A stretch of DNA of 64,000 nucleotides from Pseudobacteriovorax antillogorgiicola. GTDB lineage: Bacteria > Bdellovibrionota_B > Oligoflexia > Oligoflexales > Oligoflexaceae. The DNA is taken from positions 62,001 through 126,000 of the forward strand of contig NZ_FWZT01000021.1 of assembly GCF_900177345.1 (NCBI RefSeq). Direction: 5' to 3'. Each line of letters opens with the position of its first letter. The first letter of the stretch is position 1. The notes beneath the pieces were generated by a model. The model did not search any database. It was not told where the DNA came from and saw nothing but the letters and a program-made list of their open reading frames with translations. Positions 1-64,000 of this stretch are shown here, piece after piece. The position numbers were made by a program, and so were the translations under genes.

Positions 1-2
1 GG

Positions 3-452
3 CTAGTAGGTGGCACAGTGGAGAAGCTGTTGGCATCGATTCAGAACAAGGCTGCGATGCTTCAGAAACTTGAGCAAACCTATGCCCAGGTTGTTAATAC
101 GAAGGATTCCTACTGGGGAACTGCAGCCTTACATCAGATTGGAGTTGCCAATGAGCAGTTCGCGAATCTCCTTGCTAATCCGCCAGGCATCCAAGGAGCA
201 AAGAAAGAAGATGTGATCAAACAGCTAGGGCCTCAGATCCAGCAGATTCGCGCAGCAGCAGCGAACTGGTATAAGACTGCTCAGCAGACGGTTACTCAAT
301 ATAAAGTTTACAATAACTATTCCGTTAGAGTGATCAATGCAATTGCTCGTATCAATGGCAGTAAATTCCAATTTGACGATTATGTGGTGACACCAGATTT
401 TATGGGATCAGAACTCCCAGCCAGTATTGTCAATGCGGTTCAAGGAGACTAG
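3..452 (+). CDS. C-terminal part of a TPR-like, GltD-type protein (5' end outside window)
   Basis: The reading frame is open to the left edge, so this is the last ~149 residues of a longer protein; the first GTG at base 18 is not a convincing start. The visible part is helical, rich in Ala, Gln and Tyr, with no membrane segment. Its spacing of aromatic and Ala residues resembles the C-terminal end of the 965-residue TPR protein at 32964-35861, so it is probably the end of a similar large TPR protein. The stop lies 2 bases before the start of the TPR lipoprotein gene, and an FHA/TonB-like gene follows. That order matches a Glt-type envelope complex (GltD, GltE, GltG), in which GltD is a large TPR protein. 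The GltD assignment rests on context and is inference; the N-terminal domains are not visible. Confidence 0.6.
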   Translation, partial: LVGGTVEKLLASIQNKAAMLQKLEQTYAQVVNTKDSYWGTAALHQIGVANEQFANLLANPPGIQGAKKEDVIKQLGPQIQQIRAAAANWYKTAQQTVTQYKVYNNYSVRVINAIARINGSKFQFDDYVVTPDFMGSELPASIVNAVQGD

Positions 453-454
453 GT

Positions 455-1456
455 TTGATCGTCATTTATCGCGTACTCTTGTGCTTTCTGACAATTCTCG
501 GAGCGTCTTGTGCTTCTGGCCCTAAGTCGATCAATGTATCGACACTGGAAGAGGATCAAGAAGACGATGATGAAGGCAAAGATAGTAACTCAAAGTCTGC
601 CGCTTATTCGGGAAAAGTATCAGCAAATAATAAGCTCCTAACGTTTAGCATTACCAATAGCCCTCTGAGTTCTTTTCAAGTGGACCGGCGCAAGGCTGCG
701 GAACTATCCAATGAATTAGAGTCCGATTTGAAGCGCGCTACAGCCAAAGAGAAGCGTGAACTGGTGGCTCTTATGGGTTTGAAGCGATTAGCTGGTGCAG
801 ATCTCCAAGTGGTATTTAATATTGCCCGCAAGATTATCCTAAATGAGCTAAAAATAGATATTAGCCGAAGTATACCAGAGTCTGCGATGCTTGAGTTGGC
901 CCTAACGGCAATTCAAAAACGAAACTTCTCAATGGCCGACCATTGGCTTGGAGAGATCAGCGGCTCCCGAAATAAACGAGTTCTAGCGGCGGCAGACACA
1001 GCTCGTGGAATGATTGAACTACTATCCGATCGCTTACCAGAAGCACTTTATTACTGGAATGAGGCCTTGAAGCACTTTCGAAACTTTGAGCCAGCTCGGC
1101 TCAATATCGGATTCTTTGCTTTGAAATACGGTGACTTTGAAACCGCAAAAAAGATGTTAGGTAATATGCAAAACGATTGGTTTGCTCTCACAGGAGTTCT
1201 TCAAGCCGAACGGCTTGCCAATCGCCCTAAGAAAGTGGATTCCCTGTGTGATCGCGTTAAGTCAAAGAAAAAAACTTATAAACCCGCTCTATTTAGCTGT
1301 GCCTTGAATACCTACCAGGGGCTGGGTCAACTTGATAAGGCCAAAGAGGAGCTTTCGAAGGTTGCACAAGTAGATGGTCCTCCAACAGAAGTAGATGAAA
1401 AAGCCTTTATCGTCATCGGTCGAATCGAAGAAGAGAAGGGTTCTAAAGCAAAATAA
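455..1456 (+). CDS. TPR-containing lipoprotein, GltE-like
   Basis: A TTG start is preceded by AAGGAG with a 7-base spacer. The 333-residue product begins with a hydrophobic signal peptide ending in a lipobox (LGASC, Cys near residue 20), then an acidic Asp/Glu/Ser linker (about residues 30-50). Residues ~80-330 are helical with TPR-like pairs, for example around PEALYYWNEALKHFRNFEPA and GQLDKAKEELSKV. It is likely anchored in the outer membrane as a scaffold. It follows the upstream partial TPR gene by 2 bases and precedes the FHA/TonB-like gene, as in myxobacterial glt clusters where GltE is a TPR lipoprotein. The lipoprotein and TPR calls are seen in the sequence; the GltE role is inference from gene order. 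Confidence 0.7.
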   Translation: MIVIYRVLLCFLTILGASCASGPKSINVSTLEEDQEDDDEGKDSNSKSAAYSGKVSANNKLLTFSITNSPLSSFQVDRRKAAELSNELESDLKRATAKEKRELVALMGLKRLAGADLQVVFNIARKIILNELKIDISRSIPESAMLELALTAIQKRNFSMADHWLGEISGSRNKRVLAAADTARGMIELLSDRLPEALYYWNEALKHFRNFEPARLNIGFFALKYGDFETAKKMLGNMQNDWFALTGVLQAERLANRPKKVDSLCDRVKSKKKTYKPALFSCALNTYQGLGQLDKAKEELSKVAQVDGPPTEVDEKAFIVIGRIEEEKGSKAK

Positions 1457-1630
1457 TGCCGGCTCCTAGAGCCTTGGCTTCATGGGCGAATTTTAAAGTT
1501 ATTGATGTCCTCTTTAACTATCCCGGGTGACGGCTCTTCCCATTTTGCCCATTTGACGCGATAATATTGGTAAGCACTATCTGTAGAGCCCACAAGGTCG
1601 ATTGTTCTATCGTTGTTCAGAGGTAGTTGA

Positions 1631-3790
1631 ATGAACCTAGAAATCAGGTTTACGTTACCAAACCAAGCACCTCAAACCATTCCTGTTCGAGACCGCATCT
1701 TGATTGGAACGTTAATGTCCAATGAGGTTGTGATCCGAGCGCCAGGCGTGGAGCCGATCCATGCAATGATCGAAGTCTTGGAAGACGGATCAGAAATACT
1801 TACCGACCTTGGTTCACAAACTGGAGTCCAATTAAACGGCAAAGATGTTGAAGTCGAAGCCAATCTCTCGATTGGGGATGTGATCGCCATCGGCGACGTG
1901 AAAATTGATGTCCTAGCTTTTGGTGCAAGCTCAAATGATAACTTTCAAACAGCCACAACACAAACTCACACCAAAAGTTTCAGTCTCCATGATCAAGGCC
2001 CTGATGAAGGAAGTGAGTCTCTAAGTACTACGGCTACAGATCCGGGCGAACCAAGTATGCCCCCACCAAAGCCCTCCCCTGATGAAACCCAGAAAGTTTC
2101 TCGCTCATCCGTTGATTTGGGGTGGGACGATAATCGCTCCATTGTGAACAAAACGATTCGCACCGAACCATCTCCAGACCGAAAAAAGAACATTCTTTTC
2201 TCCCCAAGGGCTGCTAAACCTTCAGGCGATGTGCTAGAAGTTGTGAGCTACTGGGGAGACACGGTTCTTGATGTTGAACTATTTCATCCGAGTTTTAAAG
2301 GATTTGATAAGTGTTTGATCGGAACTCCCCCTCATGCTCATCTATTGGCCGGTGGGAAGTCTGATGTCAAGTCTCACCACTTCGTAGAGGTGAGCCTTTC
2401 AGGCTATAAGATCCGCATGATGCAAGACATGCAAGCCAGGATTCGCAAGGGTGGTAAGGTTGCTGAGAAAAAGGGCTCAGGCAGCATAAATCTAGGTCGA
2501 AGAGATATTGCTCACGTTGCCCATGGACCGATAAAGTACTTTCTTATGTTTGTTAAACCACCGTCCCTACAGCTGCCTCGGAGCAATCAAAGGGATACTG
2601 TTTTCGGTGCATTAGTTTTAGCAGCAGCTCTGCTATATGTGCTGATTATACCGGCGATTTTGTTTTCAGATGGTGTGAAAGACGAAGGTCCAGAAGATGA
2701 TATCTGGTCCATAGTTAATGTTCCCGAGAAGCAGGAAACTCCAAAAAAAGAGCCTCCAAAACCAAAGCAAAAGATTGCTGAGGCTCCTAAACCAAAGACA
2801 CCGCCGAAACCACCGAAACCAAAACCTCAGCCTCCAAAACCTGTGCCGCCAAAAGAGGTGAAGCCACCGCCTAAGGTTGTGAAAAAACCCCAGCCTAAAC
2901 CTGTTGCTAAGCCGACGAAGACGTTAGCAAATAAGACGCCTCAACCCCCGACTCCAAAACCTAACAAGGTGCCCGGTATTGGAGCAAAAAAGCCAGATAA
3001 GAAACTGCCAGGGCGCATCAATCCAAAAAAGAAGGTTGGCCTAGCAGGCGGACCCAGAGGTGGACCAAAACCTAATCTTCGAGGAGGCGGTCAACGGAGG
3101 GGTAAAACAGATCGGGATCTCAAAGGTGCAGAAGGTGGAGCGAAAGACAAGGCTTCGGGAGTAAACCTATCAAAGCTTGGTCTCGGGGTTGGTCAGGTCC
3201 TTAACAAGACCGGAGCGGGAGCTATCAAAACCAACTTTGCCAATTCTGCCGGTGGTGCTGGTGGAGGAGCAGGTTCGGGTAAAAAGACCTACGGCCTTGG
3301 TGGCCCCGGTAAGGGTAAAACTCTTGCTGTATCTGGAACGGGGGGTGCGGCAAATACTTTTGGGTCTGGCACCGGAGGCAATGGCAGTGGCCAAGGAGGC
3401 TTGGGAGGCGCTGGTCTAACGTCTGGCTTCAACCGCGGTAAAGGTGGTGCTGGTCGTGCTGATGTTGTTGTTCCTGCGACAGACCCGGTGATAGCCGGTG
3501 GTTTGACGCAGCAAGAGGTTCAAGCTGTCATACGGGCCAATTTGAACCAGATTCGTCACTGCTACGAGCAGTTGCTCCAGCGATCTCCTAGCGCACAGGG
3601 TAAGGTTAAAGTTCGCTTTGTAGTGCAGCCAAATGGGCGTGTAGGATCGGCTAAGATCACGGATTCAGATATTTCTGACATGGTTATGCGCGGCTGTGTG
3701 ACGGGTAAAGTCAAACGATGGAAGTTTCCAGCGCCACGAGGTGGTCAACCTGTGACCGTCAATTATCCTTTCGTATTTAATCCTCTCTAA
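1631..3790 (+). CDS. FHA domain - TM - Pro/Gly-rich linker - AgmX/PglI TonB-like C-terminal protein (GltG-like)
   Basis: 719 residues, ATG preceded by AGAGGT. Domains in order: an FHA-like domain (about residues 5-95; SNEVVI, the HA pair and DLGSQTGVQLNG match, but the usual Gly-Arg is Gly-Thr, so phosphothreonine binding is doubtful); a conserved cytoplasmic region (~200-310); one membrane helix (~320-343); a Lys/Pro-rich stretch (~365-450) that could span the periplasm; a Gly-rich stretch (~455-615); and a TonB-like C-terminal domain (~625-719) with the RHCYEQLL and GCVTGKVKRW cysteine motifs typical of AgmX/PglI proteins. In Myxococcus, GltG has FHA plus TonB-like ends and links the inner membrane to outer-membrane Glt proteins. 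Here it likely transmits motor force or energy across the envelope. It is the last gene before a terminator. Confidence 0.8.
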   Translation: MNLEIRFTLPNQAPQTIPVRDRILIGTLMSNEVVIRAPGVEPIHAMIEVLEDGSEILTDLGSQTGVQLNGKDVEVEANLSIGDVIAIGDVKIDVLAFGASSNDNFQTATTQTHTKSFSLHDQGPDEGSESLSTTATDPGEPSMPPPKPSPDETQKVSRSSVDLGWDDNRSIVNKTIRTEPSPDRKKNILFSPRAAKPSGDVLEVVSYWGDTVLDVELFHPSFKGFDKCLIGTPPHAHLLAGGKSDVKSHHFVEVSLSGYKIRMMQDMQARIRKGGKVAEKKGSGSINLGRRDIAHVAHGPIKYFLMFVKPPSLQLPRSNQRDTVFGALVLAAALLYVLIIPAILFSDGVKDEGPEDDIWSIVNVPEKQETPKKEPPKPKQKIAEAPKPKTPPKPPKPKPQPPKPVPPKEVKPPPKVVKKPQPKPVAKPTKTLANKTPQPPTPKPNKVPGIGAKKPDKKLPGRINPKKKVGLAGGPRGGPKPNLRGGGQRRGKTDRDLKGAEGGAKDKASGVNLSKLGLGVGQVLNKTGAGAIKTNFANSAGGAGGGAGSGKKTYGLGGPGKGKTLAVSGTGGAANTFGSGTGGNGSGQGGLGGAGLTSGFNRGKGGAGRADVVVPATDPVIAGGLTQQEVQAVIRANLNQIRHCYEQLLQRSPSAQGKVKVRFVVQPNGRVGSAKITDSDISDMVMRGCVTGKVKRWKFPAPRGGQPVTVNYPFVFNPL

Positions 3791-3825
3791 TTTAGAGGTA
3801 TGCTAGCTCTCTCTATGAAGAATCA

Positions 3826-3850
3826 GCGTCCCGTTGGGACGCATTTTTTT
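3826..3850 (+). terminator. Rho-independent terminator after the glt-like genes
   Basis: A perfect 7-bp stem (GCGTCCC / GGGACGC) with a 3-base loop is followed by seven T residues. It ends 12 bases before the surE start, so it separates the glt-like operon from surE while leaving room for the surE ribosome-binding site. Confidence 0.85.
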
Positions 3851-3861
3851 AGTGAGGGATT

Positions 3862-4632
3862 ATGAGCCAGAAACCGTTCACATTGCTGACAAATGACGAT
3901 GGCCTCCATGCCGAGGGAATTCAAGCTGTTCAAGAGGGCCTGAAAGATCTTATCGATCCTCTTGTGGTAGCGCCAGCCAGAGAGCGTTCAGGAGCGTCCC
4001 ACAGCGTGAGTTTGGGGCGCGACCTTCACTTGCAAGAGGCGGAAAATAACGTCTACTCGTTCGATGGCACACCAGTAGATTGCGTATTATTTACTCTTCG
4101 CAATCTAGTGCGGGATAAGCCCGATTTCTGCATCAGCGGCATCAATCATGGCGCGAACTTAGGGAATGATACCCTCTGCTCGGGCACTGTAGGGGCAGCA
4201 TTAGCCGCAGCCAATGAGGGAATCCCAAGTATTGCAATTTCCATGGTTGGTCGCGGTCCTTATCATATGGCAACTGCCATTCATGTATTGAAACAAGTCT
4301 TTGCTATGCGTCATAAGGTTTTTTCGAAAATTCATAGCAAAGTATTAAATATTAATGTGCCCAATATCCCTGTGGGAGAGCTTCAAGGATTGAAGGTCGC
4401 CAAACTAGGAGAACGTATTTGGAGCGAGGAGTTTGTGGCTGGTAAAGACCCAGGATCGTTTCGGTATCACCACGAAGAACCAATTAACTTCGGTGGCTCG
4501 GAATTCGATGTCACTGCAGTTCAGGACGGCTTCGCCTCGCTTACAGTACTTGAGCCAAACCTTATGGATCGTCATAGCCACGACATCCTTGAAGATCTTG
4601 CGAAAGAATGGAAGTATGAGCCCTCATCTTAA
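3862..4632 (+). CDS. surE: 5'/3'-nucleotidase SurE
   Basis: 256 residues, the usual SurE length. The N-terminal TNDDG motif (residues ~10-14), the APARERSGASHS segment and the SGINHGANLGND motif are the SurE metal- and substrate-binding signatures. The family dephosphorylates nucleoside 5'- and 3'-monophosphates and short polyphosphates in the cytoplasm using a divalent metal. The gene overlaps the following LysM/M23 gene by 17 bases, so the two are probably translated together. The surE - nlpD-like - sigma factor order is reminiscent of the enterobacterial surE-pcm-nlpD-rpoS stationary-phase locus. Confidence 0.95.
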   Translation: MSQKPFTLLTNDDGLHAEGIQAVQEGLKDLIDPLVVAPARERSGASHSVSLGRDLHLQEAENNVYSFDGTPVDCVLFTLRNLVRDKPDFCISGINHGANLGNDTLCSGTVGAALAAANEGIPSIAISMVGRGPYHMATAIHVLKQVFAMRHKVFSKIHSKVLNINVPNIPVGELQGLKVAKLGERIWSEEFVAGKDPGSFRYHHEEPINFGGSEFDVTAVQDGFASLTVLEPNLMDRHSHDILEDLAKEWKYEPSS

Positions 4633-5302
4633 GCTAAAAGCTTTGTTTTTGTTTCTTACTATGTATCTTGGTGCCTGTGTTCATGTGGAGCCGCCGGCTC
4701 CTGGTAAGCAGCGCGGTGAACTTCTCTATCAAGTTAAACGTGGAGATACCTTAAGCTCCTTAGCGGATAGCTTTGGAGTCCATTGGAAAGCCATCGCCTA
4801 TCGAAACCGCATTCGGAATCCACGGGACCTTCAGGTTGGAGAGATCATTATCATCCCAAGCAATCGTCGGCCGATCAAACGACAGCCTCCAGCTGTGGAT
4901 GGAGGAGGGCTATTATTCGGCGGCTCATCGCGATTTTTGTGGCCTGTGCCTAACGGTAGTCTATCATCGAAGTTTGGTATGAGGCGCGGGCGTCCCCACC
5001 ATGGAATAGACATTCGAGCGCCCCGAGGGACCCCGGTGAAAGCTGCCAAACCAGGGCGTGTTAGCTTCGTGGGATGGAAAAGGGGTTATGGCAAAACTAT
5101 AATTGTTGACCACGATAACTATCAGACTCTTTACGCCCATCTTAGTCGTATTAAGGTGTCTCACCGTCAGTGGGTCAGTAAGGGCCAGCTACTTGGTTTG
5201 GTGGGTTCCACCGGACGTTCCTCAGGATCACACCTGCACTACGAAATTCGTCGCGATGATAAACCTTTGAACCCTCTGAGCTTCTACAGACCAGGAGCAT
5301 GA
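4616..5302 (+). CDS. NlpD/EnvC-like LysM + M23 peptidase lipoprotein
   Basis: 228 residues from the ATG inside the end of surE; in-frame starts further upstream would lack the signal peptide. Order: short basic N-terminus, hydrophobic segment and lipobox LGAC (Cys near residue 20); LysM domain (~40-82, YQVKRGDTLSSLADSFGV) for glycan-strand binding; M23 domain (~105-225). In the M23 part the zinc-site motifs HHGIDI and HLHYEI are present, as is the YAHLS motif, so unlike gammaproteobacterial NlpD it may keep endopeptidase activity. Expected place is the periplasmic face of the outer membrane, acting in septal or envelope peptidoglycan remodelling. It lies between surE and the sigma-factor fusion gene. 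Confidence 0.9.
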   Translation: MSPHLKLKALFLFLTMYLGACVHVEPPAPGKQRGELLYQVKRGDTLSSLADSFGVHWKAIAYRNRIRNPRDLQVGEIIIIPSNRRPIKRQPPAVDGGGLLFGGSSRFLWPVPNGSLSSKFGMRRGRPHHGIDIRAPRGTPVKAAKPGRVSFVGWKRGYGKTIIVDHDNYQTLYAHLSRIKVSHRQWVSKGQLLGLVGSTGRSSGSHLHYEIRRDDKPLNPLSFYRPGA

Positions 5303-5434
5303 TAGCCACATGTGTATCGTATCCCCTTGAAATTGCATTTGTTATTCTGGCGCACTTCCGATTCAAAGTTTTTTTTATTTTTTTTATAGATTCATGACTC
5401 TTGATGGCACTTAGTTGTGGAGTTAGGAGGGATA

Positions 5435-7099
5435 ATGGAATCTAGAAAACTTATCGAAGAAGTTCTCGCTGGGGATCGGAAGGCTTTTGAGGCTTTGGTT
5501 CACCAATACCAAAACGTGGCCTTAGGTTTTGCTTTTTCCAAGCTTGGCGATTTCCACCTAGCAGAAGATGTAGTTCAAGAATCCTTTCTTATTGCCTATC
5601 AAAAAATGAGAAACTTGGAAGAGATCGACTCGTTTTCTTCATGGCTAAGAGGAATCGTGAATTATCGTTGTCATAGGGTTTTTCGGATGAAGCTCAGAAC
5701 TTGGGACGCCATTGATCAGAGTGGATTTGAAAAAGCTGCTGATGCCGATCAGCATCGAGACCTAGAGCAATTGCAGGAACGCAGGTTGCTAGAGCAAGCC
5801 ATTCTACGCCTTCCCGAACTCCAACGGACCGCTGTGGCTTTGTTTTACCTTGAGGATCAATCACAAAAGTTTATTTCAGACTTTTTGGATCTACCCGTGA
5901 GCAAGGTAAATAACCTTCTGGCAGATGCCAGAAAAAGACTCAATAGGAGATTATTCAACATGGCGAAAGACCACTTTAGAGAGCGTCGTTTAGAAGAAAA
6001 CTTTGCGAAAAGCATTGGGGAAGTCGTTGGGATTGAGGGACCGATCGTCGATACTCAGCTAGATAAAAACGAACAAACCTGTGTCTTTGATGTATTGGGA
6101 AGTAAGACCTCCAATCACAATAAGGGGCCAGAGATGGTTGTCGTGCAGAGGCTTGAAAAGAACCGATTTCGCTGCATGACGAATGGTTCGAGAATCTCTC
6201 AAAAAGACAAGCTTTATGCTTATGGAGACTACCATAGTGCGCTGAAGTCCTTTACAGATGATCAGGTCAAGGCAACAATCAATGCCATGAGTCCAAAGAC
6301 CCTGGAAAAGAAGCAAGTGGTCACTGGCATTAAGGTGATTGATTTGCTTTGCCCTATTATGAACTATGGCAATCTTGGTATTTTCGGTAAGGAAGGTGTA
6401 GGTCGGTTGGTTTTTCTAATGGAGCTAATCGCTAGAAAAGATAAGATAGGTTCCGATCTATCTATATTTTTCTTTGTAGATGGCTGGAATGCATTAGGTA
6501 CTCAGGACTTGCTTCAAACAGAAAAATGTCTAGCATCTGACTTCCATGATAAATTGCAAATTGCATGGATGGTTCACCCAAAGGCTGCCAGCTATGCATT
6601 TGCAGAACAAGCAGAATTTTTGGAAACGCGGCTTTATTTCAGCCCACTAAAAGCGATGGATGGGCTTTGGCCCGCCATTGATCCTATCTATTGTCACACG
6701 TTTGAGGAGCAGCGCATGCATCTCAGTACACGCCACCAAGAGGCTGCCCAGGGAGTGATCGGGGCGCTGAAATTGACAAGGCAAAAGCTTCTTGATGATA
6801 GCTATCTTGAGAAGCTGGTCCTGGGTGATGGGGAGCTTGCCAGTCAAGAAAGGCAGGTGTCAATGGCTAAGAAGCTAGATCGTTTGCCAGATGATGAGAA
6901 AGTTCTTGTTAAGCGGGGGCTGCTGCTAGAACGATATTTGACGCAACCTTTTTTCGTTGCCGAAAACCACACAGGGCGAAAAGGTGAGTTTGTTCCTTTA
7001 GAAGAGACGATACGTGATTGTCAGAGCATTCTCAATGGAGACCTAGATGATCGCAAACTAGATGAACTCATGTGGAAGGGACAATTACAGTCCAACTGA
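5435..7099 (+). CDS. ECF-type sigma factor fused to a degenerate F1-ATPase beta-subunit-like domain
   Basis: 554 residues; the ATG follows TAGGAGGG. Residues ~10-85 are sigma region 2 (AEDVVQESFLIAY, then FSSWLRGIVNYR). Residues ~120-175 are region 4 (LPELQRTAVALFY, then an HTH with VSKVNNLLADARKRL). After a basic linker, residues ~195-554 follow the F1 beta subunit from end to end: a beta-barrel start (VVGIEGPIVDTQL), TGIKVIDLLCPI, a P-loop position GKEGVGRL, GLWPAIDPIY, and a C-terminal helical domain ending ERYLTQPFFVAENHTG and EETIRDCQSILNGD. The catalytic P-loop Lys-Thr of F1 beta (GVGKT) is Arg-Leu here, and the GER catalytic-Glu segment is missing, so the domain is probably not an ATPase. 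It may sense nucleotide or bind a partner and control the sigma part. It is a single open frame, with no sign of a sequencing join. Confidence 0.88.
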   Translation: MESRKLIEEVLAGDRKAFEALVHQYQNVALGFAFSKLGDFHLAEDVVQESFLIAYQKMRNLEEIDSFSSWLRGIVNYRCHRVFRMKLRTWDAIDQSGFEKAADADQHRDLEQLQERRLLEQAILRLPELQRTAVALFYLEDQSQKFISDFLDLPVSKVNNLLADARKRLNRRLFNMAKDHFRERRLEENFAKSIGEVVGIEGPIVDTQLDKNEQTCVFDVLGSKTSNHNKGPEMVVVQRLEKNRFRCMTNGSRISQKDKLYAYGDYHSALKSFTDDQVKATINAMSPKTLEKKQVVTGIKVIDLLCPIMNYGNLGIFGKEGVGRLVFLMELIARKDKIGSDLSIFFFVDGWNALGTQDLLQTEKCLASDFHDKLQIAWMVHPKAASYAFAEQAEFLETRLYFSPLKAMDGLWPAIDPIYCHTFEEQRMHLSTRHQEAAQGVIGALKLTRQKLLDDSYLEKLVLGDGELASQERQVSMAKKLDRLPDDEKVLVKRGLLLERYLTQPFFVAENHTGRKGEFVPLEETIRDCQSILNGDLDDRKLDELMWKGQLQSN

Positions 7100-7374
7100 G
7101 TGATTGGGGCATTCGATTTTGGTTATGCACCATCATCCAAGCAGTATCAATCTTACACCCTGTAAGGCCCTTTGGGGGCATACGGGGTGAACCTTACCCG
7201 TAGGCAGCTTTTCTTCAATTGTCTCAACGACTTTCATAATATTCGTTTCATGCTAGCAAGCCCCGCATAATCCATGCTGATTAAGGAGGGAAAGTCGGTA
7301 ACCTACGCCAATTGATTAATTTTGTGGCACCTGCACCGAATAGATATAATAGAACAAAAAGCGAGGAAGTCACG
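7100..7374 (+). other. Intergenic region with a possible folded leader upstream of a small membrane protein
   Basis: No gene is seen. At 7156-7197 several short complementary segments interleave: CACCC (7156-7160) with GGGTG (7185-7189), GTAAGG (7162-7167) with CCTTAC (7192-7197), and GCCC (7167-7170) with GGGC (7176-7179). The first two pairings cross, as in a pseudoknot or two alternative folds. It could be a leader RNA element for the gene at 7375, but it matches no riboswitch I recognise. Confidence 0.3.
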
Positions 7375-7614
7375 ATGAATAACGATCTAATATTCGTATC
7401 TGCGATTGCGCTTGTTTTACTAGCCTATCAATGGTTTTTAGTAAGGAAGACGGCAATGGAAGTATTTCCACCTTTTGGGTTGCTATGTGTTCGGGACTAT
7501 GCACGTATTCATCGGCTAAGGTTTAAAGTGCTAAGCGGACTTCTGGCAGCTGGATTTGTTGTCTACGAACTGGCTGTTAGCCACTTCGATGCAATGCATG
7601 GCATGTTTATGTAA
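7375..7614 (+). CDS. Small membrane protein, two predicted helices
   Basis: 79 residues starting at an ATG behind GAGGAAG. Two hydrophobic segments (about residues 4-19 and 50-68) flank a basic middle (VRKTAMEV, then RDYARIHRLRFKV), suggesting a hairpin with its loop in the cytoplasm. The end is His/Met-rich (HFDAMHGMFM), which could bind metal. I recognise no family. It stands alone, after a long leader and before a hairpin. Confidence 0.6.
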   Translation: MNNDLIFVSAIALVLLAYQWFLVRKTAMEVFPPFGLLCVRDYARIHRLRFKVLSGLLAAGFVVYELAVSHFDAMHGMFM

Positions 7615-7651
7615 TATTCATGAGTCTTTGATCCCCTTTTCGATTCCAATA

Positions 7652-7679
7652 TCCGGCCTCCCTTTGGAAGGAGTCCGGA
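7652..7679. repeat. Inverted repeat between convergent genes
   Basis: Ten-base arms (TCCGGCCTCC / GGAGTCCGGA, one mismatch) surround an 8-base loop, between the small membrane protein gene and the convergent exported-protein gene. No T-run follows on either strand, so it is not a classic terminator; it may be a weak bidirectional one or an mRNA-end stabiliser. Confidence 0.4.
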
Positions 7680-7863
7680 CGTCTACAGATCAAAAACTAG
7701 TACATATTCGATTTGAAGCCTAGGCGTTGTCGACTTTGTCACTCGCTCGTCACTTTACCCAGCACGTACTGTCTCCCCGCTCGCTCCTTGTCGCCTAGCC
7801 GAGAATTGAACTTGACCAGGCACTGGTTGCACAAGAGCACTGTTGAGCAGCCAAAGCAGAACT

Positions 7864-8172
7864 TTACTTACTTGGAGATGGAGTTGCTTTAGACGGAGCT
7901 GGCTCGACAATCCGGATATCGATCTCTTGGCAGGTACCATCACTGCCCTTTGCCTTTAATAAGTAGCGAGTTGTGCTACCACGAAGCGATTCAGGGTCTA
8001 TAGTCTGGTTGTCGAGAATGATCTTCTTGTCTTCTTTAAGAGCCTTTTTGATCGTAGCGATATCCCTGGGAGGGGCTTCAATCTTGCGTTGGACAGTCGA
8101 TCCATTGCCACCAAATGCAGACAGGCTCCAAGCGGCACAAGTAAGAAGGGAGACGCATAATTTGATCTTCAT
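7864..8172 (-). CDS. Small exported protein, partner of the adjacent regulator (module copy A)
   Basis: 102 residues. A signal peptide (MKIKLCVSLLTCAAWSLSAF, cleavage likely near residue 22) is followed by a short helical and charged region with one cysteine near residue 82 and a Pro/Ser/Lys tail. No known domain is seen. The ATG lies 2 bases after the stop of the upstream regulator gene, and its GAAGG ribosome site lies in the last codons of that gene, so the two are translationally coupled. A second regulator + small exported gene pair with the same layout is at 37267-38423. Confidence 0.75.
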   Translation of the reverse strand: MKIKLCVSLLTCAAWSLSAFGGNGSTVQRKIEAPPRDIATIKKALKEDKKIILDNQTIDPESLRGSTTRYLLKAKGSDGTCQEIDIRIVEPAPSKATPSPSK

Positions 8173-8174
8173 GA

Positions 8175-8900
8175 TTAACCTTCGATTACGTTGAGAATGA
8201 ATCCGGCAAACATCGTGTGTTCGCCAATATTTTCTTTCCGGATCTTGGAAATTTCCATTTCTGCAGAAACCATTACTTTGAAGATTTTCTTTAAACCTTC
8301 TTCAGAAACGCCTTCTGTCTGCATACCGGCCATGGCCGTTGAAGTACCAAGCCGTTGCTTGTTGAATATTTCAGTAGCGTTACGGATCTGTGCCAAAACG
8401 CTGTCTGGATCTACCGAACCAAACTCTGATTGAATGGTCTTGATCACACCCTTAACTTCTGACAAAACTCCATGGTCAATCAGGTTATGGACTTTCTTCT
8501 CGCCAAAAGACCCGAGTAACTCACGGATAGTTTCCCGAGTGGTACCCCGTTCCGTTGCGGCCAAAGAAATGATGATAAAGTTTTCTTTGTCTTGGATCAG
8601 TCGATTCAGATCGTGAGCGATGAACTCTTGGTCTTCGTTGAAGTAATCCTCCAGCCAGGAGCCGAAGTTTGAAAAGTGCTTTTTAAGGAATTGGATGCCT
8701 TCTTCGCGCGAGCAGACAAATTGGATGATGGGTAAAATATTTTCCATCGTTGGAGTGGCGTCTTGCTGATAGATTCTACGCAAGGTAGCGTAGGCTACGC
8801 CTGTTCTCATGGACAAGCCTTTGAGGCTACGATTCTTATGACCTTCCAGGTAAGACCTGATAATTATGGCGAGATCGTTCAGCATAACGTTGCTTGTCAT
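8175..8900 (-). CDS. HTH-type regulator, paralogue of the 37647-38423 protein (module copy A)
   Basis: 241 residues, ATG 8 bases after AGGAGG. Residues ~20-50 (RSLKGLSMRTGVAYATLRRIY) look like an N-terminal helix-turn-helix. The centre holds IISLAATERGTTRETIRELLG, which matches FNIAATSHGTNRTDIRVLLG in the paralogue: a shared AATxxGTxRxxIRxLLG signature. The C-terminal part is helical. It resembles phage-like or XRE-type regulators but fits no family I can name with certainty. It is followed by a translationally coupled exported-protein gene, so it may control, or respond to, that partner. Confidence 0.7.
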   Translation of the reverse strand: MTSNVMLNDLAIIIRSYLEGHKNRSLKGLSMRTGVAYATLRRIYQQDATPTMENILPIIQFVCSREEGIQFLKKHFSNFGSWLEDYFNEDQEFIAHDLNRLIQDKENFIIISLAATERGTTRETIRELLGSFGEKKVHNLIDHGVLSEVKGVIKTIQSEFGSVDPDSVLAQIRNATEIFNKQRLGTSTAMAGMQTEGVSEEGLKKIFKVMVSAEMEISKIRKENIGEHTMFAGFILNVIEG

Positions 8901-9021
8901 TTAGGGAACCTCCTATCCATGCCATAATATACATATTGGCCAGGTTTTTCAATATAAAGTTATAATATGGGATAAAAATATTTAAAAGACGAATAAAAAC
9001 AGCTGGTAAAGGGGTTAAATC

Positions 9022-9057
9022 TTTCCGATCGCCCCACGTTTAGGAGGGAATCGGAAA
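9022..9057. repeat. Inverted repeat upstream of the pseudokinase/SpoIIE gene
   Basis: Perfect 8-base arms TTTCCGAT / ATCGGAAA are separated by 20 bases containing an AGGAGGG stretch. It lies ~100 bases before the 9159 start in the region between the divergent regulator and the large signalling gene. It could be an operator for a dimeric regulator. Confidence 0.35.
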
Positions 9058-9158
9058 ATTAGGCTAGTGAAAATAAGTACTTGAAGGAAACTATTGAGGA
9101 TTTCTAGCAAAATGGACGATGACGCAACAAGACGTATAGAAAAGCGAGCATCCTATCG

Positions 9159-12100
9159 ATGGATTTTAAATTCAAAGACTATCGAATCAAAAAGGTTCGT
9201 CGGGAGACCGAGCTCTTCAAGGAGTATCTGGCAACCCGTGGAGGCGACCCCAAACCTTACATATTAAAAGTCCTCGATCTTACCAAGGATGGAAGGGATT
9301 TTCTCCAGTATGAGTTTCGCTTTATAAAACGCTACGGTCTCTCTAGCTTTCTGATCCCGATAGACATCGATACTGAAGAAGGGCGTACAGTAGCGGTGTA
9401 CGAGATGCCGGATTGCATGAGCCTCCATAATCTGGCTAAAAGTAATATCTCGATCAAGCAAAAACTTGAAGTTGCAGTCCGGCTCTTTGATGCTCTTAGC
9501 AAGTTGAACTCCCATCACATAACACTGAGAATCGTTAATTCGCACAACATTTTGATTTCAGGTAAAGATGGGCGAATCTACTTCTCTGATCTGATGGCCG
9601 CCATTGAAGAAAAGAGTAAAGATCCTATCGCTTGGGGGGTTCGAATCCCAAAAGAACATTATCCCTACATGTCTCCAGAGCAGACAGGTCGAATCAAAAA
9701 GTCGTCTGACTATCGAACAGATTTTTACTCCGTTGGCATATGCCTTTTCGAGTTGTTCACGGGTAGTGTACCGTTCATCTGTAGCAACATACTAGAGTAC
9801 TTCAACTCTCATGTGGCAAAAGCTATGCCGCTAGCCTACGAGCTGAGCCCATCGGTACCCCATCAGGTTTCGATGATTATAGACAAGCTTGGCCAGAAGA
9901 ATCCTGAAAGTCGCTATGTGAGTGCCTGGGGAGCAAAAGCTGATCTACAAAAGTGTTGGTACTACTTTGATCGTGGGGAAGAAATTCCTCGTTTTCCATT
10001 AGCTGAAAGAGATGTATCTGACAAACTACAGTTTCCTGATCGTATCTATGGCCGGGATTTGGATATCGTACTCTTGAATCGTGAGTTAAATCGATTCAAG
10101 GACAACGAGAGCAACCTTGTGGTGCTTGAAGGTGCAGCGGGTGTGGGGCGTACAAGCCTCATTGAAGAATTTAGGCGCAAGATGGTGCGAGACGATTCGC
10201 TTTTTATGTACGGCTCCTTCACCAGGGAAAGTCAGAGGCGACCCTATGAAGCGTTGATCGAGGCATTTACGACTTTGATCAAGCAAATGTTAATGCAGTC
10301 TGAAAGTCAGCTCAACTATTGGAAAACCAAGATTCGTGATGCAGTGGGTGAAAATGGTTACTACATCTCTCGGCTTATTCCTGAACTGGAGCTGATTCTT
10401 GGCAAGCAAAAGCAGGTGAAGTCCTTAGGACCAAAAGAAGAAAAAAGTCGTTTTGAGCTAACCTTTCGCAATTTTGTTGGCAGTCTGAGCGAAAGCAAGG
10501 AGCCAGTGATCTTATTTCTGGATGACTTGCAATGGATGGATCATGCTTCTAATGATCTCTTAAACTTTGTTTTTAACCAAAACGAAGAGCTGAGAATCTT
10601 CGTTATCCTAGGCTATCGCTCCGATGCTGAAGATCGGCGCTGGTTGCTCAATGAAATTGAAATTCAGTTCGAGCGCATGGGGTATCGTATCACGCGGCAG
10701 TCATTGCAACCACTCCAGCGCAAGGATGTTGGCGATTGGTTGCAGGATACCTTTAAGTTCGATGAAGAGGAACTTGCTGAGTTCTCAGATTTGATCATTC
10801 AGAAAACGAGAGGCTATCCTTACTTTATTCGTCAGTTTATCGAACAATTAGTGGATGGTGATGCGATATACTTCAACGATCACGACTGTCGATGGTACTG
10901 GGATTTTCATAAGGCTAGCAACCAAAGGATCACCGATAATACTGCAGATCTTTTAGTCGAAAATTTTCGTAGCCTCCCACCAACATCAATCAATGTATTG
11001 TGCTATGCAGCTTGCCTCGGTGAAAGCTTTGCTCTGGATGAACTCCTGATCGTAATGGAAGAGGAAGAAACTGTTGTTAAGCAAGCATTACTTTCTATTT
11101 GTGAAGAAGGTATCTTGTTGCCCCTTATGGAGCGCAACCTTCAGTTCCTCAAAGTCTCTGAGAACTTTATCACCAATGCCAGATTTCAATTCACCCATGA
11201 TCGCGTTCGCCTCGCCGCAGAAATGCTCATGAGCCCTAAGAAACGGGCAAAAGTTCATCTCCAGATTGGTCAAGCCCAACTTTCATATCTTACCGAACAG
11301 CAGGTTGAGGATCGAATTTATGAGCTAGTGAACCACTTCAATATGTCTTTGACGGATCAATCTGCAGCGGATTTTGCGGTGGCGAGATTGAATCTAAAAG
11401 CCGCGAAACGGGCTCATCAGTCCTCTGCTTTTAAGGCGTCGATCCAGTATCTAAAAAATGCCATTACCTTGATTGGCGAAGATTCATGGCAGCATAACTA
11501 CGATACTTGTATTGAAATTTACAAAGAGATGGCGATTGTAAGCTTCCTAGGGAAAGACAACCTTGCCATGAGGGATGCGATCGAAGAAGTAAGGGTTCAC
11601 GCCAAGACTCTTGAAGATCTTATCGAAGTTCAGGAAGTTGAAATTCAAAGCACCATGGCTGAAGACAAGATTGCTGCAATTCGCATTGCCACTGACTATA
11701 TGAACTCACTTGGTACAAAGTTGCCTCATAATCCGACTAGAGTTCATGTCGCCTGGCACCTTTTGAAAGCTCTGGTTCAGATCCGGGTGCGACCCTACAT
11801 GGAGGTCCTTCGTAGTCATGAGGTGGTTGAGGACAAGAAACTTGAGGCTATCATGAGGATTGGCTGTTCAGTGGGCTCTGCTGCTTACCTGGCGCAGCCT
11901 AACTTTTCTCCGATTTTGATCTGCTTCGGTGTGGTGATGGGGCTAAAGAATGGTCATGTCTCGTCCATGCCATTCGCCTATGCTGGCTTTGCAACTATAT
12001 TGGCCGGAGTTTTCCGAAATTATGATGAAGCTCATCAGCTTGGTGAATTCAGCCGAGAGCTATCTCTTAGGTTTAATCTGAAGGATCAGATCTGCCGAGT

Positions 12101-14375
12101 TGAGCATATGGTTTGGTCGTTTATCAACCCTTGGAAGGTTCCTGTTCGAGACTGTTTGCAAGGCGTGATCAAGGCTTTCCGCACTGGAATGGACGGTGGC
12201 GAGTTTGAGTTCGCAATTCATGCCATTAATATTTACGGTTTTTACGCCTTCTTCTCTGGCAAGAACTTAAATGTGTTAAGTGATGAGCTACGTGACTATC
12301 GCCGATTGATCGCAGAGCTAAATTATGAGCACCTTCTCGCTCACACTGAGATGTATCGTCAGGGTGTCAATAACCTGATGGAAGGTTCTGAAAACTCTGT
12401 GACGCTCTGCGGTCAGTTTTATAATGAGAAAAAACATGTGGCATTTATCGAGTCGGCCCATGACTTTGCTTTTTACAAGGCAGTTCTTCAATTGATGTTG
12501 GCATATAGCTTTAAGCAAGATCTTAAGGCGATCGAATTCGTCCGTCAGTGCAATGCCAAGGCATATGCAGCCGTGGGCTCCTTTGCAACACCCACCTACC
12601 TATTCTACGAGGCGCTCCTATATATCAGACTGATTCGGGAGAAGCGAACCCGTTGGGCCTACTTCAAACGCAGGCGGGTCAAGGCAATTATGAAAAAAAT
12701 GGAGCTTTGGAGTCACCATTGTCCGCAAAATCACTACCATCGCTATTTGATTCTCAAGGGCGAGCTTCATCACCTTCAAGGCGAGTTCGAACTGGCTATC
12801 AAGTACCTCAATCAAGCATCAGATTTCGCAGAGAAAAATGGCTTTGTACACGAAGTTGCTTTATCTTATGAGCTCGTTGCGCAGTTGGCTCTGAATTCAG
12901 GACTGCTTCATATAGCTCAAGACTACATGGGGCGGAGCTTGCAAGCCTATCGAGAATGGGGAGCGACCAAAAAGGTGGAGCGTCTGCTCAAAGAGCATGC
13001 CCACTGGTTGAAGTTGGAAAATCACCAGCAATCTCATGGTCGCCGCAATGCAGAAAGTCTTGATTTTGAAACCTTCCGTGAGGTGATTTCTGGTCTTGCC
13101 CAAGAGACGCGGCACGACAAACTCATCGATCAAGTCATGCGCTCGTCGCTGATGTTTGCAGGAGGGGATAAGGGGTTCATCATCCTGCGTGAAGCTAGAT
13201 CCCAGATCTTTAAGATTGCGCGGAGTTTTGATGGTAACACCATGGCAGTTGTTGATGCGAACTATCAGAAAAGCCAGGACCTGTGTCTTGGGGTAGTGAA
13301 CTACGTTTTGAGAACAGCGCGTATTATCGTTGTTGATGATGCTTTGATTCCCAATCGAATTATTCCTGGTCTGGAACGGGAGAGTTATATAGCCGATAAT
13401 CTTGTAAGGTCTTTGGCTTGCTTGCCAATTATTGTCGGTGGACGAACGGGAAAGGAGCTGATTGGGGTTATATACCTTGAGAACAGCCTGACATCTCATG
13501 TTTTCTCACAGCAGAAGATCCAGATGTTAGAGTTAATTGGCCAGACAGCAGCAGGCCGAATCGAATTATCAAAGAAATCGGATATTTTGGAAGACTCTCT
13601 CCAGCAGGCCTACCAGGTGCAGCAGGCGATGCTTCCCAAAACTGGCGGCATCAGTTCATTCTCTGTCAGCGAGTACTACCAAGCTGCTGAGCACACTGGT
13701 GGCGACTGGTATGGCTACTACGAAGACAAGGCTGCAAAGCGACTATATTTCTTTATCGGTGACGTGACGGGGCATGGGGTATCTTCCTCTTTGATTACTG
13801 GAACAGCAGCTGGTGCGGTCTACTCATCTTTAGACACACTGAAGCGATCCACAAACAATCGTTTGACTATGGATGAAGAGATCGAGATCTTAGCCATGGC
13901 TGTTAACAAGGCGGTTTTTGATACTGGTGCGAAGGTCGATCGCATGATGACGATGCTATTCATGATCTTTGAAACTGATACTGGTAATGGGGTCTATATC
14001 AATGCTGGTCACCCGGGCGGGTGTATCATTGGCTACAAGAAGAACCGGGTCTTTTTATCATCAGGTGGCCCCCTTGGTTATTTACCTGATCCTAAATACA
14101 GAATTAGAGAGTTCAGTCTTGAAAGGCAAGAATCTATCTTCTTCTATACCGATGGTCTAACCGAAAATCGTGGGCCCAATGGCGAGGAGTTTAAAATACG
14201 GCGTCTTATGAAGCTTCTTGAGCCCAGCAAGACACCCTATGAGTTGAAACAAATCATCCTGAAACAAGGTCGAGCGATCTGGCAAAATCACCCAGCCGAG
14301 GACGATTGTGCCTTTGTCATCCTGCGATGGGAAGGGACTGAAGACGATCTGAAGAAAGAATTCCTACCTGCTTAG
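9159..14375 (+). CDS. Pseudokinase - AAA ATPase-like - TPR-like - GAF - SpoIIE/PP2C phosphatase signalling protein
   Basis: 1738 residues. Residues ~1-270 have a Ser/Thr-kinase fold with the MSPEQTGR and YRTDFYSVGICLFELFTG segments of the cyanobacterial/deltaproteobacterial multidomain kinases. However, the catalytic HxD position reads LRI (near 124) and DFG reads SDL, so it is a pseudokinase. Residues ~295-600 form an AAA/NACHT-like module with P-loop GAAGVGRTS (Arg for Lys) and Walker B ILFLDDLQWMD. Residues ~640-1280 are a long helical, TPR-like region. GAF is at ~1300-1460. A SpoIIE-type phosphatase is at ~1490-1730, with metal-binding GGDWYG and GDVTGHG and a final DDCAFVIL. The phosphatase motifs are intact, so the likely output is dephosphorylation of an anti-sigma-antagonist-type partner, gated by the upstream domains. 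The ribosome site is weak. Confidence 0.88.
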   Translation: MDFKFKDYRIKKVRRETELFKEYLATRGGDPKPYILKVLDLTKDGRDFLQYEFRFIKRYGLSSFLIPIDIDTEEGRTVAVYEMPDCMSLHNLAKSNISIKQKLEVAVRLFDALSKLNSHHITLRIVNSHNILISGKDGRIYFSDLMAAIEEKSKDPIAWGVRIPKEHYPYMSPEQTGRIKKSSDYRTDFYSVGICLFELFTGSVPFICSNILEYFNSHVAKAMPLAYELSPSVPHQVSMIIDKLGQKNPESRYVSAWGAKADLQKCWYYFDRGEEIPRFPLAERDVSDKLQFPDRIYGRDLDIVLLNRELNRFKDNESNLVVLEGAAGVGRTSLIEEFRRKMVRDDSLFMYGSFTRESQRRPYEALIEAFTTLIKQMLMQSESQLNYWKTKIRDAVGENGYYISRLIPELELILGKQKQVKSLGPKEEKSRFELTFRNFVGSLSESKEPVILFLDDLQWMDHASNDLLNFVFNQNEELRIFVILGYRSDAEDRRWLLNEIEIQFERMGYRITRQSLQPLQRKDVGDWLQDTFKFDEEELAEFSDLIIQKTRGYPYFIRQFIEQLVDGDAIYFNDHDCRWYWDFHKASNQRITDNTADLLVENFRSLPPTSINVLCYAACLGESFALDELLIVMEEEETVVKQALLSICEEGILLPLMERNLQFLKVSENFITNARFQFTHDRVRLAAEMLMSPKKRAKVHLQIGQAQLSYLTEQQVEDRIYELVNHFNMSLTDQSAADFAVARLNLKAAKRAHQSSAFKASIQYLKNAITLIGEDSWQHNYDTCIEIYKEMAIVSFLGKDNLAMRDAIEEVRVHAKTLEDLIEVQEVEIQSTMAEDKIAAIRIATDYMNSLGTKLPHNPTRVHVAWHLLKALVQIRVRPYMEVLRSHEVVEDKKLEAIMRIGCSVGSAAYLAQPNFSPILICFGVVMGLKNGHVSSMPFAYAGFATILAGVFRNYDEAHQLGEFSRELSLRFNLKDQICRVEHMVWSFINPWKVPVRDCLQGVIKAFRTGMDGGEFEFAIHAINIYGFYAFFSGKNLNVLSDELRDYRRLIAELNYEHLLAHTEMYRQGVNNLMEGSENSVTLCGQFYNEKKHVAFIESAHDFAFYKAVLQLMLAYSFKQDLKAIEFVRQCNAKAYAAVGSFATPTYLFYEALLYIRLIREKRTRWAYFKRRRVKAIMKKMELWSHHCPQNHYHRYLILKGELHHLQGEFELAIKYLNQASDFAEKNGFVHEVALSYELVAQLALNSGLLHIAQDYMGRSLQAYREWGATKKVERLLKEHAHWLKLENHQQSHGRRNAESLDFETFREVISGLAQETRHDKLIDQVMRSSLMFAGGDKGFIILREARSQIFKIARSFDGNTMAVVDANYQKSQDLCLGVVNYVLRTARIIVVDDALIPNRIIPGLERESYIADNLVRSLACLPIIVGGRTGKELIGVIYLENSLTSHVFSQQKIQMLELIGQTAAGRIELSKKSDILEDSLQQAYQVQQAMLPKTGGISSFSVSEYYQAAEHTGGDWYGYYEDKAAKRLYFFIGDVTGHGVSSSLITGTAAGAVYSSLDTLKRSTNNRLTMDEEIEILAMAVNKAVFDTGAKVDRMMTMLFMIFETDTGNGVYINAGHPGGCIIGYKKNRVFLSSGGPLGYLPDPKYRIREFSLERQESIFFYTDGLTENRGPNGEEFKIRRLMKLLEPSKTPYELKQIILKQGRAIWQNHPAEDDCAFVILRWEGTEDDLKKEFLPA

Positions 14376-14413
14376 TTGAATTCTTTATAAGTCATCAGAA
14401 AGCGCTCCATGTG

Positions 14414-15202
14414 CTACAACTCAAACCCCATACCAATGAGAACGGATCGGAACAGGTCTTCGTCAGAGGTGTCGCGCTTTTCGGTTTGGACCGTAACGTC
14501 CCCATTGTCATCAACAGTGGCGACTCCTATGTTACCTTCGAAGGCAATAGTACGACTGTTATGGGCTGAAGCCTCGACAATAAAAGAATAGTTGCTCCAG
14601 ATGACTGAAAACCCAAGAGTGACATCCAGGCCCTTGCTTGTAATATCAAGGGTCCCACTCCGCTCAACATTATCGATTCGGGACGAACCCTTGATTGAGC
14701 CGCTCGAATAGAAGCTGTAGTCGAGGCTAATGTAGGGGAGGAACGATTCCATATCGTAGAATGCAGTGGCTCGGACCCCCAGTTCAATCAGTTGACCCTC
14801 GTCAAAAAAATCATCTGTAGGGTTCAGCTGAAGGTAGCTCATGCTGGGACCAAACCGAACCGGGTAATCTTGAAATGACCACTCAGTTGTAAACTGAAAA
14901 ACGTCGGCGGCTAGATCCTGTTCATCATACCACCTGCGACCGAGAAGAACATTCAAATCCACCAGCCAGGGGCGTTGCATATTAATATCCTCGATGGGTT
15001 CGTCGCCATCGAGGTGGGTGTCCATATTTATGATATCGTCATCGTCAGCATCATCGGTACCATCTGAGTCAGCCGTATCCGACACTTGACTGGTATCTTC
15101 GGTATCAGAGGTCTCCTCTTTCGCCCCTGTGTCTGAGTTTTCGTCTGCTAGTCCGTGAGATGAATATAATGAAACGGCTAGAATCATCGGTACAATGCGC
15201 AT
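14414..15202 (-). CDS. Predicted outer-membrane beta-barrel protein with acidic N-terminal linker
   Basis: 262 residues. A signal peptide (MRIVPMILAVSLYSSHGLA) is followed by a strongly acidic, Asp/Thr/Ser-rich, probably disordered stretch (~20-75). Then come alternating polar/aromatic strands (~80-262) ending in GFEL, as in small outer-membrane barrels. No family recognised. It is convergent with the SpoIIE protein gene and has GAGGAG upstream of the ATG. Confidence 0.65.
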   Translation of the reverse strand: MRIVPMILAVSLYSSHGLADENSDTGAKEETSDTEDTSQVSDTADSDGTDDADDDDIINMDTHLDGDEPIEDINMQRPWLVDLNVLLGRRWYDEQDLAADVFQFTTEWSFQDYPVRFGPSMSYLQLNPTDDFFDEGQLIELGVRATAFYDMESFLPYISLDYSFYSSGSIKGSSRIDNVERSGTLDITSKGLDVTLGFSVIWSNYSFIVEASAHNSRTIAFEGNIGVATVDDNGDVTVQTEKRDTSDEDLFRSVLIGMGFEL

Positions 15203-15356
15203 GAACAGGACTCCTCAAATTTCATCATAGGTCCTATTGTATAACCAATGGTAGGTGCTGTCATCAATTTGACGGGAATATTTAGCCTAGCTCGCATAAT
15301 TGCGAATGAAGCTGGTGTGGCGATGTAAAATAACATAGTTACTTGTCGGCGTATGA

Positions 15357-16763
15357 CTATGATTTATTTGGAAACTGAAAGGGACGAACTTGGGAGCGTT
15401 GGGGTTCCGCACGCCCAAGAAACTGATTCAAGCTTTGATAGACCTTCGACCATACCTGGGTATCGAGGGCTAGTTGCTTGTTGCCAAGGACCGCGTTGAC
15501 TTCTAATGATAGCAGCTTTCGATCCTCGCTACCGTCAGCCTGTGCGATTGATTTCAAGGTTTGGAATCCAATATGCTTTAATATCTTTACGATTCCTTGC
15601 TCAGCCTCTAAAATCAAAAACTTAGACTTCGATTGCGCTGTGATTCTAGTTACATGTTGGAGCATAGGGATCAGAAAATCTGGAAGGTTGGCATCATCGC
15701 CGATCAAAAGGTTGGTTAGCACCACATGACGGTTTGCTAAGATATCTCGGCTGAACTCTTTTTGTAGAGGGTGAATCTGATCAAGAGATATGATGCCATT
15801 AAAGAAGGCTAGGTTGAAAAATGCAACTGGGTGGGGACCCAGTTTGCAGCAGATATCTCGTGCGACCGCTTGGATTCGCTCATCCCCAAGGGGGATATCA
15901 TCGCTGCCCGCACCGAGAACAGATGGACTAAAACGGTGGCCAGGGAAATTATGGGGTGAATACTCTGTTCTTTCTAGATGACAAGCATGCTCCAACACAC
16001 CGATCGAGAAACCATTGTCTCGCAGGATATTGGGTGTGATCTTTGGGTTCATCATAATAATGTATTCACTAACTGCTTCCAGAAACTTTCGTGTCACGTT
16101 CTCATAACGAAGAAAGAGCCGAAACCTTCCTTTCCAGGGAGAGTGGTAGTAGTGTTCAGAGTTCCTACAGATCGCCTCGAAAGCCCCTTTGCCAGGAATG
16201 AAAACATTCAGCTTCAGAGACTGTCCTGGTAGAATACTCTTCCAACGTGCAGACGTGACAACATCGATGCCTTGGCTGGTGAAGCCGTTTACCTGAAAGA
16301 GAATGACTTCTTTATAGAAGAACGTATCGTAGCAAGATATCTGTGGTCTGATGTAGGTTTTACATAGGAATAGCTTTTCGCCTAAGGCAGCGGTAAAGTC
16401 TGACATACGCTCATAGTGTTTTAATTTGAATTGAACGCCGACCCGAGCCTTCTTCTTACCTTGTACAGTAAGGTAGCCAGTATTAGCCACGGTTCCTTCC
16501 ACAGTGCAGATGGGCGTTCGGCGTCTAAATTCCATTTTGAGTTCAGCGCCTACTGGTAGCTCCAGGGGCTTATCCTTACTAATACTTATTAGAGCGACAC
16601 CATGAGTGGAAATATCCACGACTTCGGTCTTATAAGCTTGACCACGATAGCGAACGTCGCAAAGAACTCGTTCCCCAAGATAAAGGGATCGCCGTTTTTC
16701 GACGCGATCGTCTTGATCCTTCTGGGTCATCCAGTCATTTTTCTTTGCAGGCTTGCTGGCCAT
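15357..16763 (-). CDS. PilZ-domain protein, probably with two PilZ-like units
   Basis: 468 residues, ATG after AAGGAA. The N-terminal ~25-120 is a PilZ domain: the RVEKRR basic motif and the DISTHGVAL (D/NxSxxG) motif bind c-di-GMP in this family. A second, more divergent unit (~135-235) has NGFTSQGID in the corresponding position but lacks a clear RxxxR. The C-terminal ~240-468 is a mixed alpha/beta region I do not recognise. It probably binds c-di-GMP and relays the signal. It stands alone on its strand between the OMP gene and asnB. Confidence 0.8.
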   Translation of the reverse strand: MASKPAKKNDWMTQKDQDDRVEKRRSLYLGERVLCDVRYRGQAYKTEVVDISTHGVALISISKDKPLELPVGAELKMEFRRRTPICTVEGTVANTGYLTVQGKKKARVGVQFKLKHYERMSDFTAALGEKLFLCKTYIRPQISCYDTFFYKEVILFQVNGFTSQGIDVVTSARWKSILPGQSLKLNVFIPGKGAFEAICRNSEHYYHSPWKGRFRLFLRYENVTRKFLEAVSEYIIMMNPKITPNILRDNGFSIGVLEHACHLERTEYSPHNFPGHRFSPSVLGAGSDDIPLGDERIQAVARDICCKLGPHPVAFFNLAFFNGIISLDQIHPLQKEFSRDILANRHVVLTNLLIGDDANLPDFLIPMLQHVTRITAQSKSKFLILEAEQGIVKILKHIGFQTLKSIAQADGSEDRKLLSLEVNAVLGNKQLALDTQVWSKVYQSLNQFLGRAEPQRSQVRPFQFPNKS

Positions 16764-16909
16764 GATAATTCCTTAGCGATTCAGTATGGCTATCGCCCCA
16801 AACAGCTGTCTCCCTGAGCCTAAAAAGCTAAAAGCTTGGAAAAACTAGGGATCTTAGTTGGATTGAAGAGAACGCCAAAGAATTACTGGCAACCAGGAAG
16901 TGGCTATCT

Positions 16910-18502
16910 CTATGCTCCGCTCGCTCCGTAGTTTGGAAGGACTCGGGCGCTGGGATCAAGCACTTCGCAATTGGTCCATTCGGGGTTAGGCATCCAGTAA
17001 CCAGGAATGAGTTCTGCGCGGTTCGGAAAGAATGATTCGAATATGTGACGATAGAGGAGAGCCTCCTTGCTCAGCGGCTGCCCATGGGAATAACTCTGAC
17101 CCTGAAACTGGTGATCGCTAATGGTACGCTCCGCATAGGCCTTGATCTCGTCAACGACGCTATGACCAACTGCATCGGAGAAGGCGGCCTTTTCACGAAA
17201 TAGGATGTCGTGGGGTAAAAGCTCAGTTTTGTCGTCAAAGGCCTTACGCAGCAGGTATTTTCCCATATTGTGACGGTTCATTTTGAAATCTGGATCAATA
17301 CTCATCACATGGTCGACGAAGTCGAGATCTCCAAATGGTACGCGCGCCTCCAAAGAGTGGGCACTGATGCAACGATCGGCCCTTAAGACATCGTAATAAT
17401 GAAGCTCTTCGACCCGCTTTCGGGCCTCTTTTTGAAACTGAAGTCCGCTGGGCGCGTAGTCTGTATACTTATAGCCAAATAGCTCATCGCTGACCTCCCC
17501 CGTGAGTAGTACTTTGATGTTGGTGTTCTTGTGGATGTATTGGCAAACTAAGTACATACCCACTGAGGCTCTGATGGTTGTGATATCCCAAGTTTCCAAA
17601 CAGAAGATAACTTTTTTCAAAGCTTCTAAAGCCTCTTCGATCGTGAAGTAGACATTGGTGTGATCCGCTCCTATATGCGTAGCAACTCTCTCTGCATACT
17701 TGATATCGATAGCATCGCGGTCGCAACCGACGGCAAATGTTTGAATCGGTTTTTTGAGTGACCTAGCTGCCAAGGCACAGACTAAACTTGAGTCCAATCC
17801 GCCGCTGAGAAGAAAGCCGAGAGGAGCATCCGACTCCAAGCGCTTTTCAACTCCTAAAGTCAACTTTTGGCGGATTCCTGAAAGAATGCTATCCATGCTT
17901 TGACCTTTTAAAACTGGCTGATGACTCATACTACGGTAGGGAATGAAGTTCCCTTCGCCATCGTAGTAATGACCAGGAGGAAATGGCTTCACGTCGCGGC
18001 AGATGCTATGCAAAGCTTTTGCCTCCGATGCGAAGGCGATCTCATCCTCATACTTGGTATAGCCATAAAACAAGGGACGAATACCAATAGGGTCACGACT
18101 CGCCAATAGTGCATTGTTCTGCTTATCGTACACTACAATTGCAAATTCACCATCCAAGCGTCGGGACGCCTCATCAATACCATACTCCTGGATGAGGGGT
18201 AACAGAACCTCGCAATCTGATTGAGATTGGAATGGAAAACTTGCTGCAAACTCTTGGTGAATCTCCTCGTGATTATAAATCTCACCATTACAAATCAGAA
18301 TATTGCCTGTGTAAGGACTAATAAACGGCTGCATGCCATGGGAACTGAGGTCCATGATGGATAATCGATGGAATCCAATAAATAGCTGTTCTTCAATATG
18401 GATGTGAGTTTGATCCGGGCCGCGATGGACTAGCTGATCAAACGATTGCGTGAGTGTTGCTTCACTTAAAGACGAGCCTTGAAAGGCAAATAGACCACAC
18501 AT
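16910..18502 (-). CDS. asnB: Glutamine-hydrolysing asparagine synthetase
   Basis: 530 residues from the ATG whose next codon is Cys, behind GGGGAG; Cys2 must be N-terminal to act as the amidase nucleophile, which fixes the start. The N-terminal glutaminase domain (to ~200) has HRGPDQTH and LIQEYG segments. The C-terminal synthetase domain has the PP-loop motif LLSGGLDSSL and the GEVSDELFGY segment. It converts aspartate and glutamine plus ATP to asparagine. It is divergent from an Lrp/AsnC-type regulator across a 146-base AT-rich gap, so that regulator probably controls it. Confidence 0.93.
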   Translation of the reverse strand: MCGLFAFQGSSLSEATLTQSFDQLVHRGPDQTHIHIEEQLFIGFHRLSIMDLSSHGMQPFISPYTGNILICNGEIYNHEEIHQEFAASFPFQSQSDCEVLLPLIQEYGIDEASRRLDGEFAIVVYDKQNNALLASRDPIGIRPLFYGYTKYEDEIAFASEAKALHSICRDVKPFPPGHYYDGEGNFIPYRSMSHQPVLKGQSMDSILSGIRQKLTLGVEKRLESDAPLGFLLSGGLDSSLVCALAARSLKKPIQTFAVGCDRDAIDIKYAERVATHIGADHTNVYFTIEEALEALKKVIFCLETWDITTIRASVGMYLVCQYIHKNTNIKVLLTGEVSDELFGYKYTDYAPSGLQFQKEARKRVEELHYYDVLRADRCISAHSLEARVPFGDLDFVDHVMSIDPDFKMNRHNMGKYLLRKAFDDKTELLPHDILFREKAAFSDAVGHSVVDEIKAYAERTISDHQFQGQSYSHGQPLSKEALLYRHIFESFFPNRAELIPGYWMPNPEWTNCEVLDPSARVLPNYGASGA

Positions 18503-18648
18503 GATACTCCCCTGCGGCAAAATTAATGTCTGACAAATAGATAGAATAATGACAAAATTATATCAATTATTAATAATAAAATGATAAAAATGGTGATAAA
18601 TTATCTATAATTGTGTTATTTTGCTGATGATTTGATAATTTTGTATCC
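18503..18648. promoter_or_regulatory. AT-rich divergent control region between asnB and the AsnC-type gene
   Basis: About 110 bases are almost pure A/T with repeated TTATCAAT/ATAATAAAA-type tracts and TGATAA/TTATCA steps. Such bendable DNA is typical of Lrp/AsnC binding regions, which wrap the octamer. No single clear palindrome stands out. Confidence 0.5.
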
Positions 18649-19116
18649 ATGGTGACCGACTTGAGTGAACAGATTGATAGTTTAGACCGCAAAATTCTTA
18701 GGCTTATGCAGCAAGACTCCAGAATGCCGTTTCTGGAAATCGCCAGGGAGTTGAAAGTTTCTGGGGGTACGGTTCACGGGCGGGTAAAGAAAATGAAGGA
18801 GATGGGGTTGCTTCTCGGTACGAGAATATCAATCGATCCGGGAGCTATGGGCTATCGTTTATCGGCATTTATTGGCATTCAAATCAACGAGGCAAGTCGC
18901 TTAAAGAACGTGGCCCAGGAGCTGAGCAAGCTTGCAGAAGTTTTAGAAATTCACTACACGACCGGAAATTTTGGTCTGCTGATAAAGATCTTGGTGCGTG
19001 AGACTGCTGAACTCTATGAGATATTATCCCAGAAAATTCAGCAAATCAAAGGAGTACAGTCAACTCAAACATTGATCATACTAAACACCATTCTTGAACG
19101 TGACTTACAGGTATAG
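18649..19116 (+). CDS. Lrp/AsnC-family transcriptional regulator
   Basis: 155 residues, family length. The N-terminal winged HTH (DSLDRKILRLMQQDSRMPFLE through GGTVHGRVKKMKEMGLL) is followed by an alpha/beta RAM ligand-binding domain (~75-155) with the usual TTGNFGLLIKI core. Family members bind amino acids and assemble as octamers. Placed head-to-head with asnB, it probably senses asparagine or a related amino acid and controls asnB and itself. No good Shine-Dalgarno is seen; the start could be this ATG or the next GTG. Confidence 0.9.
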   Translation: MVTDLSEQIDSLDRKILRLMQQDSRMPFLEIARELKVSGGTVHGRVKKMKEMGLLLGTRISIDPGAMGYRLSAFIGIQINEASRLKNVAQELSKLAEVLEIHYTTGNFGLLIKILVRETAELYEILSQKIQQIKGVQSTQTLIILNTILERDLQV

Positions 19117-19146
19117 AAGGGGCGCCTTGCGGCAACCCCAAGCTGA

Positions 19147-19608
19147 CTATAGAGATCCAGTAAGTGCAAGTTTGTAGGCATAGTATGCCGTACGGATGTC
19201 GTTGAACACGTCCTCAATATCCCGCTTTTGGTCACGGAAGGTTCTGGCGAGTTGACGCTTGGTTGAATCAATTTGGAAGAACAGTGTTTCGATTTCTTGT
19301 TGGTCTGCGAGTAGTTCTTCTTGAGGGGCTCCGGCAGCAGCGTCTTCGGCAGTGTATACAGCAAGTGCATTGAGTTCACGTGTCAGGCGAATCGCCTTTG
19401 ACTGATAGTACTTGCCGCGGCTACCTGATAGCTCAGATTCAACAAAGTCTTTTGCGAGGCGAGCACGGTAGGCTAAGTTGTAAGCAGCCCGCTCTACTTC
19501 GTCGAGGTTGACTTCGTCAGCGGCTTCCTGAGCGCTTACTACTGTTGGCATAAGGGTCATGGGGGCAAGAAGGCTGACGGACATGAGGATTTTCGCTAGA
19601 GTTTTCAT
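19147..19608 (-). CDS. Small helical exported protein
   Basis: 153 residues from an ATG behind AAGGAG. The signal peptide is clear (MKTLAKILMSVSLLAPM through VVSAQ, cleavage near residue 26). The mature part is mostly helical and charged with a repeated Arg/Leu/Ala pattern and no cysteine. It is a periplasmic or secreted protein of unknown role, convergent with the AsnC-type gene. Confidence 0.7.
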   Translation of the reverse strand: MKTLAKILMSVSLLAPMTLMPTVVSAQEAADEVNLDEVERAAYNLAYRARLAKDFVESELSGSRGKYYQSKAIRLTRELNALAVYTAEDAAAGAPQEELLADQQEIETLFFQIDSTKRQLARTFRDQKRDIEDVFNDIRTAYYAYKLALTGSL

Positions 19609-19843
19609 GATTTTCTCCTTTGTTTTAAGATCATTTATCTCTGTCTGATTCCAATTTAACAAGGGCTCCTCGATCGCTACAAGGTTTAAGGAACCAAGTG
19701 TTCTGTGAGCAAATTCCTTGTTGTGATATCAATGGGATATGGAGGAACATTGCTTTGTTTTTACGATGACACCGCTAAGTCCTTAAATCTGAGAGGAAAT
19801 ATTCCGTTACGGAAATGGCGCCTTGACGGATGGGAGTTCTTTA

Positions 19844-21070
19844 TTGCCTCAATACCTGGCATGCCTACTTTTTGCCCTTGCAGGATTCCTTGGTTCGTGC
19901 CGTTCGAATAGTAAATTGAATGCGAAGCGACTTAATCTCAACTTCCAAGCAATTTCAACGAACTTCGAACCGAGCCCACGAGTGATGCATACTGCAGTCT
20001 GGACCGGCAACGCGATGTTGGTTTGGGGTGGCTTGTTGCGTCACAAGACTAACAGCCGTGTTACAGGCGGTGGTCTTTACTTTCCTGATGATAACCATTG
20101 GCAGACGATTCGCTTGCCTAGCCGAATGCCCTTGACCCGCTACAATCATAGCCATGTTTGGACGGGGGACGAGTTGATCGTCTGGGGAGGTATCGACGGC
20201 AATCTTGGAAGCCCTACTGCGGAAGGCTTTCGCTTTAATAAGGGCACTCGGATGTGGTCCAATATCAGCGATCAGGGGGCGCCAGCAGCTCGTTCTGGAC
20301 ATTCGTCGAACTGGGACGGAGAGCGAATGTTTGTGTTCGCTGGTCTGAGCGATCATGACTATCTTGCCGATCTATATGCTTATCAGCCTGATGACAATCG
20401 ATGGTCGAAAATTTCTTTACCCCAACAGGTACAAAAGCGTTCCTATCACACCTCAGTCTGGACAGGTAGTCACATCCTAGTCTGGGGTGGGCAAAATGAG
20501 TCGGGTTTTCTCAGCACAGGCTTGATCATAGACCCCTATACCGGGGCCGTGTCTCCCATGAATTTGGCCGGGGCTCCGAAGGCTAGGATTAATCACACAG
20601 CAGTTTGGACCGGTCGCAAGATGATAATCTGGGGTGGGCTTTCTAGCGAAGGTGAAAAGTATCGCAGCGGTGCAATGTTCGATCCCGCAAGTAACCGATG
20701 GCAAGCCATGTCCTTAAAAAATAGTCCTGCCCGTCGTGATCTCCATTCTGCAGTGTGGACAGGCACCCATATGATCATCTGGGGAGGATCGGGAAAGAAG
20801 AGGCCGCTGCGGTTTGGGGCAGCTTTCAATCCTGAAGTGAATCGCTGGATAAAACTGCGAACGGAAAAACCACTTCCTAGACGACTGATGCATAGCTCAG
20901 TTTTAGTTGGCAATCGCTTGATCCTATGGGGAGGGGCATCTTCGGATCTCCTGAATGCTCAAGTTTCACCTCCCGGTGGATCGACCCTTTGGCTGGACCC
21001 GAGCTTAATGGGCCCAGGGTTCAAAGAGCCCGCCGATCATGTCACAAAGCTTAGAAGTTTGTCCCACTGA
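19844..21070 (+). CDS. Kelch-like seven-bladed beta-propeller lipoprotein
   Basis: The best start is a TTG 7 bases after GGGAG, giving 408 residues; a TTG 21 bases upstream is possible. A hydrophobic leader ends in the lipobox LGSC. The rest has seven repeats of ~50 residues, each with H-[ST]-x-V-W-x-G-x-x-[ML]-[IV]-W-G-G (for example HTAVWTGNAMLVWGG and HSAVWTGTHMIIWGG). These are blades of a kelch-type propeller, likely for surface binding of proteins or glycans. Its 3' end overlaps the convergent DUF523 gene by 34 bases. Confidence 0.8.
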   Translation: MPQYLACLLFALAGFLGSCRSNSKLNAKRLNLNFQAISTNFEPSPRVMHTAVWTGNAMLVWGGLLRHKTNSRVTGGGLYFPDDNHWQTIRLPSRMPLTRYNHSHVWTGDELIVWGGIDGNLGSPTAEGFRFNKGTRMWSNISDQGAPAARSGHSSNWDGERMFVFAGLSDHDYLADLYAYQPDDNRWSKISLPQQVQKRSYHTSVWTGSHILVWGGQNESGFLSTGLIIDPYTGAVSPMNLAGAPKARINHTAVWTGRKMIIWGGLSSEGEKYRSGAMFDPASNRWQAMSLKNSPARRDLHSAVWTGTHMIIWGGSGKKRPLRFGAAFNPEVNRWIKLRTEKPLPRRLMHSSVLVGNRLILWGGASSDLLNAQVSPPGGSTLWLDPSLMGPGFKEPADHVTKLRSLSH

Positions 21071-21525
21071 TCTTCGCCGAATGCGGGTATCCCTTTCTGC
21101 TGTAGAAGGGCTGCAGTGACACCGATTCCTGTTATAACTTGGCCAGAAAACGTGCCGTCATAGGCTTCTCTTGTTCCGCAGGATGGTGAGCGTTGCTTTA
21201 AAAATGCTGCAATCACTCCATGGTGCAAGGCCATCTGGAGGGTTTTATGGGCGCCTTCTAAAAAATAAGAGCTTACATTGTAGCCAGCTCGATTGAAAAC
21301 CTCTGCCGTTCCATTCAACACCTCAAGGCCTTGACCACCTACAATTTCAGCGGCTTGCCTTGGAACTGGCAGGCCGCCAGCCAGTTCGGGGCAGGCAAGG
21401 GTGAGGTAGCCAAGGGCGTTCCACTCCTGGAGCAGAGGCCGATCCAAGGTCTTGGCCTGGCCGTCATATCGAACTGGGTGGCCGAGGAAGCAGGCGCTAA
21501 CCAGTATTTTACCGCGGGGTATCAT
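21037..21525 (-). CDS. DUF523 family protein
   Basis: 162 residues from the ATG just before the conserved ILVSACFLGHPVRYDG; the frame stays open further upstream but without family similarity. The family signatures CPELAGGLPVPR and QRSPSCGT are present, with conserved cysteines that may bind metal. The biochemical role of DUF523 is not established. It overlaps the end of the kelch lipoprotein gene on the other strand. Confidence 0.8.
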   Translation of the reverse strand: MIPRGKILVSACFLGHPVRYDGQAKTLDRPLLQEWNALGYLTLACPELAGGLPVPRQAAEIVGGQGLEVLNGTAEVFNRAGYNVSSYFLEGAHKTLQMALHHGVIAAFLKQRSPSCGTREAYDGTFSGQVITGIGVTAALLQQKGIPAFGEDQWDKLLSFVT

Positions 21526-21653
21526 GCTTACTGCCAAGAAAATATCCTTATAAGTTCTGAACAATACATTTAGAATAGATTCGACTTGTTGAAGCCTCAA
21601 TTTTGCCGAGGTGAAAGTAGCTGAAACAATCACCGGATGGAAATCGAAATCAA

Positions 21654-22448
21654 ATGTCTGAAACTAATGCCACTCAGAAAAATCAGGTTGCCATTTTTCC
21701 CGTCCCTGGCATGGTCGCTTTCGAGGGCCAACACCACCTGCTCCACGTTTTCGAGCCCCGATACCGCAAGATGATCGAGTATTGTGTCGAGCACGAGATC
21801 AATCTCGGTCTTGCCCTACCGAAGCGGCAGATTTCAAGCCCAGCGAAGGCCGCCTCCAGCAAGGCCACAATCAAGGAAGTCTTATCACAGAATCAAGCAA
21901 CTTACGAGGCTAGCGAGCTTTTCGGAGCGGGCCCTGTTAACGTCTTGAAAAAATTACCAGATGGTCGCTTTCTCGTTGCCGTGAACATCGAGCAAAGGGT
22001 TCGCCTCGATCAAGTCGTGCAATCATTGCCGTTCACAATTGCCAGAGTCGTAGAAGAAAATAGTTGCATCGAAGATGCTGGGAAGGCCGAGCAGCTATTT
22101 TGTAATTTGAAGGAATTGAGTGAGTCGATCTTAAAAGAAAAATACTCTTACTTTGCAGAAAGAGTTCCCGAGGACGTCTGGCAATCCCAAGACCTCGAAG
22201 GCCTACTCATCCGTGTCATGGAGTGGTTTCGCCTGGAGTCTCGGATTCTCCAGAGATTGCTGGAAGAGCCAATCGTGGAAGAGCGGGCCGCTCAGTTTGT
22301 TGAAATCATGCAGGTCTATCTGCGACAAGTAGGTGACGACGTGGTCCTGGAACCGGCTGAGCTTGAGCCAACGTTAATTCAGGATGAATCAGAAGATGGC
22401 AGTGATGATGAGGACAATGTAATCCACGTGAATTTTAAAACCAGCTAA
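21654..22448 (+). CDS. LON substrate-binding-domain protein (Lon N-terminal-like, no protease)
   Basis: 264 residues. The N-terminal half matches the Lon N-terminal domain (IFPVPGMVAFEGQHHLLHVFEPRYRKMI, shown in part by FEPRYRKMIEYC). The protein stops before any AAA+ or Ser-Lys protease part and ends in an acidic tail (ESEDGSDDEDN). Stand-alone LON-domain proteins are common in bacteria and of uncertain function, perhaps substrate adaptors. Confidence 0.85.
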   Translation: MSETNATQKNQVAIFPVPGMVAFEGQHHLLHVFEPRYRKMIEYCVEHEINLGLALPKRQISSPAKAASSKATIKEVLSQNQATYEASELFGAGPVNVLKKLPDGRFLVAVNIEQRVRLDQVVQSLPFTIARVVEENSCIEDAGKAEQLFCNLKELSESILKEKYSYFAERVPEDVWQSQDLEGLLIRVMEWFRLESRILQRLLEEPIVEERAAQFVEIMQVYLRQVGDDVVLEPAELEPTLIQDESEDGSDDEDNVIHVNFKTS

Positions 22449-22521
22449 ATCTACAGCTCTCCACGGCATACTTTGGTATCACAGCTCTAGCTAAGAGCAA
22501 ATTCTTGGCGCCTTCATAATT

Positions 22522-22542
22522 CCCTTATTTTAACGATAAGGG
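22522..22542. repeat. Small inverted repeat upstream of the REC-CheX gene
   Basis: Perfect 7-base arms CCCTTAT / ATAAGGG around a 7-base loop, 46 bases before the GTG start. There is no T-run, so it may be an operator or a leader hairpin rather than a terminator. Confidence 0.3.
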
Positions 22543-22587
22543 GAAAGCCATGATGGCAATTTTGTATTCCAGCTAGGAGTGTCTTTT

Positions 22588-23529
22588 GTGGCACAAACCA
22601 GCAAAATCTTAGTGGTTGAAGATGCACCTGACCAGCTTGCGCTGTATCAACGATCCCTCACTAATTTTCCAGGCTTGGAGATCTCTGTTGCTGAAACTCA
22701 GGAAGAAGGTATCCGTCAGGTCACTGATCAACGCTTTGATTGCATTATCTGTGATCTAAAGTTAAAGCAAGGCAATGGCATGAGTGTCGTGCAGGCAGCT
22801 CGGGCGAGCCAGGTAAACCGACCGTCACTTATTTATATCGTCTCTGGGCATATCGAGCCACTCACTCGCAAGATTGCAGCGACCTTTCAGGTTGCTGATG
22901 TGGTTGAAAAGCCAATTTCCTATAAGGACTTCGCGTTTCAATTAGTGAAACGTTTGAATTCCAAAAAAACCAAGATTAGCTATGATTCTCAATTGATCAA
23001 TGTCATGATTCGATCAGGTCTAGGCACCTTTGAACACTATTTTCAACGGTCGCCCCATATTGGACGAGTGCGAATCAAGAGCCCAGAAACTCCAGCTCGT
23101 GGTTTTGTGACCGCCGTTATTGGGTTTGAAAGCGAGACCGGTTGTGGAACCGTGGCTCTAAGTTCAAATGTTGGGTTTATTCGGGCCCTATCGGAAGCGA
23201 TGCTTGGGGAGCAACACGACAAAGTTACCCAGGAAGTCGCAAAAGATATCATGGGCGAAGTTGCTAATCAAACCATTGGCCGGATCAAGATTGAACTTGG
23301 CAAACAAGGTGCCATGCTACAGATCGGGCTACCCGAAGTCATTATCGAAAAAAAGCCAACTCATTACCACAAGACAACCAATCCAATTATCTTTACTCCG
23401 TTTGGGTTTGACAAGATTGGCTGTGATTTCGAGTTCGCCATCGCCCATGGTCATATTACTCTCCAAGAAAGCCAAGCCAAGCCAGAACAGGAGCATCAGG
23501 AAAGCGGTAGCGTGATTCTATTCGACTAG
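22588..23529 (+). CDS. Response regulator receiver fused to a CheX-like domain
   Basis: 313 residues from the GTG 8 bases after CTAGGAG. Residues ~5-125 are a receiver domain: acidic pair in VVEDA, phospho-acceptor in ICDLKL, Ser in IVSGH and Lys in VEKPI. Residues ~150-300 resemble CheX (AKDIMGEVANQTIGRIK carries the ExxN pair used by CheC/CheX phosphatases to hydrolyse CheY-P). The fusion suggests a self-regulated or partner-directed phosphatase of a CheY-like protein; small receiver proteins at 36830 and 45706 could be targets, though that is inference. Confidence 0.82.
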   Translation: MAQTSKILVVEDAPDQLALYQRSLTNFPGLEISVAETQEEGIRQVTDQRFDCIICDLKLKQGNGMSVVQAARASQVNRPSLIYIVSGHIEPLTRKIAATFQVADVVEKPISYKDFAFQLVKRLNSKKTKISYDSQLINVMIRSGLGTFEHYFQRSPHIGRVRIKSPETPARGFVTAVIGFESETGCGTVALSSNVGFIRALSEAMLGEQHDKVTQEVAKDIMGEVANQTIGRIKIELGKQGAMLQIGLPEVIIEKKPTHYHKTTNPIIFTPFGFDKIGCDFEFAIAHGHITLQESQAKPEQEHQESGSVILFD

Positions 23530-23642
23530 AGCTATGACAACGATGCTTGGGAATCATGTTCTTAGCCTTGAGCCTTTGACAGCGAGGCGCTAGACTCACT
23601 CCGATAGTTGAGCAGATTGGAATGCCAGGCGGGAGCAACAGC

Positions 23643-25835
23643 ATGCGAGTGATGAATCACCCTTATCGAGTTGATCTAGTGTTATTAGGTGGCGGGCATA
23701 GCCACGGTATCTTTCTGAAAATGTGGGGCATGAACCCCGTGGATGGAGTGCGGGTCACTCTGATTTCAGAATCAACCGATACCCCGTATTCGGGAATGTT
23801 GCCTGGGTTCATTGGTGGTATCTATAGTCACGAGGAAGCACATATCGATCTTCGGCAGCTGACGGAGTACGCTGGAGTCCGATATATTCACGGCCATGTG
23901 GAAGGCCTCGATATTCCTGCTAGGCAGATCAAACTTGCTGACCGACCACCAGTTCGATTCGACTGTCTTTCTTTCAATCTAGGCAGCAGGCCGCAAATGG
24001 ACGATGTGGAAGGAGCCCATGAATTTGGGATTGGAATCAAGCCGGTGGCCAGATTTTGGGAGTATTGGTCTCATGTGCAGGAAACTGTGAAACGTCATGG
24101 TCCCCACACCCTATCTGTTGTTGGAGCTGGAGCAGCTGGAGTTGAAACCGCAATCTCCATGAAGCGAGCCTGCCCTCAATTAAAAATCCAGCTCATTCAA
24201 AAATCGTCGGAGATTCTGCCCGCTCATCATCCAAAAGTCCGTAAAATTATGGCTGATAAATTACTGGCTGCGGGAGTCGATGTCATCTGTGATGCTGCTG
24301 TGAAGTCCTTGAAGAAAGGTAATATTATTTTACAAAGTGGCCCGCCTTTGGAAACTGACTTCACCGTATTTACGACGCAAGCGGGGGCACCTCAATGGTT
24401 GGCTGAGTCGGGGCTTAAGCTCGATGAACGAGGGTTTATTGCTGTGCGCGACACTCTGCAATCAGCGTCCCACCCGTTTATCTTTGCGGTGGGGGATGTG
24501 GCGACCATGGAGGATCATCCCCGGCCAAAGTCAGGGGTCTTTGCCGTGCGTCAGGGACAGCCTTTGTTTCACCACGTATCGCAGTATTTGAAGGGCCAAA
24601 AACCGAGTCAGTTTTATCCCCAAAAACGGTTTCTAAGCCTGATGTACACTGGGGATGGTGCGGTTCTAAGTCGGGGGGGGCTGGCCTTTAGCCACCCAGT
24701 ATTGGCCAGATACAAAGATCATATTGATCGAAAGTTTATGAAGAAGTTCCAAAACCTAGAGCTTCGGGAGATGCGGACTCAGATTGGGATCGTGGAACGC
24801 TCTGACGAGTTTGAAGAAACTATTAGGTGTCACGGTTGTGCCGCCAAAGTTGGGTCACGAATTCTTCATGGAGCCTTAGAACGGCTTAAAAAAGAGCCAT
24901 GGAAGCCTAAGGCGGACTTTGCATTACACCACGACGATGCTGCTATCTTAGATATACCATCCGACACTCGTCTCTTGCAAACAGTCGACCACCTAACAGC
25001 ATTTGTGAGCGACCCCTATATCTTTGGTCGCATTGCGGCTAACCACTGTTTGAGCGATATCTATGCAATGGGGGGCAAGCCTCACTCTGCCTTGGCCAAT
25101 ATTATCGTGCCGTATGCTGACCAGAGGATTATGGAAGAAGACATCTATCAAACTCTAGAGGGGATGATGACAAGCCTTGAGTCTAGCAAGACTGCCCTTC
25201 TTGGAGGGCATACCTCAGAGGGGCAGCACCTCAGCTTAAGCCTTACTGTCAACGGTCTGATGCCACCTTCTGGTGCATTGGCAAAAACAAGCGTGAAGGC
25301 AGGACACAAACTTATTCTGACGAAGGCGTTGGGAACAGGAGTCCTACTTGCGGCTGCGATGCGAATCAAGGCTCGGGGAGTATGGATCGATCATGGGATT
25401 TCCTCTATGATAATGGATAACGGTGCAGCGGCGGCTTGTTTTGTAAAACATCGTGCTTCTGCCTGTACTGATGTAACCGGCTTTGGCCTGATTGGACATC
25501 TCCAAGAAATGCTAATCAGCGAAAACCTGGGTGCGAAACTTTTTCGCGATGCGATTCCTGTATTGGCAGGTGCGCTGGAGGTGAGCGAACGTGGTATCGT
25601 TAGTTCACTTTTTGCCCAGAATCGAGCTTTTCTGGATTCGCTAAGCTATCGAGATCAAGATCCGAAAGCTAAGATCTTGGTGGATCCCCAAACTTCAGGC
25701 GGGCTTCTGGCTGCGATTCCAGCCGAAACTGCCGATCAGTGTCTTGTGGATCTGCGAGCAGCTGGCTACTTGGATGCATCGATCATTGGCCAGTTAGAGC
25801 CCTTGGGAACCGCCCAGCCCATGGAGCTAATCTAA
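23643..25835 (+). CDS. selD: NADH dehydrogenase-like flavoprotein fused to selenide, water dikinase
   Basis: 730 residues from the ATG 7 bases after GGGAG. Residues ~10-385 are an NDH-2/SQR-like FAD protein: VLLGGGHSHG (first Rossmann motif), VVGAGAAGVETA (second), and IFAVGDVA (FAD). Residues ~395-730 are SelD: RCHGCAAKVG with the family Cys, HHDDAA metal/ATP Asp residues, DIYAMGG, GGHTSEG and DVTGFGLIGH. SelD makes selenophosphate from selenide and ATP; the flavoprotein half may supply reduced selenium or act on sulfide/selenide. This fusion is known in other bacteria. No selA, selB, selU or Sec tRNA is in the window. Confidence 0.92.
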   Translation: MRVMNHPYRVDLVLLGGGHSHGIFLKMWGMNPVDGVRVTLISESTDTPYSGMLPGFIGGIYSHEEAHIDLRQLTEYAGVRYIHGHVEGLDIPARQIKLADRPPVRFDCLSFNLGSRPQMDDVEGAHEFGIGIKPVARFWEYWSHVQETVKRHGPHTLSVVGAGAAGVETAISMKRACPQLKIQLIQKSSEILPAHHPKVRKIMADKLLAAGVDVICDAAVKSLKKGNIILQSGPPLETDFTVFTTQAGAPQWLAESGLKLDERGFIAVRDTLQSASHPFIFAVGDVATMEDHPRPKSGVFAVRQGQPLFHHVSQYLKGQKPSQFYPQKRFLSLMYTGDGAVLSRGGLAFSHPVLARYKDHIDRKFMKKFQNLELREMRTQIGIVERSDEFEETIRCHGCAAKVGSRILHGALERLKKEPWKPKADFALHHDDAAILDIPSDTRLLQTVDHLTAFVSDPYIFGRIAANHCLSDIYAMGGKPHSALANIIVPYADQRIMEEDIYQTLEGMMTSLESSKTALLGGHTSEGQHLSLSLTVNGLMPPSGALAKTSVKAGHKLILTKALGTGVLLAAAMRIKARGVWIDHGISSMIMDNGAAAACFVKHRASACTDVTGFGLIGHLQEMLISENLGAKLFRDAIPVLAGALEVSERGIVSSLFAQNRAFLDSLSYRDQDPKAKILVDPQTSGGLLAAIPAETADQCLVDLRAAGYLDASIIGQLEPLGTAQPMELI

Positions 25836-25874
25836 GTTTAGAGGTTTCAAACTGAATCGAATGAGGAGGTTGTT

Positions 25875-26684
25875 GTGCCAACCGTTGATGTCAGCGGCGG
25901 AAATATTTTTTACCAAGTGGAGGGGCGTGGGGAACCGTTACTCATGCTGCGTGGATTGGGGCGGTCCAGTCGATACTGGCTTGGCTTTGATAAGATGATG
26001 AGTCAGCATTTTAAGGTGATTACCCTAGATCATCGTGGTTTGGGAAGAAGTACAGCGCCGCTACACTGGAATAGCACCATAGAAGACTTGGCGGTGGATG
26101 TCGCTACAGTACTTGATCACGCAGGTATCGAATCAGCTCATGTGTTCGGCCTTTCGTTAGGTGGGATGGTGGCTATGGCTTTGGCAGCTGAGGTTCCTGA
26201 TCGCTGCCGAACTTTGATCGTTGCCAATTCATCTTCGGCCGACTATATTCATTTTCGTGTTAATCCCATTTCCGTCGCAAAAATAGCATTAGCTGCGGCT
26301 CAAGGAAAGATCCACGAAGATGTAAAACGATATGTCACCACTTCCAAAATCGATGGGCGTATAGGCCATGAAATTGGAGAGCAGTGGGGAGCGATCATGG
26401 AAGACGAAGGTTTTCCTATCGAAACCATTGCTAAGCAGCTACTAGCATCGCTCCGATTCCGGATTCGAGGTCGCTTGGACGGGCGCTTGATTCCCACCTT
26501 AATCCTTTATGGCAATCAAGATCAATTTGTACCGCGGGGCAACAGTCAGCACCTACACCGTTTGATTCCTCATTCGAATATCCAGGTGATCCGTGGCGTG
26601 GGGCACGAGATTTCAGTGGGCCATGAGGATCTACTGTGTAGCCTCATTTGCCAGTTTACCGAAAAATTGAAGCAGGCTTCATAG
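25875..26684 (+). CDS. Alpha/beta-hydrolase
   Basis: 269 residues from a GTG behind AGGAGG. The fold is clear: DHRGLGRST, nucleophile elbow GLSLGG (Ser near residue 93), an acid in GNQDQFVP and a catalytic His in GVGHEI. The usual oxyanion-hole HG is RG here (MLRGLGRSS), an uncommon but tolerated variant. The substrate cannot be told; it resembles the 3-oxoadipate enol-lactonase/haloperoxidase branch. Confidence 0.85.
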   Translation: MPTVDVSGGNIFYQVEGRGEPLLMLRGLGRSSRYWLGFDKMMSQHFKVITLDHRGLGRSTAPLHWNSTIEDLAVDVATVLDHAGIESAHVFGLSLGGMVAMALAAEVPDRCRTLIVANSSSADYIHFRVNPISVAKIALAAAQGKIHEDVKRYVTTSKIDGRIGHEIGEQWGAIMEDEGFPIETIAKQLLASLRFRIRGRLDGRLIPTLILYGNQDQFVPRGNSQHLHRLIPHSNIQVIRGVGHEISVGHEDLLCSLICQFTEKLKQAS

Positions 26685-26706
26685 CCGCCCTATTTCATAA
26701 AATGAG

Positions 26707-27297
26707 TCAGCCAGCGGCGCGGTCGTAGGTTCCTGTGATATCGTCGTCGCTGATGTGGCCCTGATCTTTCAAAATGTCGATCAAGGTCCGACGCTGGAGC
26801 CGAAGCGCCATCTGAATCTGCTGCTCGGAAACCTTCTCAGCTGCCAACAACTCTTCCAGGATTTGATCAGATCGATACCAAGGGTTATCGGACTCCTCTT
26901 TGGGAAATCTTTTTGTCAAACCCCGAAGGATACAGGCTCCGTGAAGGCCTTTGAGAGCTTCGTCCAGCTCCTCGTCTTTGGGAATTTGACCCAGCAAGAT
27001 CCAATTTTTAAGATCATCATGAAGCCGTGAGAGCGCATCAAGTAGCTTTTCGCTTACTTTAATCCTCCGATCTTGAATGCTGCCAACAGTTGTGGCGAGA
27101 CTCTGGAGGAGGTCGCTAGGGAGCCCGAGGTTATAAACCTTACATAAATGTTTCAATTCGTGAGTAGATCGATACATTTCCTCACAGCTTCTTTGGTTGA
27201 AGCCACTGCGAAGCTTAGCAAGGGCGATCTCCCAGCGGTCGAATGCAAGTTGTGCCTCATCTTTGACATCATCGAATGTGTATTCACGAATAGACAT
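26707..27297 (-). CDS. Protein with an HPt-like helical domain
   Basis: 196 residues, ATG after AGGGG. Residues ~20-115 are helical; the STHELKHLCKVYNLGLP segment resembles the phospho-acceptor helix of histidine phosphotransfer domains (H-x-x-K-H instead of H-x-x-K-G), so His could be a phospho-acceptor. The C-terminal ~140-196 has a second helical unit with repeated Leu and Gln similar to the N-terminal domains of secretion ATPases. It is convergent with the hydrolase gene. The HPt call is tentative. Confidence 0.55.
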   Translation of the reverse strand: MSIREYTFDDVKDEAQLAFDRWEIALAKLRSGFNQRSCEEMYRSTHELKHLCKVYNLGLPSDLLQSLATTVGSIQDRRIKVSEKLLDALSRLHDDLKNWILLGQIPKDEELDEALKGLHGACILRGLTKRFPKEESDNPWYRSDQILEELLAAEKVSEQQIQMALRLQRRTLIDILKDQGHISDDDITGTYDRAAG

Positions 27298-27633
27298 GAT
27301 TTACCCCTTTGTGCCTAGAGAACTTACTCATGAGTTCGGCCGGAGTCAGGCGAATCTTAGGGCACCGCAGAGGCGGGGCGAATCTTAAATGATTGCGATA
27401 CCTTGGAGCAGCGAAATCTGGTTTAAATTCTGCCAGGTGGTAGGAATCCAAGTAAAAAAGCTAATAAATCTCTGATGTTTTAGTAAGGGTCGTGCCAAGA
27501 TTCAGTTTTTTCGCCAATTGGCCGAATCCGATATCGCGAGCTAAAGGCTGAACTGGGGTGGTCCCATTCCATAGCTCAAACTGAAAACGATTTTCAGTTT
27601 GCCACGGGAGGTGGCCTCAAACAAGGACGATCA
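27298..27633. other. Intergenic region upstream of the adenylate cyclase gene
   Basis: No gene is seen over 336 bases. The only structure is the palindrome at 27577-27601 followed by a small GCCAC/GTGGC hairpin (27601-27615) just before the ribosome site of the cyclase gene. Confidence 0.5.
27577..27601. repeat. Perfect palindrome upstream of the adenylate cyclase gene
   Basis: Eleven-base arms CAAACTGAAAA / TTTTCAGTTTG with a CGA loop, 33 bases before the TTG start. The symmetry and short loop suit an operator for a dimeric regulator; no T-run follows, so it is not a terminator. Confidence 0.5.
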
Positions 27634-29895
27634 TTGAGACATTGGTTATTCATCTTAATCTTTCTCATCGCACCAAGCTTGGTAAAGGGAAGCACTGAGC
27701 CTTCTTATGAACTAAGCGAATATCGGCTTATGGTTGAAAATCTGCCTGAATTCTCTATCCGAGATGTGATGCTCAGCCAGCCCAACGAGTGGAGCCCACT
27801 ACCATCCAATCGTATCCAGCGGGGCCTGAATCCTGAAGCTAGCTGGGTCGCCGTTGACGTTAAGAATCTAAACGCTGAGCCATTGGAAATGGTGCTCTAC
27901 TTCGATCGATCGAATCTAGACCGTGTTTCGTTTAACCAGACAAGCCGGGGACAAGTGATTCATAGTATGCTGTCTGGAGACACCCTACCATTTGCAAATC
28001 GGCCGCTCGCCAGTCACCTTATAGGCTTTCCGTTTGAGCTTAAGGGACTAGAAGAGCAAACCCTGTACTTTCAAGTGACCACTGCTGGGGCTCATAATTA
28101 CGGGGTTTTTCTATTGGATCGAGATGAATTCTACGATCGCCTGCTGCTCCAGAATCTTGTATTCGGCGCTTTTTTTGGTATGCAAGGGCTCTTAGCTATC
28201 TATAACTTTTTTGTGTATCTGATCAGTCGCGATCGCAATAACTTATATTTTATCGGGTTTATCATTTCCACTATCTTCTTACAAGTTGCCTTGGAGGGAT
28301 GGGGATTCAAATATCTTTGGTCAGAAAGTATGTGGCTTCAGGAGCATATGGTTTCAACGTTAGCGCCCGTATTCTATCTATTTCTATTTCTATTTCTATC
28401 TGAGTTCTTAAGCTTGAGGCGCAATTCCGTGAAAGGATTCTTACTATGTTGGGGAGTGGTCCTCGTTCAAGTTGCCACTGCGCTAGCAACAATCTTCCTT
28501 GATGCCTTTAACTCTGCTGAGTTTGGGGTGGGCATCATGATTTTTAGTTCGATCTCTGGGTTTGCTTTTATTCCTGCTATCCTTAAGCAACAGAAACCAG
28601 CTTACTTCCTAATGGGGTGGCTATTTGTGATCGTGGCATCAGGAGTGGCAGTGACCCATACGGCAGGGATTTTTATGGGTCCCTGGAATATAAATCATGT
28701 TTATCGAAGCCTTTTGTGCGGCTCCCTGATCTCGTTTTCTTTTGCGCTAGCAGAACGCATGAGTAAGGCTCGCGAAGATCGCCGCCTTCTCAAAGAGGTG
28801 CTTGCAGGGCAGGTTCCTAAAACAGTTCTCAACGAACTTCTAGATCACCCTGATCACCTTAATCTTGAAGGAACAGAAAAAACAGTCACGATCATGTTTC
28901 TAGACATTGTCGGATTTTCTCACTCATCGAGCCTGCTCAAGCCAAAGGAAGCTTTTGCGGAACTAAAAGATCACTTGAACGATATCAAAGAGGTTATCCG
29001 AAAATATGGTGGCACTATCGATCGATCATTAGGCGACGGTATCCTCTGCTTCTTCGGTTATGCCCTGAATGGTAGGGATCAGTCTGATCATGCGAGTATG
29101 GCATTCAGAGCGGCTTCCGATATTCAGCGTCAGTCCGTTCAAAAAATATTAGATCGTTCACGGCGAGGGAAGGCGGTTTTCCCGTTTCGCATAGGAATCA
29201 ATACTGATAAGGTTTTTATTGGTAATCTTGGCGATCAGCATAAGATCGACTACACGATGATAGGCAATGCGGTGAACTTTGCAAGTCGCCTTGAAAGCGC
29301 ATGCAACCCATTTAAGATCATGATCAGTACGACGACTAAGAATCTTCTGAATCAATACGAATACAAAGAAGAGGCTCTTAATAAAATTCTAGTGAAGATG
29401 AAACACTTTCGAAACCTACAAGAGGCCTATGAATACAATCTGTATTTTAACAACAATGAACCGATCATCGAAGCGGAGAAGATCTACTGGAGCTTTGTGG
29501 GCTACTCGACCCGAGAACTAAGATATCGACTATCGAATCCAGGTGACATCTTCATCGAATCAGAAGTTGGCAGATTCGAGGTAGTCGACTTTTCAGAATC
29601 TGGCTTTGGCGTGATCGGCGACAACTTTCTGGGCCGCGGGGTTAATTTCTTAGCGCGACTCACAAACGTGGACAATCGGCTATCGCAGCTTTTGGATCAG
29701 CAATCCCTATCTAAAGTCAATCTAGAAGTATGTTGGGCAAGACCTTCGGGCACAAGGTTTAAACATGGTCTAAAATTAACGGGTCTTAATTCTAAGCAGA
29801 TCGAATACATCAATTATAGCATTAGGCGTTTGTTCAATACCGCTGAACTCAATCCTCAAGAGTCACCTTCTCAAATCGATAAAGGTTCAGCCTAA
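27634..29895 (+). CDS. Membrane class III adenylate cyclase with 7TMR-DISM sensor and C-terminal PilZ-like domain
   Basis: 753 residues; TTG start behind AAGGA. Order: signal peptide (~1-20); periplasmic 7TMR-DISM extracellular domain (~25-165); seven predicted membrane helices (~175-375); a class III cyclase domain (~410-595) with the first metal Asp in IMFLDIVGFS, the second in LGDGILCFFG, and GNAVNFASRLE carrying the transition-state Asn and Arg; and a C-terminal PilZ-like unit (~630-735) with EVVDFSESGFGV (DxSxxG). The product is probably cAMP, triggered by a periplasmic ligand; the PilZ-like end suggests c-di-GMP input, though its arginine motif (RYRL region) is weak. Confidence 0.87.
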   Translation: MRHWLFILIFLIAPSLVKGSTEPSYELSEYRLMVENLPEFSIRDVMLSQPNEWSPLPSNRIQRGLNPEASWVAVDVKNLNAEPLEMVLYFDRSNLDRVSFNQTSRGQVIHSMLSGDTLPFANRPLASHLIGFPFELKGLEEQTLYFQVTTAGAHNYGVFLLDRDEFYDRLLLQNLVFGAFFGMQGLLAIYNFFVYLISRDRNNLYFIGFIISTIFLQVALEGWGFKYLWSESMWLQEHMVSTLAPVFYLFLFLFLSEFLSLRRNSVKGFLLCWGVVLVQVATALATIFLDAFNSAEFGVGIMIFSSISGFAFIPAILKQQKPAYFLMGWLFVIVASGVAVTHTAGIFMGPWNINHVYRSLLCGSLISFSFALAERMSKAREDRRLLKEVLAGQVPKTVLNELLDHPDHLNLEGTEKTVTIMFLDIVGFSHSSSLLKPKEAFAELKDHLNDIKEVIRKYGGTIDRSLGDGILCFFGYALNGRDQSDHASMAFRAASDIQRQSVQKILDRSRRGKAVFPFRIGINTDKVFIGNLGDQHKIDYTMIGNAVNFASRLESACNPFKIMISTTTKNLLNQYEYKEEALNKILVKMKHFRNLQEAYEYNLYFNNNEPIIEAEKIYWSFVGYSTRELRYRLSNPGDIFIESEVGRFEVVDFSESGFGVIGDNFLGRGVNFLARLTNVDNRLSQLLDQQSLSKVNLEVCWARPSGTRFKHGLKLTGLNSKQIEYINYSIRRLFNTAELNPQESPSQIDKGSA

Positions 29896-30032
29896 ATTTG
29901 TGAGGTCTAGTCGGTGATGCAGATCGACTTGCCTTTGGTTTTTCCTTCATACCTTTGATACTCCATTTACTTTTCAGCAACTCCTCTCTATCATGGCTCA
30001 AAACTCGAAATGTATTCTACAGAGGTCAAGCC

Positions 30033-30224
30033 ATGGTGAGATCAATCGCGCTGATTGTTGTACTATCATCGTTTAGTTTCTCAGTTCTCGGGGCTATGAT
30101 GCGCTCCATCAAGCTCTTAAGCCGCAGTATTGGCGAGCCCCTACGGACAACGATCGAATATCTGTTTGCTAAAGGTGGGAAATCATTCGGACGCCTGCTG
30201 GTTGTGAGATCGTCGTCGGGGTGA
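30033..30224 (+). CDS. Possible small exported peptide
   Basis: 63 residues from an ATG preceded by AGAGGT. A signal-like start (MVRSIALIVVLSSFSFSVLG) precedes a basic segment. No relatives recognised. It could be a real small secreted protein, or chance; the surrounding region 29896-30362 has nothing else. Confidence 0.4.
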   Translation: MVRSIALIVVLSSFSFSVLGAMMRSIKLLSRSIGEPLRTTIEYLFAKGGKSFGRLLVVRSSSG

Positions 30225-30362
30225 TTCTCTTGGATTAATTGTGGCTTTAAGCCTTTAATATAAAAATAGAAATGAGATTCTCTAGACTGAAGGGTGGGTT
30301 AGTCCGAAGAGCATAGTAGCCACTATTTATATCGTTGAGACTACTTTTACTTGGAGAAGTAG

Positions 30363-31346
30363 ATGCATCCAAGACTACACGCAATTTTTGGCTTGTTCCT
30401 GATTTTAGGCTGCCAGGAAAGTTCTTTTTTACCCGGTATCGGTACCGAGAATAAAGAGAGTGAAAGTCAATCCCTAGGGAATGGCAGCCTCGATCAGGCC
30501 GACATCGATCAGGATGTAACAGCTAGCGTCCCGGTGCCGATTACCGGAAGTTACCTCAGTTCCAACATGATCAGAACCGTCGACGCTGGTGTCAATTCGG
30601 AAGCTGAGTTAAAAGTGACCTTGAATCTTCAGGCCGATGCTGAGCCAGGCTTCCTGGAAGGTCTCGAATGGTCGATTGAGCCCAGTGCAACTCAGAATGC
30701 TAACTTAGAATTAACACCCGATCCCGACGACTTAGCATCACGACGGATCTTAGCCAGTCAGGGGACTCTGGATCAATTAATTCAGGCTCTCAATGGGATG
30801 ACCATACGTATCGCTAATGGTGATGTTGAACTCATCAAACAGCAAACTCCCATCATCTGGCGACACTACCGATTCTTTGTGGACTCCATAAGCGGAGTAC
30901 GAACATCTTCAGTGTATGAAATTCGTTTTATTGTGGATGGTGTGGTTCGAGAAAATTCGATGATATCGAATACGGAAGGACTTATTGCTGGAATGGAAGG
31001 TCAGCTATCTGCGTCCTACGGCGATGATCTGGAAAAACCACCTTGGCAAGCTTTCGATAATATACTGGATGACAGTGGTTGGTATGTTCAGGACTCTGAC
31101 TTTGATGGTCAGCCTCCTTTCGACAGCCTCCGATCAGTTTGGATCGGAGTCGACTTTGGGAGTCAGGGCTTGCTTGTCGATGGTGTTGTGTTTCGTTGTT
31201 CCAATGATCTAAATTTCAGTTGTGACGCTGTTCACATGGAATATTCAAGTGATGGGGTTACCTGGCTAGAGATCCCTGGGTCACGTCTAAGCAACATTGA
31301 TGCTACCAGTGAATATACGATGACCTTTGCAAATGAAGCTCCCTAA
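30363..31346 (+). CDS. Lipoprotein with a discoidin (F5/8C)-like C-terminal domain
   Basis: 327 residues, ATG behind GGAGAAG. Signal peptide with lipobox LILGC (Cys near residue 18), Ser/Asp-rich linker (~20-60), a beta-rich middle (~60-200), and a C-terminal region (~205-327) with the discoidin-like pattern: ASYGDD...PPWQAFDN, WIGVDFG and MEYSSDGVTWLEI. Such domains bind glycans or surfaces. It is next to an LPMO and a carbohydrate-binding lipoprotein, so it may act in polysaccharide binding. Confidence 0.7.
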   Translation: MHPRLHAIFGLFLILGCQESSFLPGIGTENKESESQSLGNGSLDQADIDQDVTASVPVPITGSYLSSNMIRTVDAGVNSEAELKVTLNLQADAEPGFLEGLEWSIEPSATQNANLELTPDPDDLASRRILASQGTLDQLIQALNGMTIRIANGDVELIKQQTPIIWRHYRFFVDSISGVRTSSVYEIRFIVDGVVRENSMISNTEGLIAGMEGQLSASYGDDLEKPPWQAFDNILDDSGWYVQDSDFDGQPPFDSLRSVWIGVDFGSQGLLVDGVVFRCSNDLNFSCDAVHMEYSSDGVTWLEIPGSRLSNIDATSEYTMTFANEAP

Positions 31347-31378
31347 AAAACAGAGCTTCATCTACTGAGACACAACGA

Positions 31379-32188
31379 TTACTGACATTCACAAAGATCT
31401 TTTGGGCAAAAACTCGGAACCTGGTTGCAATTTTCATTGCACCATTCAGCGTCAGCCCCTGAAAATGGCTTGGCATTACAGAGAAGCTTAGAAGTTGTCT
31501 GGCTTAACTGGCTAGCTTCATCGTCGCAATCATCTCCAGTTGGAAAACTGGGATTGCCGTTATCTGTATCCGGCGAATTTGAGTCGCCTGGTGTTCCATC
31601 ACCACCGCCATTCGAGCCATTAAAATCCACATCTATGACTTGGTAGAAGGTTGCAGCAGTATCACCCACATCCCAAAGGGCTAGGATAACATGATAGCCG
31701 CTTCTCTCAGGTAGCTGACAGTCATGAGATATATCCGCAGGAGGTTTTGCCATTGCACCGTCGACTACACAGAACGGCTCAAGATCAAACGCCTGTCGTG
31801 ATAAAGGTTCAGATGGATTCCAGTCAGGCTTTGTTAAAAAGTACCTCCAATCCTTGGTCACATGAGGTGCTGTGAAATGCCACGAGAACGTATTGGTTCC
31901 CGATTTGATGGCAACCTTATTCCATCGACCAGGGGACTGTTCGTTAAGCGGAGACCAAGAAGCGCTCGCAGCAGCCGCAATTTGTCCATCGGCTGCACCG
32001 GCTTCGGGAAAACCATCTGGTCCTTCCACACTTTGCGGTTCGTATTGCACAGCACCACAATTTTGATTACTTCCTTCTTTGCACAAAAGTGAGCGTGACT
32101 TAGGCTCACTCATGTAACCATGAGCTAAGGCAAGAATTGGGTAAGATAAGAATATTAGAATGCAGAGTGTATTAAATAGTGTCTTCAT
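31379..32188 (-). CDS. AA10 lytic polysaccharide monooxygenase with a C-terminal Cys-rich module
   Basis: 269 residues from the ATG that gives a clean signal peptide (1-22, ending ALA) and exposes His23 as the mature N-terminus, the first ligand of the copper histidine brace. The second His is in FSWHFTAPH. The [15 protein letters not shown] and FYQVIDVDF segments are typical of AA10. After a Gly/Asp/Ser/Pro linker (~195-225), a short module ends in [18 protein letters not shown], probably a disulfide-knotted binding domain. AA10 enzymes cleave chitin or cellulose oxidatively. It is secreted, and the next gene upstream is a chitin-binding-like lipoprotein on the same strand. Confidence 0.93.
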
Positions 32189-32241
32189 TTGCGTCCGTCT
32201 CAAATTAATTAATCATCAGAACATGTTTAGAGTGCGTGAAC

Positions 32242-32559
32242 TTAGAGTAGATCCCAAACAGCTGTCCAGTTGCTTCCGGTTCCAGGCTCAAAACGCCTGT
32301 CCGATGGCGACCATTGCTGACAGTATTGGCTGTAAGGGTAGCGCTTGCACCGATAGACGCGGCCTGTCTTTGGCTGGTATACGACTGTTCCAGGTGAATA
32401 TTCTTGCCTGTGGTCTGGATAAATAAACTGGTGCTCTCGTGCGGAAGAATAAAGAGCAGACTCACTACACTCTTTTTGGGATTCATCAACTTTCTTAGAT
32501 GTCTTGTTTTCACAAGCCCCTAAGATTATGGGGATAGCCATACATAAAAGTAACTTCAT
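32242..32559 (-). CDS. Lipoprotein with a chitin-binding (CBM5/12)-like domain
   Basis: 105 residues. Signal peptide with lipobox ILGAC (Cys16). The C-terminal ~50-105 carries the aromatic spacing of CBM5/12 modules (EYSPGTVVYQ, RVYRCKRYP, ending NWTAVWDLL) with two Cys. It is directly upstream of the LPMO gene (gap ~50 bases) on the same strand, so the two probably form an operon for chitin attack. The CBM identity is moderate. Confidence 0.65.
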   Translation of the reverse strand: MKLLLCMAIPIILGACENKTSKKVDESQKECSESALYSSAREHQFIYPDHRQEYSPGTVVYQPKTGRVYRCKRYPYSQYCQQWSPSDRRFEPGTGSNWTAVWDLL

Positions 32560-32963
32560 TAACTCTACCTCTCACAAATGCTTATTAGCTCAGCCCGAAT
32601 CATGGGCAGATGGATGAGTAAGCAAAAAACTATCCATATGAATTAGGTGATTTAATTAGTGGTTTTAATTAGGTTTGCAAAAGAGTTCGCAGGACTCCTT
32701 GATCAGAGTACTAGTCAGAAGTGTAAAGTCTTTGGGCAGGGAACTGCTAAAAGTGCTGTGAAAATGCTGACGACCAGGTGTTCAGTGACTTGAGAGCAAC
32801 GGGGATTTGAGGCTCTGGAGGACAAGGCAAATAATATAGAAGCTTTACGTCTATATAGTTGAAATCCTTAAGGCGCTACAGAATTGTCAAACAAAAAACT
32901 AAAGCAATTATAGAAAACTCCGAGCAGAACCGTGTAGAGGAATCATACTAGCAAAGATTTAAT
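32560..32963. other. Intergenic region, no gene seen
   Basis: 404 bases between the divergent lipoprotein/LPMO pair and the TPR gene. It contains AT-rich stretches with TTAATTAG-type steps around 32640-32680 that could hold promoters, but no clear terminator, repeat or ORF with a ribosome site. Confidence 0.6.
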
Positions 32964-35861
32964 ATGGTTAGACTGGTCATCCTTTTCTATGCCCTGGTGA
33001 AGAGTGCAGCTCTCCTTGGCCAAGGTGCGCCCGCGTCCTTCGACCCCATACTCCAGCACCAGTTTCGCGTTGACATCGTGAAGCTTCTGGAGATATCTGC
33101 GCTTGAGGTGGACCTAGACAAGATAACAAGTCAAAAAAAAGCGAATCGAGCCTATAAAAGCCTGCTTTCCAATCTGGACTCCCTCGTAGCTGATAAAAAC
33201 CCCAGCGCTAAGAAGCTGCTTTCTGCCTATCAGGATGCAGCAGCTGTTGTTCATTTCTACGGAGTGAACGGCCACCTTTCACGTGCCGAGGAACGTCGTA
33301 TCCAAGCCCGAGATTGGCTGGCAGATTACGCAGAACGTTATCGGGCAAAGTCAAAATCAGATGGCAAAAAAGATATCGCCCGGTACTATCAATTGATTGC
33401 ACAGTACGGTCGTAGCGAGGGTCGGGGTACAGCGGTTACCCAGTTGATCGATCTTAAAAAGAGCTTAGCCAACAATAAGGCTGTGATTGGCAATATTGAC
33501 CTCATGGTTGGCTATTCCCTTATTCTAGTGAAGGCTACCGCCTCTCAAGGGCTAGATTACCTCAAACGGGCACCAAGTTCTTCAGTCTACGGGCGCATTG
33601 CTCATCGCCTGACAGTTGCTATGTCTGAGGCTGGGTTGAACAACGATGGCGATGCCGTGAACCCACCGAATCAGAAATATCAAAAGTCTCTCAGCTACGT
33701 GGTGAACGTTTCAAAAGGAGCGCCCAAAGGCATTCAAATTTTGGTAACGAATACGGCATTTTTTATCTGGTCTGCTTTGAATGGTGGCTTAGATGGCAAG
33801 CCGCCCTTTGATTATGACTCTTTCAAGGGTGTGATTCCGGTTGATGTTTTTCGAGAATCTCAGGCGGTGAAAGCGATTCGTTCAGGGCAGTACAAACAGG
33901 GTTTAGCAATTTATCGCGACATGTCTGACGCTTATCAAAAAGATTCCCGTGGTGTACTACTCGATCGACGAATCTGGCAGATAGAAAAAACCCTTTATCA
34001 AAAAACTCGCGACAGTCAGCAGATGCGAATGGCCTTCCGTTCCATCTGGAAACGTCATAGTAAGGCCAAAAAAGGAGAGCGCAAGGCCTTCTTTGAAGAA
34101 GTCATGAAAGACTATAAAGATATTATTGGCAAGCTTCTAGCCCAGGCTGCAAGCAATGTGCAATTTGCAGAATCGGCAATTGAAGAAACCAAGTTCTTCC
34201 TTAAGTTTCTTAGCTCTAGAAGAGAGTCGTATCCGTTCAGGCAGAGGCTAGCCTTAGTCTACAGACGGAGCAACATGTTTGACAAGGCTGTTGCTGCTTA
34301 TTTAGATCTTGCTAAAGATTCTCCTAATAAAAACTATCTCCTTGCGATCGAAGCACAAAGTCAGATCGCTAAATGGCCCGAAGATCCTCCTTGGCAGGGA
34401 GTTGCTCCTGGTGATCGCAAGGCCCGATTGAAACTTCTCAGTCTGTTTGAACAAATCTTAAAGAGCAATAAGCAAAAGCCTTGGACAGCCTTGGCTCACA
34501 TTGGTCTATTGCATCGGTCTGTAGGGCAAGTGAAGTCTGCGGAGAACCTTTGGTGGAAGTATCTTCAAAAAGATGTGGAGAAAAATCGCCATACCTCAGA
34601 AGCGGCAGGTATGCTTTTCAATGACTATTTTCAAAGCAAACGTTGGGTGAACTTGATCGAGCTGACGTTTCTGAGTATGAAACGCAAGGTTCCTATGACC
34701 AATGGTGGCAAGGGAGTGAACTTCCAACAGCCATTTGCTAGTGCTTTGTTCAATCAGGGCCAGATCGATCTATCTCAGAAAAAGTACAATCGATCAACTA
34801 AATATCTAACCGACTTTGTTCGCTTGTTTAAAAGCGATCCAAGGGTCCCTCAGGCCTACCATGCTCTAGGTTTGGCCTATAAAAACCTTGGTAAATTGGC
34901 TCCTGCCCTCAGCTCTTTTAAAACTTTGGTGGATAAATACCCATCTTACCCTAAGAGAAAGTTTGTCATGCTCGAAGGAGGAAAGTGGGCTGCGCTCAAT
35001 AAGAAAACAATGGAGTATGCATTTTTTTTCTACGGAAAATACCTAAGGGAATACCCTAATGAGCAAGACATCCCTCAGATTCGCCGCAATCTCGCTGAAC
35101 TGTACATGAGCCGCAAGCTATATGGTTGGGCGACTCGTCTTTATAAAGAACAAAGTCTAGCCGCTGGGGTGCCACCGGCTTGGCAGCTCGACGCAGCGAT
35201 CAAATATTTAGAAACCGAAGAAAAGTTTGGTCAGCCTAAGGATGCTGTGTTTGGTGCTAATCGTATTCTGCAACTTGCTAAACATGATAGCGAAGCGGCG
35301 GGCAAGGCCTTTGGCTTTCTCGCTAAGTACGCTTCATCACGAAATGATGTGAAAGCAATGCAAGCACTTGAGCCCAAGCTTCTAGCAGCCGCGCCTAAAT
35401 CAGTGAGCGCTAGGGAGGCCTTAGGGATGATGAAGTTCAAGTTGGCTCAAATATTTACCAAGCCTATTGAAAATAATCAGGCCAACGCTTTTATCAAAGA
35501 CCCCGAAGCCTCCGTGAAGGCATACTATGATCTTTTTCTGAAGGAAAAAACTCACTACGAAGCAGTGTGCCGCATCGGTATCACCCAAAGCTGTGCTCCG
35601 GCTCAATTGAAGCTGGTAGGCTTAGCTCAAGCTACAATGCTAGCAATCAACGACGTGGAAATCGCTTCAACCCTGGGCGAAACGCGAGTTAATGCCTTTA
35701 AGGTATTTAAGCAGCTTCATCTTTCCAAGCTTGAGGAGTCAGCTAAGGCCTATGCTCAGCTTTCCCTAAAGCTGGCCCGTGAAGGAACCACCTCAGCCAT
35801 TTGGAAAACAGAGATCATCAAATCACTAGGGAACAAAACAAGTTTTGGGGTCGCTCACTGA
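32964..35861 (+). CDS. Large exported TPR protein, GltD-like
   Basis: 965 residues. An N-terminal hydrophobic segment (to ~residue 20, ending LLGQGAPA) suggests export. The rest is helical with many TPR motifs, e.g. YRRSNMFDKAVAAYLDLAKDSPNKN and AYHALGLAYKNLGKLAPALSSF (shown in part). The C-terminal region resembles the truncated gene at the left edge of the window. It is probably a periplasmic scaffold, possibly a paralogue of GltD. It stands alone, convergent with the Cys-repeat lipoprotein (7-base overlap), and has only a distant AGAGGA site upstream. Confidence 0.65.
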   Translation: MVRLVILFYALVKSAALLGQGAPASFDPILQHQFRVDIVKLLEISALEVDLDKITSQKKANRAYKSLLSNLDSLVADKNPSAKKLLSAYQDAAAVVHFYGVNGHLSRAEERRIQARDWLADYAERYRAKSKSDGKKDIARYYQLIAQYGRSEGRGTAVTQLIDLKKSLANNKAVIGNIDLMVGYSLILVKATASQGLDYLKRAPSSSVYGRIAHRLTVAMSEAGLNNDGDAVNPPNQKYQKSLSYVVNVSKGAPKGIQILVTNTAFFIWSALNGGLDGKPPFDYDSFKGVIPVDVFRESQAVKAIRSGQYKQGLAIYRDMSDAYQKDSRGVLLDRRIWQIEKTLYQKTRDSQQMRMAFRSIWKRHSKAKKGERKAFFEEVMKDYKDIIGKLLAQAASNVQFAESAIEETKFFLKFLSSRRESYPFRQRLALVYRRSNMFDKAVAAYLDLAKDSPNKNYLLAIEAQSQIAKWPEDPPWQGVAPGDRKARLKLLSLFEQILKSNKQKPWTALAHIGLLHRSVGQVKSAENLWWKYLQKDVEKNRHTSEAAGMLFNDYFQSKRWVNLIELTFLSMKRKVPMTNGGKGVNFQQPFASALFNQGQIDLSQKKYNRSTKYLTDFVRLFKSDPRVPQAYHALGLAYKNLGKLAPALSSFKTLVDKYPSYPKRKFVMLEGGKWAALNKKTMEYAFFFYGKYLREYPNEQDIPQIRRNLAELYMSRKLYGWATRLYKEQSLAAGVPPAWQLDAAIKYLETEEKFGQPKDAVFGANRILQLAKHDSEAAGKAFGFLAKYASSRNDVKAMQALEPKLLAAAPKSVSAREALGMMKFKLAQIFTKPIENNQANAFIKDPEASVKAYYDLFLKEKTHYEAVCRIGITQSCAPAQLKLVGLAQATMLAINDVEIASTLGETRVNAFKVFKQLHLSKLEESAKAYAQLSLKLAREGTTSAIWKTEIIKSLGNKTSFGVAH

Positions 35862-36523
35862 TTCCTGATAACACACCAATCGCGGGGTTTGCTTCGTTCC
35901 CTAAGAGCGCATAGTAGACCATGGCTCCGGTTGCAAGGAAATGGATTCCCTTGGCCAAAGCCCTTCCGCTCAATGCAGTATGGTAAGTCATTTGCTGCAG
36001 TGGTAGCAAGGCAGGTTACATCTTGCTTTAATGCCCATTGACGGCAAGGAAGTTCTGGCGAACCTTGGCAGCTTTTATTGGTGTCATAGCCCTTACCACC
36101 ATTTGTAAAGCAATAGATGTGCTCTGATGCATGGTAGATCGGGGTGCAGGCTTTCTGATAGTTGCGATCGTTCCAAGCGCAAAAACCCCCCTGCTCCCCA
36201 GAGCAGGGTAGTGCAGTGCCGAAGCCCCGACCTCTCTCGGCAGTGCAAAACTCTTGTCGGGCTGGATTATGAATCACCCAGCAAACTGCCTTATCATCCC
36301 GGTAACGACATAAGAAGCTACGATCATCAGGGCAAGGGAAGTGTAATTGATCTGCCTGAGCGTCCTCACAGCTTGGCCATAGAGGGGCTTTCTTTGGTGC
36401 ATAAACCAAACGCTGCTGACTATTGAGTTCAGGGTCGGGGCTTGCTTGTTTTGAGCTGGATTTGCACCCTAGCCAAAAGCCGTTTGTCGCGATAATCCAG
36501 AATGCGGTCGTCGTTACTTTCAA
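35855..36523 (-). CDS. Lipoprotein with four cysteine-rich repeats
   Basis: 222 residues from a TTG behind AGAGGA; this start gives a lipobox WLGC (Cys18), while longer frames give no signal peptide. After a linker come four ~40-residue units, each with four Cys in the order C - PC - C - C (e.g. FCTAERGRGFGTALPC ... FCAW ... ACTPI; YCFTNGGKGYDTNKSC ... PCRQW ... TCLA). Three of the units carry G-x-G-[FY] between the first two Cys. They probably form disulfides in the periplasm or at the surface. No known domain recognised. Confidence 0.7.
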   Translation of the reverse strand: MKVTTTAFWIIATNGFWLGCKSSSKQASPDPELNSQQRLVYAPKKAPLWPSCEDAQADQLHFPCPDDRSFLCRYRDDKAVCWVIHNPARQEFCTAERGRGFGTALPCSGEQGGFCAWNDRNYQKACTPIYHASEHIYCFTNGGKGYDTNKSCQGSPELPCRQWALKQDVTCLATTAANDLPYCIERKGFGQGNPFPCNRSHGLLCALRERSKPRDWCVIRNQ

Positions 36524-36829
36524 GGAATATTCCTCTCGATAGTACCCTTTGTTGTCGGAGCTTGAGCGATAATCATTAGATTCAACAAGGGACACGCCAG
36601 GACAAAGTCTAAAGGGCTTGAGCCATAATCGGGATGCAATTAGCTGCTCAGGACCTCTGGATATTGCTTCTCTATTCGGGTTATTTTTGAATCCTGTCAT
36701 CCATAACCGTAGGAGATGTTGCCAGATAAGTTCAGGTTGCTTGAAGAAATATCTTCCTATATGGCATAGTCTAAGTATACTATTAGATAAGGTTCTGCTT
36801 ACACACTTTGGTCATCAGGAGGAAGAACA

Positions 36830-37210
36830 TTGGCAAGAGTTTTACTAGTCGACGATGAAGTGGATTTCATCGAGTTTGTTAAACCCTGTCTGGAGCAGGC
36901 AGGAATCGATGTCGATATCGCAATGAGCGGCAGGGAAGCACTCGAAAGTGTGAAAAAACAACGGCCGGACGTTGTTGTCACTGATATTGTCATGCCAGAG
37001 ATGGATGGAGTCGAGCTTGTTAAAGAGATAAGTCGTTTTGATGACTCCATCTTGATGATCACCGTTACGGGTTATCCTGCCTGGGATGACAAGCTAAACT
37101 CCATCAGGGATTCGATCAAGGTTTCGCTGCTCAAACCGATTCGCTTGGATGATGTCCTGTCGAGCGTGGATATCTGTTTGGCGGTTGTAAATAAGCCGGC
37201 CGCCAAGTAG
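36830..37210 (+). CDS. Single-domain response regulator (CheY-like receiver)
   Basis: 126 residues; TTG start 6 bases after AGGAGGA. All receiver residues are present: VDDE, phospho-acceptor Asp in VTDIVMP, Thr in TVTG and Lys in LLKPI. There is no output domain, so it acts through a partner. It is followed by a good terminator and sits next to the second regulator/exported-protein module (convergent). Confidence 0.92.
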   Translation: MARVLLVDDEVDFIEFVKPCLEQAGIDVDIAMSGREALESVKKQRPDVVVTDIVMPEMDGVELVKEISRFDDSILMITVTGYPAWDDKLNSIRDSIKVSLLKPIRLDDVLSSVDICLAVVNKPAAK

Positions 37211-37237
37211 TTGGGTACAACGAACGGCGAAGCGAAC

Positions 37238-37266
37238 AAAGGCGAACAGTTTGTTCGCCTTTTTTA
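37238..37266. terminator. Bidirectional Rho-independent terminator
   Basis: Stem GGCGAAC / GTTCGCC with a 5-base loop, preceded by AAA and followed by six T. It lies between convergent genes and ends exactly at the stop codon of the minus-strand gene, so it can serve both. Confidence 0.85.
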
Positions 37267-37650
37267 TTATGGGTCGATCGGCTGAAGAGCCAAAGTACAG
37301 GTTCCAACTTCGATGAAGATGAGCATGGAATTACGATCAAACCATATGGCATCGACATTGCGATTTAATGCATTGCTGATTTGATCAATAAATTTCGATC
37401 CGTGGTTCATTAGAACATAGTAATCCGCAAGAGGGACGCTTAGTACCGTTCGGTTTTCTTCGAAACTCTCTGCGATTTGTAGCAGCGTTTCTTCGTCCAG
37501 TCTTGGCTCTGAATCTCGGTTGTCATTTTTGGGTGGGTTCTCTCCTAGTATCAAGGAAATCATCCGAGCTGACATAACAGTGTCGCTACCGTTGCCAAAA
37601 CCTGAACTGGCAATCAGCAAGCTCATAGCGATTGTACGTATGGTTTTCAA
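37267..37650 (-). CDS. Small exported protein, partner of the adjacent regulator (module copy B)
   Basis: 127 residues from a TTG (37650) that overlaps the TGA of the regulator gene (TTGA), 7 bases after AGGAG. Signal peptide MKTIRTIAMSLLIASSGFG (cleavage near residue 20), then an acidic helical part (~35-70) and a beta-rich end. It shows no clear sequence match to the copy A partner (7864-8172), but has the same place, size class, export signal and translational coupling. Confidence 0.72.
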   Translation of the reverse strand: MKTIRTIAMSLLIASSGFGNGSDTVMSARMISLILGENPPKNDNRDSEPRLDEETLLQIAESFEENRTVLSVPLADYYVLMNHGSKFIDQISNALNRNVDAIWFDRNSMLIFIEVGTCTLALQPIDP

Positions 37651-38423
37651 TGTAGGTCTCCTTGTGACTGACGCCACTGGTTTTGATCGTAGATACTATA
37701 GATGAGGTTGCAGAAAAACGCCACATTACCCTTTGCATCATCGTCATTCTTTAGGCTTGATAATTCTCTGGCAAAGTCTTGGATCAGTTTCTTCACTCGG
37801 GAAAGCTGGTCCTGACTTACTGAAGCTGTCATATTTACAAGGGATGCAGCATCAGTTCCAATCAAACTCTTGTCAAAATGGCTGATAGACATTTTTACCT
37901 GAGATAAGATGTCGTCGACATCGGTTAGGGCCCAAGAGTCGCTTGAGTAATGGATCGAGCCGCGGTCGTCTTCCACAAGAAAACCTTCATCGATCATTTC
38001 TTGCAGTGCTTGGATGCCTACATCACCCAATAGAACGCGAATGTCCGTGCGATTGGTCCCGTGACTCGTCGCTGCAATGTTGAAGATTCGATTGTGTGGC
38101 TCTTTATTGAGGTAGCGCCTAAGCATCTCGTGATGAGGCTCGTTTCGAACCTCGTGGCTATAAGCTGATTCCATCAGCTCGCCGATTTTTGGGAAATAGC
38201 TCTTGAAAAATGCCACCCGCTCCTGAGTCGGCATGATGATATCTGTGATGGAAAATATGGTCGACTCATTGGGTAGTCGTTCGCCTTGAGCGATATACCG
38301 GATGGTTGAGTAAGCCTTATTTGTTCGATGGGCTAGCATCGATAGGCTACGGGACTTCTTCCCATTCAACCAAGTTTCGATAGCGCCCTTAAGGTCGAGC
38401 AGCATGGCTTCCTTATTGTCCAA
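37647..38423 (-). CDS. HTH-type regulator, paralogue of the 8175-8900 protein (module copy B)
   Basis: 258 residues from a TTG 6-7 bases after GGAGAGGAG; an ATG six codons later is the alternative. The N-terminal HTH (RSLSMLAHRTNKAYSTIRYIA) and the signature FNIAATSHGTNRTDIRVLLG align with copy A. The C-terminal helix pairs also correspond. It is followed by a coupled exported-protein gene. Likely role: DNA-binding sensor or regulator working with that partner; the family is not one I can name. Confidence 0.72.
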   Translation of the reverse strand: MDNKEAMLLDLKGAIETWLNGKKSRSLSMLAHRTNKAYSTIRYIAQGERLPNESTIFSITDIIMPTQERVAFFKSYFPKIGELMESAYSHEVRNEPHHEMLRRYLNKEPHNRIFNIAATSHGTNRTDIRVLLGDVGIQALQEMIDEGFLVEDDRGSIHYSSDSWALTDVDDILSQVKMSISHFDKSLIGTDAASLVNMTASVSQDQLSRVKKLIQDFARELSSLKNDDDAKGNVAFFCNLIYSIYDQNQWRQSQGDLH

Positions 38424-38668
38424 TATGGTCTCCTCTCCTTTGGGGATCATACGGCTGTGATTGCGACTTAAACGGGGTATATAGCGGATTCTGCTGGTAA
38501 ATAGCAAAGGGAAATCCAAGCGATGCACCCACGGCGGGCTGCAGTCGCTTGAACTCCCCTGATATTATTGAGAAATTAATAAATATGGCATTTCCGTGTG
38601 TGGTTAGCCTGGCCTTTTCACAAGCAGCGACATTCTCTCCGACTTTTTGCTAGTAAGTCTGTTAATCG

Positions 38669-38805
38669 CTACTACCCTTAAGCGACAGCCCGGGGGTGCC
38701 TTCGGTGGCGGAAATAGCGTGCCTGGCCAAAATCTTGGCTGCCTGGGGACACCGGTAGGCAGCAAGGCCAACGATGTTCTCGCGCGGCATTCTTGTCCCT
38801 AGTAG
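38669..38805. ncRNA. Candidate structured RNA between the regulator module and a lipoprotein gene
   Basis: This ~137-base stretch is GC-rich against AT-rich flanks and has a closing stem CTACTA (38669-38674) / TAGTAG (38800-38805). Inside is TGGCC/GGCCA (38724-38728 / 38766-38770) enclosing a 7-bp stem GCTGCCT/AGGCAGC (38738-38744 / 38757-38763) with a 12-base loop. There is no ORF. It matches no RNA family I can place; the strand is not decided and no T-run terminator follows. The right end touches the stop codon of the lipoprotein gene. Confidence 0.35.
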
Positions 38806-39731
38806 TTTGCTGTAAAAACATACAAACCCGATCGACGTGCCTTGAACTTAAAGCCGTAGCCTGTTGCACTTAGCTCTACAATCTCGGAGACTAGTCGAGT
38901 GCTTGCGGGGTCTTTGTAAATGACTCTAAGTTCAATGTTACCTGATCGAATAAGTTCTTTTAGTTCACCTTTGAACCATCCCTTTAGAAGGAACTTGATC
39001 AATGCGACCTTGGCTTTGAGTCCTGATAGAGCAACGTAGCGTAAATCCCACGCACCTCTTGATTCTATCTCTCGCTCGATTTTTTCCAAGTCTTCTTGTT
39101 GCTCTGGTGTCAGGTCTTCATAGTAGTCTTCAAGATTTTTAGCACTTATTGGTTCTTTCTCCGATCCGTAGTCCTGCTCTGTGTTGGAGCTGCCTGTATC
39201 GGAATTTTCAGTCTGCTCTTCATTGGGGTTCACTTCTTCGAAGTTTTCAGTGTTTTCAGCAACGTTTGATTCTTGTTCCTGCTCACTGCTCCTATCTTCG
39301 CTCGTACCTGTAGGATCAGATTCAGCATGGACTTTCTCGCTACTCATATTTTGGTCGGGAGAGTTGTTGGGGCTAGATTGAAATTCTTCTCCAAGCTCCT
39401 CTTCTTCTTGGCTGTCGGACCAGTCAGAAGTGTCTCTTTCGACTTCCTGATCGTTTAGAGTTAATTCTTGGTCGTCTTGATTTCGACGGTCTCGCGAAGC
39501 CTCTATTTGGACATTCGAATCGTCGTTTGTGGTGATGACCGAGCCCTCCTCTACTACGACGATAGCATCCGGTTCTCTATTGCCTGAACTGCCTGTACCT
39601 CCGGATTCATCGGTATCGCCGGGAGTAGGTGACATTAGTTTCTCTATTCGCTGATCTGTAACGGCTGTGGGTTCGTCGGTCCCGCAAGCCGCGAGTAGTA
39701 TCCAAATGCTCAGGTTAACTAAACGTTTCAT
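38799..39731 (-). CDS. Lipoprotein with a long acidic disordered region
   Basis: 310 residues, ATG behind GAGGAGG. Signal peptide with lipobox LLAAC (Cys16). Residues ~30-195 are extremely rich in Glu, Ser, Asp, Gln and Asn and probably disordered, perhaps a Ca-binding or spacer arm. The C-terminal ~200-310 is a compact domain (LEDYYEDLTPEQQEDLEKIE helix, then beta-rich IELRVIYKD and YVFTANY). No family recognised. It is divergent from the sigma54 activator with a strong inverted repeat between them. Confidence 0.7.
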   Translation of the reverse strand: MKRLVNLSIWILLAACGTDEPTAVTDQRIEKLMSPTPGDTDESGGTGSSGNREPDAIVVVEEGSVITTNDDSNVQIEASRDRRNQDDQELTLNDQEVERDTSDWSDSQEEEELGEEFQSSPNNSPDQNMSSEKVHAESDPTGTSEDRSSEQEQESNVAENTENFEEVNPNEEQTENSDTGSSNTEQDYGSEKEPISAKNLEDYYEDLTPEQQEDLEKIEREIESRGAWDLRYVALSGLKAKVALIKFLLKGWFKGELKELIRSGNIELRVIYKDPASTRLVSEIVELSATGYGFKFKARRSGLYVFTANY

Positions 39732-39812
39732 GGCGTCACCTCCTCTCTTCTAGATAGGCAAGATGCAGACCATTTTTAATTTCTTGAAAAGACTTGAGTG
39801 CTCATTGAGGCT

Positions 39813-39861
39813 GTTTCAAATCGGAACAAGCTGTTTTAGACAGTTTGTTCCGATTTGAAAC
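39813..39861. repeat. Strong inverted repeat upstream of the sigma54 activator
   Basis: Perfect 17-base arms GTTTCAAATCGGAACAA / TTGTTCCGATTTGAAAC, then an inner CTGT/ACAG stem, so the whole 49 bases fold into one hairpin. It lies 51 bases before the GTG start of the response regulator and 81 bases from the divergent lipoprotein start. No T-run follows; it may be a high-affinity operator or a small RNA hairpin. Confidence 0.7.
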
Positions 39862-39912
39862 AACTAAGATCTTTTGCATCAGAGGCCGAAAGGGGTGGCA
39901 GGAGGAGCAGCA

Positions 39913-41643
39913 GTGACGCGAATAATGGTTTGCGAAGATAACTCAATTATTCAAGATCTCCTGCAGGAGATTCTTAAGAAGCAGCAGTATCTGGTGTAAT
40001 TAAGCCGTAGCGGTAAGGACTGCCTGGCGACGGTATCGAGGGACACAGATATCGTCTTGCTCGATATCCACCTTCCCGACATGAATGGCTTGCGGGTTCT
40101 TGAAAAACTAAAAAAACTACACTCCCATATCAAAGTCCTTGTTGTAACGGGGGATGGGGACAAGGATACCGTACAGAGTGCCTTTGCCTTAGGGGCTGAA
40201 AGCTACATTCTTAAACCCCTTAGTCCTGCCAAGATTCTCGCTGCCATCAAAGAAGTCTTGAGTCGTGATCCGGGCTACCATTTTTCTGATATTGCTACGG
40301 ACGAGCCTAAGATGGCAGCCTTGCTGGAGCAACTGATCGTGATTGCCAAGACGGATGCAAGCATTATCCTGAAGGGGGAGAGTGGCACCGGTAAAGAGTT
40401 GCTAGCACGAACGATTCACAATCAAAGCCGAGTTGCGGAGGGGCCTTATATTACGGTCAATTGCCCTGCTATTCCTGAAGGACTCGCTGAATCAGAGTTG
40501 TTCGGCCACATCAAAGGCTCGTTCACTGGAGCGAGTCAGGATCGGATTGGTAAATTTGAAGCAGCAAGCGGCGGCACAATTTTTTTAGATGAGGTGGCTG
40601 AGCTACCAATCTCGACTCAAGTGAAGCTACTCCGTGTGATCCAAGAGGGAACGATCGAGCCTTTAGGATCGAATCAAGTGCGGCAGGTGGATGTTCGGAT
40701 TGTGTGTGCCAGTCACAAAGATCTAAGGCAAGAAGTTGTTAAAGGCAATTTCCGCCACGACCTATACTACCGTCTTGCAGAATTTGAGCTAAGAGTGCCT
40801 AGCCTTTCCGAAAGGAAAGTCGATATTCCTAAGATCGCAAGGAAGATGGTGGCTCAATATTGCTCTGAACTAAAAAAACCTCTGATATCTCTGTCAGACG
40901 ATGTTTTAGAGCAAATGATCTCCTACAGTTGGCCTGGAAATATTCGAGAGCTGTGCAGCCTTATCAAAAAACTCATCATCCTAAATAAACCAGGAAAATC
41001 AAGCCTCAGTAAAATCCCGCCTCACCTGCTAGTGCAAGTAGAAACTTCCACTGTTCCACAAACCCCTTTAGAAATTCAAGAGACGAAGTCTCAGACTCTG
41101 GTAGAGATCGAGAAGGCTGCAATCAAGGTAGCAATCGAGCAAGAAAAGCATAATCTTAGTCGTGTCGCCCAGAGGTTAGGAATCGGTAGAACTACGCTCT
41201 ATAGAAAACTGAAGGCTCATGGTATTCCATATGCCAGAAATAAAACCACCACAGAGAAGTTTGGAGGGCAACTAGACTCTCTTTCGCGAACAGGCTTTTT
41301 CAAAGGGGTGGTTCAGTCTCTCAAACAGAAAAGCGATGCTGATCTGGAGTCGTTCCTAACACATGCTAGTCAGCAGTTAGAGGAGCACTACCAGTTTATG
41401 TTAGACGCAGCCAATCGCTTGGACTGGCCGCAACTTGGAATCGCTTGTGGCAGCTTTAAGACTCTCGTGGCGTCTCTTGATGCAAGTGATTTGGATCGAG
41501 CCTGCGCAAAGCTCATTGAAGACCAAAGCAACGGCAAGCCTCACGAGATCTTTGCTAGTCTCGAAAGAGTACGTCAAGAGATTAATAAGGTCCAAGAAGT
41601 GATTTTAGTCTGTGGGAAGGGGCAAATGAAGCTAGTCAGCTGA
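39913..41643 (+). pseudogene. NtrC-family sigma54 response regulator broken by an in-frame TAA in the receiver domain
   Basis: The GTG start behind AGGAGGAG gives receiver residues RIMVCEDNSII, then the frame meets TAA at 39997-39999 (codon 29). It continues in the same frame with the phospho-acceptor Asp region LLDIHLPDMNG, VVTG and LKPLSP. After that come an intact AAA+ domain (Walker A GESGTGKE, GSFTGAS contact loop, Walker B TIFLDEV), a Fis-type HTH (LSRVAQRLGIGRTTLYRKL) and a C-terminal HPt-like helical bundle whose phospho-His position is not His (GIACGSFKTLV). A single G-to-T change of GAA would explain the stop. Restart at a later in-frame start (TTG 40057, ATG 40084 or others) could give a truncated but active activator, so it may not be fully dead. 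A sequencing error is possible. Confidence 0.75.
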
Positions 41644-41668
41644 GCTGAGCCCAGCTTCTAAACGACTT

Positions 41669-41968
41669 TTATTGCCACTCGTCACCGTAGTCAAATGTAA
41701 TCTCTTCGCCTTTTTTGATCTTGCGGATGGCGTACATCTCCCGGCCCAGAACTTCGACATTGGGCTTCTTACTGTGATTGGCATACTTTAGGACGTTGGT
41801 GACGGAAAGTGCGCGCCAATTGCCTTTTTCCTCATACCAGAGGACGTGGATGTCGTTTTCTTTGGTTGCTCGTCCCTCGAACTGGCCGATAAGCTCGCCC
41901 TTTTTGATCGCTTCCCGGCTAAATAATCCTGTTCCGTGGATATGGCTCTTACCTGCCTCTACTTTCAT
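41669..41968 (-). CDS. Small SET-domain protein
   Basis: 99 residues, ATG 5 bases after AGGAGA. It is nearly all SET domain: HGTGLFSREAIKKGELIG (cofactor loop), YANHSKKPN (NHS motif) and EEITFDYGDEW (ITFDYG catalytic segment). The family transfers methyl groups to lysine, using S-adenosylmethionine. Its substrate is unknown. Bacterial stand-alone SET proteins are scattered and often acquired by transfer. Confidence 0.88.
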   Translation of the reverse strand: MKVEAGKSHIHGTGLFSREAIKKGELIGQFEGRATKENDIHVLWYEEKGNWRALSVTNVLKYANHSKKPNVEVLGREMYAIRKIKKGEEITFDYGDEWQ

Positions 41969-42230
41969 CAAGTTCTCCTGTTTGACACTTTTTGTATATT
42001 GTTAGCCTCAATCAACGTTGGGGCGTTTTGAGTTTGAAGTATAAATGAATGATATCGTAAGTTTGAAGCCTGCGACTACGGGCAGTTTTTGGTGCTTTGT
42101 ATCGGCAAAAAATTTTTTCATCTAGCCGAATGAACTCCGGTTTTAGATCATCACCAAGCCTTGGTCTTAGTCTTTTCAGACAGCCTCTTAACATTTACAG
42201 CCATCACTGGCAATTATAAATTAGCTATGC

Positions 42231-43757
42231 TCAGTCGTCATCAATGGCAGCGGAACCCTTGATTTTAGAAACAGCTTGCACCTGGTCGCTATCGTCTTCC
42301 GAAATTTGGTTCTCAGGTCTCGACGCAGCAACATCTGCTAGGAAGTGCCGCGCATAATCGTGGCCCGCAAGCAGGTGGTTCATCGTCCGTTGATGGTTTT
42401 CGAGCCGCTGTTGATCGATACTCAGCTGCGATTGCTCACTCAAGCGTTCTTTGCTCTGGTTGTGATCGTGGTTTGCCCAATCAATTTCTTGAGTTTGCTC
42501 CACGGAGCGTCGTGGTACATCGAAACTATGCTCGCCTTGCAAGGCCTCTGCAAGCTTACGAGGGTAGGCAGCCTGCTGCTGGAGGTGATGATACGAATCA
42601 AGTTCTTGATCTTGCGGAGCTATCATCGCAGAGGCTGCTGCATCCTGAGGGTTAGGCTGAGACACGCTAGTAAATTGGCTCCTGGCCTGCACATCGCGAG
42701 TAACTTCCAAATTTTGGTAGCGATCGTAGGTGTTGATTACCAAGTGGCGACTTTCCTCTTTCACAGCTAGATCTGGCTTTTGAAGTGATGTCAATAGCTG
42801 GCTTTGCACTGATTCGCTGTAAATTTGCTCTTTATATGGCCCGTCGTATTGTTGTGATCGCGGTATCATCTGAGCATCCGAAGATCGATCGCCATTGATC
42901 TTTTTCATAATATCGGATTGATTCCGCATCTCAGAGAGGAGGATGTGTTCCAAGACTTGGTTTTGTTTGTACAGGGAAGCCCAGCGCGCCTCCATTGATC
43001 GCAGGACAAGCCGAATCTCTCGTACACTTTGTGTTTGCATCAGTTGGTCGTTAGCGAGGCTAAGGCCACGGAACAGAGATTGGTCAAATATTGTTGCGCT
43101 TTGCTTTCTGGCTATTTGAAAGGACTCGATAATCCGTTGCTCAGTCCTTCGATCGTCGTATAGGTCTTCATTTTCAAGGTGGAGAACTTTTTTTTCGTTT
43201 GGTTTGCGCAGCTCAGGAACGTATGGGTTTTGCACTTCTTGACGAATAAACACCCGATCCCGATGCAGGCGCTCCAGAAACATCTCTTGGTGAACGCGAT
43301 GAAATTTTTCAGCGTCTTCCCAAGCCTTATCGCGAACATCAAAGAAAATCTTGCGCCTAGCCAAGGCTTGGCTATAGACCCGCTCGAACAAAAGAGCTGT
43401 GACATACTCTTTAAATAGTCGTTCACGCTCGGCTACGATTTCAGTTTCCATGAGGAGCTGTAAGCGTCGACGGTGCCAGCGAAACAGGATATCTTTTTGA
43501 ATGGATTGGGCCCTGATATAATCCCAAAATTCATCCATGACTGGCGACATCTCTGAAAGAAACTTATAAAGCCTTTGATCGATATCAAGTTCCAAAGCTG
43601 GGTGAATGCGATTCCAGGGCCTTTGAGTGGGGTGAGTTTCTGCGATTGTTAGAACCCGACCATCGCCACCATGAAGCGGTTGGGTGTACCGGTTCATACT
43701 TACATAGTCACTGGGATCAACCACCGCCTCATCGAGTTTTTTTATGCGCCGAACCAT
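42231..43757 (-). CDS. Uncharacterised charged, helical protein
   Basis: 508 residues, ATG behind AAGGGGGG. It has no signal peptide or membrane segment. Residues ~55-300 are highly charged, Arg/Glu/Gln-rich and helical, probably coiled coil (e.g. RWHRRRLQLLMETEIVAERE). Residues ~310-508 are Gln/Asn/His-rich and probably disordered. I recognise no family. It may be a cytoplasmic structural protein. Confidence 0.6.
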   Translation of the reverse strand: MVRRIKKLDEAVVDPSDYVSMNRYTQPLHGGDGRVLTIAETHPTQRPWNRIHPALELDIDQRLYKFLSEMSPVMDEFWDYIRAQSIQKDILFRWHRRRLQLLMETEIVAERERLFKEYVTALLFERVYSQALARRKIFFDVRDKAWEDAEKFHRVHQEMFLERLHRDRVFIRQEVQNPYVPELRKPNEKKVLHLENEDLYDDRRTEQRIIESFQIARKQSATIFDQSLFRGLSLANDQLMQTQSVREIRLVLRSMEARWASLYKQNQVLEHILLSEMRNQSDIMKKINGDRSSDAQMIPRSQQYDGPYKEQIYSESVQSQLLTSLQKPDLAVKEESRHLVINTYDRYQNLEVTRDVQARSQFTSVSQPNPQDAAASAMIAPQDQELDSYHHLQQQAAYPRKLAEALQGEHSFDVPRRSVEQTQEIDWANHDHNQSKERLSEQSQLSIDQQRLENHQRTMNHLLAGHDYARHFLADVAASRPENQISEDDSDQVQAVSKIKGSAAIDDD

Positions 43758-43962
43758 AAACCCCCCTTAAAGAAGGTTTGTCGGTTTAACCCGTCGCTGC
43801 CATTGAGGCGCTCACAAGATTTTGAAAGAATGTAGTGATATCAAAAGTTTGGTAGAGTTTGCGGTAAGGTTTTTATTGCAAAGTGGAATGACGGAGGAGG
43901 TGGGCGCCTCAGCTTACTGAGTGAAATTACCAGTGCGTTGCGGCGCCATTCCTATCATGAGC

Positions 43963-44418
43963 CTATTTCGCAAAACTACGGACGTATTGCACCAAGGCTT
44001 TGATTTTTTCATCGTTCAAGGCAGCACCCCAAGGAGCCATAGTCGGGCTAAGTCCTACTGCAGGGCCACCTTCATCGATCACCTTGTAGATGTGGGCATC
44101 GTCAACTGAATCTTGCCACGCCTTATCAGTGAAGTTGCGGGGCTTGGGATTGAGAGCCATCGCAGTTGGTGAGTTTGCAGCTCCGTCAGCACCGTGGCAC
44201 GATGAGCAGTAGGTGTTGTAATCTTTGGCAGCAGCTTTCGCCATTGCAACCGCTGGATCTTCTTTTACGGGATTCATTTTAGCGGCTTCTTGGGCCTTCT
44301 GCTCTGCTGCTTTGTAGGCTTCGAAATCACTTTTCGGATTGTAGTCTTCAGGCTTGTTATAATCGCAAGCTGTTACGAAACTCAATGCAGCAGCCAGTAT
44401 CCCAAGGTGGTATCGCAT
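43963..44418 (-). CDS. Class I c-type cytochrome lipoprotein
   Basis: 151 residues from the ATG after AGAGGT; this start gives a lipobox FVTAC (Cys18). A charged helical linker (~20-60) precedes a monohaem domain with CSSCH and a distal Met in LSPTMAPWG. It is likely anchored in the periplasm and passes electrons. No operon partner is adjacent. Confidence 0.85.
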   Translation of the reverse strand: MRYHLGILAAALSFVTACDYNKPEDYNPKSDFEAYKAAEQKAQEAAKMNPVKEDPAVAMAKAAAKDYNTYCSSCHGADGAANSPTAMALNPKPRNFTDKAWQDSVDDAHIYKVIDEGGPAVGLSPTMAPWGAALNDEKIKALVQYVRSFAK

Positions 44419-44689
44419 GTTTACCTCTTCTAATTTTAACAATGAATTGGCTTCCTTAACAAAAAGGGGTCGAGCCTATACGAACCATGATCCAATGGCC
44501 TTGTCAACGACATATTTGACAAGCAAGACTAATTATGTCATAGAGACCGCGTAAAGCCTGCGTAAATTTGTGGCATTGAGTAATAAGGTCTGGAAAACCG
44601 ATACTCTTTCCTATACCAATAGTAGCCGGCGACGAGCCGCGCGGTGGCGACAAAGTTTATGTAAAATGCCATTCTTAGGAATCCAAAGC

Positions 44690-45337
44690 ATGATGAAAGA
44701 AGAATTTATCGAGGAACTGAAAGGCGAGCCTGGTACGGATCTTCCTACCGCCAACGATGCCTTCGATTCAAGAAAATACAAGCGGGAGTCTGGAGAGAAG
44801 GCGGCCCAGTTAATACTAGGCATGACCGGTGAAGACGTCCGTCGGGAAGGTCTTTTGCGAACACCCCACCGCTTTGCCAAGGCATTCGACCACTTATTTC
44901 AAGGCTACGATCTCAATCCCCAAACCGCAGTGGGTGAAGGGGTCTTCGATTCCGAGGGCAAGGGCCTCGTCAGCGTTGAAAACGTTGAATTCTACAGCAT
45001 GTGTGAACACCACCTGCTACCTTTCTGGGGTACTGCTACCGTTGCTTATTTTCCCGACAAGAAGATTCTTGGGCTATCGAAAATACCTCGTCTTTTAGAA
45101 ACCTACGCCCGACGTGTGCAGGTTCAGGAGCGGATCACGGAGCAGGTTGCGGCCGCTATCCAGGAACTTATTGCACCGCGAGCTGTTCTTGTTCAAGTCA
45201 AAGCACAGCATCTCTGTATGATGATGAGGGGTGTTGAGAAGCAGACGAGCTTTACGCTTACAGAGAAGGTCGAGGGCTTTGATTCCCTTCAGGCCCACGA
45301 GCAGCAGCAGTTTCTAAGTCTCATGGGGCGTCGCTAA
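44690..45337 (+). CDS. folE: GTP cyclohydrolase I
   Basis: 215 residues from the ATG-ATG pair; a start 24 bases earlier is possible. The zinc and catalytic motifs are present: MCEHHLLPFWG, LGLSKIPRL, RRVQVQERIT and HLCMMMRGVEK. It converts GTP to dihydroneopterin triphosphate for folate. It stands alone here. Confidence 0.95.
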   Translation: MMKEEFIEELKGEPGTDLPTANDAFDSRKYKRESGEKAAQLILGMTGEDVRREGLLRTPHRFAKAFDHLFQGYDLNPQTAVGEGVFDSEGKGLVSVENVEFYSMCEHHLLPFWGTATVAYFPDKKILGLSKIPRLLETYARRVQVQERITEQVAAAIQELIAPRAVLVQVKAQHLCMMMRGVEKQTSFTLTEKVEGFDSLQAHEQQQFLSLMGRR

Positions 45338-45499
45338 GATAGAGTCCGCCCGGAGGAGCGGTAGGTTTCTGGCCTAACCGACGAGATACCTAGGAACTAT
45401 AGTGATCTAGCTGCTGATATTAGAACGATTCTAGGATCCTCTTGATCCTCCTAGCTATTACCGATTGATTAGGCGTAAGGCTCTACAAAAGGAGTTTTT
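45338..45499. other. Intergenic region with an imperfect hairpin
   Basis: An imperfect inverted repeat, CTAGGATC...GATCCTCCTAG, lies at about 45431-45454 after folE. There is no T-run, so it is at most a weak terminator. Confidence 0.35.
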
Positions 45500-45691
45500 A
45501 TGCCTGATTATAAATCTCCCACTTTCTGCTTGTATTATCAGGATTCTACGGACAAATTTGCCAATCAGCAATGGCGACTCGTTAAAAACTACAGAGTAAT
45601 TCGTGCAGATTATGTAAATAATTTCGGGTTATTATGTACAATTCCCCAACGATTACCAGAAAATGCCGCTAACATTGATAACGATTGGTAA
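45500..45691 (+). CDS. Possible small protein upstream of the CheY-like gene
   Basis: 63 residues with a very good ribosome site (AAAAGGAG, 5-base spacer). The sequence is Tyr/Asn/Gln-rich (e.g. FANQQWRLVKNYRVIRADY), with no signal peptide. It ends 14 bases before the likely start of the receiver gene, so the two may be cotranscribed. No relatives recognised. Confidence 0.45.
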   Translation: MPDYKSPTFCLYYQDSTDKFANQQWRLVKNYRVIRADYVNNFGLLCTIPQRLPENAANIDNDW

Positions 45692-45705
45692 CGACGGAGA
45701 TGGTT

Positions 45706-46089
45706 TTGGCAAAGATTCTTCTGGTGGATGACTCAGAGTTTATGCGCTACGAGATTCGTGCTCTGCTAGTTGGCTTAGGGCATGATGTTGTGGAGGCTCA
45801 CGATGGGCTTCAAGGCTACCGCCTCGCTCGGGAACACAAGGATTTTAACCTGATCATTTCAGACTTTAATATGCCTACGTGGGATGGCCTACATATGATC
45901 GCTGAAATCCGAAGCATCGAAGCTTACAAGACGGTGCCGATCGGAATGCTTACCACAGAGTCATCAAAAAACTTGAAATACAAGGGCAAGGAGCTTGGGA
46001 TCACGGTCTGGTATGTGAAGCCCCTCGATCCCGATATATTCTGCAAAACGGTAACGGCTGTTTTAGAGCGAAGCGAACAACCGGCCTGA
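45706..46089 (+). CDS. Single-domain response regulator (CheY-like receiver)
   Basis: 127 residues. The TTG at 45706 follows GGAG with a 6-base spacer and gives the typical MAKILLVDDSEF start, matching the TTG-GCA-A start of the receiver at 36830; the frame is open a little upstream. Receiver residues: VDDSE, Asp in IISDFNMP, Thr in MLTTES and Lys in VKPLD. It is similar to chemotaxis CheY. The REC-CheX protein (22588-23529) could dephosphorylate it, but this is inference. Confidence 0.9.
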   Translation: MAKILLVDDSEFMRYEIRALLVGLGHDVVEAHDGLQGYRLAREHKDFNLIISDFNMPTWDGLHMIAEIRSIEAYKTVPIGMLTTESSKNLKYKGKELGITVWYVKPLDPDIFCKTVTAVLERSEQPA

Positions 46090-46170
46090 GAGGTGATCTG
46101 ATAATTCCATTAATAGCTTGTGAAGCTCTGGCTTTAGAGTGCCTTGATCGAAGCTCTATGGCTCGCAGTT

Positions 46171-46506
46171 TCAAAGTGCCCCTTTGGCTCGCAAAGCATT
46201 TTGCATTTGAACTCCGTGGACGAGGTTGATACCCGCCTCCATAGCTGCTCCCACGTGAATGGCCTCGGTCATCTCATCGGGGTTTGAACCATTTTCCAAG
46301 CAAGCACTGGTATATGCATCAATGCAGTACGGGCATTGCTTCACGTGAGACACGGCCAGTGCAATGAGGGCTTTTTCCCGTTTAGTAAGAGCACCGTCTT
46401 CACCCACCACAGAGTTATAGTATTGAAAAAATTTATCCATTAGCTCGGGGCGAAAGGTGCCTACTTCAGCAAACTTCTTCAGATCTTTGGATTCGTAGTA
46501 ACTCAT
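46171..46506 (-). CDS. Arsenosugar biosynthesis-associated peroxidase-like protein (AhpD/CMD fold)
   Basis: 111 residues from the ATG after AAAGGA; starts in the upstream overlap are out of place. The carboxymuconolactone-decarboxylase fold with CPYCIDAYT (redox CxxC) and HVGAAMEAG is clear. Homologues next to ArsS-type radical SAM genes are named this way. It lies 14 bases after that gene, so the two form an operon. Confidence 0.85.
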   Translation of the reverse strand: MSYYESKDLKKFAEVGTFRPELMDKFFQYYNSVVGEDGALTKREKALIALAVSHVKQCPYCIDAYTSACLENGSNPDEMTEAIHVGAAMEAGINLVHGVQMQNALRAKGAL

Positions 46507-46520
46507 TGTTTTAGGTCCTT

Positions 46521-47558
46521 TTATGATGTGGTATTGCCGCCGCAACTCGATCCAGCGCCAGCAGTACAGCCAAAGCAATGGTCAGCGGTACGAATGGTTC
46601 GTTGTGCGAGGGTTTCTGTGTTCCAATCGAAGATTGTCATGGCTCCGTTAGGGCTATCAATCTCCATATCTAGCACTTGATTGAAGTCACAGTCATAAAT
46701 TTTGCCATCAAAGCTCACACTTACCAAGCTGCGGCACATCACATCTTCCGCGGCAGCAGGGTTAAAAGCAGAAACTAATTTTTCCATATAATCTTCGTAG
46801 CTTTTGAGACGTCGAAGCTGGGCTTTAAACCTGTGAATTGGCATGTTCGTTATAGCAAATAGGTGATTGAAGCTGATATCAAATTTTTCCTTAAGCTCTT
46901 TTTTATAGCTCGCCTCAAGGCTTTTCTGAGGTGGTGGTAGAAATGCGCCAACCGGGTTGTAGACCAGGTTCAGAATTTTATTGCTATCTGGAATGCCGTA
47001 GCCACGTTCGTTAAGCATTTGCAGCGATAGAATGCTTTTCTTGAAAACTCCAGAACCTCTTTGCTTATCGGTAAAAAACTCTTGGTAGTAGGGAAGGCTG
47101 GAAACGATTTCCACCTCTTGTTCGGCGAAGAAGTCCGGTAAATCTGCCAAGCTTTCTTTAGTTTGTGGATGGGGGTCGTGAGTTACAGTTAGGTTATGGC
47201 GTACGATAACCGTTTTCTCAAGCTGACGAGCCTTCGTAACCAACTCTTTAAACCTTGGGTGAAGCTCAGGGGCGCCACCGGTGATGTCGAGAGCCTTGAT
47301 ACTAGGGTTTGATTCAAGGACCTTGATAATTTGGTCTATCACTGCATCACTCATAGCCTCTCGGCGCCGAGGAGATGAGTCGACGTGACAATGAACACAG
47401 GCCTGATTGCACAACTTCGTGATGTTGATTTGAAGGGTCTCTATGGTTCTTGCTTTTAAGTCGAGCCCGCTTGATACTATTTTCTTGGCGAACCCAAATC
47501 TATTTTCTATTTCAGGACTAGCTTTCTCTATTACAATTGATTTGGCGTTTTGGGCCAT
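46521..47558 (-). CDS. arsS: ArsS-type radical SAM protein (C-terminal DUF3641)
   Basis: 345 residues. N-terminal radical SAM core with CNQACVHCH (CxxxCxxC, binds the 4Fe-4S cluster and S-adenosylmethionine) and TGGAPELHP. The C-terminal DUF3641 part has a Cys-rich end (DHCFGCTAGAGSSCGG), typical of ArsS. ArsS acts in arsenosugar synthesis with the methyltransferase ArsM. No arsM is adjacent, so the substrate could differ. The ATG at 47558 is preferred over a TTG 15 bases upstream. Confidence 0.88.
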   Translation of the reverse strand: MAQNAKSIVIEKASPEIENRFGFAKKIVSSGLDLKARTIETLQINITKLCNQACVHCHVDSSPRRREAMSDAVIDQIIKVLESNPSIKALDITGGAPELHPRFKELVTKARQLEKTVIVRHNLTVTHDPHPQTKESLADLPDFFAEQEVEIVSSLPYYQEFFTDKQRGSGVFKKSILSLQMLNERGYGIPDSNKILNLVYNPVGAFLPPPQKSLEASYKKELKEKFDISFNHLFAITNMPIHRFKAQLRRLKSYEDYMEKLVSAFNPAAAEDVMCRSLVSVSFDGKIYDCDFNQVLDMEIDSPNGAMTIFDWNTETLAQRTIRTADHCFGCTAGAGSSCGGNTTS

Positions 47559-47918
47559 GGGCACTGTCTCCAAAGTGATTTTGACGCTCGATCATAGCAG
47601 ACAAACCTTTGTTAACTCAAGGCATTGTCGTTTTAGTGACCTTGAGAAGGGCAAGAGCCTTCCTCAAAGGTTCGGTGATCGGCCCCAAAGGTTACGAAAG
47701 TGTCCTAGGGAATTCCCGGAAAACTCAAAATTTGCATTTCCTTAAACACTGTTTAGGTTTTTGACTGAATTAAGGACCTCGTTTTTCTGTAAAATCGGGA
47801 CTTTAAAAAAATCTTTCAGAAGGTACAGGACTTGCAATTTAGCCAGTGATTTGGAGACTTGCCCTGTTAAGGCCTAGCGTTTTAGAGGAAAAGGCCTCCT
47901 TACTCCCTTTCTTCGAGT
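47559..47918. other. Intergenic region, possible plus-strand RNA before a terminator
   Basis: No gene is seen. A strong plus-strand terminator lies at the right edge, but no plus-strand coding gene precedes it nearer than 46.1 kb (only minus-strand arsS genes intervene). An AAGGCCT...AGGCCTCCTT repeat (47869-47902) suggests local structure. A small RNA may be transcribed here; a TTGACT at ~47761 could be its -35, but no good -10 at 17 bases is seen. Confidence 0.4.
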
Positions 47919-47950
47919 GAGCCCGTGTGGAAACATGGGCTCTTTTTTTT
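47919..47950 (+). terminator. Strong terminator with GGAA loop
   Basis: Ten-bp stem (GAGCCCGTGT / ACATGGGCTC, one G-T pair), a GGAA tetraloop and eight T. It reads on the plus strand and lies before the APP1-type phosphatase gene, so that gene must start after it. Confidence 0.9.
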
Positions 47951-47967
47951 GGCAAAATGTGGCAGGA

Positions 47968-49149
47968 ATGTTTTGCCGCCATTCTGATAAGCTTCGCTCG
48001 GTATACTATCTAAAGGGCTTGATTCCCTTGGAAAGACTTGTCTATGGTGAAGGTCCAGAATACCGAATGATTGGGAATGAGATGGAACGTGCAATGAAGC
48101 GAGACTGCGAGAAAGGCTTTTTACCACCCCGAGAAGACCCTGAAAGCTTGGATATCATGGCAGCCAAAGCTCTGCGGCGGGTGAAGAAAACCCTTCATGT
48201 CGAGCGGCCCTTCGATGCGGTCGCCTATCATGGTTTTTCCGGCCCGCGAGGTGCCTATGTTGTAGGGCGCGTCATTGAAGTGCTGAGGGATAAAAGCCTT
48301 GGCGAAGACAGTCCTTGGTGGATGAATACCCGTGATTTACTGAGCCGCTTCACACGCTCCCGAGCGCCAGGCGTGGAAATTGCGATTCAGATCGGCGATT
48401 CTACTTGGCGTGGTACTAGCGGTGGAACCGGTTATTTTACAGCTCGATTTACAAGACCTGCAGAAGCTCGGCAGGCTAAGATTGAGGTCACCAGTGCCCC
48501 AGAAGGCTTTTCGTTGGTGAGGTATCAGCAAACGATTCCCCTTACTCTGGTGACTCAAAAAACGCCATACATCGTGATTAGCGATATCGATGACACAATT
48601 ATTGAATCAGAAGCTAGCGACCTGTTTCGCTCCGTAAAGTTAGCTTTCACCAACAACGCCCGAACTCGCAATGCGGTGGATGGGATGGCAAATTTGTATC
48701 GTAGCTTAGAAGCGAGAGCAGGTAGCGGCGCACCGCCAGCTTTCTTTTATGTGACCAGTTCTAGCTGGAGTCTTTATGAGATGCTTCAGGATGTGCTGGA
48801 AATCCAGAGGTTCCCCAAAGGTCCCATGCTGATGCAAAGGCTTGGCTTGAAGCAGAATAAATTAGTCAGTATTGGCCACAATCACAAGATCGATAAGATC
48901 AAAACAATCCTAGAGCTGTGCCCCCAAATTCCAGTGATATTGATTGGCGATAGCGGCCAGCAAGATCGGACTATTTATGAATCTGTTGCCAAAATCTACC
49001 CGGATCGGGTGAAAGGGATCTTCATTCGAGACATACTAAACGGACGAGGGAAGCAATCCACTCATCCGCCAGTTTCGGGTGTCATAGCTAAGGACTTTAC
49101 CAATGCATTAGACCTGGAAGAGTATATCAATCAAGCTGTTGATTGCTAA
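47968..49149 (+). CDS. APP1-type phosphatidate phosphatase-like protein (DUF2183)
   Basis: Up to 393 residues. The start is uncertain: it must lie after the terminator; 47968 (ATG) is the first candidate, while 48019 (TTG) or 48067 (ATG) are possible and a TATACT at 48001 would favour a later one. The C-terminal half has the HAD-type catalytic motif SDIDDTIIES, TSSSW and LIGDSGQQD, as in yeast App1, which hydrolyses phosphatidate. The N-terminal half is beta-rich. There is no signal peptide. Confidence 0.82.
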   Translation: MFCRHSDKLRSVYYLKGLIPLERLVYGEGPEYRMIGNEMERAMKRDCEKGFLPPREDPESLDIMAAKALRRVKKTLHVERPFDAVAYHGFSGPRGAYVVGRVIEVLRDKSLGEDSPWWMNTRDLLSRFTRSRAPGVEIAIQIGDSTWRGTSGGTGYFTARFTRPAEARQAKIEVTSAPEGFSLVRYQQTIPLTLVTQKTPYIVISDIDDTIIESEASDLFRSVKLAFTNNARTRNAVDGMANLYRSLEARAGSGAPPAFFYVTSSSWSLYEMLQDVLEIQRFPKGPMLMQRLGLKQNKLVSIGHNHKIDKIKTILELCPQIPVILIGDSGQQDRTIYESVAKIYPDRVKGIFIRDILNGRGKQSTHPPVSGVIAKDFTNALDLEEYINQAVDC

Positions 49150-49190
49150 TATTTCATGATCGCCTGAATTAGCTACGACAGCCTCTAGTA

Positions 49191-49937
49191 TCATAGCTGA
49201 CTCATGCCGCCATCCACTGTGATCTCAGAGCCTGTCATGAATGATGCGTCATCTGACAAGAGAAACGCTGATGCAGCAGCGATTTCTTCTGGCTTACCAA
49301 AACGTCCTAGAGGAACCTGGTTCATAATCTGTTCCGCCATACCTTTCACCTGATCCTCTGGCATCCCCGTGCGATCGAAGAAGTCTGTTCCGATTGGCCC
49401 TGGGCTTACGGCATTGACTCTGATGCTTCGATCTGCCATCTCCCTTGCCAAAACCCGGGTTGCAGTTCTTAGAGCCCCTTTTGTAGATGCGTATAGAATT
49501 GCTCCTTGCATTCCTAAGTTTTGGGCGATGGATGTATTGAGTAAAACGCTGCCACCCTTCTTAATCAAACTGCCCAGCTCTTTTGCATGTAAAATTGGGC
49601 CGCGAACGTTAACATTAAACTGACTATCGAATTGTTCTGAAGTAACCTCTTCAATTGGGGTAAAAACGCCAAACCCTGCATTGAGAAAGAGGCCATCGAT
49701 CTCTCCATACATTTCCTTGACCTTCTGTCCTAGTTCTTCAGCAGCTTTAGGGTCCCCCGCATCATTTGCCAATACATCGATTCGTTCGTGGGCAGCATTT
49801 GCCTTTTCAAGTTTACCTGCGTTGGTTCCGGTAACTAGAACCCGGCCACCCTCTTCAGCGATTCGGATCGCTGTCGCTAAACCAATGCCCCCTGAACCTC
49901 CGGTGATTACAATTGTCTTGCCTTCGAAGCGCATCAT
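49191..49937 (-). CDS. Short-chain dehydrogenase/reductase
   Basis: 248 residues, ATG 5 bases after AAGGAGG. NAD(P) motif TGGSGGIG, NAG in FLNAGFG, active site Ser in LLNTSIA and YASTK, and the C-terminal GSEITVDGG. Substrate unknown; classical SDR length. Single gene. Confidence 0.9.
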   Translation of the reverse strand: MMRFEGKTIVITGGSGGIGLATAIRIAEEGGRVLVTGTNAGKLEKANAAHERIDVLANDAGDPKAAEELGQKVKEMYGEIDGLFLNAGFGVFTPIEEVTSEQFDSQFNVNVRGPILHAKELGSLIKKGGSVLLNTSIAQNLGMQGAILYASTKGALRTATRVLAREMADRSIRVNAVSPGPIGTDFFDRTGMPEDQVKGMAEQIMNQVPLGRFGKPEEIAAASAFLLSDDASFMTGSEITVDGGMSQL

Positions 49938-50033
49938 CACGGCCTCCTTTCTAGTGATCGTTGATGGTAAAACGATGGCTAAGGTCTCATGAGTAAATAA
50001 TGAGTTTTCCCTAGCTGCAAATAAATGTGGCAA

Positions 50034-50341
50034 TAGCTAAGTTGGAGCTAGAGTTCGTTAAAACCTAAATCAGTGGGATTGAGGATGTCTATTTTCAGTC
50101 AGATCCGTTAGGCTTCTGTAAAAGCCATCGACCTTAGGAATTGAAATTCGTTGCAGCGTTTTCCTGCAATTTCGTGGGAAACTTCCTACTGAATGGAACG
50201 AATAGGACTTAGTAAAACTCAGCGCTGATTCTCAAAGCTAAGGTTGGTGAACGAGTTCCGGCCAAGTCGAAACTGGTGCACTTATTGCTTATACAGTTTC
50301 TGTTTAAGCATCATTGGATACCTATCAATACAAAGGGAAGC
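50034..50341. other. Intergenic region, no gene seen
   Basis: 308 bases between the SDR gene and a small acidic-protein gene. Small inverted repeat TTGCAG...CTGCAA (about 50152-50170). No terminator or clear promoter recognised. Confidence 0.5.
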
Positions 50342-50596
50342 ATGATGGAACAAACTTTCGCTCGGAATATTTCCCATGGGAAATTCCTCAAAAAAGCTTA
50401 CGGAAGGTCGACAGTATTGAGAAACCTGGGACCAAAAACCTCGCTATCCAGATGGGAGAATGACGACAGCAAGGACGATGGTTTTTTCGATAGTGACGAG
50501 ACCCTTTGGTGGGAAGATGACGAACTCTTTGAAGATGATCTCGATTGGCTCGTGAGTTTGAGTATTCTTGATGACGGACCAGGTGATATGGATTAG
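50342..50596 (+). CDS. Small acidic protein
   Basis: 84 residues from an ATG (second ATG next) behind AGGGAAG. Basic N-terminal ~40 residues (HGKFLKKAYGRST), then a very acidic Trp/Asp/Glu tail (ETLWWEDDELFEDDLDWL). No known family, no signal peptide. It may bind a basic partner. It is convergent with the di-haem peroxidase gene. Confidence 0.6.
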   Translation: MMEQTFARNISHGKFLKKAYGRSTVLRNLGPKTSLSRWENDDSKDDGFFDSDETLWWEDDELFEDDLDWLVSLSILDDGPGDMD

Positions 50597-50628
50597 GCTG
50601 AGAGCCTTCATGGCTCTCAATTTTAGGT

Positions 50629-51627
50629 CTAGTGCGGTAGTGTTGGAATCGACATAGCAGGATCATCACTGGTGAGAGACTTCAGAAATTCCACCAGATC
50701 CACTTTCTCTTGCCGATTGAGACCGAGCTCGCGAACCTCTTCAGAAACGGTGGGCCGCTTGATGCGACCTCCTTCATTATAAAGGTCGATGATATCGATC
50801 AGCGTCTTTTCAGAACCGTTGTGGGTATAAGGAGCCCTTTGATCGACGTTGCGAAGAGTAGGGGTTTTGAATGTGTGGTTCAGCTCTTCGATCTCCAAAA
50901 TTTTCCCACGACCTAGGTCATCGCTGTTGACACCGATATCGTGAAAACCATCGTCTGTAAACCGCCACCCTGAGTGACAAACAGCGCAGTTTGCCTTGCC
51001 GTTGAACAGAGCAAAACCACGTTTCGCTGAATCGGAAATTGCATCGTCATCACCCTTGATCCAATTGTCAAAGGGAGCTTGACCAGAGACCACCTTGCGC
51101 TCGTAGGTCGCAATTGCTTTACCAATGCGATCTGCTGTCACCTCGCTATCACCAAACGCGGCTTTAAACAGTGGCCCATAGCCAGCAATGGCTTTTAATT
51201 TTGGAAGCAGAGTATCAAGAGGCATATTCATCTCGCCGGCCGCTTGGATTGGCCCAAGAGCTTGGGATTCAAGGGAGTCTTCCCGACCATCCCACATCAT
51301 CAACTCACCCCATGCGAGATTCAAAATAGTCGGGGTGCGTCGACCTAATTTGTTCATACCGTGGCCGGTAGCGGTTGCCATGCCGTCACCCCACGCAAGG
51401 CCGGGGTTGTGGCAGGACGCACATGATATGAAATCCGACGTCGAAAGACGTGGGTCAAAGAAAAGTGTCCAGCCCAGTTTGTACTTGGCCGCGCTGTACT
51501 GATTATCGTCAGGGAAAGGAATGGAATCGGGCCTTTGAAAATCTTTCTTCAGGGCGTCCATATTTGCCAGGGACACTGAAGTGCCAAGCAAGCTGCTTAG
51601 CATGAGGATACTGAGAATGTTTATCAT
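50629..51627 (-). CDS. Di-haem cytochrome c peroxidase/MauG-family protein
   Basis: 332 residues with a signal peptide (to ~residue 21). Two CxxCH haem sites: CASCH (~residue 69) and CAVCH (~residue 217). The surrounding FFDPRLS, GRRTPTILN, MWDGRE and TPTLRN segments are standard for the family. It reduces peroxide or oxidises a partner in the periplasm. It is the last of a three-gene operon after two cupredoxins (13-base gap), which probably pass electrons to it. Confidence 0.93.
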   Translation of the reverse strand: MINILSILMLSSLLGTSVSLANMDALKKDFQRPDSIPFPDDNQYSAAKYKLGWTLFFDPRLSTSDFISCASCHNPGLAWGDGMATATGHGMNKLGRRTPTILNLAWGELMMWDGREDSLESQALGPIQAAGEMNMPLDTLLPKLKAIAGYGPLFKAAFGDSEVTADRIGKAIATYERKVVSGQAPFDNWIKGDDDAISDSAKRGFALFNGKANCAVCHSGWRFTDDGFHDIGVNSDDLGRGKILEIEELNHTFKTPTLRNVDQRAPYTHNGSEKTLIDIIDLYNEGGRIKRPTVSEEVRELGLNRQEKVDLVEFLKSLTSDDPAMSIPTLPH

Positions 51628-51640
51628 CGTTTGTCAACCC

Positions 51641-52117
51641 TTACTTGGATTTGCTGGATTTCGTAACGTTTAAAATGCCTTTCATTCCGAGCATGTCTCC
51701 GTGTCCTGGAACGAGGCAGACATAAGGATAGTATCCGGGCTTCGGAACATCCTTAGACGGAACAATTAATTGAATTTTTTTGCCAGGGGCGAGCATTGGT
51801 GTCATCGCAATCACCATAGGGTGGTTTTTGACTTTTTCCTGGTCATAGTCATTGTTGGCAAAAAACTCCATGACTTCCTTTGTGGAGCCTGGCTTCAGCA
51901 AAGCGATGTTGTGAAGAATTTCCGAGTCCGAAAGTGCTTGGTTATGGAAATCGATCACGATGTCTTTGCCATGAGGCACTTGAACTGCCTCAACATCGAA
52001 GGCGATGTTGTTGCCTTTGGTGCTAAGGTTGATTTTGATTCGGGCTTCGTCGGCAGCTAAGTTTGTCTGAGCGCTGCATAGCGTTAGAAACAAAAGTGAA
52101 CTAACGATCTTATTCAA
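51641..52117 (-). CDS. Cupredoxin (azurin/plastocyanin-like)
   Basis: 158 residues from a TTG 7 bases after AGGAG; this start removes a basic extension and leaves a normal signal peptide (to ~residue 22). Type 1 copper ligands: His in LHNIALL, Cys in YVCLVPGHGDMLGM, followed by His and Met. It is likely a periplasmic electron carrier. It is in an operon between another cupredoxin and a di-haem peroxidase. Confidence 0.88.
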   Translation of the reverse strand: MNKIVSSLLFLTLCSAQTNLAADEARIKINLSTKGNNIAFDVEAVQVPHGKDIVIDFHNQALSDSEILHNIALLKPGSTKEVMEFFANNDYDQEKVKNHPMVIAMTPMLAPGKKIQLIVPSKDVPKPGYYPYVCLVPGHGDMLGMKGILNVTKSSKSK

Positions 52118-52133
52118 GGGGATTCTCCTGTTG

Positions 52134-52457
52134 TTAAGGCTCAACCGTAACTTTAAGCATCATTTTTGGATGGATAGCACAACGCACTGTGGTTTCCTGA
52201 GGCTTTGAAAATGTTTGGACAATAGGTGCTGCACCTTCGACCTGTTTTTGGCTGATTCTCTTTCCATCCACCTTCATCATAATGTGATGGGTTGTGTTAT
52301 CCTCGTTGGTGAACTTGAGAGATTCGCCGACTTTGAGCTTGATCTCTTTTTGACTGAACTGTTTATTTTTCTGCTTTATAGTGTGTTCCTTGGCCACAGC
52401 AGAGAGACCAGCAAAGGGTAAGAAGCCCAAGACCAAGGTAACAATCTTCTTTCTCAC
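52134..52457 (-). CDS. Small cupredoxin-domain protein
   Basis: 107 residues from a GTG behind AGGAGG. Signal peptide (cleavage near residue 22). Copper ligands: His in THHIMM, Cys in VRCAIHPKMM with following His and Met. First gene of the cupredoxin - cupredoxin - di-haem peroxidase operon. Confidence 0.88.
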   Translation of the reverse strand: MRKKIVTLVLGFLPFAGLSAVAKEHTIKQKNKQFSQKEIKLKVGESLKFTNEDNTTHHIMMKVDGKRISQKQVEGAAPIVQTFSKPQETTVRCAIHPKMMLKVTVEP

Positions 52458-52636
52458 AGAGTCCTCCTTTTGTGATTGGGGAGATCCTGTCTTATGATGA
52501 GTCCAACCTAGAGCACTTAAGATTTCCCGCGCTAGTTAAGCATTCGGTAACAGGAGGCGGATACCTGAGGAATATAAGTGGGATAGAATTTCACTTTGTG
52601 GTAATTTTTCTAAAGTAAATATAGGGGCGATCTCTA

Positions 52637-53089
52637 TCATTCCCCTTTATATTCAGACATCCGCTGATGGGCGTTACGAAGGCGTTTACCAATGATCCTG
52701 CAAATATTGAGCATGATTATGCCGAAAATTCGGGGGTTTTTATCGAAGAGATCCATAATTGCAGCGTGCTTAACTTCTAGGACTGCGCACCGGGTTCTTG
52801 AAATAATGTCGATACCGTAAGGCTTTTCGTCGAGAATCATCAGAAGGCCGAAAACCTCCCCTGGCTTCAATTTTTCAACGTTAAACTTGGTTCCGCCCAT
52901 GGCATTTTTTTGAATCTCGGCAATACCCTCGAGGAGAATAAAAATTTGATTTCCCTTGTCACCTTCTTGAATGATCAATTCGTTTGGTTTGTAGTGATGA
53001 ACAGATTGAGAACGGAGGATTCTCTCGACCTCATCTTCGTAAAGTTCAAAGAAAAGCTCGCATCCTTTTAAAACGTGATCGAGTGCCAT
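52637..53089 (-). CDS. Cyclic-nucleotide-binding-fold protein, last gene of the stator-like operon
   Basis: 150 residues: one CRP-type beta-roll (IIQEGDKGNQIFILLEG, then KLKPGEVFGLLMILDEKP) with a C-terminal helix and no HTH, so not a transcription factor. The phosphate-binding cassette is degenerate: after GEVFGLL the usual Arg-[AT]-A is PYGID, so cyclic-nucleotide binding is uncertain. The ATG lies 3 bases after the stop of the MotA/TolQ-like gene, so it is cotranslated and may regulate that channel. The window also has a cyclase (27634-29895). Confidence 0.82.
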   Translation of the reverse strand: MALDHVLKGCELFFELYEDEVERILRSQSVHHYKPNELIIQEGDKGNQIFILLEGIAEIQKNAMGGTKFNVEKLKPGEVFGLLMILDEKPYGIDIISRTRCAVLEVKHAAIMDLFDKNPRIFGIIMLNICRIIGKRLRNAHQRMSEYKGE

Positions 53090-53092
53090 GGC

Positions 53093-54019
53093 TTACGATG
53101 CTCCTCGTTCAATATCCGATGGCGGCTGGCTACTATCTTGGGATGCGATATCTCGAATCTCCGCCAGGAGTTTGACGGCTTCTTGGTTTGACTTACGTAA
53201 ATTTTCTATGGCTTCGATCATCTTATATTCACCATGACTTAATTTATTGCCATGAATTCGATACCACATAAATTCAATAGCACGTTCGAAATTTTTAGAC
53301 ACTTCATTGCGAACAGAAGCAAGGGGAAACAAAGACGTTATTAGAGTCATCGTCACACTGAATACGATACCTGCGATGGATGTATTCATAGAATAGGCAA
53401 CACCACCAACGAAAGCATTCAGAACGGGAGCTGCTTCATCAAGTTTGGTGATATCAATTTGGGCGATCATAGGCAGTGCCGAGGTGATACCCACAAAAGT
53501 ACCGAAGATACCTCCGACAATGAACAGATTTGGTAGTAAGTCCAAACCACGATTTAGTGAGTTTACTGGTAGAATCTTTAGGATATTTCGCCAGTTAGGG
53601 TCTTGGTTGAGAACGCGATCGGCAAGTTCCATGAAGTTTGGTGGGTGAGGGCTTTTTAGGGCGTCCACCTGTTGTTTGATGGCTAATATAACGCTCCGCT
53701 TACTATCTGTAAATTCCGATAGCCGTTGCTTCTGTTTCTCCTCAGTTTTACGAAACCGTAAAGATCGATCCGGCAAGTGTTCCTCGATTTTATAGAGTAA
53801 GTTCTCTAGCCAGATCTCGACATCATCGACACTTTCATGCTTAGCTTCCTCTTCTTCAAGCTGCTTAATCACCGCATGAGAGAAACTATTGAAGTAGGCT
53901 TTGTTCACTTTATTGTTGTTATGAGCAATATACCGGAGGATAAGAGCAATCACGCAGGTGATTGCCATAATTTGTATCAGATAAGCGGCGGCAATATTAA
54001 ATATCTCAATGACCGACAT
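53093..54019 (-). CDS. MotA/TolQ/ExbB-like proton-channel protein, partner of the giant coiled-coil protein
   Basis: 308 residues. N-terminal membrane helix (~8-30), a charged cytoplasmic helical region (~35-165), then two membrane helices with family sequence: LFIVGGIFGTFVGITSAL (~175-195) and GGVAYSMNTSIAGIVFSVTM (~220-245). The three-helix layout is TolQ/ExbB-like. A charged C-terminal tail follows. The start overlaps the end of the giant gene by 14 bases. The family forms a pentamer around a dimer of the B-type subunit and couples ion flow to mechanical work. Confidence 0.9.
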   Translation of the reverse strand: MSVIEIFNIAAAYLIQIMAITCVIALILRYIAHNNNKVNKAYFNSFSHAVIKQLEEEEAKHESVDDVEIWLENLLYKIEEHLPDRSLRFRKTEEKQKQRLSEFTDSKRSVILAIKQQVDALKSPHPPNFMELADRVLNQDPNWRNILKILPVNSLNRGLDLLPNLFIVGGIFGTFVGITSALPMIAQIDITKLDEAAPVLNAFVGGVAYSMNTSIAGIVFSVTMTLITSLFPLASVRNEVSKNFERAIEFMWYRIHGNKLSHGEYKMIEAIENLRKSNQEAVKLLAEIRDIASQDSSQPPSDIERGAS

Positions 54020-57000
54020 TCACAGGCCCCTTGTTTTGGAGTTTGTCCGCAATTATATCGAAGTGACGTTCTGCATCTTTCTGGTCTTTTAGAACGAAAT
54101 TGATCTCTACCCTACGTGATTTCTTGCAGTGGTATGGTCCGCACATGCACTCCTCGTATCGAAACTTGTTCCACTTATCTTTAAGACAGCGGTCATTTTC
54201 TTGTAATTTAACGGGGTCCATGAAACCTTTTCCAGAAACACTAGTCAGCGCTCGCATCTTGTTTTTATACCTATAATTACCCACTTCATCACCAAAAGCG
54301 AATTCTACAATCTGCTGGGCACGATTGAGAGAAAGCTCCAGGTTGTATTGGTAAGCGATGCCGCGAGTGGTGAAAGGATCTACATACTTCCTCTTGTACT
54401 TAGGGCTTGCAAATCCAGCAATGGAAATGCCATCGATTCGATTTGCGATATCGGGTGCACCTAAGAGGCTCTTCGCATAAATAGGTATCATACGACTTAG
54501 TTTCGCCTTCGCGGTTTCGCTGAGTTGATAGCTATCGTTTTTAAAATAGAAGGATTCATCCATGCGGAGAGTGATGTTACCTGTTTCAGGGTTGATATCA
54601 ACTTCGATGCCGGAAGCTCTGAGGTTGTCTGCTATTCGGGAAGCGATAGTTTTGCGCTCGTTGGCGACTCGTTGCATAGCTGATCGAGCACCTTCAAGCG
54701 TTTGCGCGACGTCTTTGATCTGATCATCCTTCGTGCGTAGTTTTGCAGCCATTTTCATGCCGACATCTTTCTGCTCTTCTATCTTCTCGGCCAGACGATC
54801 GATCTCTTTGTCTTTGGTTTTGATTGCTTTTGTTGTATTTGCCAAGCGCTCGATCAATTGACGGTTTTGGTCGCCGCCCTTGTCAAATGCTTGCGCAATC
54901 CGATTATTTCGATCGTTCAACTTTCCGATTTGCCGGATGGCTTTGGCTAAGTTATCTTTAGTTGTCCGTATCTTCTCAAGTAGGTCTGCAACTTGCTTCT
55001 TGGCGTTGATTAATTCTGGACTTGGCTGGCTGACAAGCTGTTGTGGAGCACCTGTTCCTGGCCCTTGGCCTTCACCTTGACCAGCACCAAGACCTTGTCC
55101 CTGGCCAGCACCAAGACCTTGTCCCTGACCAGCACCAAGACCTTGTCCTTGCCCTTGACCCATGCCAGGCCCCTGCCCTGGGCCTTTGCCTGGAGGAGGT
55201 GTTGTCATGGTGAGAGCTTTGCGAAGGCCTTGGTTGTCATCTTTCAGGTTTTTAACTTGGTCTTTAAGGGCTGCAACTTGATCTTGGAAATTAGCGATCA
55301 AAGATCCTGAGCTGCCAAAGCGATTTTCTTGAGGTACAGTAACTTCCGTTGGCTTCTTGTCGAGAGCTGCGACTAACTGTTGCCGTTGATCTTGCAAGGT
55401 GTCTATTTTATTGTTGGCATTGGCTAGTTGGTTCTTCAGGTCATCCATCTCGTCAAGTGCCTTCAAGAGCTTACCCTTTTGACTAGCCGCATCCCCCATG
55501 GCCTTACCCAGATCGCCTTTTAAGGTTTCATTACTATCTTTTCGTTGAGCTAAGGTCTGGTTTAGCTGCTGATTCTGAGCTTTCATTTTATCCAAGTCAT
55601 CCTTGAGGCGTTTCATTTCATTGCCCATGCGATCAATCTCTTTTTGGGCTTGCCCCAGGTTATCTTGGAGGGTTTTGTTAGTGCTGCCACCCTTAGCCAG
55701 TGCTTGTCCTAGGTCATTCTTCGTGTTTTGAAGCTTTGCCAGATCACCCTTTAGCTTGCCTATTTCATTTCTCAGCTGGTCATTTTCACCTTGGGCCTTG
55801 CCTAAAGCTTGCTTTAGACCTTGATTCTCGGCATTACCTTTTGCTAAAGCCTGACCTAGCTTCTCGTTATTTCCCTTAGTCTTGCCTAGCTCTCCTTGGA
55901 GTTTACCTAATTCACCTTTCAGCTGAGCAACCTGCCCTTGGGCTTTGCCAAGAGCGCTCTTGAGCCCCTTATTTTCCGCATTGCCATCAGCTAGGGCTTG
56001 TCCGAGTTTGCCAAGATCTCCTTTGGCTTTGCCTAGTTCACCCTGGAGTTTGCCTAATTCACCTTTCAGCTGTCCAACCTGCCCTTGGGCTTTGCCAAGA
56101 GCGTCTTTGAGACCTTTATTTTCCGCATTGCCGTCAGCAAGTGCTTGGCCTAATTTACCAAGTTCCCCTTTGGCTTTGCCTAGTTCTCCTTGGAGTTTAC
56201 CTAGCTCTCCCTTTAGTTGACCAAGCTGGCCTTTGGCCTTGCCGAGCTCCCCTTGTGCTTTGCCAAGCTCCCCTTTAGCTTTGCCAAGAGCACCTTTGAG
56301 GCCTTCATTTTCTGCTTGACCATCAGCAAGTGCCTTGCCAAGGCGACCGTTCTCCCCTTGTAGCTTACCAACTTGGCCCTTAAGTTCTCCTACTTGCCCT
56401 TGTAACTTGCCGACCTGCCCAGCGAGGCCTTGATTCTTAGAGTTACCCTGGCCCAATGCCTCGGCAAGTCCTTGGTTTTCACCGCGAAGCTTGTCATTCT
56501 CTCCTTGAAGTTTTCCGACTTGGCCTTTGAGTTTGCCAACTTCTCCCGCAAGCTTGTCGTTTTCGCTTTTTCCCTTACCTAAGGCTTTGCCAAGAGCATC
56601 ATTTTTACCTTTTAGCTCTGCCAATCCACCTTTTAACTTGCCGATTTCTCCCTTTAGCTTACCAATTTCGCCATTGAGTCGGTCATTTTCGGTTTTGCCT
56701 TTTCCTAGAGCATTGCCAAGTTCTTTGTTTTTACCTTCCAGCTCAGCAATCCCACCTTGTAAATCGCCAATTTTCCCCTTGAGTTTTCCTAACTCGCCAT
56801 TGAGTTTTTGATTCTCTGTCTTGCCCTTACCCAGAGCATCACCAAGTTCTTTATTCTTTCCTTCTAATTCAGCGATGCCTCCCTGGAGTTCGCCAATCTT
56901 GCCTTTGAGTTTTCCAATTTCACCATTGAGCTTTTGATTTTCGGTTTTACCCTTGCCAACAGCGTTGCCTAGTTCTTTGTTCTTGCCTTCTAACTCAGCA

Positions 57001-60000
57001 ATGCCCCCTTGGAGTTCTCCGATCTTACCCTTGAGCTTGCCGATTTCACCATTAAGCTTTTGGTTCTCGGTTTTGCCTTTACCCAAAGCGTTACCTAGCT
57101 CCGTGTTCTTGCCTTCCAGCTCAGCCATTCCGCCTTCCAGCTCACCAACCTTACCTTTGAGCTTGCCAATCTCTCCCATCAACTTCTTATTTTCAGTTTG
57201 GCCTTTGCCCAAGGCTTTGCCTAATTCAGTGTTCTTGCCTTGAAGCTCAGCATTAGCTCCTTCCAACTCGCCTACCTTGCCCTTGAGTTTTCCAACATCA
57301 CCGGCAAGCTTTTGATTCTCTGCCTTGCCTTTGGCAATATCACCTTGAGCTTTACCAAGGGCCTTTTTGAGGCTTTCATTCTCAGTTTTAGCCTGGCCAT
57401 TTTCGGCTTGTAGGTTCTTATTATCAGCTTCAGACTTGGCCAGTTTGCCAGTAAGGTCTTTAACCTGACCTGCCAAGGACTTAGCCTCCGCTTTGCTCTT
57501 ACCGAGAGCGGTTTTAAGAGCTTTGTTCTCACCTTCTTGTGCTTTCATCTTGGCATCTTTTGCCTTGCTTTCTCCTTGGGCCTTAGCTAGCGCTGTTTTC
57601 AAAGATTTATTCTCGGATTGTGAATCTTTGGCCTCACCTTGAGCTTTGGCAAGAGCTTTGCTCAAGCTATCATTTTGCTTTGAAAGCTCGGAATTCTTGG
57701 TCTCTTGAGACTTGGCTTCACCCTGCGCTTTGGCGAGGGCTGTTTTCAAAGACTTGTTTTCAGACTTAGCGTTTTTAGCGTCGTTCTGTGACTTGGCTAG
57801 TGCCTTGCTCAAGGACTCATTCGTTTTGCTAAGCTCAGTATTCTTGGCCTCGTTTGCCTTGGCCTCACCCTGACTCTTGGCAAGTTTGGTCGTTAAATCC
57901 TTGATTTCTTGCTTGGACTGTGTTTGGGCCTGCTGCGATTTCGCTAGAGCTTTTGTGAGTTGCTGATTCTGTTGTTGAGAATCTTGAATGGTCTTTTCCT
58001 GCTGTTTCACCTTAGCTTGAGACTGGGCTACCTGTTGAGTCAAATCCTTTACTTGTTGCTCCGCTTGAGTTTTCTGCTGGTTTGTTTGGGCCAAAGCCTT
58101 AGTGAGCTGCTTATTCTTCTGCTCTTCTTGCTTGGCTTGAGCTTGGACTTGAGCGACCTTTTTAGTGAGCTCTTTGTTCTGCTCTTGCGCCTCGTTTTTT
58201 TCTTGTGTGACCTTGGCAATAGCTTTTGTGAGCTGCTGGTTTTTCTGCTGTTCTTGAGCGACCTTTTGCTGTTCTTGCTGAACCTTCTGCTCTTGCTGCT
58301 TGATCTGGGCTTGAGTCTGGGCCACTTTTTTAGTTAGTTCTTGATTTTGCTTTTGTGCTTCAGTTTTTTCTTGTGTGACCTTTGCGATGGCTTTTGTGAG
58401 CTGCTGGTTTTTCTGTTGTTCCTGAGCGACCCTTTGTTGCTCTTGCTGTACCTTCTGCTCTTGCTGCTTGATCTGGGCTTGAGTCTGGGCCACTTTTTTA
58501 GTTAGTTCTTGGTTTTGTTTTTTTGCCTCAGTGTTTTCTTGTGTGACCTTGGCAATAGCTTTTGTGAGCTGCTGGTTTTTCTGCTGTTCTTGAGCGACCT
58601 TTTGCTGTTCTTGCTGTACCTTCTGCTCTTGTTGTTTAACTTGTGCCTGGGTCTGCGCGATTTTTTTAGTTAGTTCTTGGTTTTGTTTTTTTGCCTCAGT
58701 GTTTTCTTGTGTGACCTTGGCAATAGCTTTTGTGAGCTGCTGGTTTTTCTGCTGTTCTTGAGCGACCTTTTGCTGTTCTTGCTGTACCTTCTGCTCTTGT
58801 TGTTTAACTTGTGCCTGGGTCTGCGCGATTTTTTTAGTTAGTTCTTGGTTTTGTTTTTTTGCCTCAGTGTTTTCTTGTGTGACCTTGGCAATAGCTTTTG
58901 TGAGCTGCTGGTTTTTCTGCTGTTCTTGAGCGACCTTTTGCTGTTCTTGCTGAACCTTCTGTTCTTGTTGTTTAACTTGTGCCTGGGTCTGCGCGATTTT
59001 TTTAGTTAGTTCTTGGTTTTGTTTTTTTGCCTCAGTGTTTTCCTGTGTGACCTTGGCAATAGCTTTTGTGAGCTGCTGGTTTTTCTGCTGTTCTTGGGCG
59101 ACCCTTTGCTGTTCTTGCTGAACCTTCTGCTCTTGTTGTTTAACTTGGGCTTGAGTCTGTGCCACCCTTTTAGTTAGTTCTTGGTTTTGTTTTTTTGCCT
59201 CAGTGTTTTCTTGTGTGACCTTGGCAATAGCTTTTGTGATCTGCTGGTTTTTCTGTTGTTCCTGAGCGACCCTTTGTTGCTCTTGCTGTACCTTCTGCTC
59301 TTGTTGTTTAACTTGGGCTTGAGTCTGTGCCACCCTTTTAGTTAGTTCTTGGTTTTGTTTTTTTGCCTCAGTGTTTTCTTGTGTGACCTTTGCGATAGCT
59401 TTTGAAAGCTGCTGGTTTTTCTGCTGTTCTTGAGCGACCTTTTGCTGTTCTTGCTGAACTTTTTGCTCCTGCTGCTTGATCTGAGCTTGAGTTTTAGCCA
59501 CCTGCTTGGTAAGGTCTTTAACCTGCTGCTGAACTTGAGTTTTTTCTTGATTGACCTTTGCGATAGCTTGGGTTAGTTGTTGAGTCTTTTTTTGCTCTTG
59601 ATCAAGCTTTCTTTTTTCTTGCTCGACAGCTTGCTCCTGCTGTTTGACCTGAGCCTGGCTTTGGGCCACTTTTTTTGTGAGGTTTTGAACCTGCTTCTGA
59701 GTTTTGTCCTTCTCCTGAATAGCTTTTGCTACCGCCTGGTTGAGTTGCTCGTTTTTCTTCTTCTGTTCTTTGACCGCCACTTCCAAAGCTTTTTTCTGAG
59801 CCTCGACAGTTTTGGTTTCTTCTTGCTGTTTTGCTAGCTGCGCTTGGGTTTGCGCTTGCTTTGTCTGAGTCTTTTTGAGCTGCTCCTGAACTTTCTTAGA
59901 ATCCTCAGAAAGGTTTTGGACTTTCAGATCAAGGTTTTCAATTTTCTTTTGAGACTCTAGCTGTTCACTTGCCTTTTTGGCTATCTGCTGCTCAAGCTTT

Positions 60001-61499
60001 TGATTGGATTTCGCAGTTTCTTGTATCTTTTGGTTTAAGTCTTTAACTTCTTCCTTAAGCTTCGACGATTCAGCATTTTGTTGTGCAAGCTTCGTCTGGA
60101 TCTGCTTGTTAACTTTTTCCAGATCCTGTACTTCTTTCTGCTTGTCTTTGATATCCTTAATGTTCTTTTGGATAACCTTCTGTTGATTTTGGTTTGACGA
60201 GGTTAGAGTCTTAACCGTCTGGTCAAGTTGCTTATTTTTCTCTTCTATCTTCTTTAGATCATCTTGCTTTTCTGTGATCTCTTTTTTTAAGTCGTTTTGG
60301 TTCTGAGCCAGCTTTACAATGTTTTTCTTGTAGGTGTCGATCTCTTCATTTTTCTTCTTGATCGCATCCTCAAGCTTCTCTTGCTCAGTTTTTGTCATCT
60401 TTATTTGCTGCTCAAGGGCTTTTGTCTTGGCTTCAGAGCTAACTTTGACGTCTTTAACCTCAGTCTCAAGTTTCTTGATGTCTTGATCCTTGACTTCAAC
60501 CTTCTTTTTCTGTTCTCTAATTTCGTCCTGAGACTTAACAAGAGCTTTCTGAAGAAGTTGCTTCTGGTTATCCTGCTTTTTAATTTCCTCTTCAAGCTTC
60601 TTCTTTTCTACCTCGCTTTTATCTTCAGAGTTTTTGAGCGTTACTTTCAGTTTATCAATCTCTGATTCTTTCTTTTTGATGTTCTCTTGTTTTTCTTTGA
60701 TTTCCTGCTGGGTTTTCGCCAAAGCTTTTTTGAGCTGCTCTTGTGTCTTTAGCTCTTCTAAAATTTTTTTGTTTAGACTCAACTCTGTTTGCTGAGCCTT
60801 TTCTTTGATATTTTCAACGTTCTTTTCTAGGCTTTTGATGTTTTCAGTTTGTTTTACAATAGTATCCTGTTTCTCTTTTAGGTCGACTTCTTTCACTTTA
60901 ACGTCGTTTACAAGCTTCTGCTTATCGCTTTCAGTTTTTTCAAGAACTTTTTCAAGTTCCTCGTTTTTGATCTTAGCTTCAGCCATCTTCTTTTTGAGGT
61001 CTTCGATCCGTTTTGAAATGTCGGTGACTTTGATATCGCGAACTTTGATTTCTTCTTTCTGCTCAGTGATTTCTTCTTTTTGTTTTTTGATGACATCTTG
61101 CGCTTGTTTGATAACCGCTTCGTTTTCATTCTGTTGCTTGTAGAGCTGTTCGATCGCATCTTCACGCTCTTCTAGAGCAGAAGTGATTTCGCCAATTTGC
61201 TTGAGACTCATTTCAAGAAGCTCTTTCTTTTGAGCCATCTCTTTGAGGTCTTTCTTAGCTTTATCCATGTTCGATTGGTTGGCTTGTTTGGTTGCTTCGG
61301 TCAGTTTACCCATGAGGTATTCTTGAGCTTCTTTTTTCTCCTGCTGAACAGCGAGTTGGGACGCACCCGATTGTAAGATCGAGAAAACGAACATGATTAG
61401 AAAGATAACAGCTACCGCCATGAACAAGTCACTATTGGACGTCCAGGGATCGTTCTGTTGGTTTTCTTCCTCGTCGCGCCTAGGCCTTCTATCTCGCAA
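54006..61499 (-). CDS. Giant coiled-coil MotB/OmpA-like protein (~2497 residues)
   Basis: The start is most likely a TTG at 61499, behind GGAGGA; a TTG at 61526 has no ribosome site. Order: basic/acidic N-terminus; one membrane helix (~24-42) beginning SDLFMAVAVIFLIMF with Asp24 where MotB has its proton-carrying Asp; then a coiled coil of ~2000 residues. The coiled coil has an N-terminal Lys/Glu-rich part, a Gln-rich 56-residue repeat block, mixed helices, Gly/Lys-rich 42- and 49-residue repeat blocks and a Gly/Gln/Pro linker. A second coiled coil follows, and last an OmpA-like domain (final ~190 residues) with LSLNRAQQIVEF and SRRVEINFVL. The usual GHTD is GFAS, and a cluster CMCGPYHC is inserted. 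It is coupled to the MotA/TolQ-like gene, so it is the B-subunit of an ion-driven machine. It may span the periplasm or run along it. Confidence 0.9.
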   Translation of the reverse strand: MRDRRPRRDEEENQQNDPWTSNSDLFMAVAVIFLIMFVFSILQSGASQLAVQQEKKEAQEYLMGKLTEATKQANQSNMDKAKKDLKEMAQKKELLEMSLKQIGEITSALEEREDAIEQLYKQQNENEAVIKQAQDVIKKQKEEITEQKEEIKVRDIKVTDISKRIEDLKKKMAEAKIKNEELEKVLEKTESDKQKLVNDVKVKEVDLKEKQDTIVKQTENIKSLEKNVENIKEKAQQTELSLNKKILEELKTQEQLKKALAKTQQEIKEKQENIKKKESEIDKLKVTLKNSEDKSEVEKKKLEEEIKKQDNQKQLLQKALVKSQDEIREQKKKVEVKDQDIKKLETEVKDVKVSSEAKTKALEQQIKMTKTEQEKLEDAIKKKNEEIDTYKKNIVKLAQNQNDLKKEITEKQDDLKKIEEKNKQLDQTVKTLTSSNQNQQKVIQKNIKDIKDKQKEVQDLEKVNKQIQTKLAQQNAESSKLKEEVKDLNQKIQETAKSNQKLEQQIAKKASEQLESQKKIENLDLKVQNLSEDSKKVQEQLKKTQTKQAQTQAQLAKQQEETKTVEAQKKALEVAVKEQKKKNEQLNQAVAKAIQEKDKTQKQVQNLTKKVAQSQAQVKQQEQAVEQEKRKLDQEQKKTQQLTQAIAKVNQEKTQVQQQVKDLTKQVAKTQAQIKQQEQKVQQEQQKVAQEQQKNQQLSKAIAKVTQENTEAKKQNQELTKRVAQTQAQVKQQEQKVQQEQQRVAQEQQKNQQITKAIAKVTQENTEAKKQNQELTKRVAQTQAQVKQQEQKVQQEQQRVAQEQQKNQQLTKAIAKVTQENTEAKKQNQELTKKIAQTQAQVKQQEQKVQQEQQKVAQEQQKNQQLTKAIAKVTQENTEAKKQNQELTKKIAQTQAQVKQQEQKVQQEQQKVAQEQQKNQQLTKAIAKVTQENTEAKKQNQELTKKIAQTQAQVKQQEQKVQQEQQKVAQEQQKNQQLTKAIAKVTQENTEAKKQNQELTKKVAQTQAQIKQQEQKVQQEQQRVAQEQQKNQQLTKAIAKVTQEKTEAQKQNQELTKKVAQTQAQIKQQEQKVQQEQQKVAQEQQKNQQLTKAIAKVTQEKNEAQEQNKELTKKVAQVQAQAKQEEQKNKQLTKALAQTNQQKTQAEQQVKDLTQQVAQSQAKVKQQEKTIQDSQQQNQQLTKALAKSQQAQTQSKQEIKDLTTKLAKSQGEAKANEAKNTELSKTNESLSKALAKSQNDAKNAKSENKSLKTALAKAQGEAKSQETKNSELSKQNDSLSKALAKAQGEAKDSQSENKSLKTALAKAQGESKAKDAKMKAQEGENKALKTALGKSKAEAKSLAGQVKDLTGKLAKSEADNKNLQAENGQAKTENESLKKALGKAQGDIAKGKAENQKLAGDVGKLKGKVGELEGANAELQGKNTELGKALGKGQTENKKLMGEIGKLKGKVGELEGGMAELEGKNTELGNALGKGKTENQKLNGEIGKLKGKIGELQGGIAELEGKNKELGNAVGKGKTENQKLNGEIGKLKGKIGELQGGIAELEGKNKELGDALGKGKTENQKLNGELGKLKGKIGDLQGGIAELEGKNKELGNALGKGKTENDRLNGEIGKLKGEIGKLKGGLAELKGKNDALGKALGKGKSENDKLAGEVGKLKGQVGKLQGENDKLRGENQGLAEALGQGNSKNQGLAGQVGKLQGQVGELKGQVGKLQGENGRLGKALADGQAENEGLKGALGKAKGELGKAQGELGKAKGQLGQLKGELGKLQGELGKAKGELGKLGQALADGNAENKGLKDALGKAQGQVGQLKGELGKLQGELGKAKGDLGKLGQALADGNAENKGLKSALGKAQGQVAQLKGELGKLQGELGKTKGNNEKLGQALAKGNAENQGLKQALGKAQGENDQLRNEIGKLKGDLAKLQNTKNDLGQALAKGGSTNKTLQDNLGQAQKEIDRMGNEMKRLKDDLDKMKAQNQQLNQTLAQRKDSNETLKGDLGKAMGDAASQKGKLLKALDEMDDLKNQLANANNKIDTLQDQRQQLVAALDKKPTEVTVPQENRFGSSGSLIANFQDQVAALKDQVKNLKDDNQGLRKALTMTTPPPGKGPGQGPGMGQGQGQGLGAGQGQGLGAGQGQGLGAGQGEGQGPGTGAPQQLVSQPSPELINAKKQVADLLEKIRTTKDNLAKAIRQIGKLNDRNNRIAQAFDKGGDQNRQLIERLANTTKAIKTKDKEIDRLAEKIEEQKDVGMKMAAKLRTKDDQIKDVAQTLEGARSAMQRVANERKTIASRIADNLRASGIEVDINPETGNITLRMDESFYFKNDSYQLSETAKAKLSRMIPIYAKSLLGAPDIANRIDGISIAGFASPKYKRKYVDPFTTRGIAYQYNLELSLNRAQQIVEFAFGDEVGNYRYKNKMRALTSVSGKGFMDPVKLQENDRCLKDKWNKFRYEECMCGPYHCKKSRRVEINFVLKDQKDAERHFDIIADKLQNKGPVNVGH
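55080..55151 (-). repeat. Three 24-bp tandem repeats encoding an 8-residue Gly/Gln unit
   Basis: Three almost identical 24-bp copies, each encoding Q-G-Q-G-L-G-A-G, in the flexible linker between the main rod and the C-terminal coiled coil/OmpA-like part. Copy number may vary among strains. Confidence 0.85.
55674..56300 (-). repeat. 49-residue (7-heptad) repeat block
   Basis: About four units of 49 residues (147 bp spacing; starts near 56300, 56118, 55967 and 55820), beginning LKxALGKAQG and rich in GKLxGELGK. Leu/Val recur at 3-4 spacing, so the coiled-coil register is kept, with about two Gly per heptad. Confidence 0.75.
56420..57310 (-). repeat. 42-residue (6-heptad) repeat block
   Basis: About seven units of 42 residues (126 bp), consensus starting LNGEIGKLKGKIGELQGG and ending GKGKTENQK. 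The pattern L-x3-I-x2-L-x3-I fits a coiled coil. Confidence 0.8.
58190..59545 (-). repeat. 56-residue (8-heptad) tandem repeat block
   Basis: Eight copies at an exact 168-bp spacing (marker segments at 58220, 58388, 58556, 58724, 58892, 59060, 59228 and 59396); central copies look identical or nearly so over the whole unit. The unit contains KVAQEQQKNQQLTKAI, KVTQENTEAKKQNQELTK and AQTQAQVKQQEQKVQQEQQ. The DNA identity shows recent duplication or gene conversion. Confidence 0.9.
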
Positions 61500-61717
61500 A
61501 GCTTCCTCCAGTTTGCCACTAGGCAAAGGTTACCCATTGGGCGAATTCGCTTTAGGGGCCAATCGGCTAAGGCTCTAAAAAGTTAAAATAAAATAACAAG
61601 GCTTGAAAAAAGTAAGAAATTCGGAAAGATCCCCTATGGCTAGGGACTTAGTTTTCTTGAGGAAATGTGTAGAGAATCGAAAAAATTGCTTTTGGGATAA
61701 TTTCGGAGTGGTGTTAG

Positions 61718-62707
61718 CTATGAGCAGCACGACGCGGACACCCGCTTTTTGGAGCCATCTTTAGTCGCATAGCAGTAGTTCTTTGGCGTCCAGTAGGGCT
61801 TCAAACCGCAGGTTGAAGGCAAGTTTGGATTGTTAGGCATAGGTTTCGATGGTGCTGTTGAAGGAGGCTCTTGGCTAGCAAAGTTCAGCTGCAATTCAAT
61901 GGGGTAGTGGTCAGAAACTTTCTTGGCTGCCGCTAAACTTAAGTTGTAGGCCTCTTGGTAATCGAAAACTGCAGCCTTGCTCACTTTAGGGCTTAGCGCC
62001 TCGGTGGTAATGAATCGGTCATAGGCACAGTGCGTTGCAGAGACTGTCGTGTCCTGATGGTCTTCGATCCAAACTTTAATCTTGTGATCGATCATGGAAA
62101 AGCCTAGGGATTCAGGGTTAAAGTAATCGCAGTCGGCATTTAGATCGCCCATGACCAAGATAGCGTTCATGCTGTGTTGGTCCTTCACATAGGAAACCAC
62201 GTCTCCGAGCGCTCGTAGCTCCTGCTCCACATCATCGGGCTTCACGTGGATTCCAATTGTTGCAAAGCGAAACGCCCCGGGGGTTTGCCAAATGGCAATA
62301 TAAGGTTCTCGCTCAAACCGATCATCCCAGTCTTGATACACTTCGCTGTGAATGAGTTTAATCCGATCATCGTTGTAAAGGTAAGCATATTGCTCCCGAG
62401 AACTCGTTCGGCCCAAGGCTTTGCTCACTGTGATCTGATATTTGTGGCTATTGAAGCGATTGGTCTGTTCTTGGAGCTTGTAAATTGCCTCGTCCGTGTT
62501 GTCGCGAATTTCTTGAATAAACGTGAGATCGTTGCGGTTCAAAATGTTTGTCAGATGCTCCATGACGTGAGACTTGCTCACTTTGGAACGGCCCAGGACC
62601 TGGATGTTGAAGGCAGACAGATGAAGACTGTTAGAGGCAATCGCAAATTCAGGTGAGGGCAAAGTTGCAAAAATAGCAATAAGCAGAGCGGCAGCGATTT
62701 TCTTCAT
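61718..62707 (-). CDS. Secreted endonuclease/exonuclease/phosphatase-family protein
   Basis: 329 residues from the ATG giving a clear signal peptide (MKKIAAALLIAIFATLPSPE, cleavage near residue 25); a longer start has none. DNase I-like fold: LSAFNIQVLG, FIQEIRD (catalytic Glu), GIHVKP, VMGDLNADCDYF and SDHYPIEL (catalytic His). A Pro/Ser linker and a Cys-containing tail (CGLKPYW...SASCCS) follow. It is probably an extracellular or periplasmic nuclease. Confidence 0.9.
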   Translation of the reverse strand: MKKIAAALLIAIFATLPSPEFAIASNSLHLSAFNIQVLGRSKVSKSHVMEHLTNILNRNDLTFIQEIRDNTDEAIYKLQEQTNRFNSHKYQITVSKALGRTSSREQYAYLYNDDRIKLIHSEVYQDWDDRFEREPYIAIWQTPGAFRFATIGIHVKPDDVEQELRALGDVVSYVKDQHSMNAILVMGDLNADCDYFNPESLGFSMIDHKIKVWIEDHQDTTVSATHCAYDRFITTEALSPKVSKAAVFDYQEAYNLSLAAAKKVSDHYPIELQLNFASQEPPSTAPSKPMPNNPNLPSTCGLKPYWTPKNYCYATKDGSKKRVSASCCS

Positions 62708-63143
62708 AAAAACCCCAGTTGAGTCGAAAGCTGGCCTCATAGATGCCGGAAATTATTCTCTTGGGCAAGGACATATTAGTAAAGATTTTATAATGCTTAT
62801 CCAAAATTTAGATATCCCTTTTGGGTTAAATTTAGATCTAATTAACTGATAAAATTGAAATATATCCTTGTGGCGTGGTGAAAGGGGGCTTTACAAGATC
62901 TTAAAAATATAATTGCAAGTGACTTCTTTTCAAGCTCGCTCAATTTTAACTTAGTAAATATGTAATAGAAAATTGGCTCGCATATCAAATGGAGTGCGTG
63001 TGAGCCTTGACTAGAAAATATCGAATCTCATAACAAGCCGATTTTTTTGTCTTTTATGGAAGCTCGTTAAGGTTTCCTTAAGAAGTGCCGATAGGCGGAT
63101 AGGCACTTGTTGCCTGGGACCAAATACTTTAGAGGAATCAGCC
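62708..63143. other. Intergenic region upstream of the Cys-cluster lipoprotein
   Basis: 436 bases, very AT-rich in the left half (TTAGAT repeated near 62807-62836; CCAAAA...TTTTGG hairpin at ~62802-62826). On the right are the palindrome TTAAGGTTTCCTTAA (~63068-63082) and the hairpin at 63083-63108. These are probable control elements of the lipoprotein gene. No gene seen. Confidence 0.5.
63083..63108. repeat. Hairpin just upstream of the Cys-cluster lipoprotein
   Basis: Perfect 7-base arms AAGTGCC / GGCACTT around a 12-base loop GATAGGCGGATA, abutting a TTAAGG/CCTTAA palindrome. It ends 35 bases before the GTG. It may be an operator pair or a 5' leader structure. Confidence 0.45.
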
Positions 63144-63896
63144 GTGAAACGATTGTTAATACTCGTATCCATAATTGGGTCGTTGAGTGCTTGCCGTGCA
63201 TCATTCCAAAGTACCGACGAATCTTCTGCCCTTAGCGCCGAAGCAGTTCCTGAAGAGGAAGGTAAAGGTACTGAAGACCTCGGTTCAGGTGGTCCAGACG
63301 AATTTCCAACGTTACCAGATGATAAAGGTGTGATCGACGACGATGGCTCCAATGATAACGACGGAGTTAAGATAACGATCACCATCCCATTTGGCCCAGG
63401 GGAAGACGATAACTGCCCTTACGGCGGTGAAAAAACTATTGTCGGCATCGATAAAAACGGCGACGGACAAATCTCGGAAGACGAGGTGATCGAAGTTTCT
63501 TACGAATGCCTCGACAAGCCGAAAGACGATAAAAATTGCTGCTGTTGCTGCTGCTACTGGACAGACGGCAAGGCGAGCACTAGTTCTAGCTCTGATAATA
63601 AAACATGTTGCTGTGCCGAATCGGGTTACAGTGCTTCGGGAAGCAAGTCAGGGGATGATACAGCTAAGTGCTGCTACTGCTGTGATGACAAGGGTTCTTA
63701 CACAGCTCAAGGAGGCGATGATAAAGCCTATCAATGTTGCGATTGCTGCAAGTCGGGCTACACGACTTCAGGGTCGCATTCTGGGGATAAACCAAACTGC
63801 TGTTGCTGCTGCTGTAAAGACCATTCTTACAGTACATCAGGATCACATGATAATCCTTCACAAAGTGATGGTTGCCAGTGCTCTTGCCCCAAGTAA
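63144..63896 (+). CDS. Lipoprotein with a DUF7151-like Ca-type motif and clustered cysteines
   Basis: 250 residues; GTG behind AGAGGA. Lipobox SLSAC (Cys17). Acidic linker (~20-90), then CPYGGEKTIVGIDKNGDGQ ending SYECL (~92-128), which resembles DUF7151 and has an EF-hand-like Ca loop (DKNGDGQISEDE). Next come five to six units, each a cysteine run (CCCCCC, CCC, CCYCC, CCDCC, CCCCCC, CQCSC) followed by Tyr/Ser/Gly/Thr-rich GY[ST][AT]SGS-type segments (~130-250). About 30 cysteines in the last half suggest metal binding or dense disulfides at the cell surface. The repeated cysteine part has no family I know. Confidence 0.78.
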   Translation: MKRLLILVSIIGSLSACRASFQSTDESSALSAEAVPEEEGKGTEDLGSGGPDEFPTLPDDKGVIDDDGSNDNDGVKITITIPFGPGEDDNCPYGGEKTIVGIDKNGDGQISEDEVIEVSYECLDKPKDDKNCCCCCCYWTDGKASTSSSSDNKTCCCAESGYSASGSKSGDDTAKCCYCCDDKGSYTAQGGDDKAYQCCDCCKSGYTTSGSHSGDKPNCCCCCCKDHSYSTSGSHDNPSQSDGCQCSCPK

Positions 63897-63907
63897 TTCA
63901 ATAAGAC

Positions 63908-63946
63908 AAGGGAGCCTCTTAGTACGTAGGGGCCCTCTCCTTTCTT
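63908..63946 (+). terminator. Imperfect terminator after the Cys-cluster lipoprotein
   Basis: Stem AAGGGAG / CTCTCCTT (one bulge) with inner CCTC/GGGG pairing, followed by TTTCTT. It lies 12 bases after the stop codon, so termination is plausible but the T-run is short. Confidence 0.45.
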
Positions 63947-64000
63947 ACCTCGCCCCACCTAAGTTTTGAATTTTCACCAATTTTTCTGAATAAGTTCGTA

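Follow-up and report, generated by a model that had tools for sequence, protein, structure and literature searches.

An ECF sigma factor fused in frame to a degenerate F1-ATPase beta domain in Pseudobacteriovorax antillogorgiicola

We analyzed a stretch of 64,000 nucleotides (the window) of contig NZ_FWZT01000021.1 from Pseudobacteriovorax antillogorgiicola. Its forward strand carries a single open reading frame of 554 codons, running from an ATG at 5435 to a stop ending at 7099, whose product consists of an N-terminal ECF sigma factor and a C-terminal degenerate F1-ATPase beta domain (Table 1). An earlier note on this DNA had placed sigma regions 2 and 4 and an F1-beta-like region in one frame, and the open reading frame, Pfam, phmmer and codon usage all agree with that reading. 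Codon usage prefers frame 0 in each of the four parts (sigma, barrel, nucleotide-binding domain and C-terminus), which fits a maintained gene, and the 360 codons of the tail are free of stops and frameshifts.

Table 1. Features of the fusion gene and its surroundings (positions in the window)
Feature	Position	Strand	Evidence
ECF sigma factor - pseudo-F1-beta fusion gene, 554 aa	5435..7099	+	ORF, Pfam, phmmer, NCBIfam, codon usage
Shine-Dalgarno-like AGGAGGG, short spacing to ATG 5435	5425..5431	+	read directly
Sigma region 2, residues 21-86	5495..5692	+	Pfam PF04542, E 5e-11
Sigma region 4 (r4_2), residues 117-169	5783..5941	+	Pfam PF08281, E 9e-11
F1-beta N-terminal barrel, weakly conserved (SIGEVVGIEGPIVDTQL...), residues 192-260	6008..6214	+	sub-threshold collinear phmmer; alignment
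Nucleotide-binding domain start, TGIKVIDLL ..., residues 295-349	6317..6481	+	phmmer; alignment
Dead P-loop GKEGVGRL (canonical GGAGVGKT)	6386..6409	+	phmmer; alignment
LWPAIDP, Y345-PAVDP equivalent; adenine-pocket aromatic is Trp	6665..6685	+	alignments
DELSEED-equivalent loop DRLPDDE	6878..6898	+	alignments
QPFFVAENHTG, F418/A421/F424 adenine-pocket segment equivalent (F, A, H)	6944..6976	+	phmmer; alignment
Lineage-specific interval, nlpD to kinase gene, ~3.9 kb	5303..9158	.	G001 synteny

Pfam maps only Sigma70_r2 and r4_2 onto the N-terminal part, and the lack of region 3 corresponds to the ECF layout. TIGR02937 (sigma70-ECF) scores 66.2 bits, above its cut-off of 42.9, and phmmer gives a full-length match to SigW (5wuq). 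Judged by domain layout, the sigma half belongs to the ECF sigma factors. The extra domain lies downstream of sigma-4 in the same frame, the arrangement that defines an ECF sigma factor with a C-terminal extension. Elsewhere in the genome there are 14 region-2 matches.

Among relatives in which the locus can be traced, the nearest (genome G001) shares the gene order TPR-lipoprotein-FHA-surE-nlpD. There, nlpD is followed after ~76 bp, with no gene between, by a kinase/AAA/GAF/SpoIIE gene; the corresponding interval of the window is therefore extra in the source lineage, or was lost in G001. The fusion gene had been described as sitting where rpoS sits. It does follow surE-nlpD, but the site is not equivalent to that of rpoS, since in G001 nlpD lies directly beside the kinase gene. 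RpoS of a surE-nlpD-rpoS locus was likewise rejected as the identity of the sigma factor, which is of the ECF type, lacking the region 3 of group-2 sigma-70 factors, and whose gene is absent from the G001 locus. The remainder of the interval (7312-9158) holds a small membrane-type ORF (7372-7614) and, on the minus strand, a secreted-looking one (7864-8172) and an HTH-like one (8175-8900); none of the three matches a family over its cut-off. Searches for repeats, tRNAs and Rfam elements turned up no convincing marker of the interval. Adjoining it, 9159-14375 encodes a large protein kinase - AAA ATPase - GAF - SpoIIE phosphatase protein.

Few catalytic proteins are as strongly conserved as F1-beta. 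In a phmmer search against the PDB, F1-beta chains match the tail at E 2.9e-24, strongly so in residues 285-349 and 480-541, and the best NCBIfam model is TIGR01039 atpD (1e-29). All tail models within the best 25 profile matches are of F1-beta types; Rho, FliI, V-type and alpha, considered as families for the tail, are missing from these 25. The tail thus fits F1-beta better than other P-loop ATPase models, as first proposed. Its score of 103.7 bits is far under the atpD equivalog cut-off (462.85), and we therefore treat it as an F1-beta homologue and not as an F1-beta subunit.

The tail retains 81 of the 219 AtpD-conserved positions, about a third. It is homologous to AtpD at the start of the nucleotide-binding domain, where identity to the organism's own AtpD is 51% across 39 aligned residues, and in the C-terminal domain, which has ~21 extra residues. 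The barrel shows 23% identity to the same AtpD; the phmmer match is sub-threshold but collinear, and support for this part is weak, consisting of its position and a few motif residues. In an alignment with 14 AtpD proteins, the core of the nucleotide-binding domain comprises ~70 residues, against ~146 in the organism's own AtpD, so that the catalytic core is reduced to roughly half. The tail had been called a full-length F1-beta region, which holds for the (weak) barrel, the start of the nucleotide-binding domain and the C-terminus, but not for the core. The AlphaFold model of the fusion protein (pLDDT 46) is too weak to use, and the fold is therefore deduced from sequence.

In the P-loop, the Lys-Thr pair is Arg-Leu (K to R, T to L), exactly as the earlier note had it. 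Equivalents of Glu188-Arg189 and Arg260 are absent or not alignable. The segment FFFVD takes the place of the Walker B strand in one alignment and of the GER strand in another, which leaves the exact course of the core deletion ambiguous. Compared with AtpD, then, catalytic and phosphate-binding residues are lost along with half of the core, and the gene lies outside the atp operon; the tail presumably does not hydrolyse ATP. In yeast and bovine F1, the adenine pocket of beta is lined by V165, P346 and F418 and faced by Y345 and F424 (PMC5608556). At positions V165/Y345/P346/F418/F424 the fusion protein has V, W, P, F and H. A lost phosphate site with a mostly retained base pocket is the pattern that a non-hydrolytic ligand-binding domain would show. 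The pocket residues lie within generally conserved segments, and structural constraint alone may account for their retention.

The best single-piece match of the tail in plasmids (tblastn) is WP_152404100 from Paenibacillus cellulositrophicus, annotated as a 'hypothetical protein'; it joins a Cro/XRE-type HTH, recognised with weak Pfam scores, to an F1-beta that lacks the barrel. This HTH-pseudo-F1beta family was found at 11 loci (65-100% identity) and in 29 of 250 Paenibacillales genomes, always as one copy; in a wider Bacillota sample it is rare, with 3 of 398 genomes, one of them already known as a carrier. Examples are L031:6001-7059 and its orthologues L032-L041 and L047-L075. No conserved gene neighbourhood was found around these genes. 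HTH-pseudo-F1beta is a conserved one-copy Paenibacillales family, apparently undescribed.

Like the fusion protein, members of this family join a DNA-binding/transcription module to a dead F1-beta; unlike it, they have a Cro/XRE-type HTH in place of the sigma factor, lack the barrel and retain more of the nucleotide-binding domain. In their P-loop, Gln replaces Lys in 26/26 sequences and Leu replaces Thr in 23/26. The adenine pocket keeps V165 in 25/26 and both P346 and F418 in 26/26, with Y/F at position 345 in 26/26 and at position 424 in 25/26; the Walker B Asp is present in 26/26. Given His for F424 and Trp for Y345, adenine binding is less secure in the fusion protein than in the Paenibacillus family. 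For the Paenibacillus protein, the AlphaFold model has a pLDDT of 61, and Foldseek ranks F1-beta at the top with TM-scores of 0.29, values that do not confirm the F1-beta fold. Phylogenetic analysis unites the fusion tail with HTH-pseudo-F1beta (98/92), with a long-branch warning, and in the AU test grouping the fusion tail with its own AtpD is not rejected (p 0.10).

The sigma half also points to Paenibacillales. It scores 102 bits (36%) against ECF sigma factors of this order, compared with at most 53 bits against the own-phylum ECFs sampled. In the tree it falls into a starred clade (96/95) together with ECF-DUF1835 and ConA-tailed proteins, while Paenibacillales ECFs with VOC- or pentapeptide-like tails fall outside (the DUF1835 tails were named by Pfam, the VOC, pentapeptide-like and ConA-like ones by eye). 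The closest sigma halves (L042:5795-7357, L183, L160 and L159) likewise carry a long soluble tail in frame, but none of these tails (DUF1835, VOC, pentapeptide-like or ConA-like) is related to F1-beta. Varied long C-terminal domains also occur in L043:3480-5096, L163 and L186. A further Paenibacillus ECF group has ~350-aa tails (L044:4121-5935, L045:4487-6169), which look cysteine-peptidase-like by eye; that of L044 has no Pfam family match. No paper linking DUF1835 with sigma factors was found in the literature searched. As the nearest sampled relatives of both halves are in Paenibacillales, the comparison points to a modular ECF having moved between lineages, and with it to horizontal acquisition of the fusion gene. 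The donor may belong to a phylum other than the two sampled widely (the organism's own and Bacillota).

The exact fusion is known from one copy only among the genomes searched. None of 57 related genomes of its own phylum carries an orthologue of the whole fusion. Peptide-pattern searches of GTDB contigs and IMG/VR, which detect close relatives only, were likewise negative, as were phage and plasmid records. Nor did any orthologue turn up in 398 Bacillota or 399 Paenibacillales genomes with the thresholds applied, where the three top candidates of each genome were scored and the tails of 29 + 6 long matches checked.

ECF sigma factors with regulatory C-terminal extensions share the putative plan of the fusion protein, in which a soluble domain behind the sigma-2/sigma-4 core governs its activity. 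At least 26 ECF groups have members with N- or C-terminal extensions, for which regulatory roles are predicted (PMC8999054). The kind of protein is therefore already known, and it is the sensor domain that is new: the literature searched yielded neither an ECF group with an F1-beta-like extension nor a description of F1-beta reused as a non-catalytic regulatory domain of transcription factors, consistent with the original remark that no example had been described. F1-beta has also been reused outside ATP synthase in the MSC_0618 family of Mycoplasma and in MMOB1670/G1-ATPase of the gliding machinery. These F1-like proteins have intact Walker motifs and are working ATPases (PMC3369863); unlike the fusion protein, they are not transcription factors.

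Taken together, the protein is probably an ECF sigma factor regulated by its fused, non-hydrolytic pseudo-F1-beta sensor domain, perhaps through an adenine-containing ligand. The tail would bind a small ligand or a protein partner, the small ligand most likely being adenine-containing and held without phosphate coordination by the P-loop. Binding would shift the tail relative to sigma-2/sigma-4, so that promoter use is opened or closed. By analogy with ECF41, ECF42 and CorE (PMC8999054), from which we infer that the tail controls sigma activity, it would hold or free sigma-2/sigma-4 depending on the ligand or partner. Only the retained adenine pocket and the lost phosphate site bear on energy sensing, which the tail may perform. 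That the beta fold is reused as a regulatory domain, an idea raised at the outset, gains independent support from the Paenibacillus HTH family.

Could the tail instead be a beta fragment in decay, joined to a sigma factor by chance and tolerated without regulating anything? In favour of this, the fusion is a singleton among the genomes searched, its branch in the trees is very long, and its catalytic core has a large deletion. Nevertheless, the uninterrupted tail has native codon usage throughout and retains the conserved C-terminal segments, and the parallel, conserved HTH fusion demonstrates that such domains can persist; we consider decay unlikely. An intramolecular anti-sigma plug, removed proteolytically and needing no ligand, would have a precedent in ECF extensions activated by proteolysis (IutY; PMC8999054). 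The known cases are anti-sigma-like, often with membrane helices, whereas this tail is a soluble F1-beta homologue, making a plug very improbable.

The tail might also sense F1 assembly, packing with AtpA, gamma or epsilon and signalling the state of ATP synthase to transcription. The barrel position, the DRLPDDE loop and the C-terminal domain are all recognisable, and the genome encodes both AtpA and AtpD. However, the DELSEED acidic residues are mostly lost, about half is missing of the core, which makes up much of the alpha-beta interface, and the Paenibacillus family lacks the barrel altogether while retaining the rest. The earlier note had envisaged alpha-like partners, yet besides the fusion gene the genome has only AtpA, AtpD, a FliI-type ATPase and Rho, and neither an alpha nor a gamma partner is seen beside the gene or as a duplicate. 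The lack of an additional alpha-like subunit makes a dedicated F1-like assembly less plausible, and we regard assembly sensing as quite unlikely.

Returning to the regulated sigma factor, recurrence in HTH-pseudo-F1beta lifts the fusion beyond a one-off. More tentatively, pseudo-F1-beta could be an undescribed class of sensor domain, attached to an ECF sigma factor here and to an HTH in Paenibacillales, that has lost hydrolysis and uses the adenine pocket to read an adenine metabolite. The two architectures make the idea of reuse testable. The Paenibacillus family is conserved and short and has culturable hosts, which makes it the first place to measure ligand binding and regulon. How ECF sigma factors gain new inputs can be studied in the natural set formed by the differently tailed Paenibacillales ECFs. 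If the proposal is true, pseudo-F1-beta would link energy or nucleotide status to transcription.

What the first reader, a model, noticed from the sequence alone, without database searches (positions are those of the whole stretch)
7864..8900. Regulator/exported-protein module, copy A
Seen: an HTH-type regulator with the AATxxGTxRxxIRxLLG signature is followed by a small exported protein 2 bases later; a paralogous pair with the same coupling is 29 kb away. Two independent pairs make chance unlikely. The partners differ in sequence, so the exported protein may be the diversified part. Inference: an envelope signalling or toxin/immunity-like module.
Basis: partly seen in the sequence, partly recalled or inferred. 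Interest (0 to 1): 0.75.

Follow-up and report, generated by a model that had tools for sequence, protein, structure and literature searches.

The report
Multi-copy regulator–exported-protein gene pairs
A bacterium of the Oligoflexia group carries about seventeen copies of a small two-gene unit, a DNA-binding regulator followed at once by a fast-evolving exported protein, and relatives carry them too; the regulators are an unmodelled branch of a family of unknown function, so the unit looks like an undescribed way of controlling envelope proteins.

Summary
Copy A (7864-8900, minus strand) is a 241-aa regulator followed 2 nt later by a 102-aa protein with a signal peptide; copy B, 29 kb away, is the same with a 4-nt overlap. 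The genome holds 17 such regulators, 16 with a small exported protein directly 3'. In related genomes it is 54 of 62 (49 if doubtful ORFs are dropped), against 5 of 101 control genes. The regulator (XRE HTH + winged helix + C-terminal helix; pLDDT 91) is a divergent full-length relative of TIGR02147/DUF4423 (profile-profile 97.6%, reversed controls about 1%) that misses that family's cut-offs. Classical TIGR02147 genes here also often precede exported lipoproteins (10 of 22). Both kinds of partner share a mature N-terminal glycine motif that marks the linkage. Partners evolve faster than regulators, under purifying selection. Copy A's partner could not be shown homologous to the others beyond signal peptide and motif. 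Most likely: translationally coupled operons in which the regulator controls its own exported partner. Toxin/immunity has no support. New variant of a known kind; mechanism inferred, not shown.

The parts
8175..8900 (-). Regulator A, 241 aa: XRE/Cro-C1 HTH (res. 1-85), winged helix (about 94-168), C-terminal helix (200-223)
   Evidence: AlphaFold2 mean pLDDT 91.3; structural look-up
7864..8172 (-). Exported partner A, 102 aa: signal peptide, mature N-terminus GGNGSTV, then a variable domain; ATG 2 nt after the regulator's stop
   Evidence: no Pfam, NCBIfam or PADLOC family
8909..8914 (-). Ribosome-binding-site-like AGGAGG before regulator A
   Evidence: read by eye
8924..8952 (-). Promoter-like site TTGAAA-17-TATTAT before regulator A (10 of 12 consensus positions; such sites are also expected by chance here)
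37647..38450 (-). Regulator B, paralogue of A (start codon uncertain)
37267..37650 (-). Exported partner B, TTG start overlapping the regulator's stop by 4 nt; mature N-terminus GNGSDTV

Best explanation
Each copy is a self-contained two-gene operon. The first gene is a cytoplasmic DNA-binding regulator of a divergent TIGR02147/DUF4423-type branch; the second, probably made by translational coupling, is a small Sec-exported protein with a glycine-rich mature N-terminus and a fast-evolving domain. The regulator most likely controls its own operon, and so the dose of its own exported partner, in response to a cytoplasmic cue; the many parallel copies give the cell a repertoire of separately switched envelope or extracellular proteins. 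SHOWN here: the pairing, its tightness, conservation, paralogy, the mature N-terminal motif, selection on both genes. INFERRED: DNA binding (fold), translational coupling (overlap), autoregulation, export (signal peptide by sequence rule only). NOT KNOWN: the cue, the partner's target, where it ends up.
For: Pairing 16 of 17 in this genome and 54 of 62 in relatives vs 9 of 101 and 5 of 101 controls. Stop-to-start distance mostly -4 to +13 nt. Reciprocal test: a profile of the small partners finds 13 places at E<1e-4 in the genome, all directly 3' of a regulator; two were not in the training set and revealed two further modules (checked). HTH plus winged-helix fold. Both genes under purifying selection (regulator dN/dS 0.01-0.09, partner 0.07-0.24 where dS was not saturated), partner dN higher in 11 of 11 pairs. 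Tandem duplicates of the whole pair in two relatives (L081; L054 with L082). Small-partner domain of one group predicted as a single beta-alpha-beta4 unit behind a low-confidence Gly-rich stretch.
Against: No operator was found for the whole family: upstream inverted repeats are not above shuffles for most copies. Several regulators have no partner (L024; 8 of 62 in relatives), so a regulator can persist without one. One own-genome copy lacks its HTH but keeps its partner (L163), which a pure 'regulator controls partner' model does not need. Co-phylogeny of regulator and partner is clear over all 60 pairs but weak within the single genome (rho 0.198, 241 of 5000), and a first version on global alignments was not significant. 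No expression or binding data exist here.
Confidence: 0.5

Rival explanations
1. Export-sensing or back-signalling pair: the unexported partner precursor (or its cleaved N-terminal part) binds the regulator, so that the regulator reads the state of export or the partner's own abundance. The conserved mature N-terminal motif would be the regulator-binding element.
For: The motif (GG or GxG within 15 residues of the predicted cleavage site) is in 40 of 56 partners vs 17 of 172 other exported proteins, and several of the 17 are themselves partners of other regulators. In the own genome, of 7 signal-peptide lipoproteins carrying CG-x3-GN, 6 lie directly after a TIGR02147/DUF4423 regulator. The motif is shared while the rest of the partners is mostly unrelated. 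An HTH-less regulator keeps its partner.
Against: The N-terminal part tracks regulator similarity no better than the rest of the protein (Mantel 0.50 vs 0.58). Common descent of the modules explains a shared N-terminus without any contact. No complex was modelled.
Confidence: 0.25
2. The Gly-rich N-terminus is a sorting, anchoring or secretion tag for a class of envelope proteins, and the regulators merely happen to control that class.
For: Position right behind the signal-peptidase site or the lipidated Cys is where sorting signals sit (general knowledge). Predicted with low confidence, probably flexible.
Against: A general tag should occur on exported proteins without such regulators; only 1 of 7 own-genome CG-x3-GN lipoproteins lacks one.
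Confidence: 0.15
3. Pheromone-type quorum sensing (RRNPP-like): the exported protein is the precursor of a peptide that is re-imported and binds the regulator.
For: XRE regulator followed by a small exported product, many paralogues.
Against: Modelled regulator has a winged helix and two further helices, not a TPR array. Partners are 81-136 aa in this genome, with a confidently folded mature domain in the group modelled, not 40-60 aa precursors (size recalled).
Confidence: 0.05
4. Toxin-antitoxin or toxin/immunity module.
For: HTH regulator next to a small protein, multi-copy; a few family members match antitoxin HTH models weakly.
Against: Partner carries a signal peptide; no toxin, antitoxin or defence family found for the partners tested; no third immunity gene seen; the comparable Streptomyces XRE-DUF397 pairs, once proposed as TA systems, did not behave as such (PMC10364602, abstract read).
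Confidence: 0.05

Closest known systems
TIGR02147 (Fsuc_second) / Pfam DUF4423 family
   Same: Same domain order and full-length profile similarity (97.6%; C-terminal part alone 96.1%); same genomes; about half of the classical genes sampled also precede an exported protein, mostly with a glycine motif at its mature N-terminus.
   Different: Falls far below the curated cut-offs (copy B 12.2 of 50 bits and 13.7 of 30); only 1 of 70 members matches TIGR02147 at E<=0.01. Partners are mostly small non-lipidated proteins instead of 166-453-aa lipoproteins and larger exported proteins.
Streptomyces XRE-DUF397 (WhiJ-type) pairs
   Same: Many paralogous pairs per genome of an XRE regulator followed by a small protein of unknown function; proposed as TA, found to be regulatory (PMC10364602, abstract).
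   Different: The small protein there is not, to my recollection, exported; no sequence relation to DUF397 was found in the Pfam scans of partners.
RRNPP regulator/peptide systems (PlcR-PapR, Rgg-SHP, AimR-AimP; recalled)
   Same: HTH regulator followed by a small exported product.
   Different: No TPR array in the model; partner is a folded, larger, diverse protein.

Membership tests
TIGR02147 / DUF4423 | Score over the curated cut-off of TIGR02147.1 (50 bits) or PF14394 (30 bits) | tested here: not met
   Copy B 12.2 and 13.7 bits, copy A no match; 1 of 70 members matches TIGR02147 at E<=0.01
TIGR02147 / DUF4423 | Full-length homology: HTH followed by the DUF4423 region | tested here: met
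   hhalign 97.6% over 224 columns; C-terminal part alone 96.1% over 128; reversed controls 0.7% and 1.1%
TIGR02147 / DUF4423 | Exported or lipoprotein gene directly 3' (association seen here, not part of the family's definition) | tested here: met
   Own genome 10 of 22 classical genes sampled of 31 present; relatives 6 of 13 analysable
RRNPP quorum-sensing regulators | C-terminal TPR repeat array | tested here: not met
   Model shows winged helix plus helices 165-177 and 200-223 after the HTH
RRNPP quorum-sensing regulators | Short exported peptide precursor as partner | tested here: not met
   Own-genome partners 81-136 aa; folded domain in the group modelled
Type II toxin-antitoxin | Partner belongs to a toxin family or is toxic | tested here: inconclusive
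   No family match; toxicity not testable here
XRE-DUF397 pairs | Partner has a DUF397 domain | tested here: not met
   No DUF397 match for the partners scanned in Pfam

The most novel reading that the evidence does not exclude
TIGR02147-like regulators, in both the classical and this divergent branch, are the cytoplasmic half of an undescribed regulator/exported-protein signalling system in which a short glycine motif at the mature N-terminus of the partner is read by, or specifically required for, its own regulator, while the rest of the partner diversifies freely.
Probability: 0.25. Interest if true: 0.85.

Novelty: new variant of a known kind. Interest (0 to 1): 0.6.

Why it matters
TIGR02147/DUF4423 is a many-copy regulator family with no assigned function. 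Finding that it and a divergent, unmodelled branch are both wired to an adjacent exported protein carrying a common N-terminal mark gives a concrete handle on what these regulators do, and makes the question testable gene by gene. It may also explain part of the envelope repertoire of Oligoflexia. In the library searched, TIGR02147 is in no paper and DUF4423 in one table row of one proteomics paper.

Tried and rejected
Chance pairing: rejected by the controls. Toxin/immunity: no support. RRNPP: fold and partner size do not fit. Family-wide operator: no common palindrome; perfect repeats in some upstream regions are mostly no better than shuffles. Co-phylogeny on normalised global alignments was not significant (258 of 2000; own genome 877 of 5000); on local scores it is over all 60 pairs but only weakly within one genome. 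Copy A's partner in the small-partner family: leave-one-out profile puts it at rank 35 among 630 shuffled decoys, so homology is not shown; the 12 other own-genome partners of that group rank 1. Known fold for the small partner: Foldseek none at E<=0.001, best VIA Z 2.5; this does not show a new fold. Known fold for the whole regulator: no Foldseek match at E<=0.001; the rows found cover the HTH, or the winged helix with the long helix (4g6q_A Z 10.3, rmsd 5.6, 141 aligned). Named relatives: copy A as query found nothing; a subgroup alignment found 16 loci, several named Pseudobacteriovorax, Oligoflexus or Oligoflexaceae. Literature on regulator-lipoprotein pairs in Bdellovibrio/Oligoflexia and on the Fibrobacter paralogue family: nothing relevant.

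Rows dropped before counts: of 72 regulator ORFs in relatives' loci, 2 duplicates and 8 too short, truncated or too near a contig end were dropped to give 62. The loci cover nearly all, not all, of the relatives' matches listed (the G015:C117 and G022:C65 matches were not fetched). The 54 include 5 doubtful ORFs (L048, L050, L093, L094, L114); without them 49. In the pair comparisons six rows were dropped, those five and one duplicate, leaving 60. Own-genome L027's partner fails the automatic signal-peptide rule but is clear by eye and by profile. Of 20 classical DUF4423 loci, 5 short ones could not be analysed. The background exported set was not purged of all partners of other regulators, which makes the comparison conservative.

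Full report
What is there. On the minus strand at 8175-8900 lies a 241-aa regulator and, 2 nt after its stop, at 7864-8172, a 102-aa protein beginning with a signal peptide. The paralogous pair lies at 37267-38450, with a 4-nt TTGA overlap.

How many. The own genome (7.28 Mb, 68 contigs; window = C21:62001-126000) holds 15 regulators found by one protein search, not counting one marginal 96-aa HTH-only ORF, of which 14 have a small ORF with a signal-peptide-like start at -4 to +13 nt (for copy B and L017 the likely internal start is meant, the ORFs being open to -31); the exception is L024, with no recognisable remnant. A profile search adds an HTH-less one in C52 and a divergent one in C35, both with partner: 16 of 17 in all. 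Of 38 genomes searched as relatives, G000 included, 22 have the regulator; over the 58 genomes held for the phylum 27 do, also with G000, nearly all in the same order, two in the same class. By a fixed rule 54 of 62 relatives' regulators are followed by a signal-peptide ORF (49 without doubtful ones), against 5 of 101 other genes there; own genome 13 of 15 against 9 of 101. One miss, L056, keeps a 23-aa remnant, 91% identical, of the partner.

Reciprocal evidence. A profile of 22 small partners, searched against the own genome, gave 13 places at E<1e-4, all directly 3' of a regulator; 11 were in the training set, the other two revealed the C35 and C52 modules. The profile does not cover the partners of copy B, L017 and L018, which form other groups.

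What the regulator is. AlphaFold2 gives a confident model (mean pLDDT 91.3): XRE-type HTH, winged helix, C-terminal helix. Pfam and NCBIfam name nothing beyond weak hits, mostly to HTH models. Profile-profile comparison with 33 classical TIGR02147/DUF4423 proteins from the same group of genomes aligns the whole length (97.6%, 224 columns); the part behind the HTH alone matches (96.1%, 128 columns), reversed controls 0.7 and 1.1%. So it is a divergent branch of that superfamily, outside its curated limits.

The wider pattern. The own genome also holds 31 classical DUF4423 genes. Of 22 examined, 10 are followed at -8 to +23 nt by a larger exported protein, nine of them lipoprotein-like with C-G-x-x-x-G-N or a near variant at the mature N-terminus (the count of nine is by eye). 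In relatives 6 of 13 analysable ones have such a neighbour. A whole-genome search for the DNA of a lipobox-like C-G-x3-G-N gave 18 matches (12 for the reversed control pattern); 7 sit at the N-terminus of a signal-peptide lipoprotein, and 6 of those 7 directly follow a TIGR02147-type regulator.

The partner. Mature N-termini of the small partners are glycine-rich (22% vs 7% Gly; GG or GxG in 40 of 56 vs 17 of 172 background exported proteins). Beyond that they differ: 12 own-genome partners other than copy A's form one diverged family by leave-one-out profiles, copy A's does not score. A member of that family is modelled as beta-alpha-beta4 (mean pLDDT 80.7; roughly 88-96 over residues 31-95) behind a low-confidence Gly-rich stretch; no clear structural match. 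The partners scanned have no NCBIfam or Pfam family above cut-off except one classical lipoprotein with DUF4382.

Evolution. In 11 pairs of close homologues dN of the partner exceeds that of the regulator every time; dN/dS, where not saturated, is 0.01-0.09 (regulator) and 0.07-0.24 (partner): both are real, constrained genes, the partner less so. Regulator and partner similarity correlate over 60 pairs (0 of 2000 permutations), but that includes taxon structure; within the own genome the link is weak (241 of 5000), and a first version was not significant. Nearest regulator equals nearest partner in 23 of 60 against 1 expected. So pairs travel together but are sometimes reshuffled.

Mechanism. 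Most likely an autoregulated, translationally coupled operon whose product is a variable exported protein. The linkage of a short N-terminal mark with one kind of regulator leaves open a closer functional tie (the novel case), but the mark does not follow the regulator better than the rest of the partner does, and shared descent suffices to explain it.

Novelty. In the library searched there is no paper with TIGR02147, one with DUF4423 (a table row; Bd3700 among proteins raised during growth in prey, passage read), and nothing relevant in three further searches. The library lacks most subscription journals, so this is not proof that the coupling is unpublished. The closest functional analogue in print that I found is the Streptomyces XRE-DUF397 pairs (PMC10364602, abstract and outline only).

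Noticed in passing
window 5417-7099 (+): Predicted ECF-type sigma factor (regions 2 and 4) fused to a domain that resembles the ATP synthase alpha/beta nucleotide-binding domain (E=3e-4, 20.9 bits, below Pfam's cut-off of 29.5); the P-loop looks altered by eye. An unusual fusion, next to copy A.
   Followed up: partly
window 9159-14375 (+): 1738-aa protein with protein kinase, AAA_16, TPR-like, GAF and SpoIIE phosphatase domains, divergent from copy A's operon.
   Followed up: partly
window 54006-61526 (-): 2506-aa repetitive Lys/Gln/Glu-rich, coiled-coil-like protein; it coincides with the extreme AT skew there.
   Followed up: no
window 31379-32203 (-): Secreted lytic polysaccharide mono-oxygenase (LPMO_10, E=5e-47).
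   Followed up: no
L163 2435-3177 (own genome C52): Regulator without its HTH (157 aa) that still has a 4-nt-overlapping partner.
   Followed up: partly
upstream of L017, L043, L053 regulators (about -110 to -164): Inverted repeat GTGAGCA-N16/17-TGCTCAC (GCGAGCA...TGCTCGC in L053) with changes matched on both arms, inside an upstream stretch conserved across genera; possible operator of the copy-B-like subgroup.
   Followed up: partly
window 9022-9057: Perfect inverted repeat TTTCCGAT-N20-ATCGGAAA upstream of regulator A (0 of 20 shuffles as good).
   Followed up: no
L219 (own genome C8): Orphan lipoprotein CGTYIGNPEEGD..., similar at its N-terminus to a regulator-linked one (L214) but without a regulator in front.
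   Followed up: partly

Follow-up and report, generated by a model that had tools for sequence, protein, structure and literature searches.

A probable ZorAB/MotAB-type ion-driven complex with a predicted ~300-nm rod on its periplasmic subunit in Pseudobacteriovorax antillogorgiicola

We analysed a 64,000-nucleotide stretch of Pseudobacteriovorax antillogorgiicola DNA (the window) and describe a three-gene operon whose products probably make up an ion-driven 5:2 complex of the ZorAB/MotAB superfamily that is tethered to the cell wall, with a cytoplasmic partner and a rod lengthened by duplication. The A and B subunits belong to a family whose ordinary-length versions occur widely across Bdellovibrio and related bacteria. 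A search of the open-access literature (subscription papers lay outside its scope) found no description of this family, which is apparently previously undescribed.

Organization of the operon

The minus strand carries the genes in the order B, A and a cNMP-fold gene, with a 14-nt overlap followed by a 3-nt gap (Table 1), in agreement with the tightly coupled trio reported in an earlier note on this DNA. A longer B frame is open from TTG 61526; TTG 61499 is favoured as the start because GGAGG, a good ribosome-binding site, lies 5 nt upstream of it. Extension of the operon upstream to a secreted endonuclease-like gene (61718-62740) or downstream to cupredoxin/peroxidase genes was rejected, the gaps being ~180-220 nt and the neighbours not conserved. 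Promoter and terminator scans of the operon gave signals no better than chance. The location is chromosomal, and a mobile or phage origin was rejected, as a database search found no relatives on viral contigs or plasmids.

Table 1. Features of the operon, in positions of the window. Residue numbers refer to the B subunit.
Feature	Position	Strand	Basis
B subunit, MotB/ZorB-like, 2,497 aa	54006..61499	-	start TTG 61499
Asp24 and single transmembrane helix after it (DLFMAVAVIFLIMFVFSIL)	61371..61430	-	alignment, hydropathy peak
Predicted coiled-coil rod, residues ~46-2100	55200..61364	-	periodicity, proline absence
Eight tandem 56-residue (8-heptad) repeats, residues 680-1127	58119..59462	-	TRF 168-bp period
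Six tandem 42-residue (6-heptad) glycine-containing repeats, residues 1436-1687	56439..57194	-	TRF 126-bp period
Gly/Gln/Pro-rich hinge, residues 2101-2154	55038..55199	-	GPGQGPG...GAGQGQ run; TRF 24-bp period
OmpA-like (ZorB/MotB-type) periplasmic domain, residues 2273-2497	54009..54683	-	alignments, AF2 model, fold search
A subunit, ZorA/TolQ/ExbB-like channel protein, 308 aa	53093..54019	-	overlaps B by 14 nt
cNMP-fold protein, 150 aa	52637..53089	-	PF00027 E 2.5e-18; 3 nt after A

Relationship of the A and B subunits to known ion-driven complexes

Judged by profile and fold comparison, the nearest solved relatives of the pair are ZorA and ZorB. Profile searches returned a Zorya subunit as the best solved structure for A (8qyh_A, 7.5e-8), for the B N-terminus (8qyd_F, 8.6e-6) and for the B C-terminus (8vvi_A, 9.4e-9), and with independent AF2 models ZorA and ZorB again ranked first, for A weakly (Foldseek E 1.6e-3, TMq 0.34). 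The PADLOC ZorB1 model PDLC00609 matched the N-terminus of B with E 3.6e-7 and its C-terminal 225 aa with E 7.2e-30. Family models for A scored below their cut-offs, both NCBIfam ZorA (best score 30.4 bits, cut-off 100) and PF01618 MotA_ExbB (14.4 bits, cut-off 22.9).

The A model has a TolQ/ZorA-type fold (TolQ/ExbB matches at VIA Z ~11), which bears out the description of A as a MotA/TolQ-like channel protein, in a pair of MotAB/ZorAB type. Long predicted helices at residues 14-59, 152-186 and 193-230 would form the transmembrane core, the final modelled helix ends at residue 295, and a long C-terminal cytoplasmic tail is absent; complete A proteins across the family have 268-436 aa. Among the polar ring residues, T174 and S214 are invariant; their aligned counterparts in ZorA are T147 and S184. 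In ZorAB and MotAB, conserved Ser/Thr of the A subunit surround the Asp (PMC11890865).

That Asp, which the giant B had been said to retain together with a C-terminal OmpA-like fold, is residue 24. It aligns with D26 of ZorB 8qyd_F, lies in the family motif WxSxSDLF and is invariant in all 59 aligned relatives. The C-terminal fold is equally upheld: the AF2 model (pLDDT 82) has an OmpA/MotB/ZorB fold, with VIA Z 16.4 to ZorB 8vvi_A and Z 11-13 to the periplasmic domains of MotB, MotS and PomB in the fold search. Alignments place a family-invariant Cys pair at residues 2453 and 2458 of this domain and the Arg of NxxLSxxRA at residue 2393. Canonical OmpA-type wall-binding loops carry a 'TD' Asp. 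In B, where the sequence reads GFASPTY, this Asp is replaced, and wall binding could therefore differ.

The pair shares with Zorya ZorAB (types I/II; 8qyd, 8vvn, 8vvi) a homologous channel A with aligned Thr/Ser and an OmpA-type B that carries the same Asp and ends in a wall-binding-type domain. It differs in that A has no long cytoplasmic tail and the rod, of 255-746 residues in relatives and ~2,050 here, is on the periplasmic B, so that the contrast drawn earlier, with the Zorya tail on the A subunit and the rod here on B, is borne out. A further difference is the third gene, FHA or cNMP-fold, with ZorC/D/E not found among the neighbours tested. The Asp-bearing B helix, OmpA-like C-terminus and operonic A/B pair also recall the flagellar MotAB/PomAB stators, although A falls under the Pfam MotA_ExbB cut-off, the B linker is much longer and flagellar genes are absent among the annotated neighbours. 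TolQR, ExbBD and AglRQS resemble the pair in the A fold and the membrane Asp, but the B domain is of OmpA type rather than ExbD/TolR type, and Pfam scans of B gave no match to PF02472 (ExbD/TolR).

The rod of the B subunit

B contains no proline from residue 19 to 2049, all 25 of the strongest autocorrelation lags in the rod are multiples of 7, and hydrophobic periodicity peaks at ~3.5 in most 100-residue blocks. By these measures the rod is beyond chance, and its periodicity and composition predict a coiled coil. Pfam and NCBIfam matches of B to ATG16, SMC, Rad50, crescentin and others were set aside as mere coiled-coil similarity. From the transmembrane helix to the glycine hinge there are ~2,058 residues, for which the predicted geometry (0.1485 nm per residue) gives about 305 nm if straight. 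This agrees with the proposal of a ~2000-residue, ~300 nm rod longer than the periplasm is wide.

Neighbouring 56-residue units are 90-99% identical in DNA, except for the final pair (81%). Codon differences between adjacent units comprise 62 synonymous and 19 non-synonymous ones, and 70 of the 90 changes fall at codon position 3. As the changes are mainly synonymous, we infer that the B frame is translated and the array is a selected protein; on this substitution pattern, the repeats are under purifying selection and are kept in heptad register.

The third gene

The cyclic-nucleotide fold assigned to the third product in the earlier note stands as a fold, but the Glu and Arg that bind cNMP are lost: the phosphate-binding cassette reads FGLLMILDEKPYGID, versus FGERALLYDEPRSAT in PKG. 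The nearest relative (locus L020) has a cNMP-fold gene with the same loss. In relatives the usual third gene encodes an FHA-coiled coil-TM protein, an FHA gene coming next in 44 of 71 loci by Pfam count. The periplasmic domain of this partner, in the version from genome G001, was found in G001 only when the genome studied here and 37 relatives were searched. The usual third gene resembles GltG (PglI), the FHA-TM-TonB protein of the Myxococcus gliding machine (PMC3169522), in having an FHA domain, one TM and a periplasmic domain; it differs from GltG in that a long coiled coil separates the FHA domain from the TM and that a TonB domain was not detected. The likeness is one of architecture, with homology shown for the FHA domain.

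Distribution and size variation

The family is present in 183 of 368 sampled Bdellovibrionota genomes, including B. bacteriovorus HD100, and in some Delta- and Gammaproteobacteria. In almost every complete locus, B immediately precedes A. The genome studied here also encodes a paralogous B of 590 aa. By the features of its sequence the locus studied here fits this rod-B/A/FHA family: B upstream of a short A, the Asp in WxSxSDLF, the Cys pair and the rod. In the tree it sits on a long branch together with two relatives.

The giant B is not conserved and has no counterpart of its size among the more than 200 B proteins examined. Other B proteins have ~480-973 aa, with rods of 255-746 residues (median 404, ~60 nm), and the closest relative, L020, whose A is 62% identical and whose cNMP gene is the same, has a B of only ~690 aa. 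Normal-length orthologues, named earlier as grounds for doubt if they had a known role, thus exist, and no known role was found for them. The variable length of B argues against the proposed length-measuring rod, which we rejected as the main reading given the far shorter L020 rod with the same partner genes.

Alternative explanations

The alternative that survives best, although we consider it somewhat unlikely, is that the rod acts passively, tethering the complex to the wall or serving as a spacer, and that its length drifts by repeat slippage, the giant being a neutral expansion. The tandem DNA repeats in the rod, the singularity of the giant and the short B of its nearest relative beside the same A and cNMP neighbours are consistent with such drift. 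A purely passive role fits poorly with invariant ion-pathway residues, with repeats held in heptad register by purifying selection and with the fairly narrow size range of the remaining B proteins.

We consider it unlikely that the complex is a motor that drives surface motility or remodels the envelope, as in gliding or predation, using the rod as its force arm. The wide occurrence of the family in Bdellovibrionota, HD100 included, and the GltG-like architecture of the FHA-TM partner would suit this reading. The contig does, however, encode an Agl-Glt-like motor in a cluster of its own, marine Gammaproteobacteria carry the family without an FHA gene, and no gliding-gene homologues common to the loci were found beyond the three genes. 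Nor does the operon combine AglRQS proteins (PF01618 and PF02472) with a GltG-type FHA-TonB gene, its third gene being of the cNMP-fold type. A gliding role is not supported.

We regard as very unlikely a divergent Zorya anti-phage system, in which phage attack would trigger ion flow through A and B and the release or activation of a cytoplasmic effector. In its favour, A and B have their closest relatives in ZorA and ZorB, and all 74 B C-termini are matched by PADLOC ZorB models. Against this, PADLOC gave no ZorC/D/E-type match in the ten neighbours tested within 38.8-63.9 kb of the window or in the upstream gene, and A lacks the cytoplasmic tail of ZorA that Zorya I and II require (PMC11890865). 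The ZorA score, moreover, is far under the NCBIfam cut-off (30 versus 100 bits), relatives are absent from the viral contigs and plasmids searched, and half of the sampled Bdellovibrionota genomes have the family, which is not the patchy occurrence of a defence island. A defence role, one of the functions suggested earlier, is therefore not supported.

Least probable of all is that misassembly of the eight near-identical 168-bp units, in a 68-contig assembly, accounts for part of the 2,497-aa length, since most units are distinct, chiefly at third codon positions, the frame is unbroken from end to end, and the greater part of the rod falls outside the array, without which ~2,050 aa would remain.

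Proposed mechanism and significance

In the wall-tethered 5:2 complex that we favour, two B subunits would contribute Asp-bearing helices, enclosed by a channel of five A subunits, and the periplasmic part of B would be a coiled coil followed by an OmpA-like domain attaching to peptidoglycan. Ion flow might be gated when the tether is under tension or makes contact, and would turn or strain A against B. The cytoplasmic partner encoded by the third gene, mostly FHA-coiled coil-TM and here a degenerate cNMP-fold protein, may read or set the state of the A/B pair. In-register duplication of blocks of whole heptads would have lengthened the rod here ~five-fold, so that it would have to run along the wall, double back or form a loop.

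Tentatively, the family may represent undescribed wall-tethered 5:2 motors with the lever on the periplasmic subunit, a mirror of Zorya, serving as sensors of envelope mechanics coupled to partners with a phosphothreonine (FHA) or cNMP fold, with a lateral rod of ~300 nm in the giant member. If so, this rod, running along the wall, would couple distant points of the envelope. The 5:2 ion-driven motors have a common core with varying lever placement, the long predicted rod in this family being on the wall-bound subunit. Predicted B rods of ~40 to >300 nm offer a natural length series for testing force transmission or wall sensing, and deletion of the operon and mutation of the membrane Asp are possible in B. 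bacteriovorus HD100, which carries it at about 1.108 Mb. Automatic Zorya annotation may pick up relatives of this kind that are unlike Zorya.

The rod-B/A operon and its gene calls

The three genes run head to tail, the first two overlapping by 14 nt and the last two separated by a 3 nt gap. The B frame is open from a TTG at 61526, and a second TTG at 61499 has a GGAGG sequence 5 nt upstream; with the latter as start, B has the length listed in the table and its membrane aspartate is residue 24, as the earlier note had placed it. Checks of coordinates, overlap, gap and frame confirm the three-gene operon with a giant B that the same note described. The operon is a variant of a known motor kind, with a family-level architecture that we found undescribed and one extreme member.

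Genes of the rod-B/A operon in the window
Gene	Coordinates	Strand	Product length
B	54006-61499	minus	2,497 aa
A	53093-54019	minus	
cNMP-fold gene	52637-53089	minus	

Relation to Zorya

Profiles of A (76 sequences), the B N-terminal region (59) and the B C-terminal region (74) were searched against solved structures, and for each the top match was a Zorya subunit: 8qyh_A (E 7.5e-8), 8qyd_F (E 8.6e-6) and 8vvi_A (E 9.4e-9), respectively. With an AlphaFold model of A (pLDDT 86) as query, ZorA again comes first (Foldseek 1.6e-3; VIA Z 11.7, rmsd 6.0 over 225 residues), and with a model of the B C-terminus (pLDDT 82), ZorB does (Foldseek 1.0e-7; VIA Z 16.4, rmsd 5.8 over 190). For A, the VIA scores of ZorA, ExbB and TolQ lie within 1 Z of each other, and for helical bundles a Z under about 13 carries little weight by itself; it is the sequence profile that favors ZorA. 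Asp24 of B aligns with ZorB D26, and T174 and S214 of A with ZorA T147 and S184 (residue numbers counted off the printed alignment); these aligned positions are the functional ones. In published ZorAB structures the aspartate packs against a Ser/Thr ring (PMC11890865). The membrane aspartate is unchanged in every relative compared (59 of 59).

Zorya as defined is out: A has no tail, no Zor effector was present among the neighbors tested, and scores fall well below the cut-offs. Zorya does not defend if its ZorA tail, ion flow or wall binding is lost (PMC11890865). ExbBD/TolQR is ruled out by a B domain different from that of this B, and a flagellar stator by Pfam. A recent survey of MotAB relatives, whose phylogeny does not include Zorya, reports that OmpA-like domains are absent from non-flagellar B subunits (PMC12505986); the rod-B/A family thus falls between its categories.

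Distribution and the third gene

A scan of 85,000 species gave 99 loci; in almost every complete one B immediately precedes A, with a gap usually of 5-30 nt. The B C-terminus is carried by 183 of 368 sampled Bdellovibrionota genomes, and the family is present in 7 of the 58 genomes of the window's own group. No relatives were found on viral contigs or plasmids, both of which were searched. One Bdellovibrionota genome with the operon, which we take to be B. bacteriovorus HD100, encodes a B of 529 aa, an A of 301 aa and an FHA protein of 794 aa.

An FHA domain is encoded by 44 of the 71 third genes that were scanned, and a cNMP fold by two, one in the window and one in its nearest relative. In the FHA protein the FHA domain is followed by a long coiled coil, a single TM and a periplasmic domain of roughly 170 aa. 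In Pseudobacteriovorax sp. DT_89, of the same family, a version of this coiled coil-TM-periplasmic partner that lacks FHA is encoded divergently from the adjoining B (L023, 12263-14884). The source genome also holds a paralogous B-A pair (G000:C11:49238-52055; L019 7238-10055; B 590 aa, A 343 aa); no third gene accompanies it, and it falls on another branch of the A tree. In six gammaproteobacterial MAGs (L055, L058, L065, L079, L086, L097; B 767-973 aa) the B stop abuts or overlaps the A start and no FHA gene follows A.

The giant B

The giant size itself is not conserved, which answers in the negative a check raised in the earlier note; that note's interpretation is supported in part. Elsewhere, complete B proteins span about 480-973 aa, and no frame exceeds 760 aa among some 150 further frames listed from the Bdellovibrionota sample. 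The closest relative, G002, shares the cNMP gene and has an A that is 62% identical; its B is at least 650 aa counted from within the TM, about 690 in all. Both ends align with the window B at 36-38% identity and most of the middle is absent. In the third clade member (G023:C219) B is cut by the contig end. Since B is far shorter in relatives and the rod is family-wide (255-746 residues elsewhere, median 404 or about 60 nm, nearly free of proline), the giant arose by lengthening, in its own lineage, of a common rod. The periplasm is usually 20-30 nm wide, so a 60-nm rod already makes the geometric puzzle one for the whole family.

Proline is absent from B residues 19-2049, hydrophobic periodicity is about 3.5 residues in most blocks of the rod, each of the 25 strongest self-similarity lags is a multiple of seven, and the tandem repeats come in units of whole heptads (56, 49 and 42 residues). 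Between adjacent 56-residue units there are 62 synonymous and 19 non-synonymous codon differences, and third codon positions account for 70 of 90 changes; because such changes dominate, the array is translated and under selection. Without all eight 56-residue repeats B would still have about 2,050 residues, and an assembly error there could not create the giant. N-terminal of the OmpA-like domain come a Gly-rich hinge (2101-2154) and another short helical stretch.

Proposed mechanism

As the most likely mechanism we infer an A5B2 channel whose B dimer would be wall-anchored via the coiled-coil rod, with ion flow gated by wall position or tension. This flow would move A with respect to B, a motion that the third protein may couple to the cytoplasm; the window rod would have to run along the wall, fold or loop. 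Of this picture, the sequences show the homology, the conserved residues, the operon, the periodicity of the rod and the selection on it, whereas stoichiometry, ion flow, anchoring, gating and output belong to the model. In the OmpA-like domain, an invariant Cys pair (2453, 2458) would suit a putative periplasmic disulfide; the domain also carries the invariant Arg of an NxxLSxxRA motif. Canonical OmpA-type wall-binding loops carry 'TD', in place of which B has a GFASP-type sequence. The cNMP-fold protein no longer has the Glu and Arg with which cyclic nucleotides are held, and so may bind another ligand or be a scaffold.

Neighboring genes

An adenylate/guanylate cyclase fused to a 7TMR-DISM receptor (window 27634-29895) is a candidate cyclic-nucleotide source. 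A second ion-driven motor system, separate from A/B, lies on the same contig: an Agl-Glt-like cluster (L119, G000:C21:46000-65900, bases 9284-19791) that continues into window 1-3790, in the order TolQ/ExbB-like protein (222 aa), two ExbD-like proteins, large repeat-type proteins and an FHA plus TonB_C protein (window 1631-3790). The source genome is rich in such channels: MotA/TolQ/ExbB matches exceed the Pfam cut-off at 18 places. The window also encodes a 1,738-aa single chain with Ser/Thr kinase, AAA, TPR, GAF and SpoIIE phosphatase domains (9159-14375), an LPMO_10-type lytic polysaccharide mono-oxygenase (31379-32203) and a lipoprotein-like protein with several consecutive-cysteine runs and a DUF7151 match (63144-63896).
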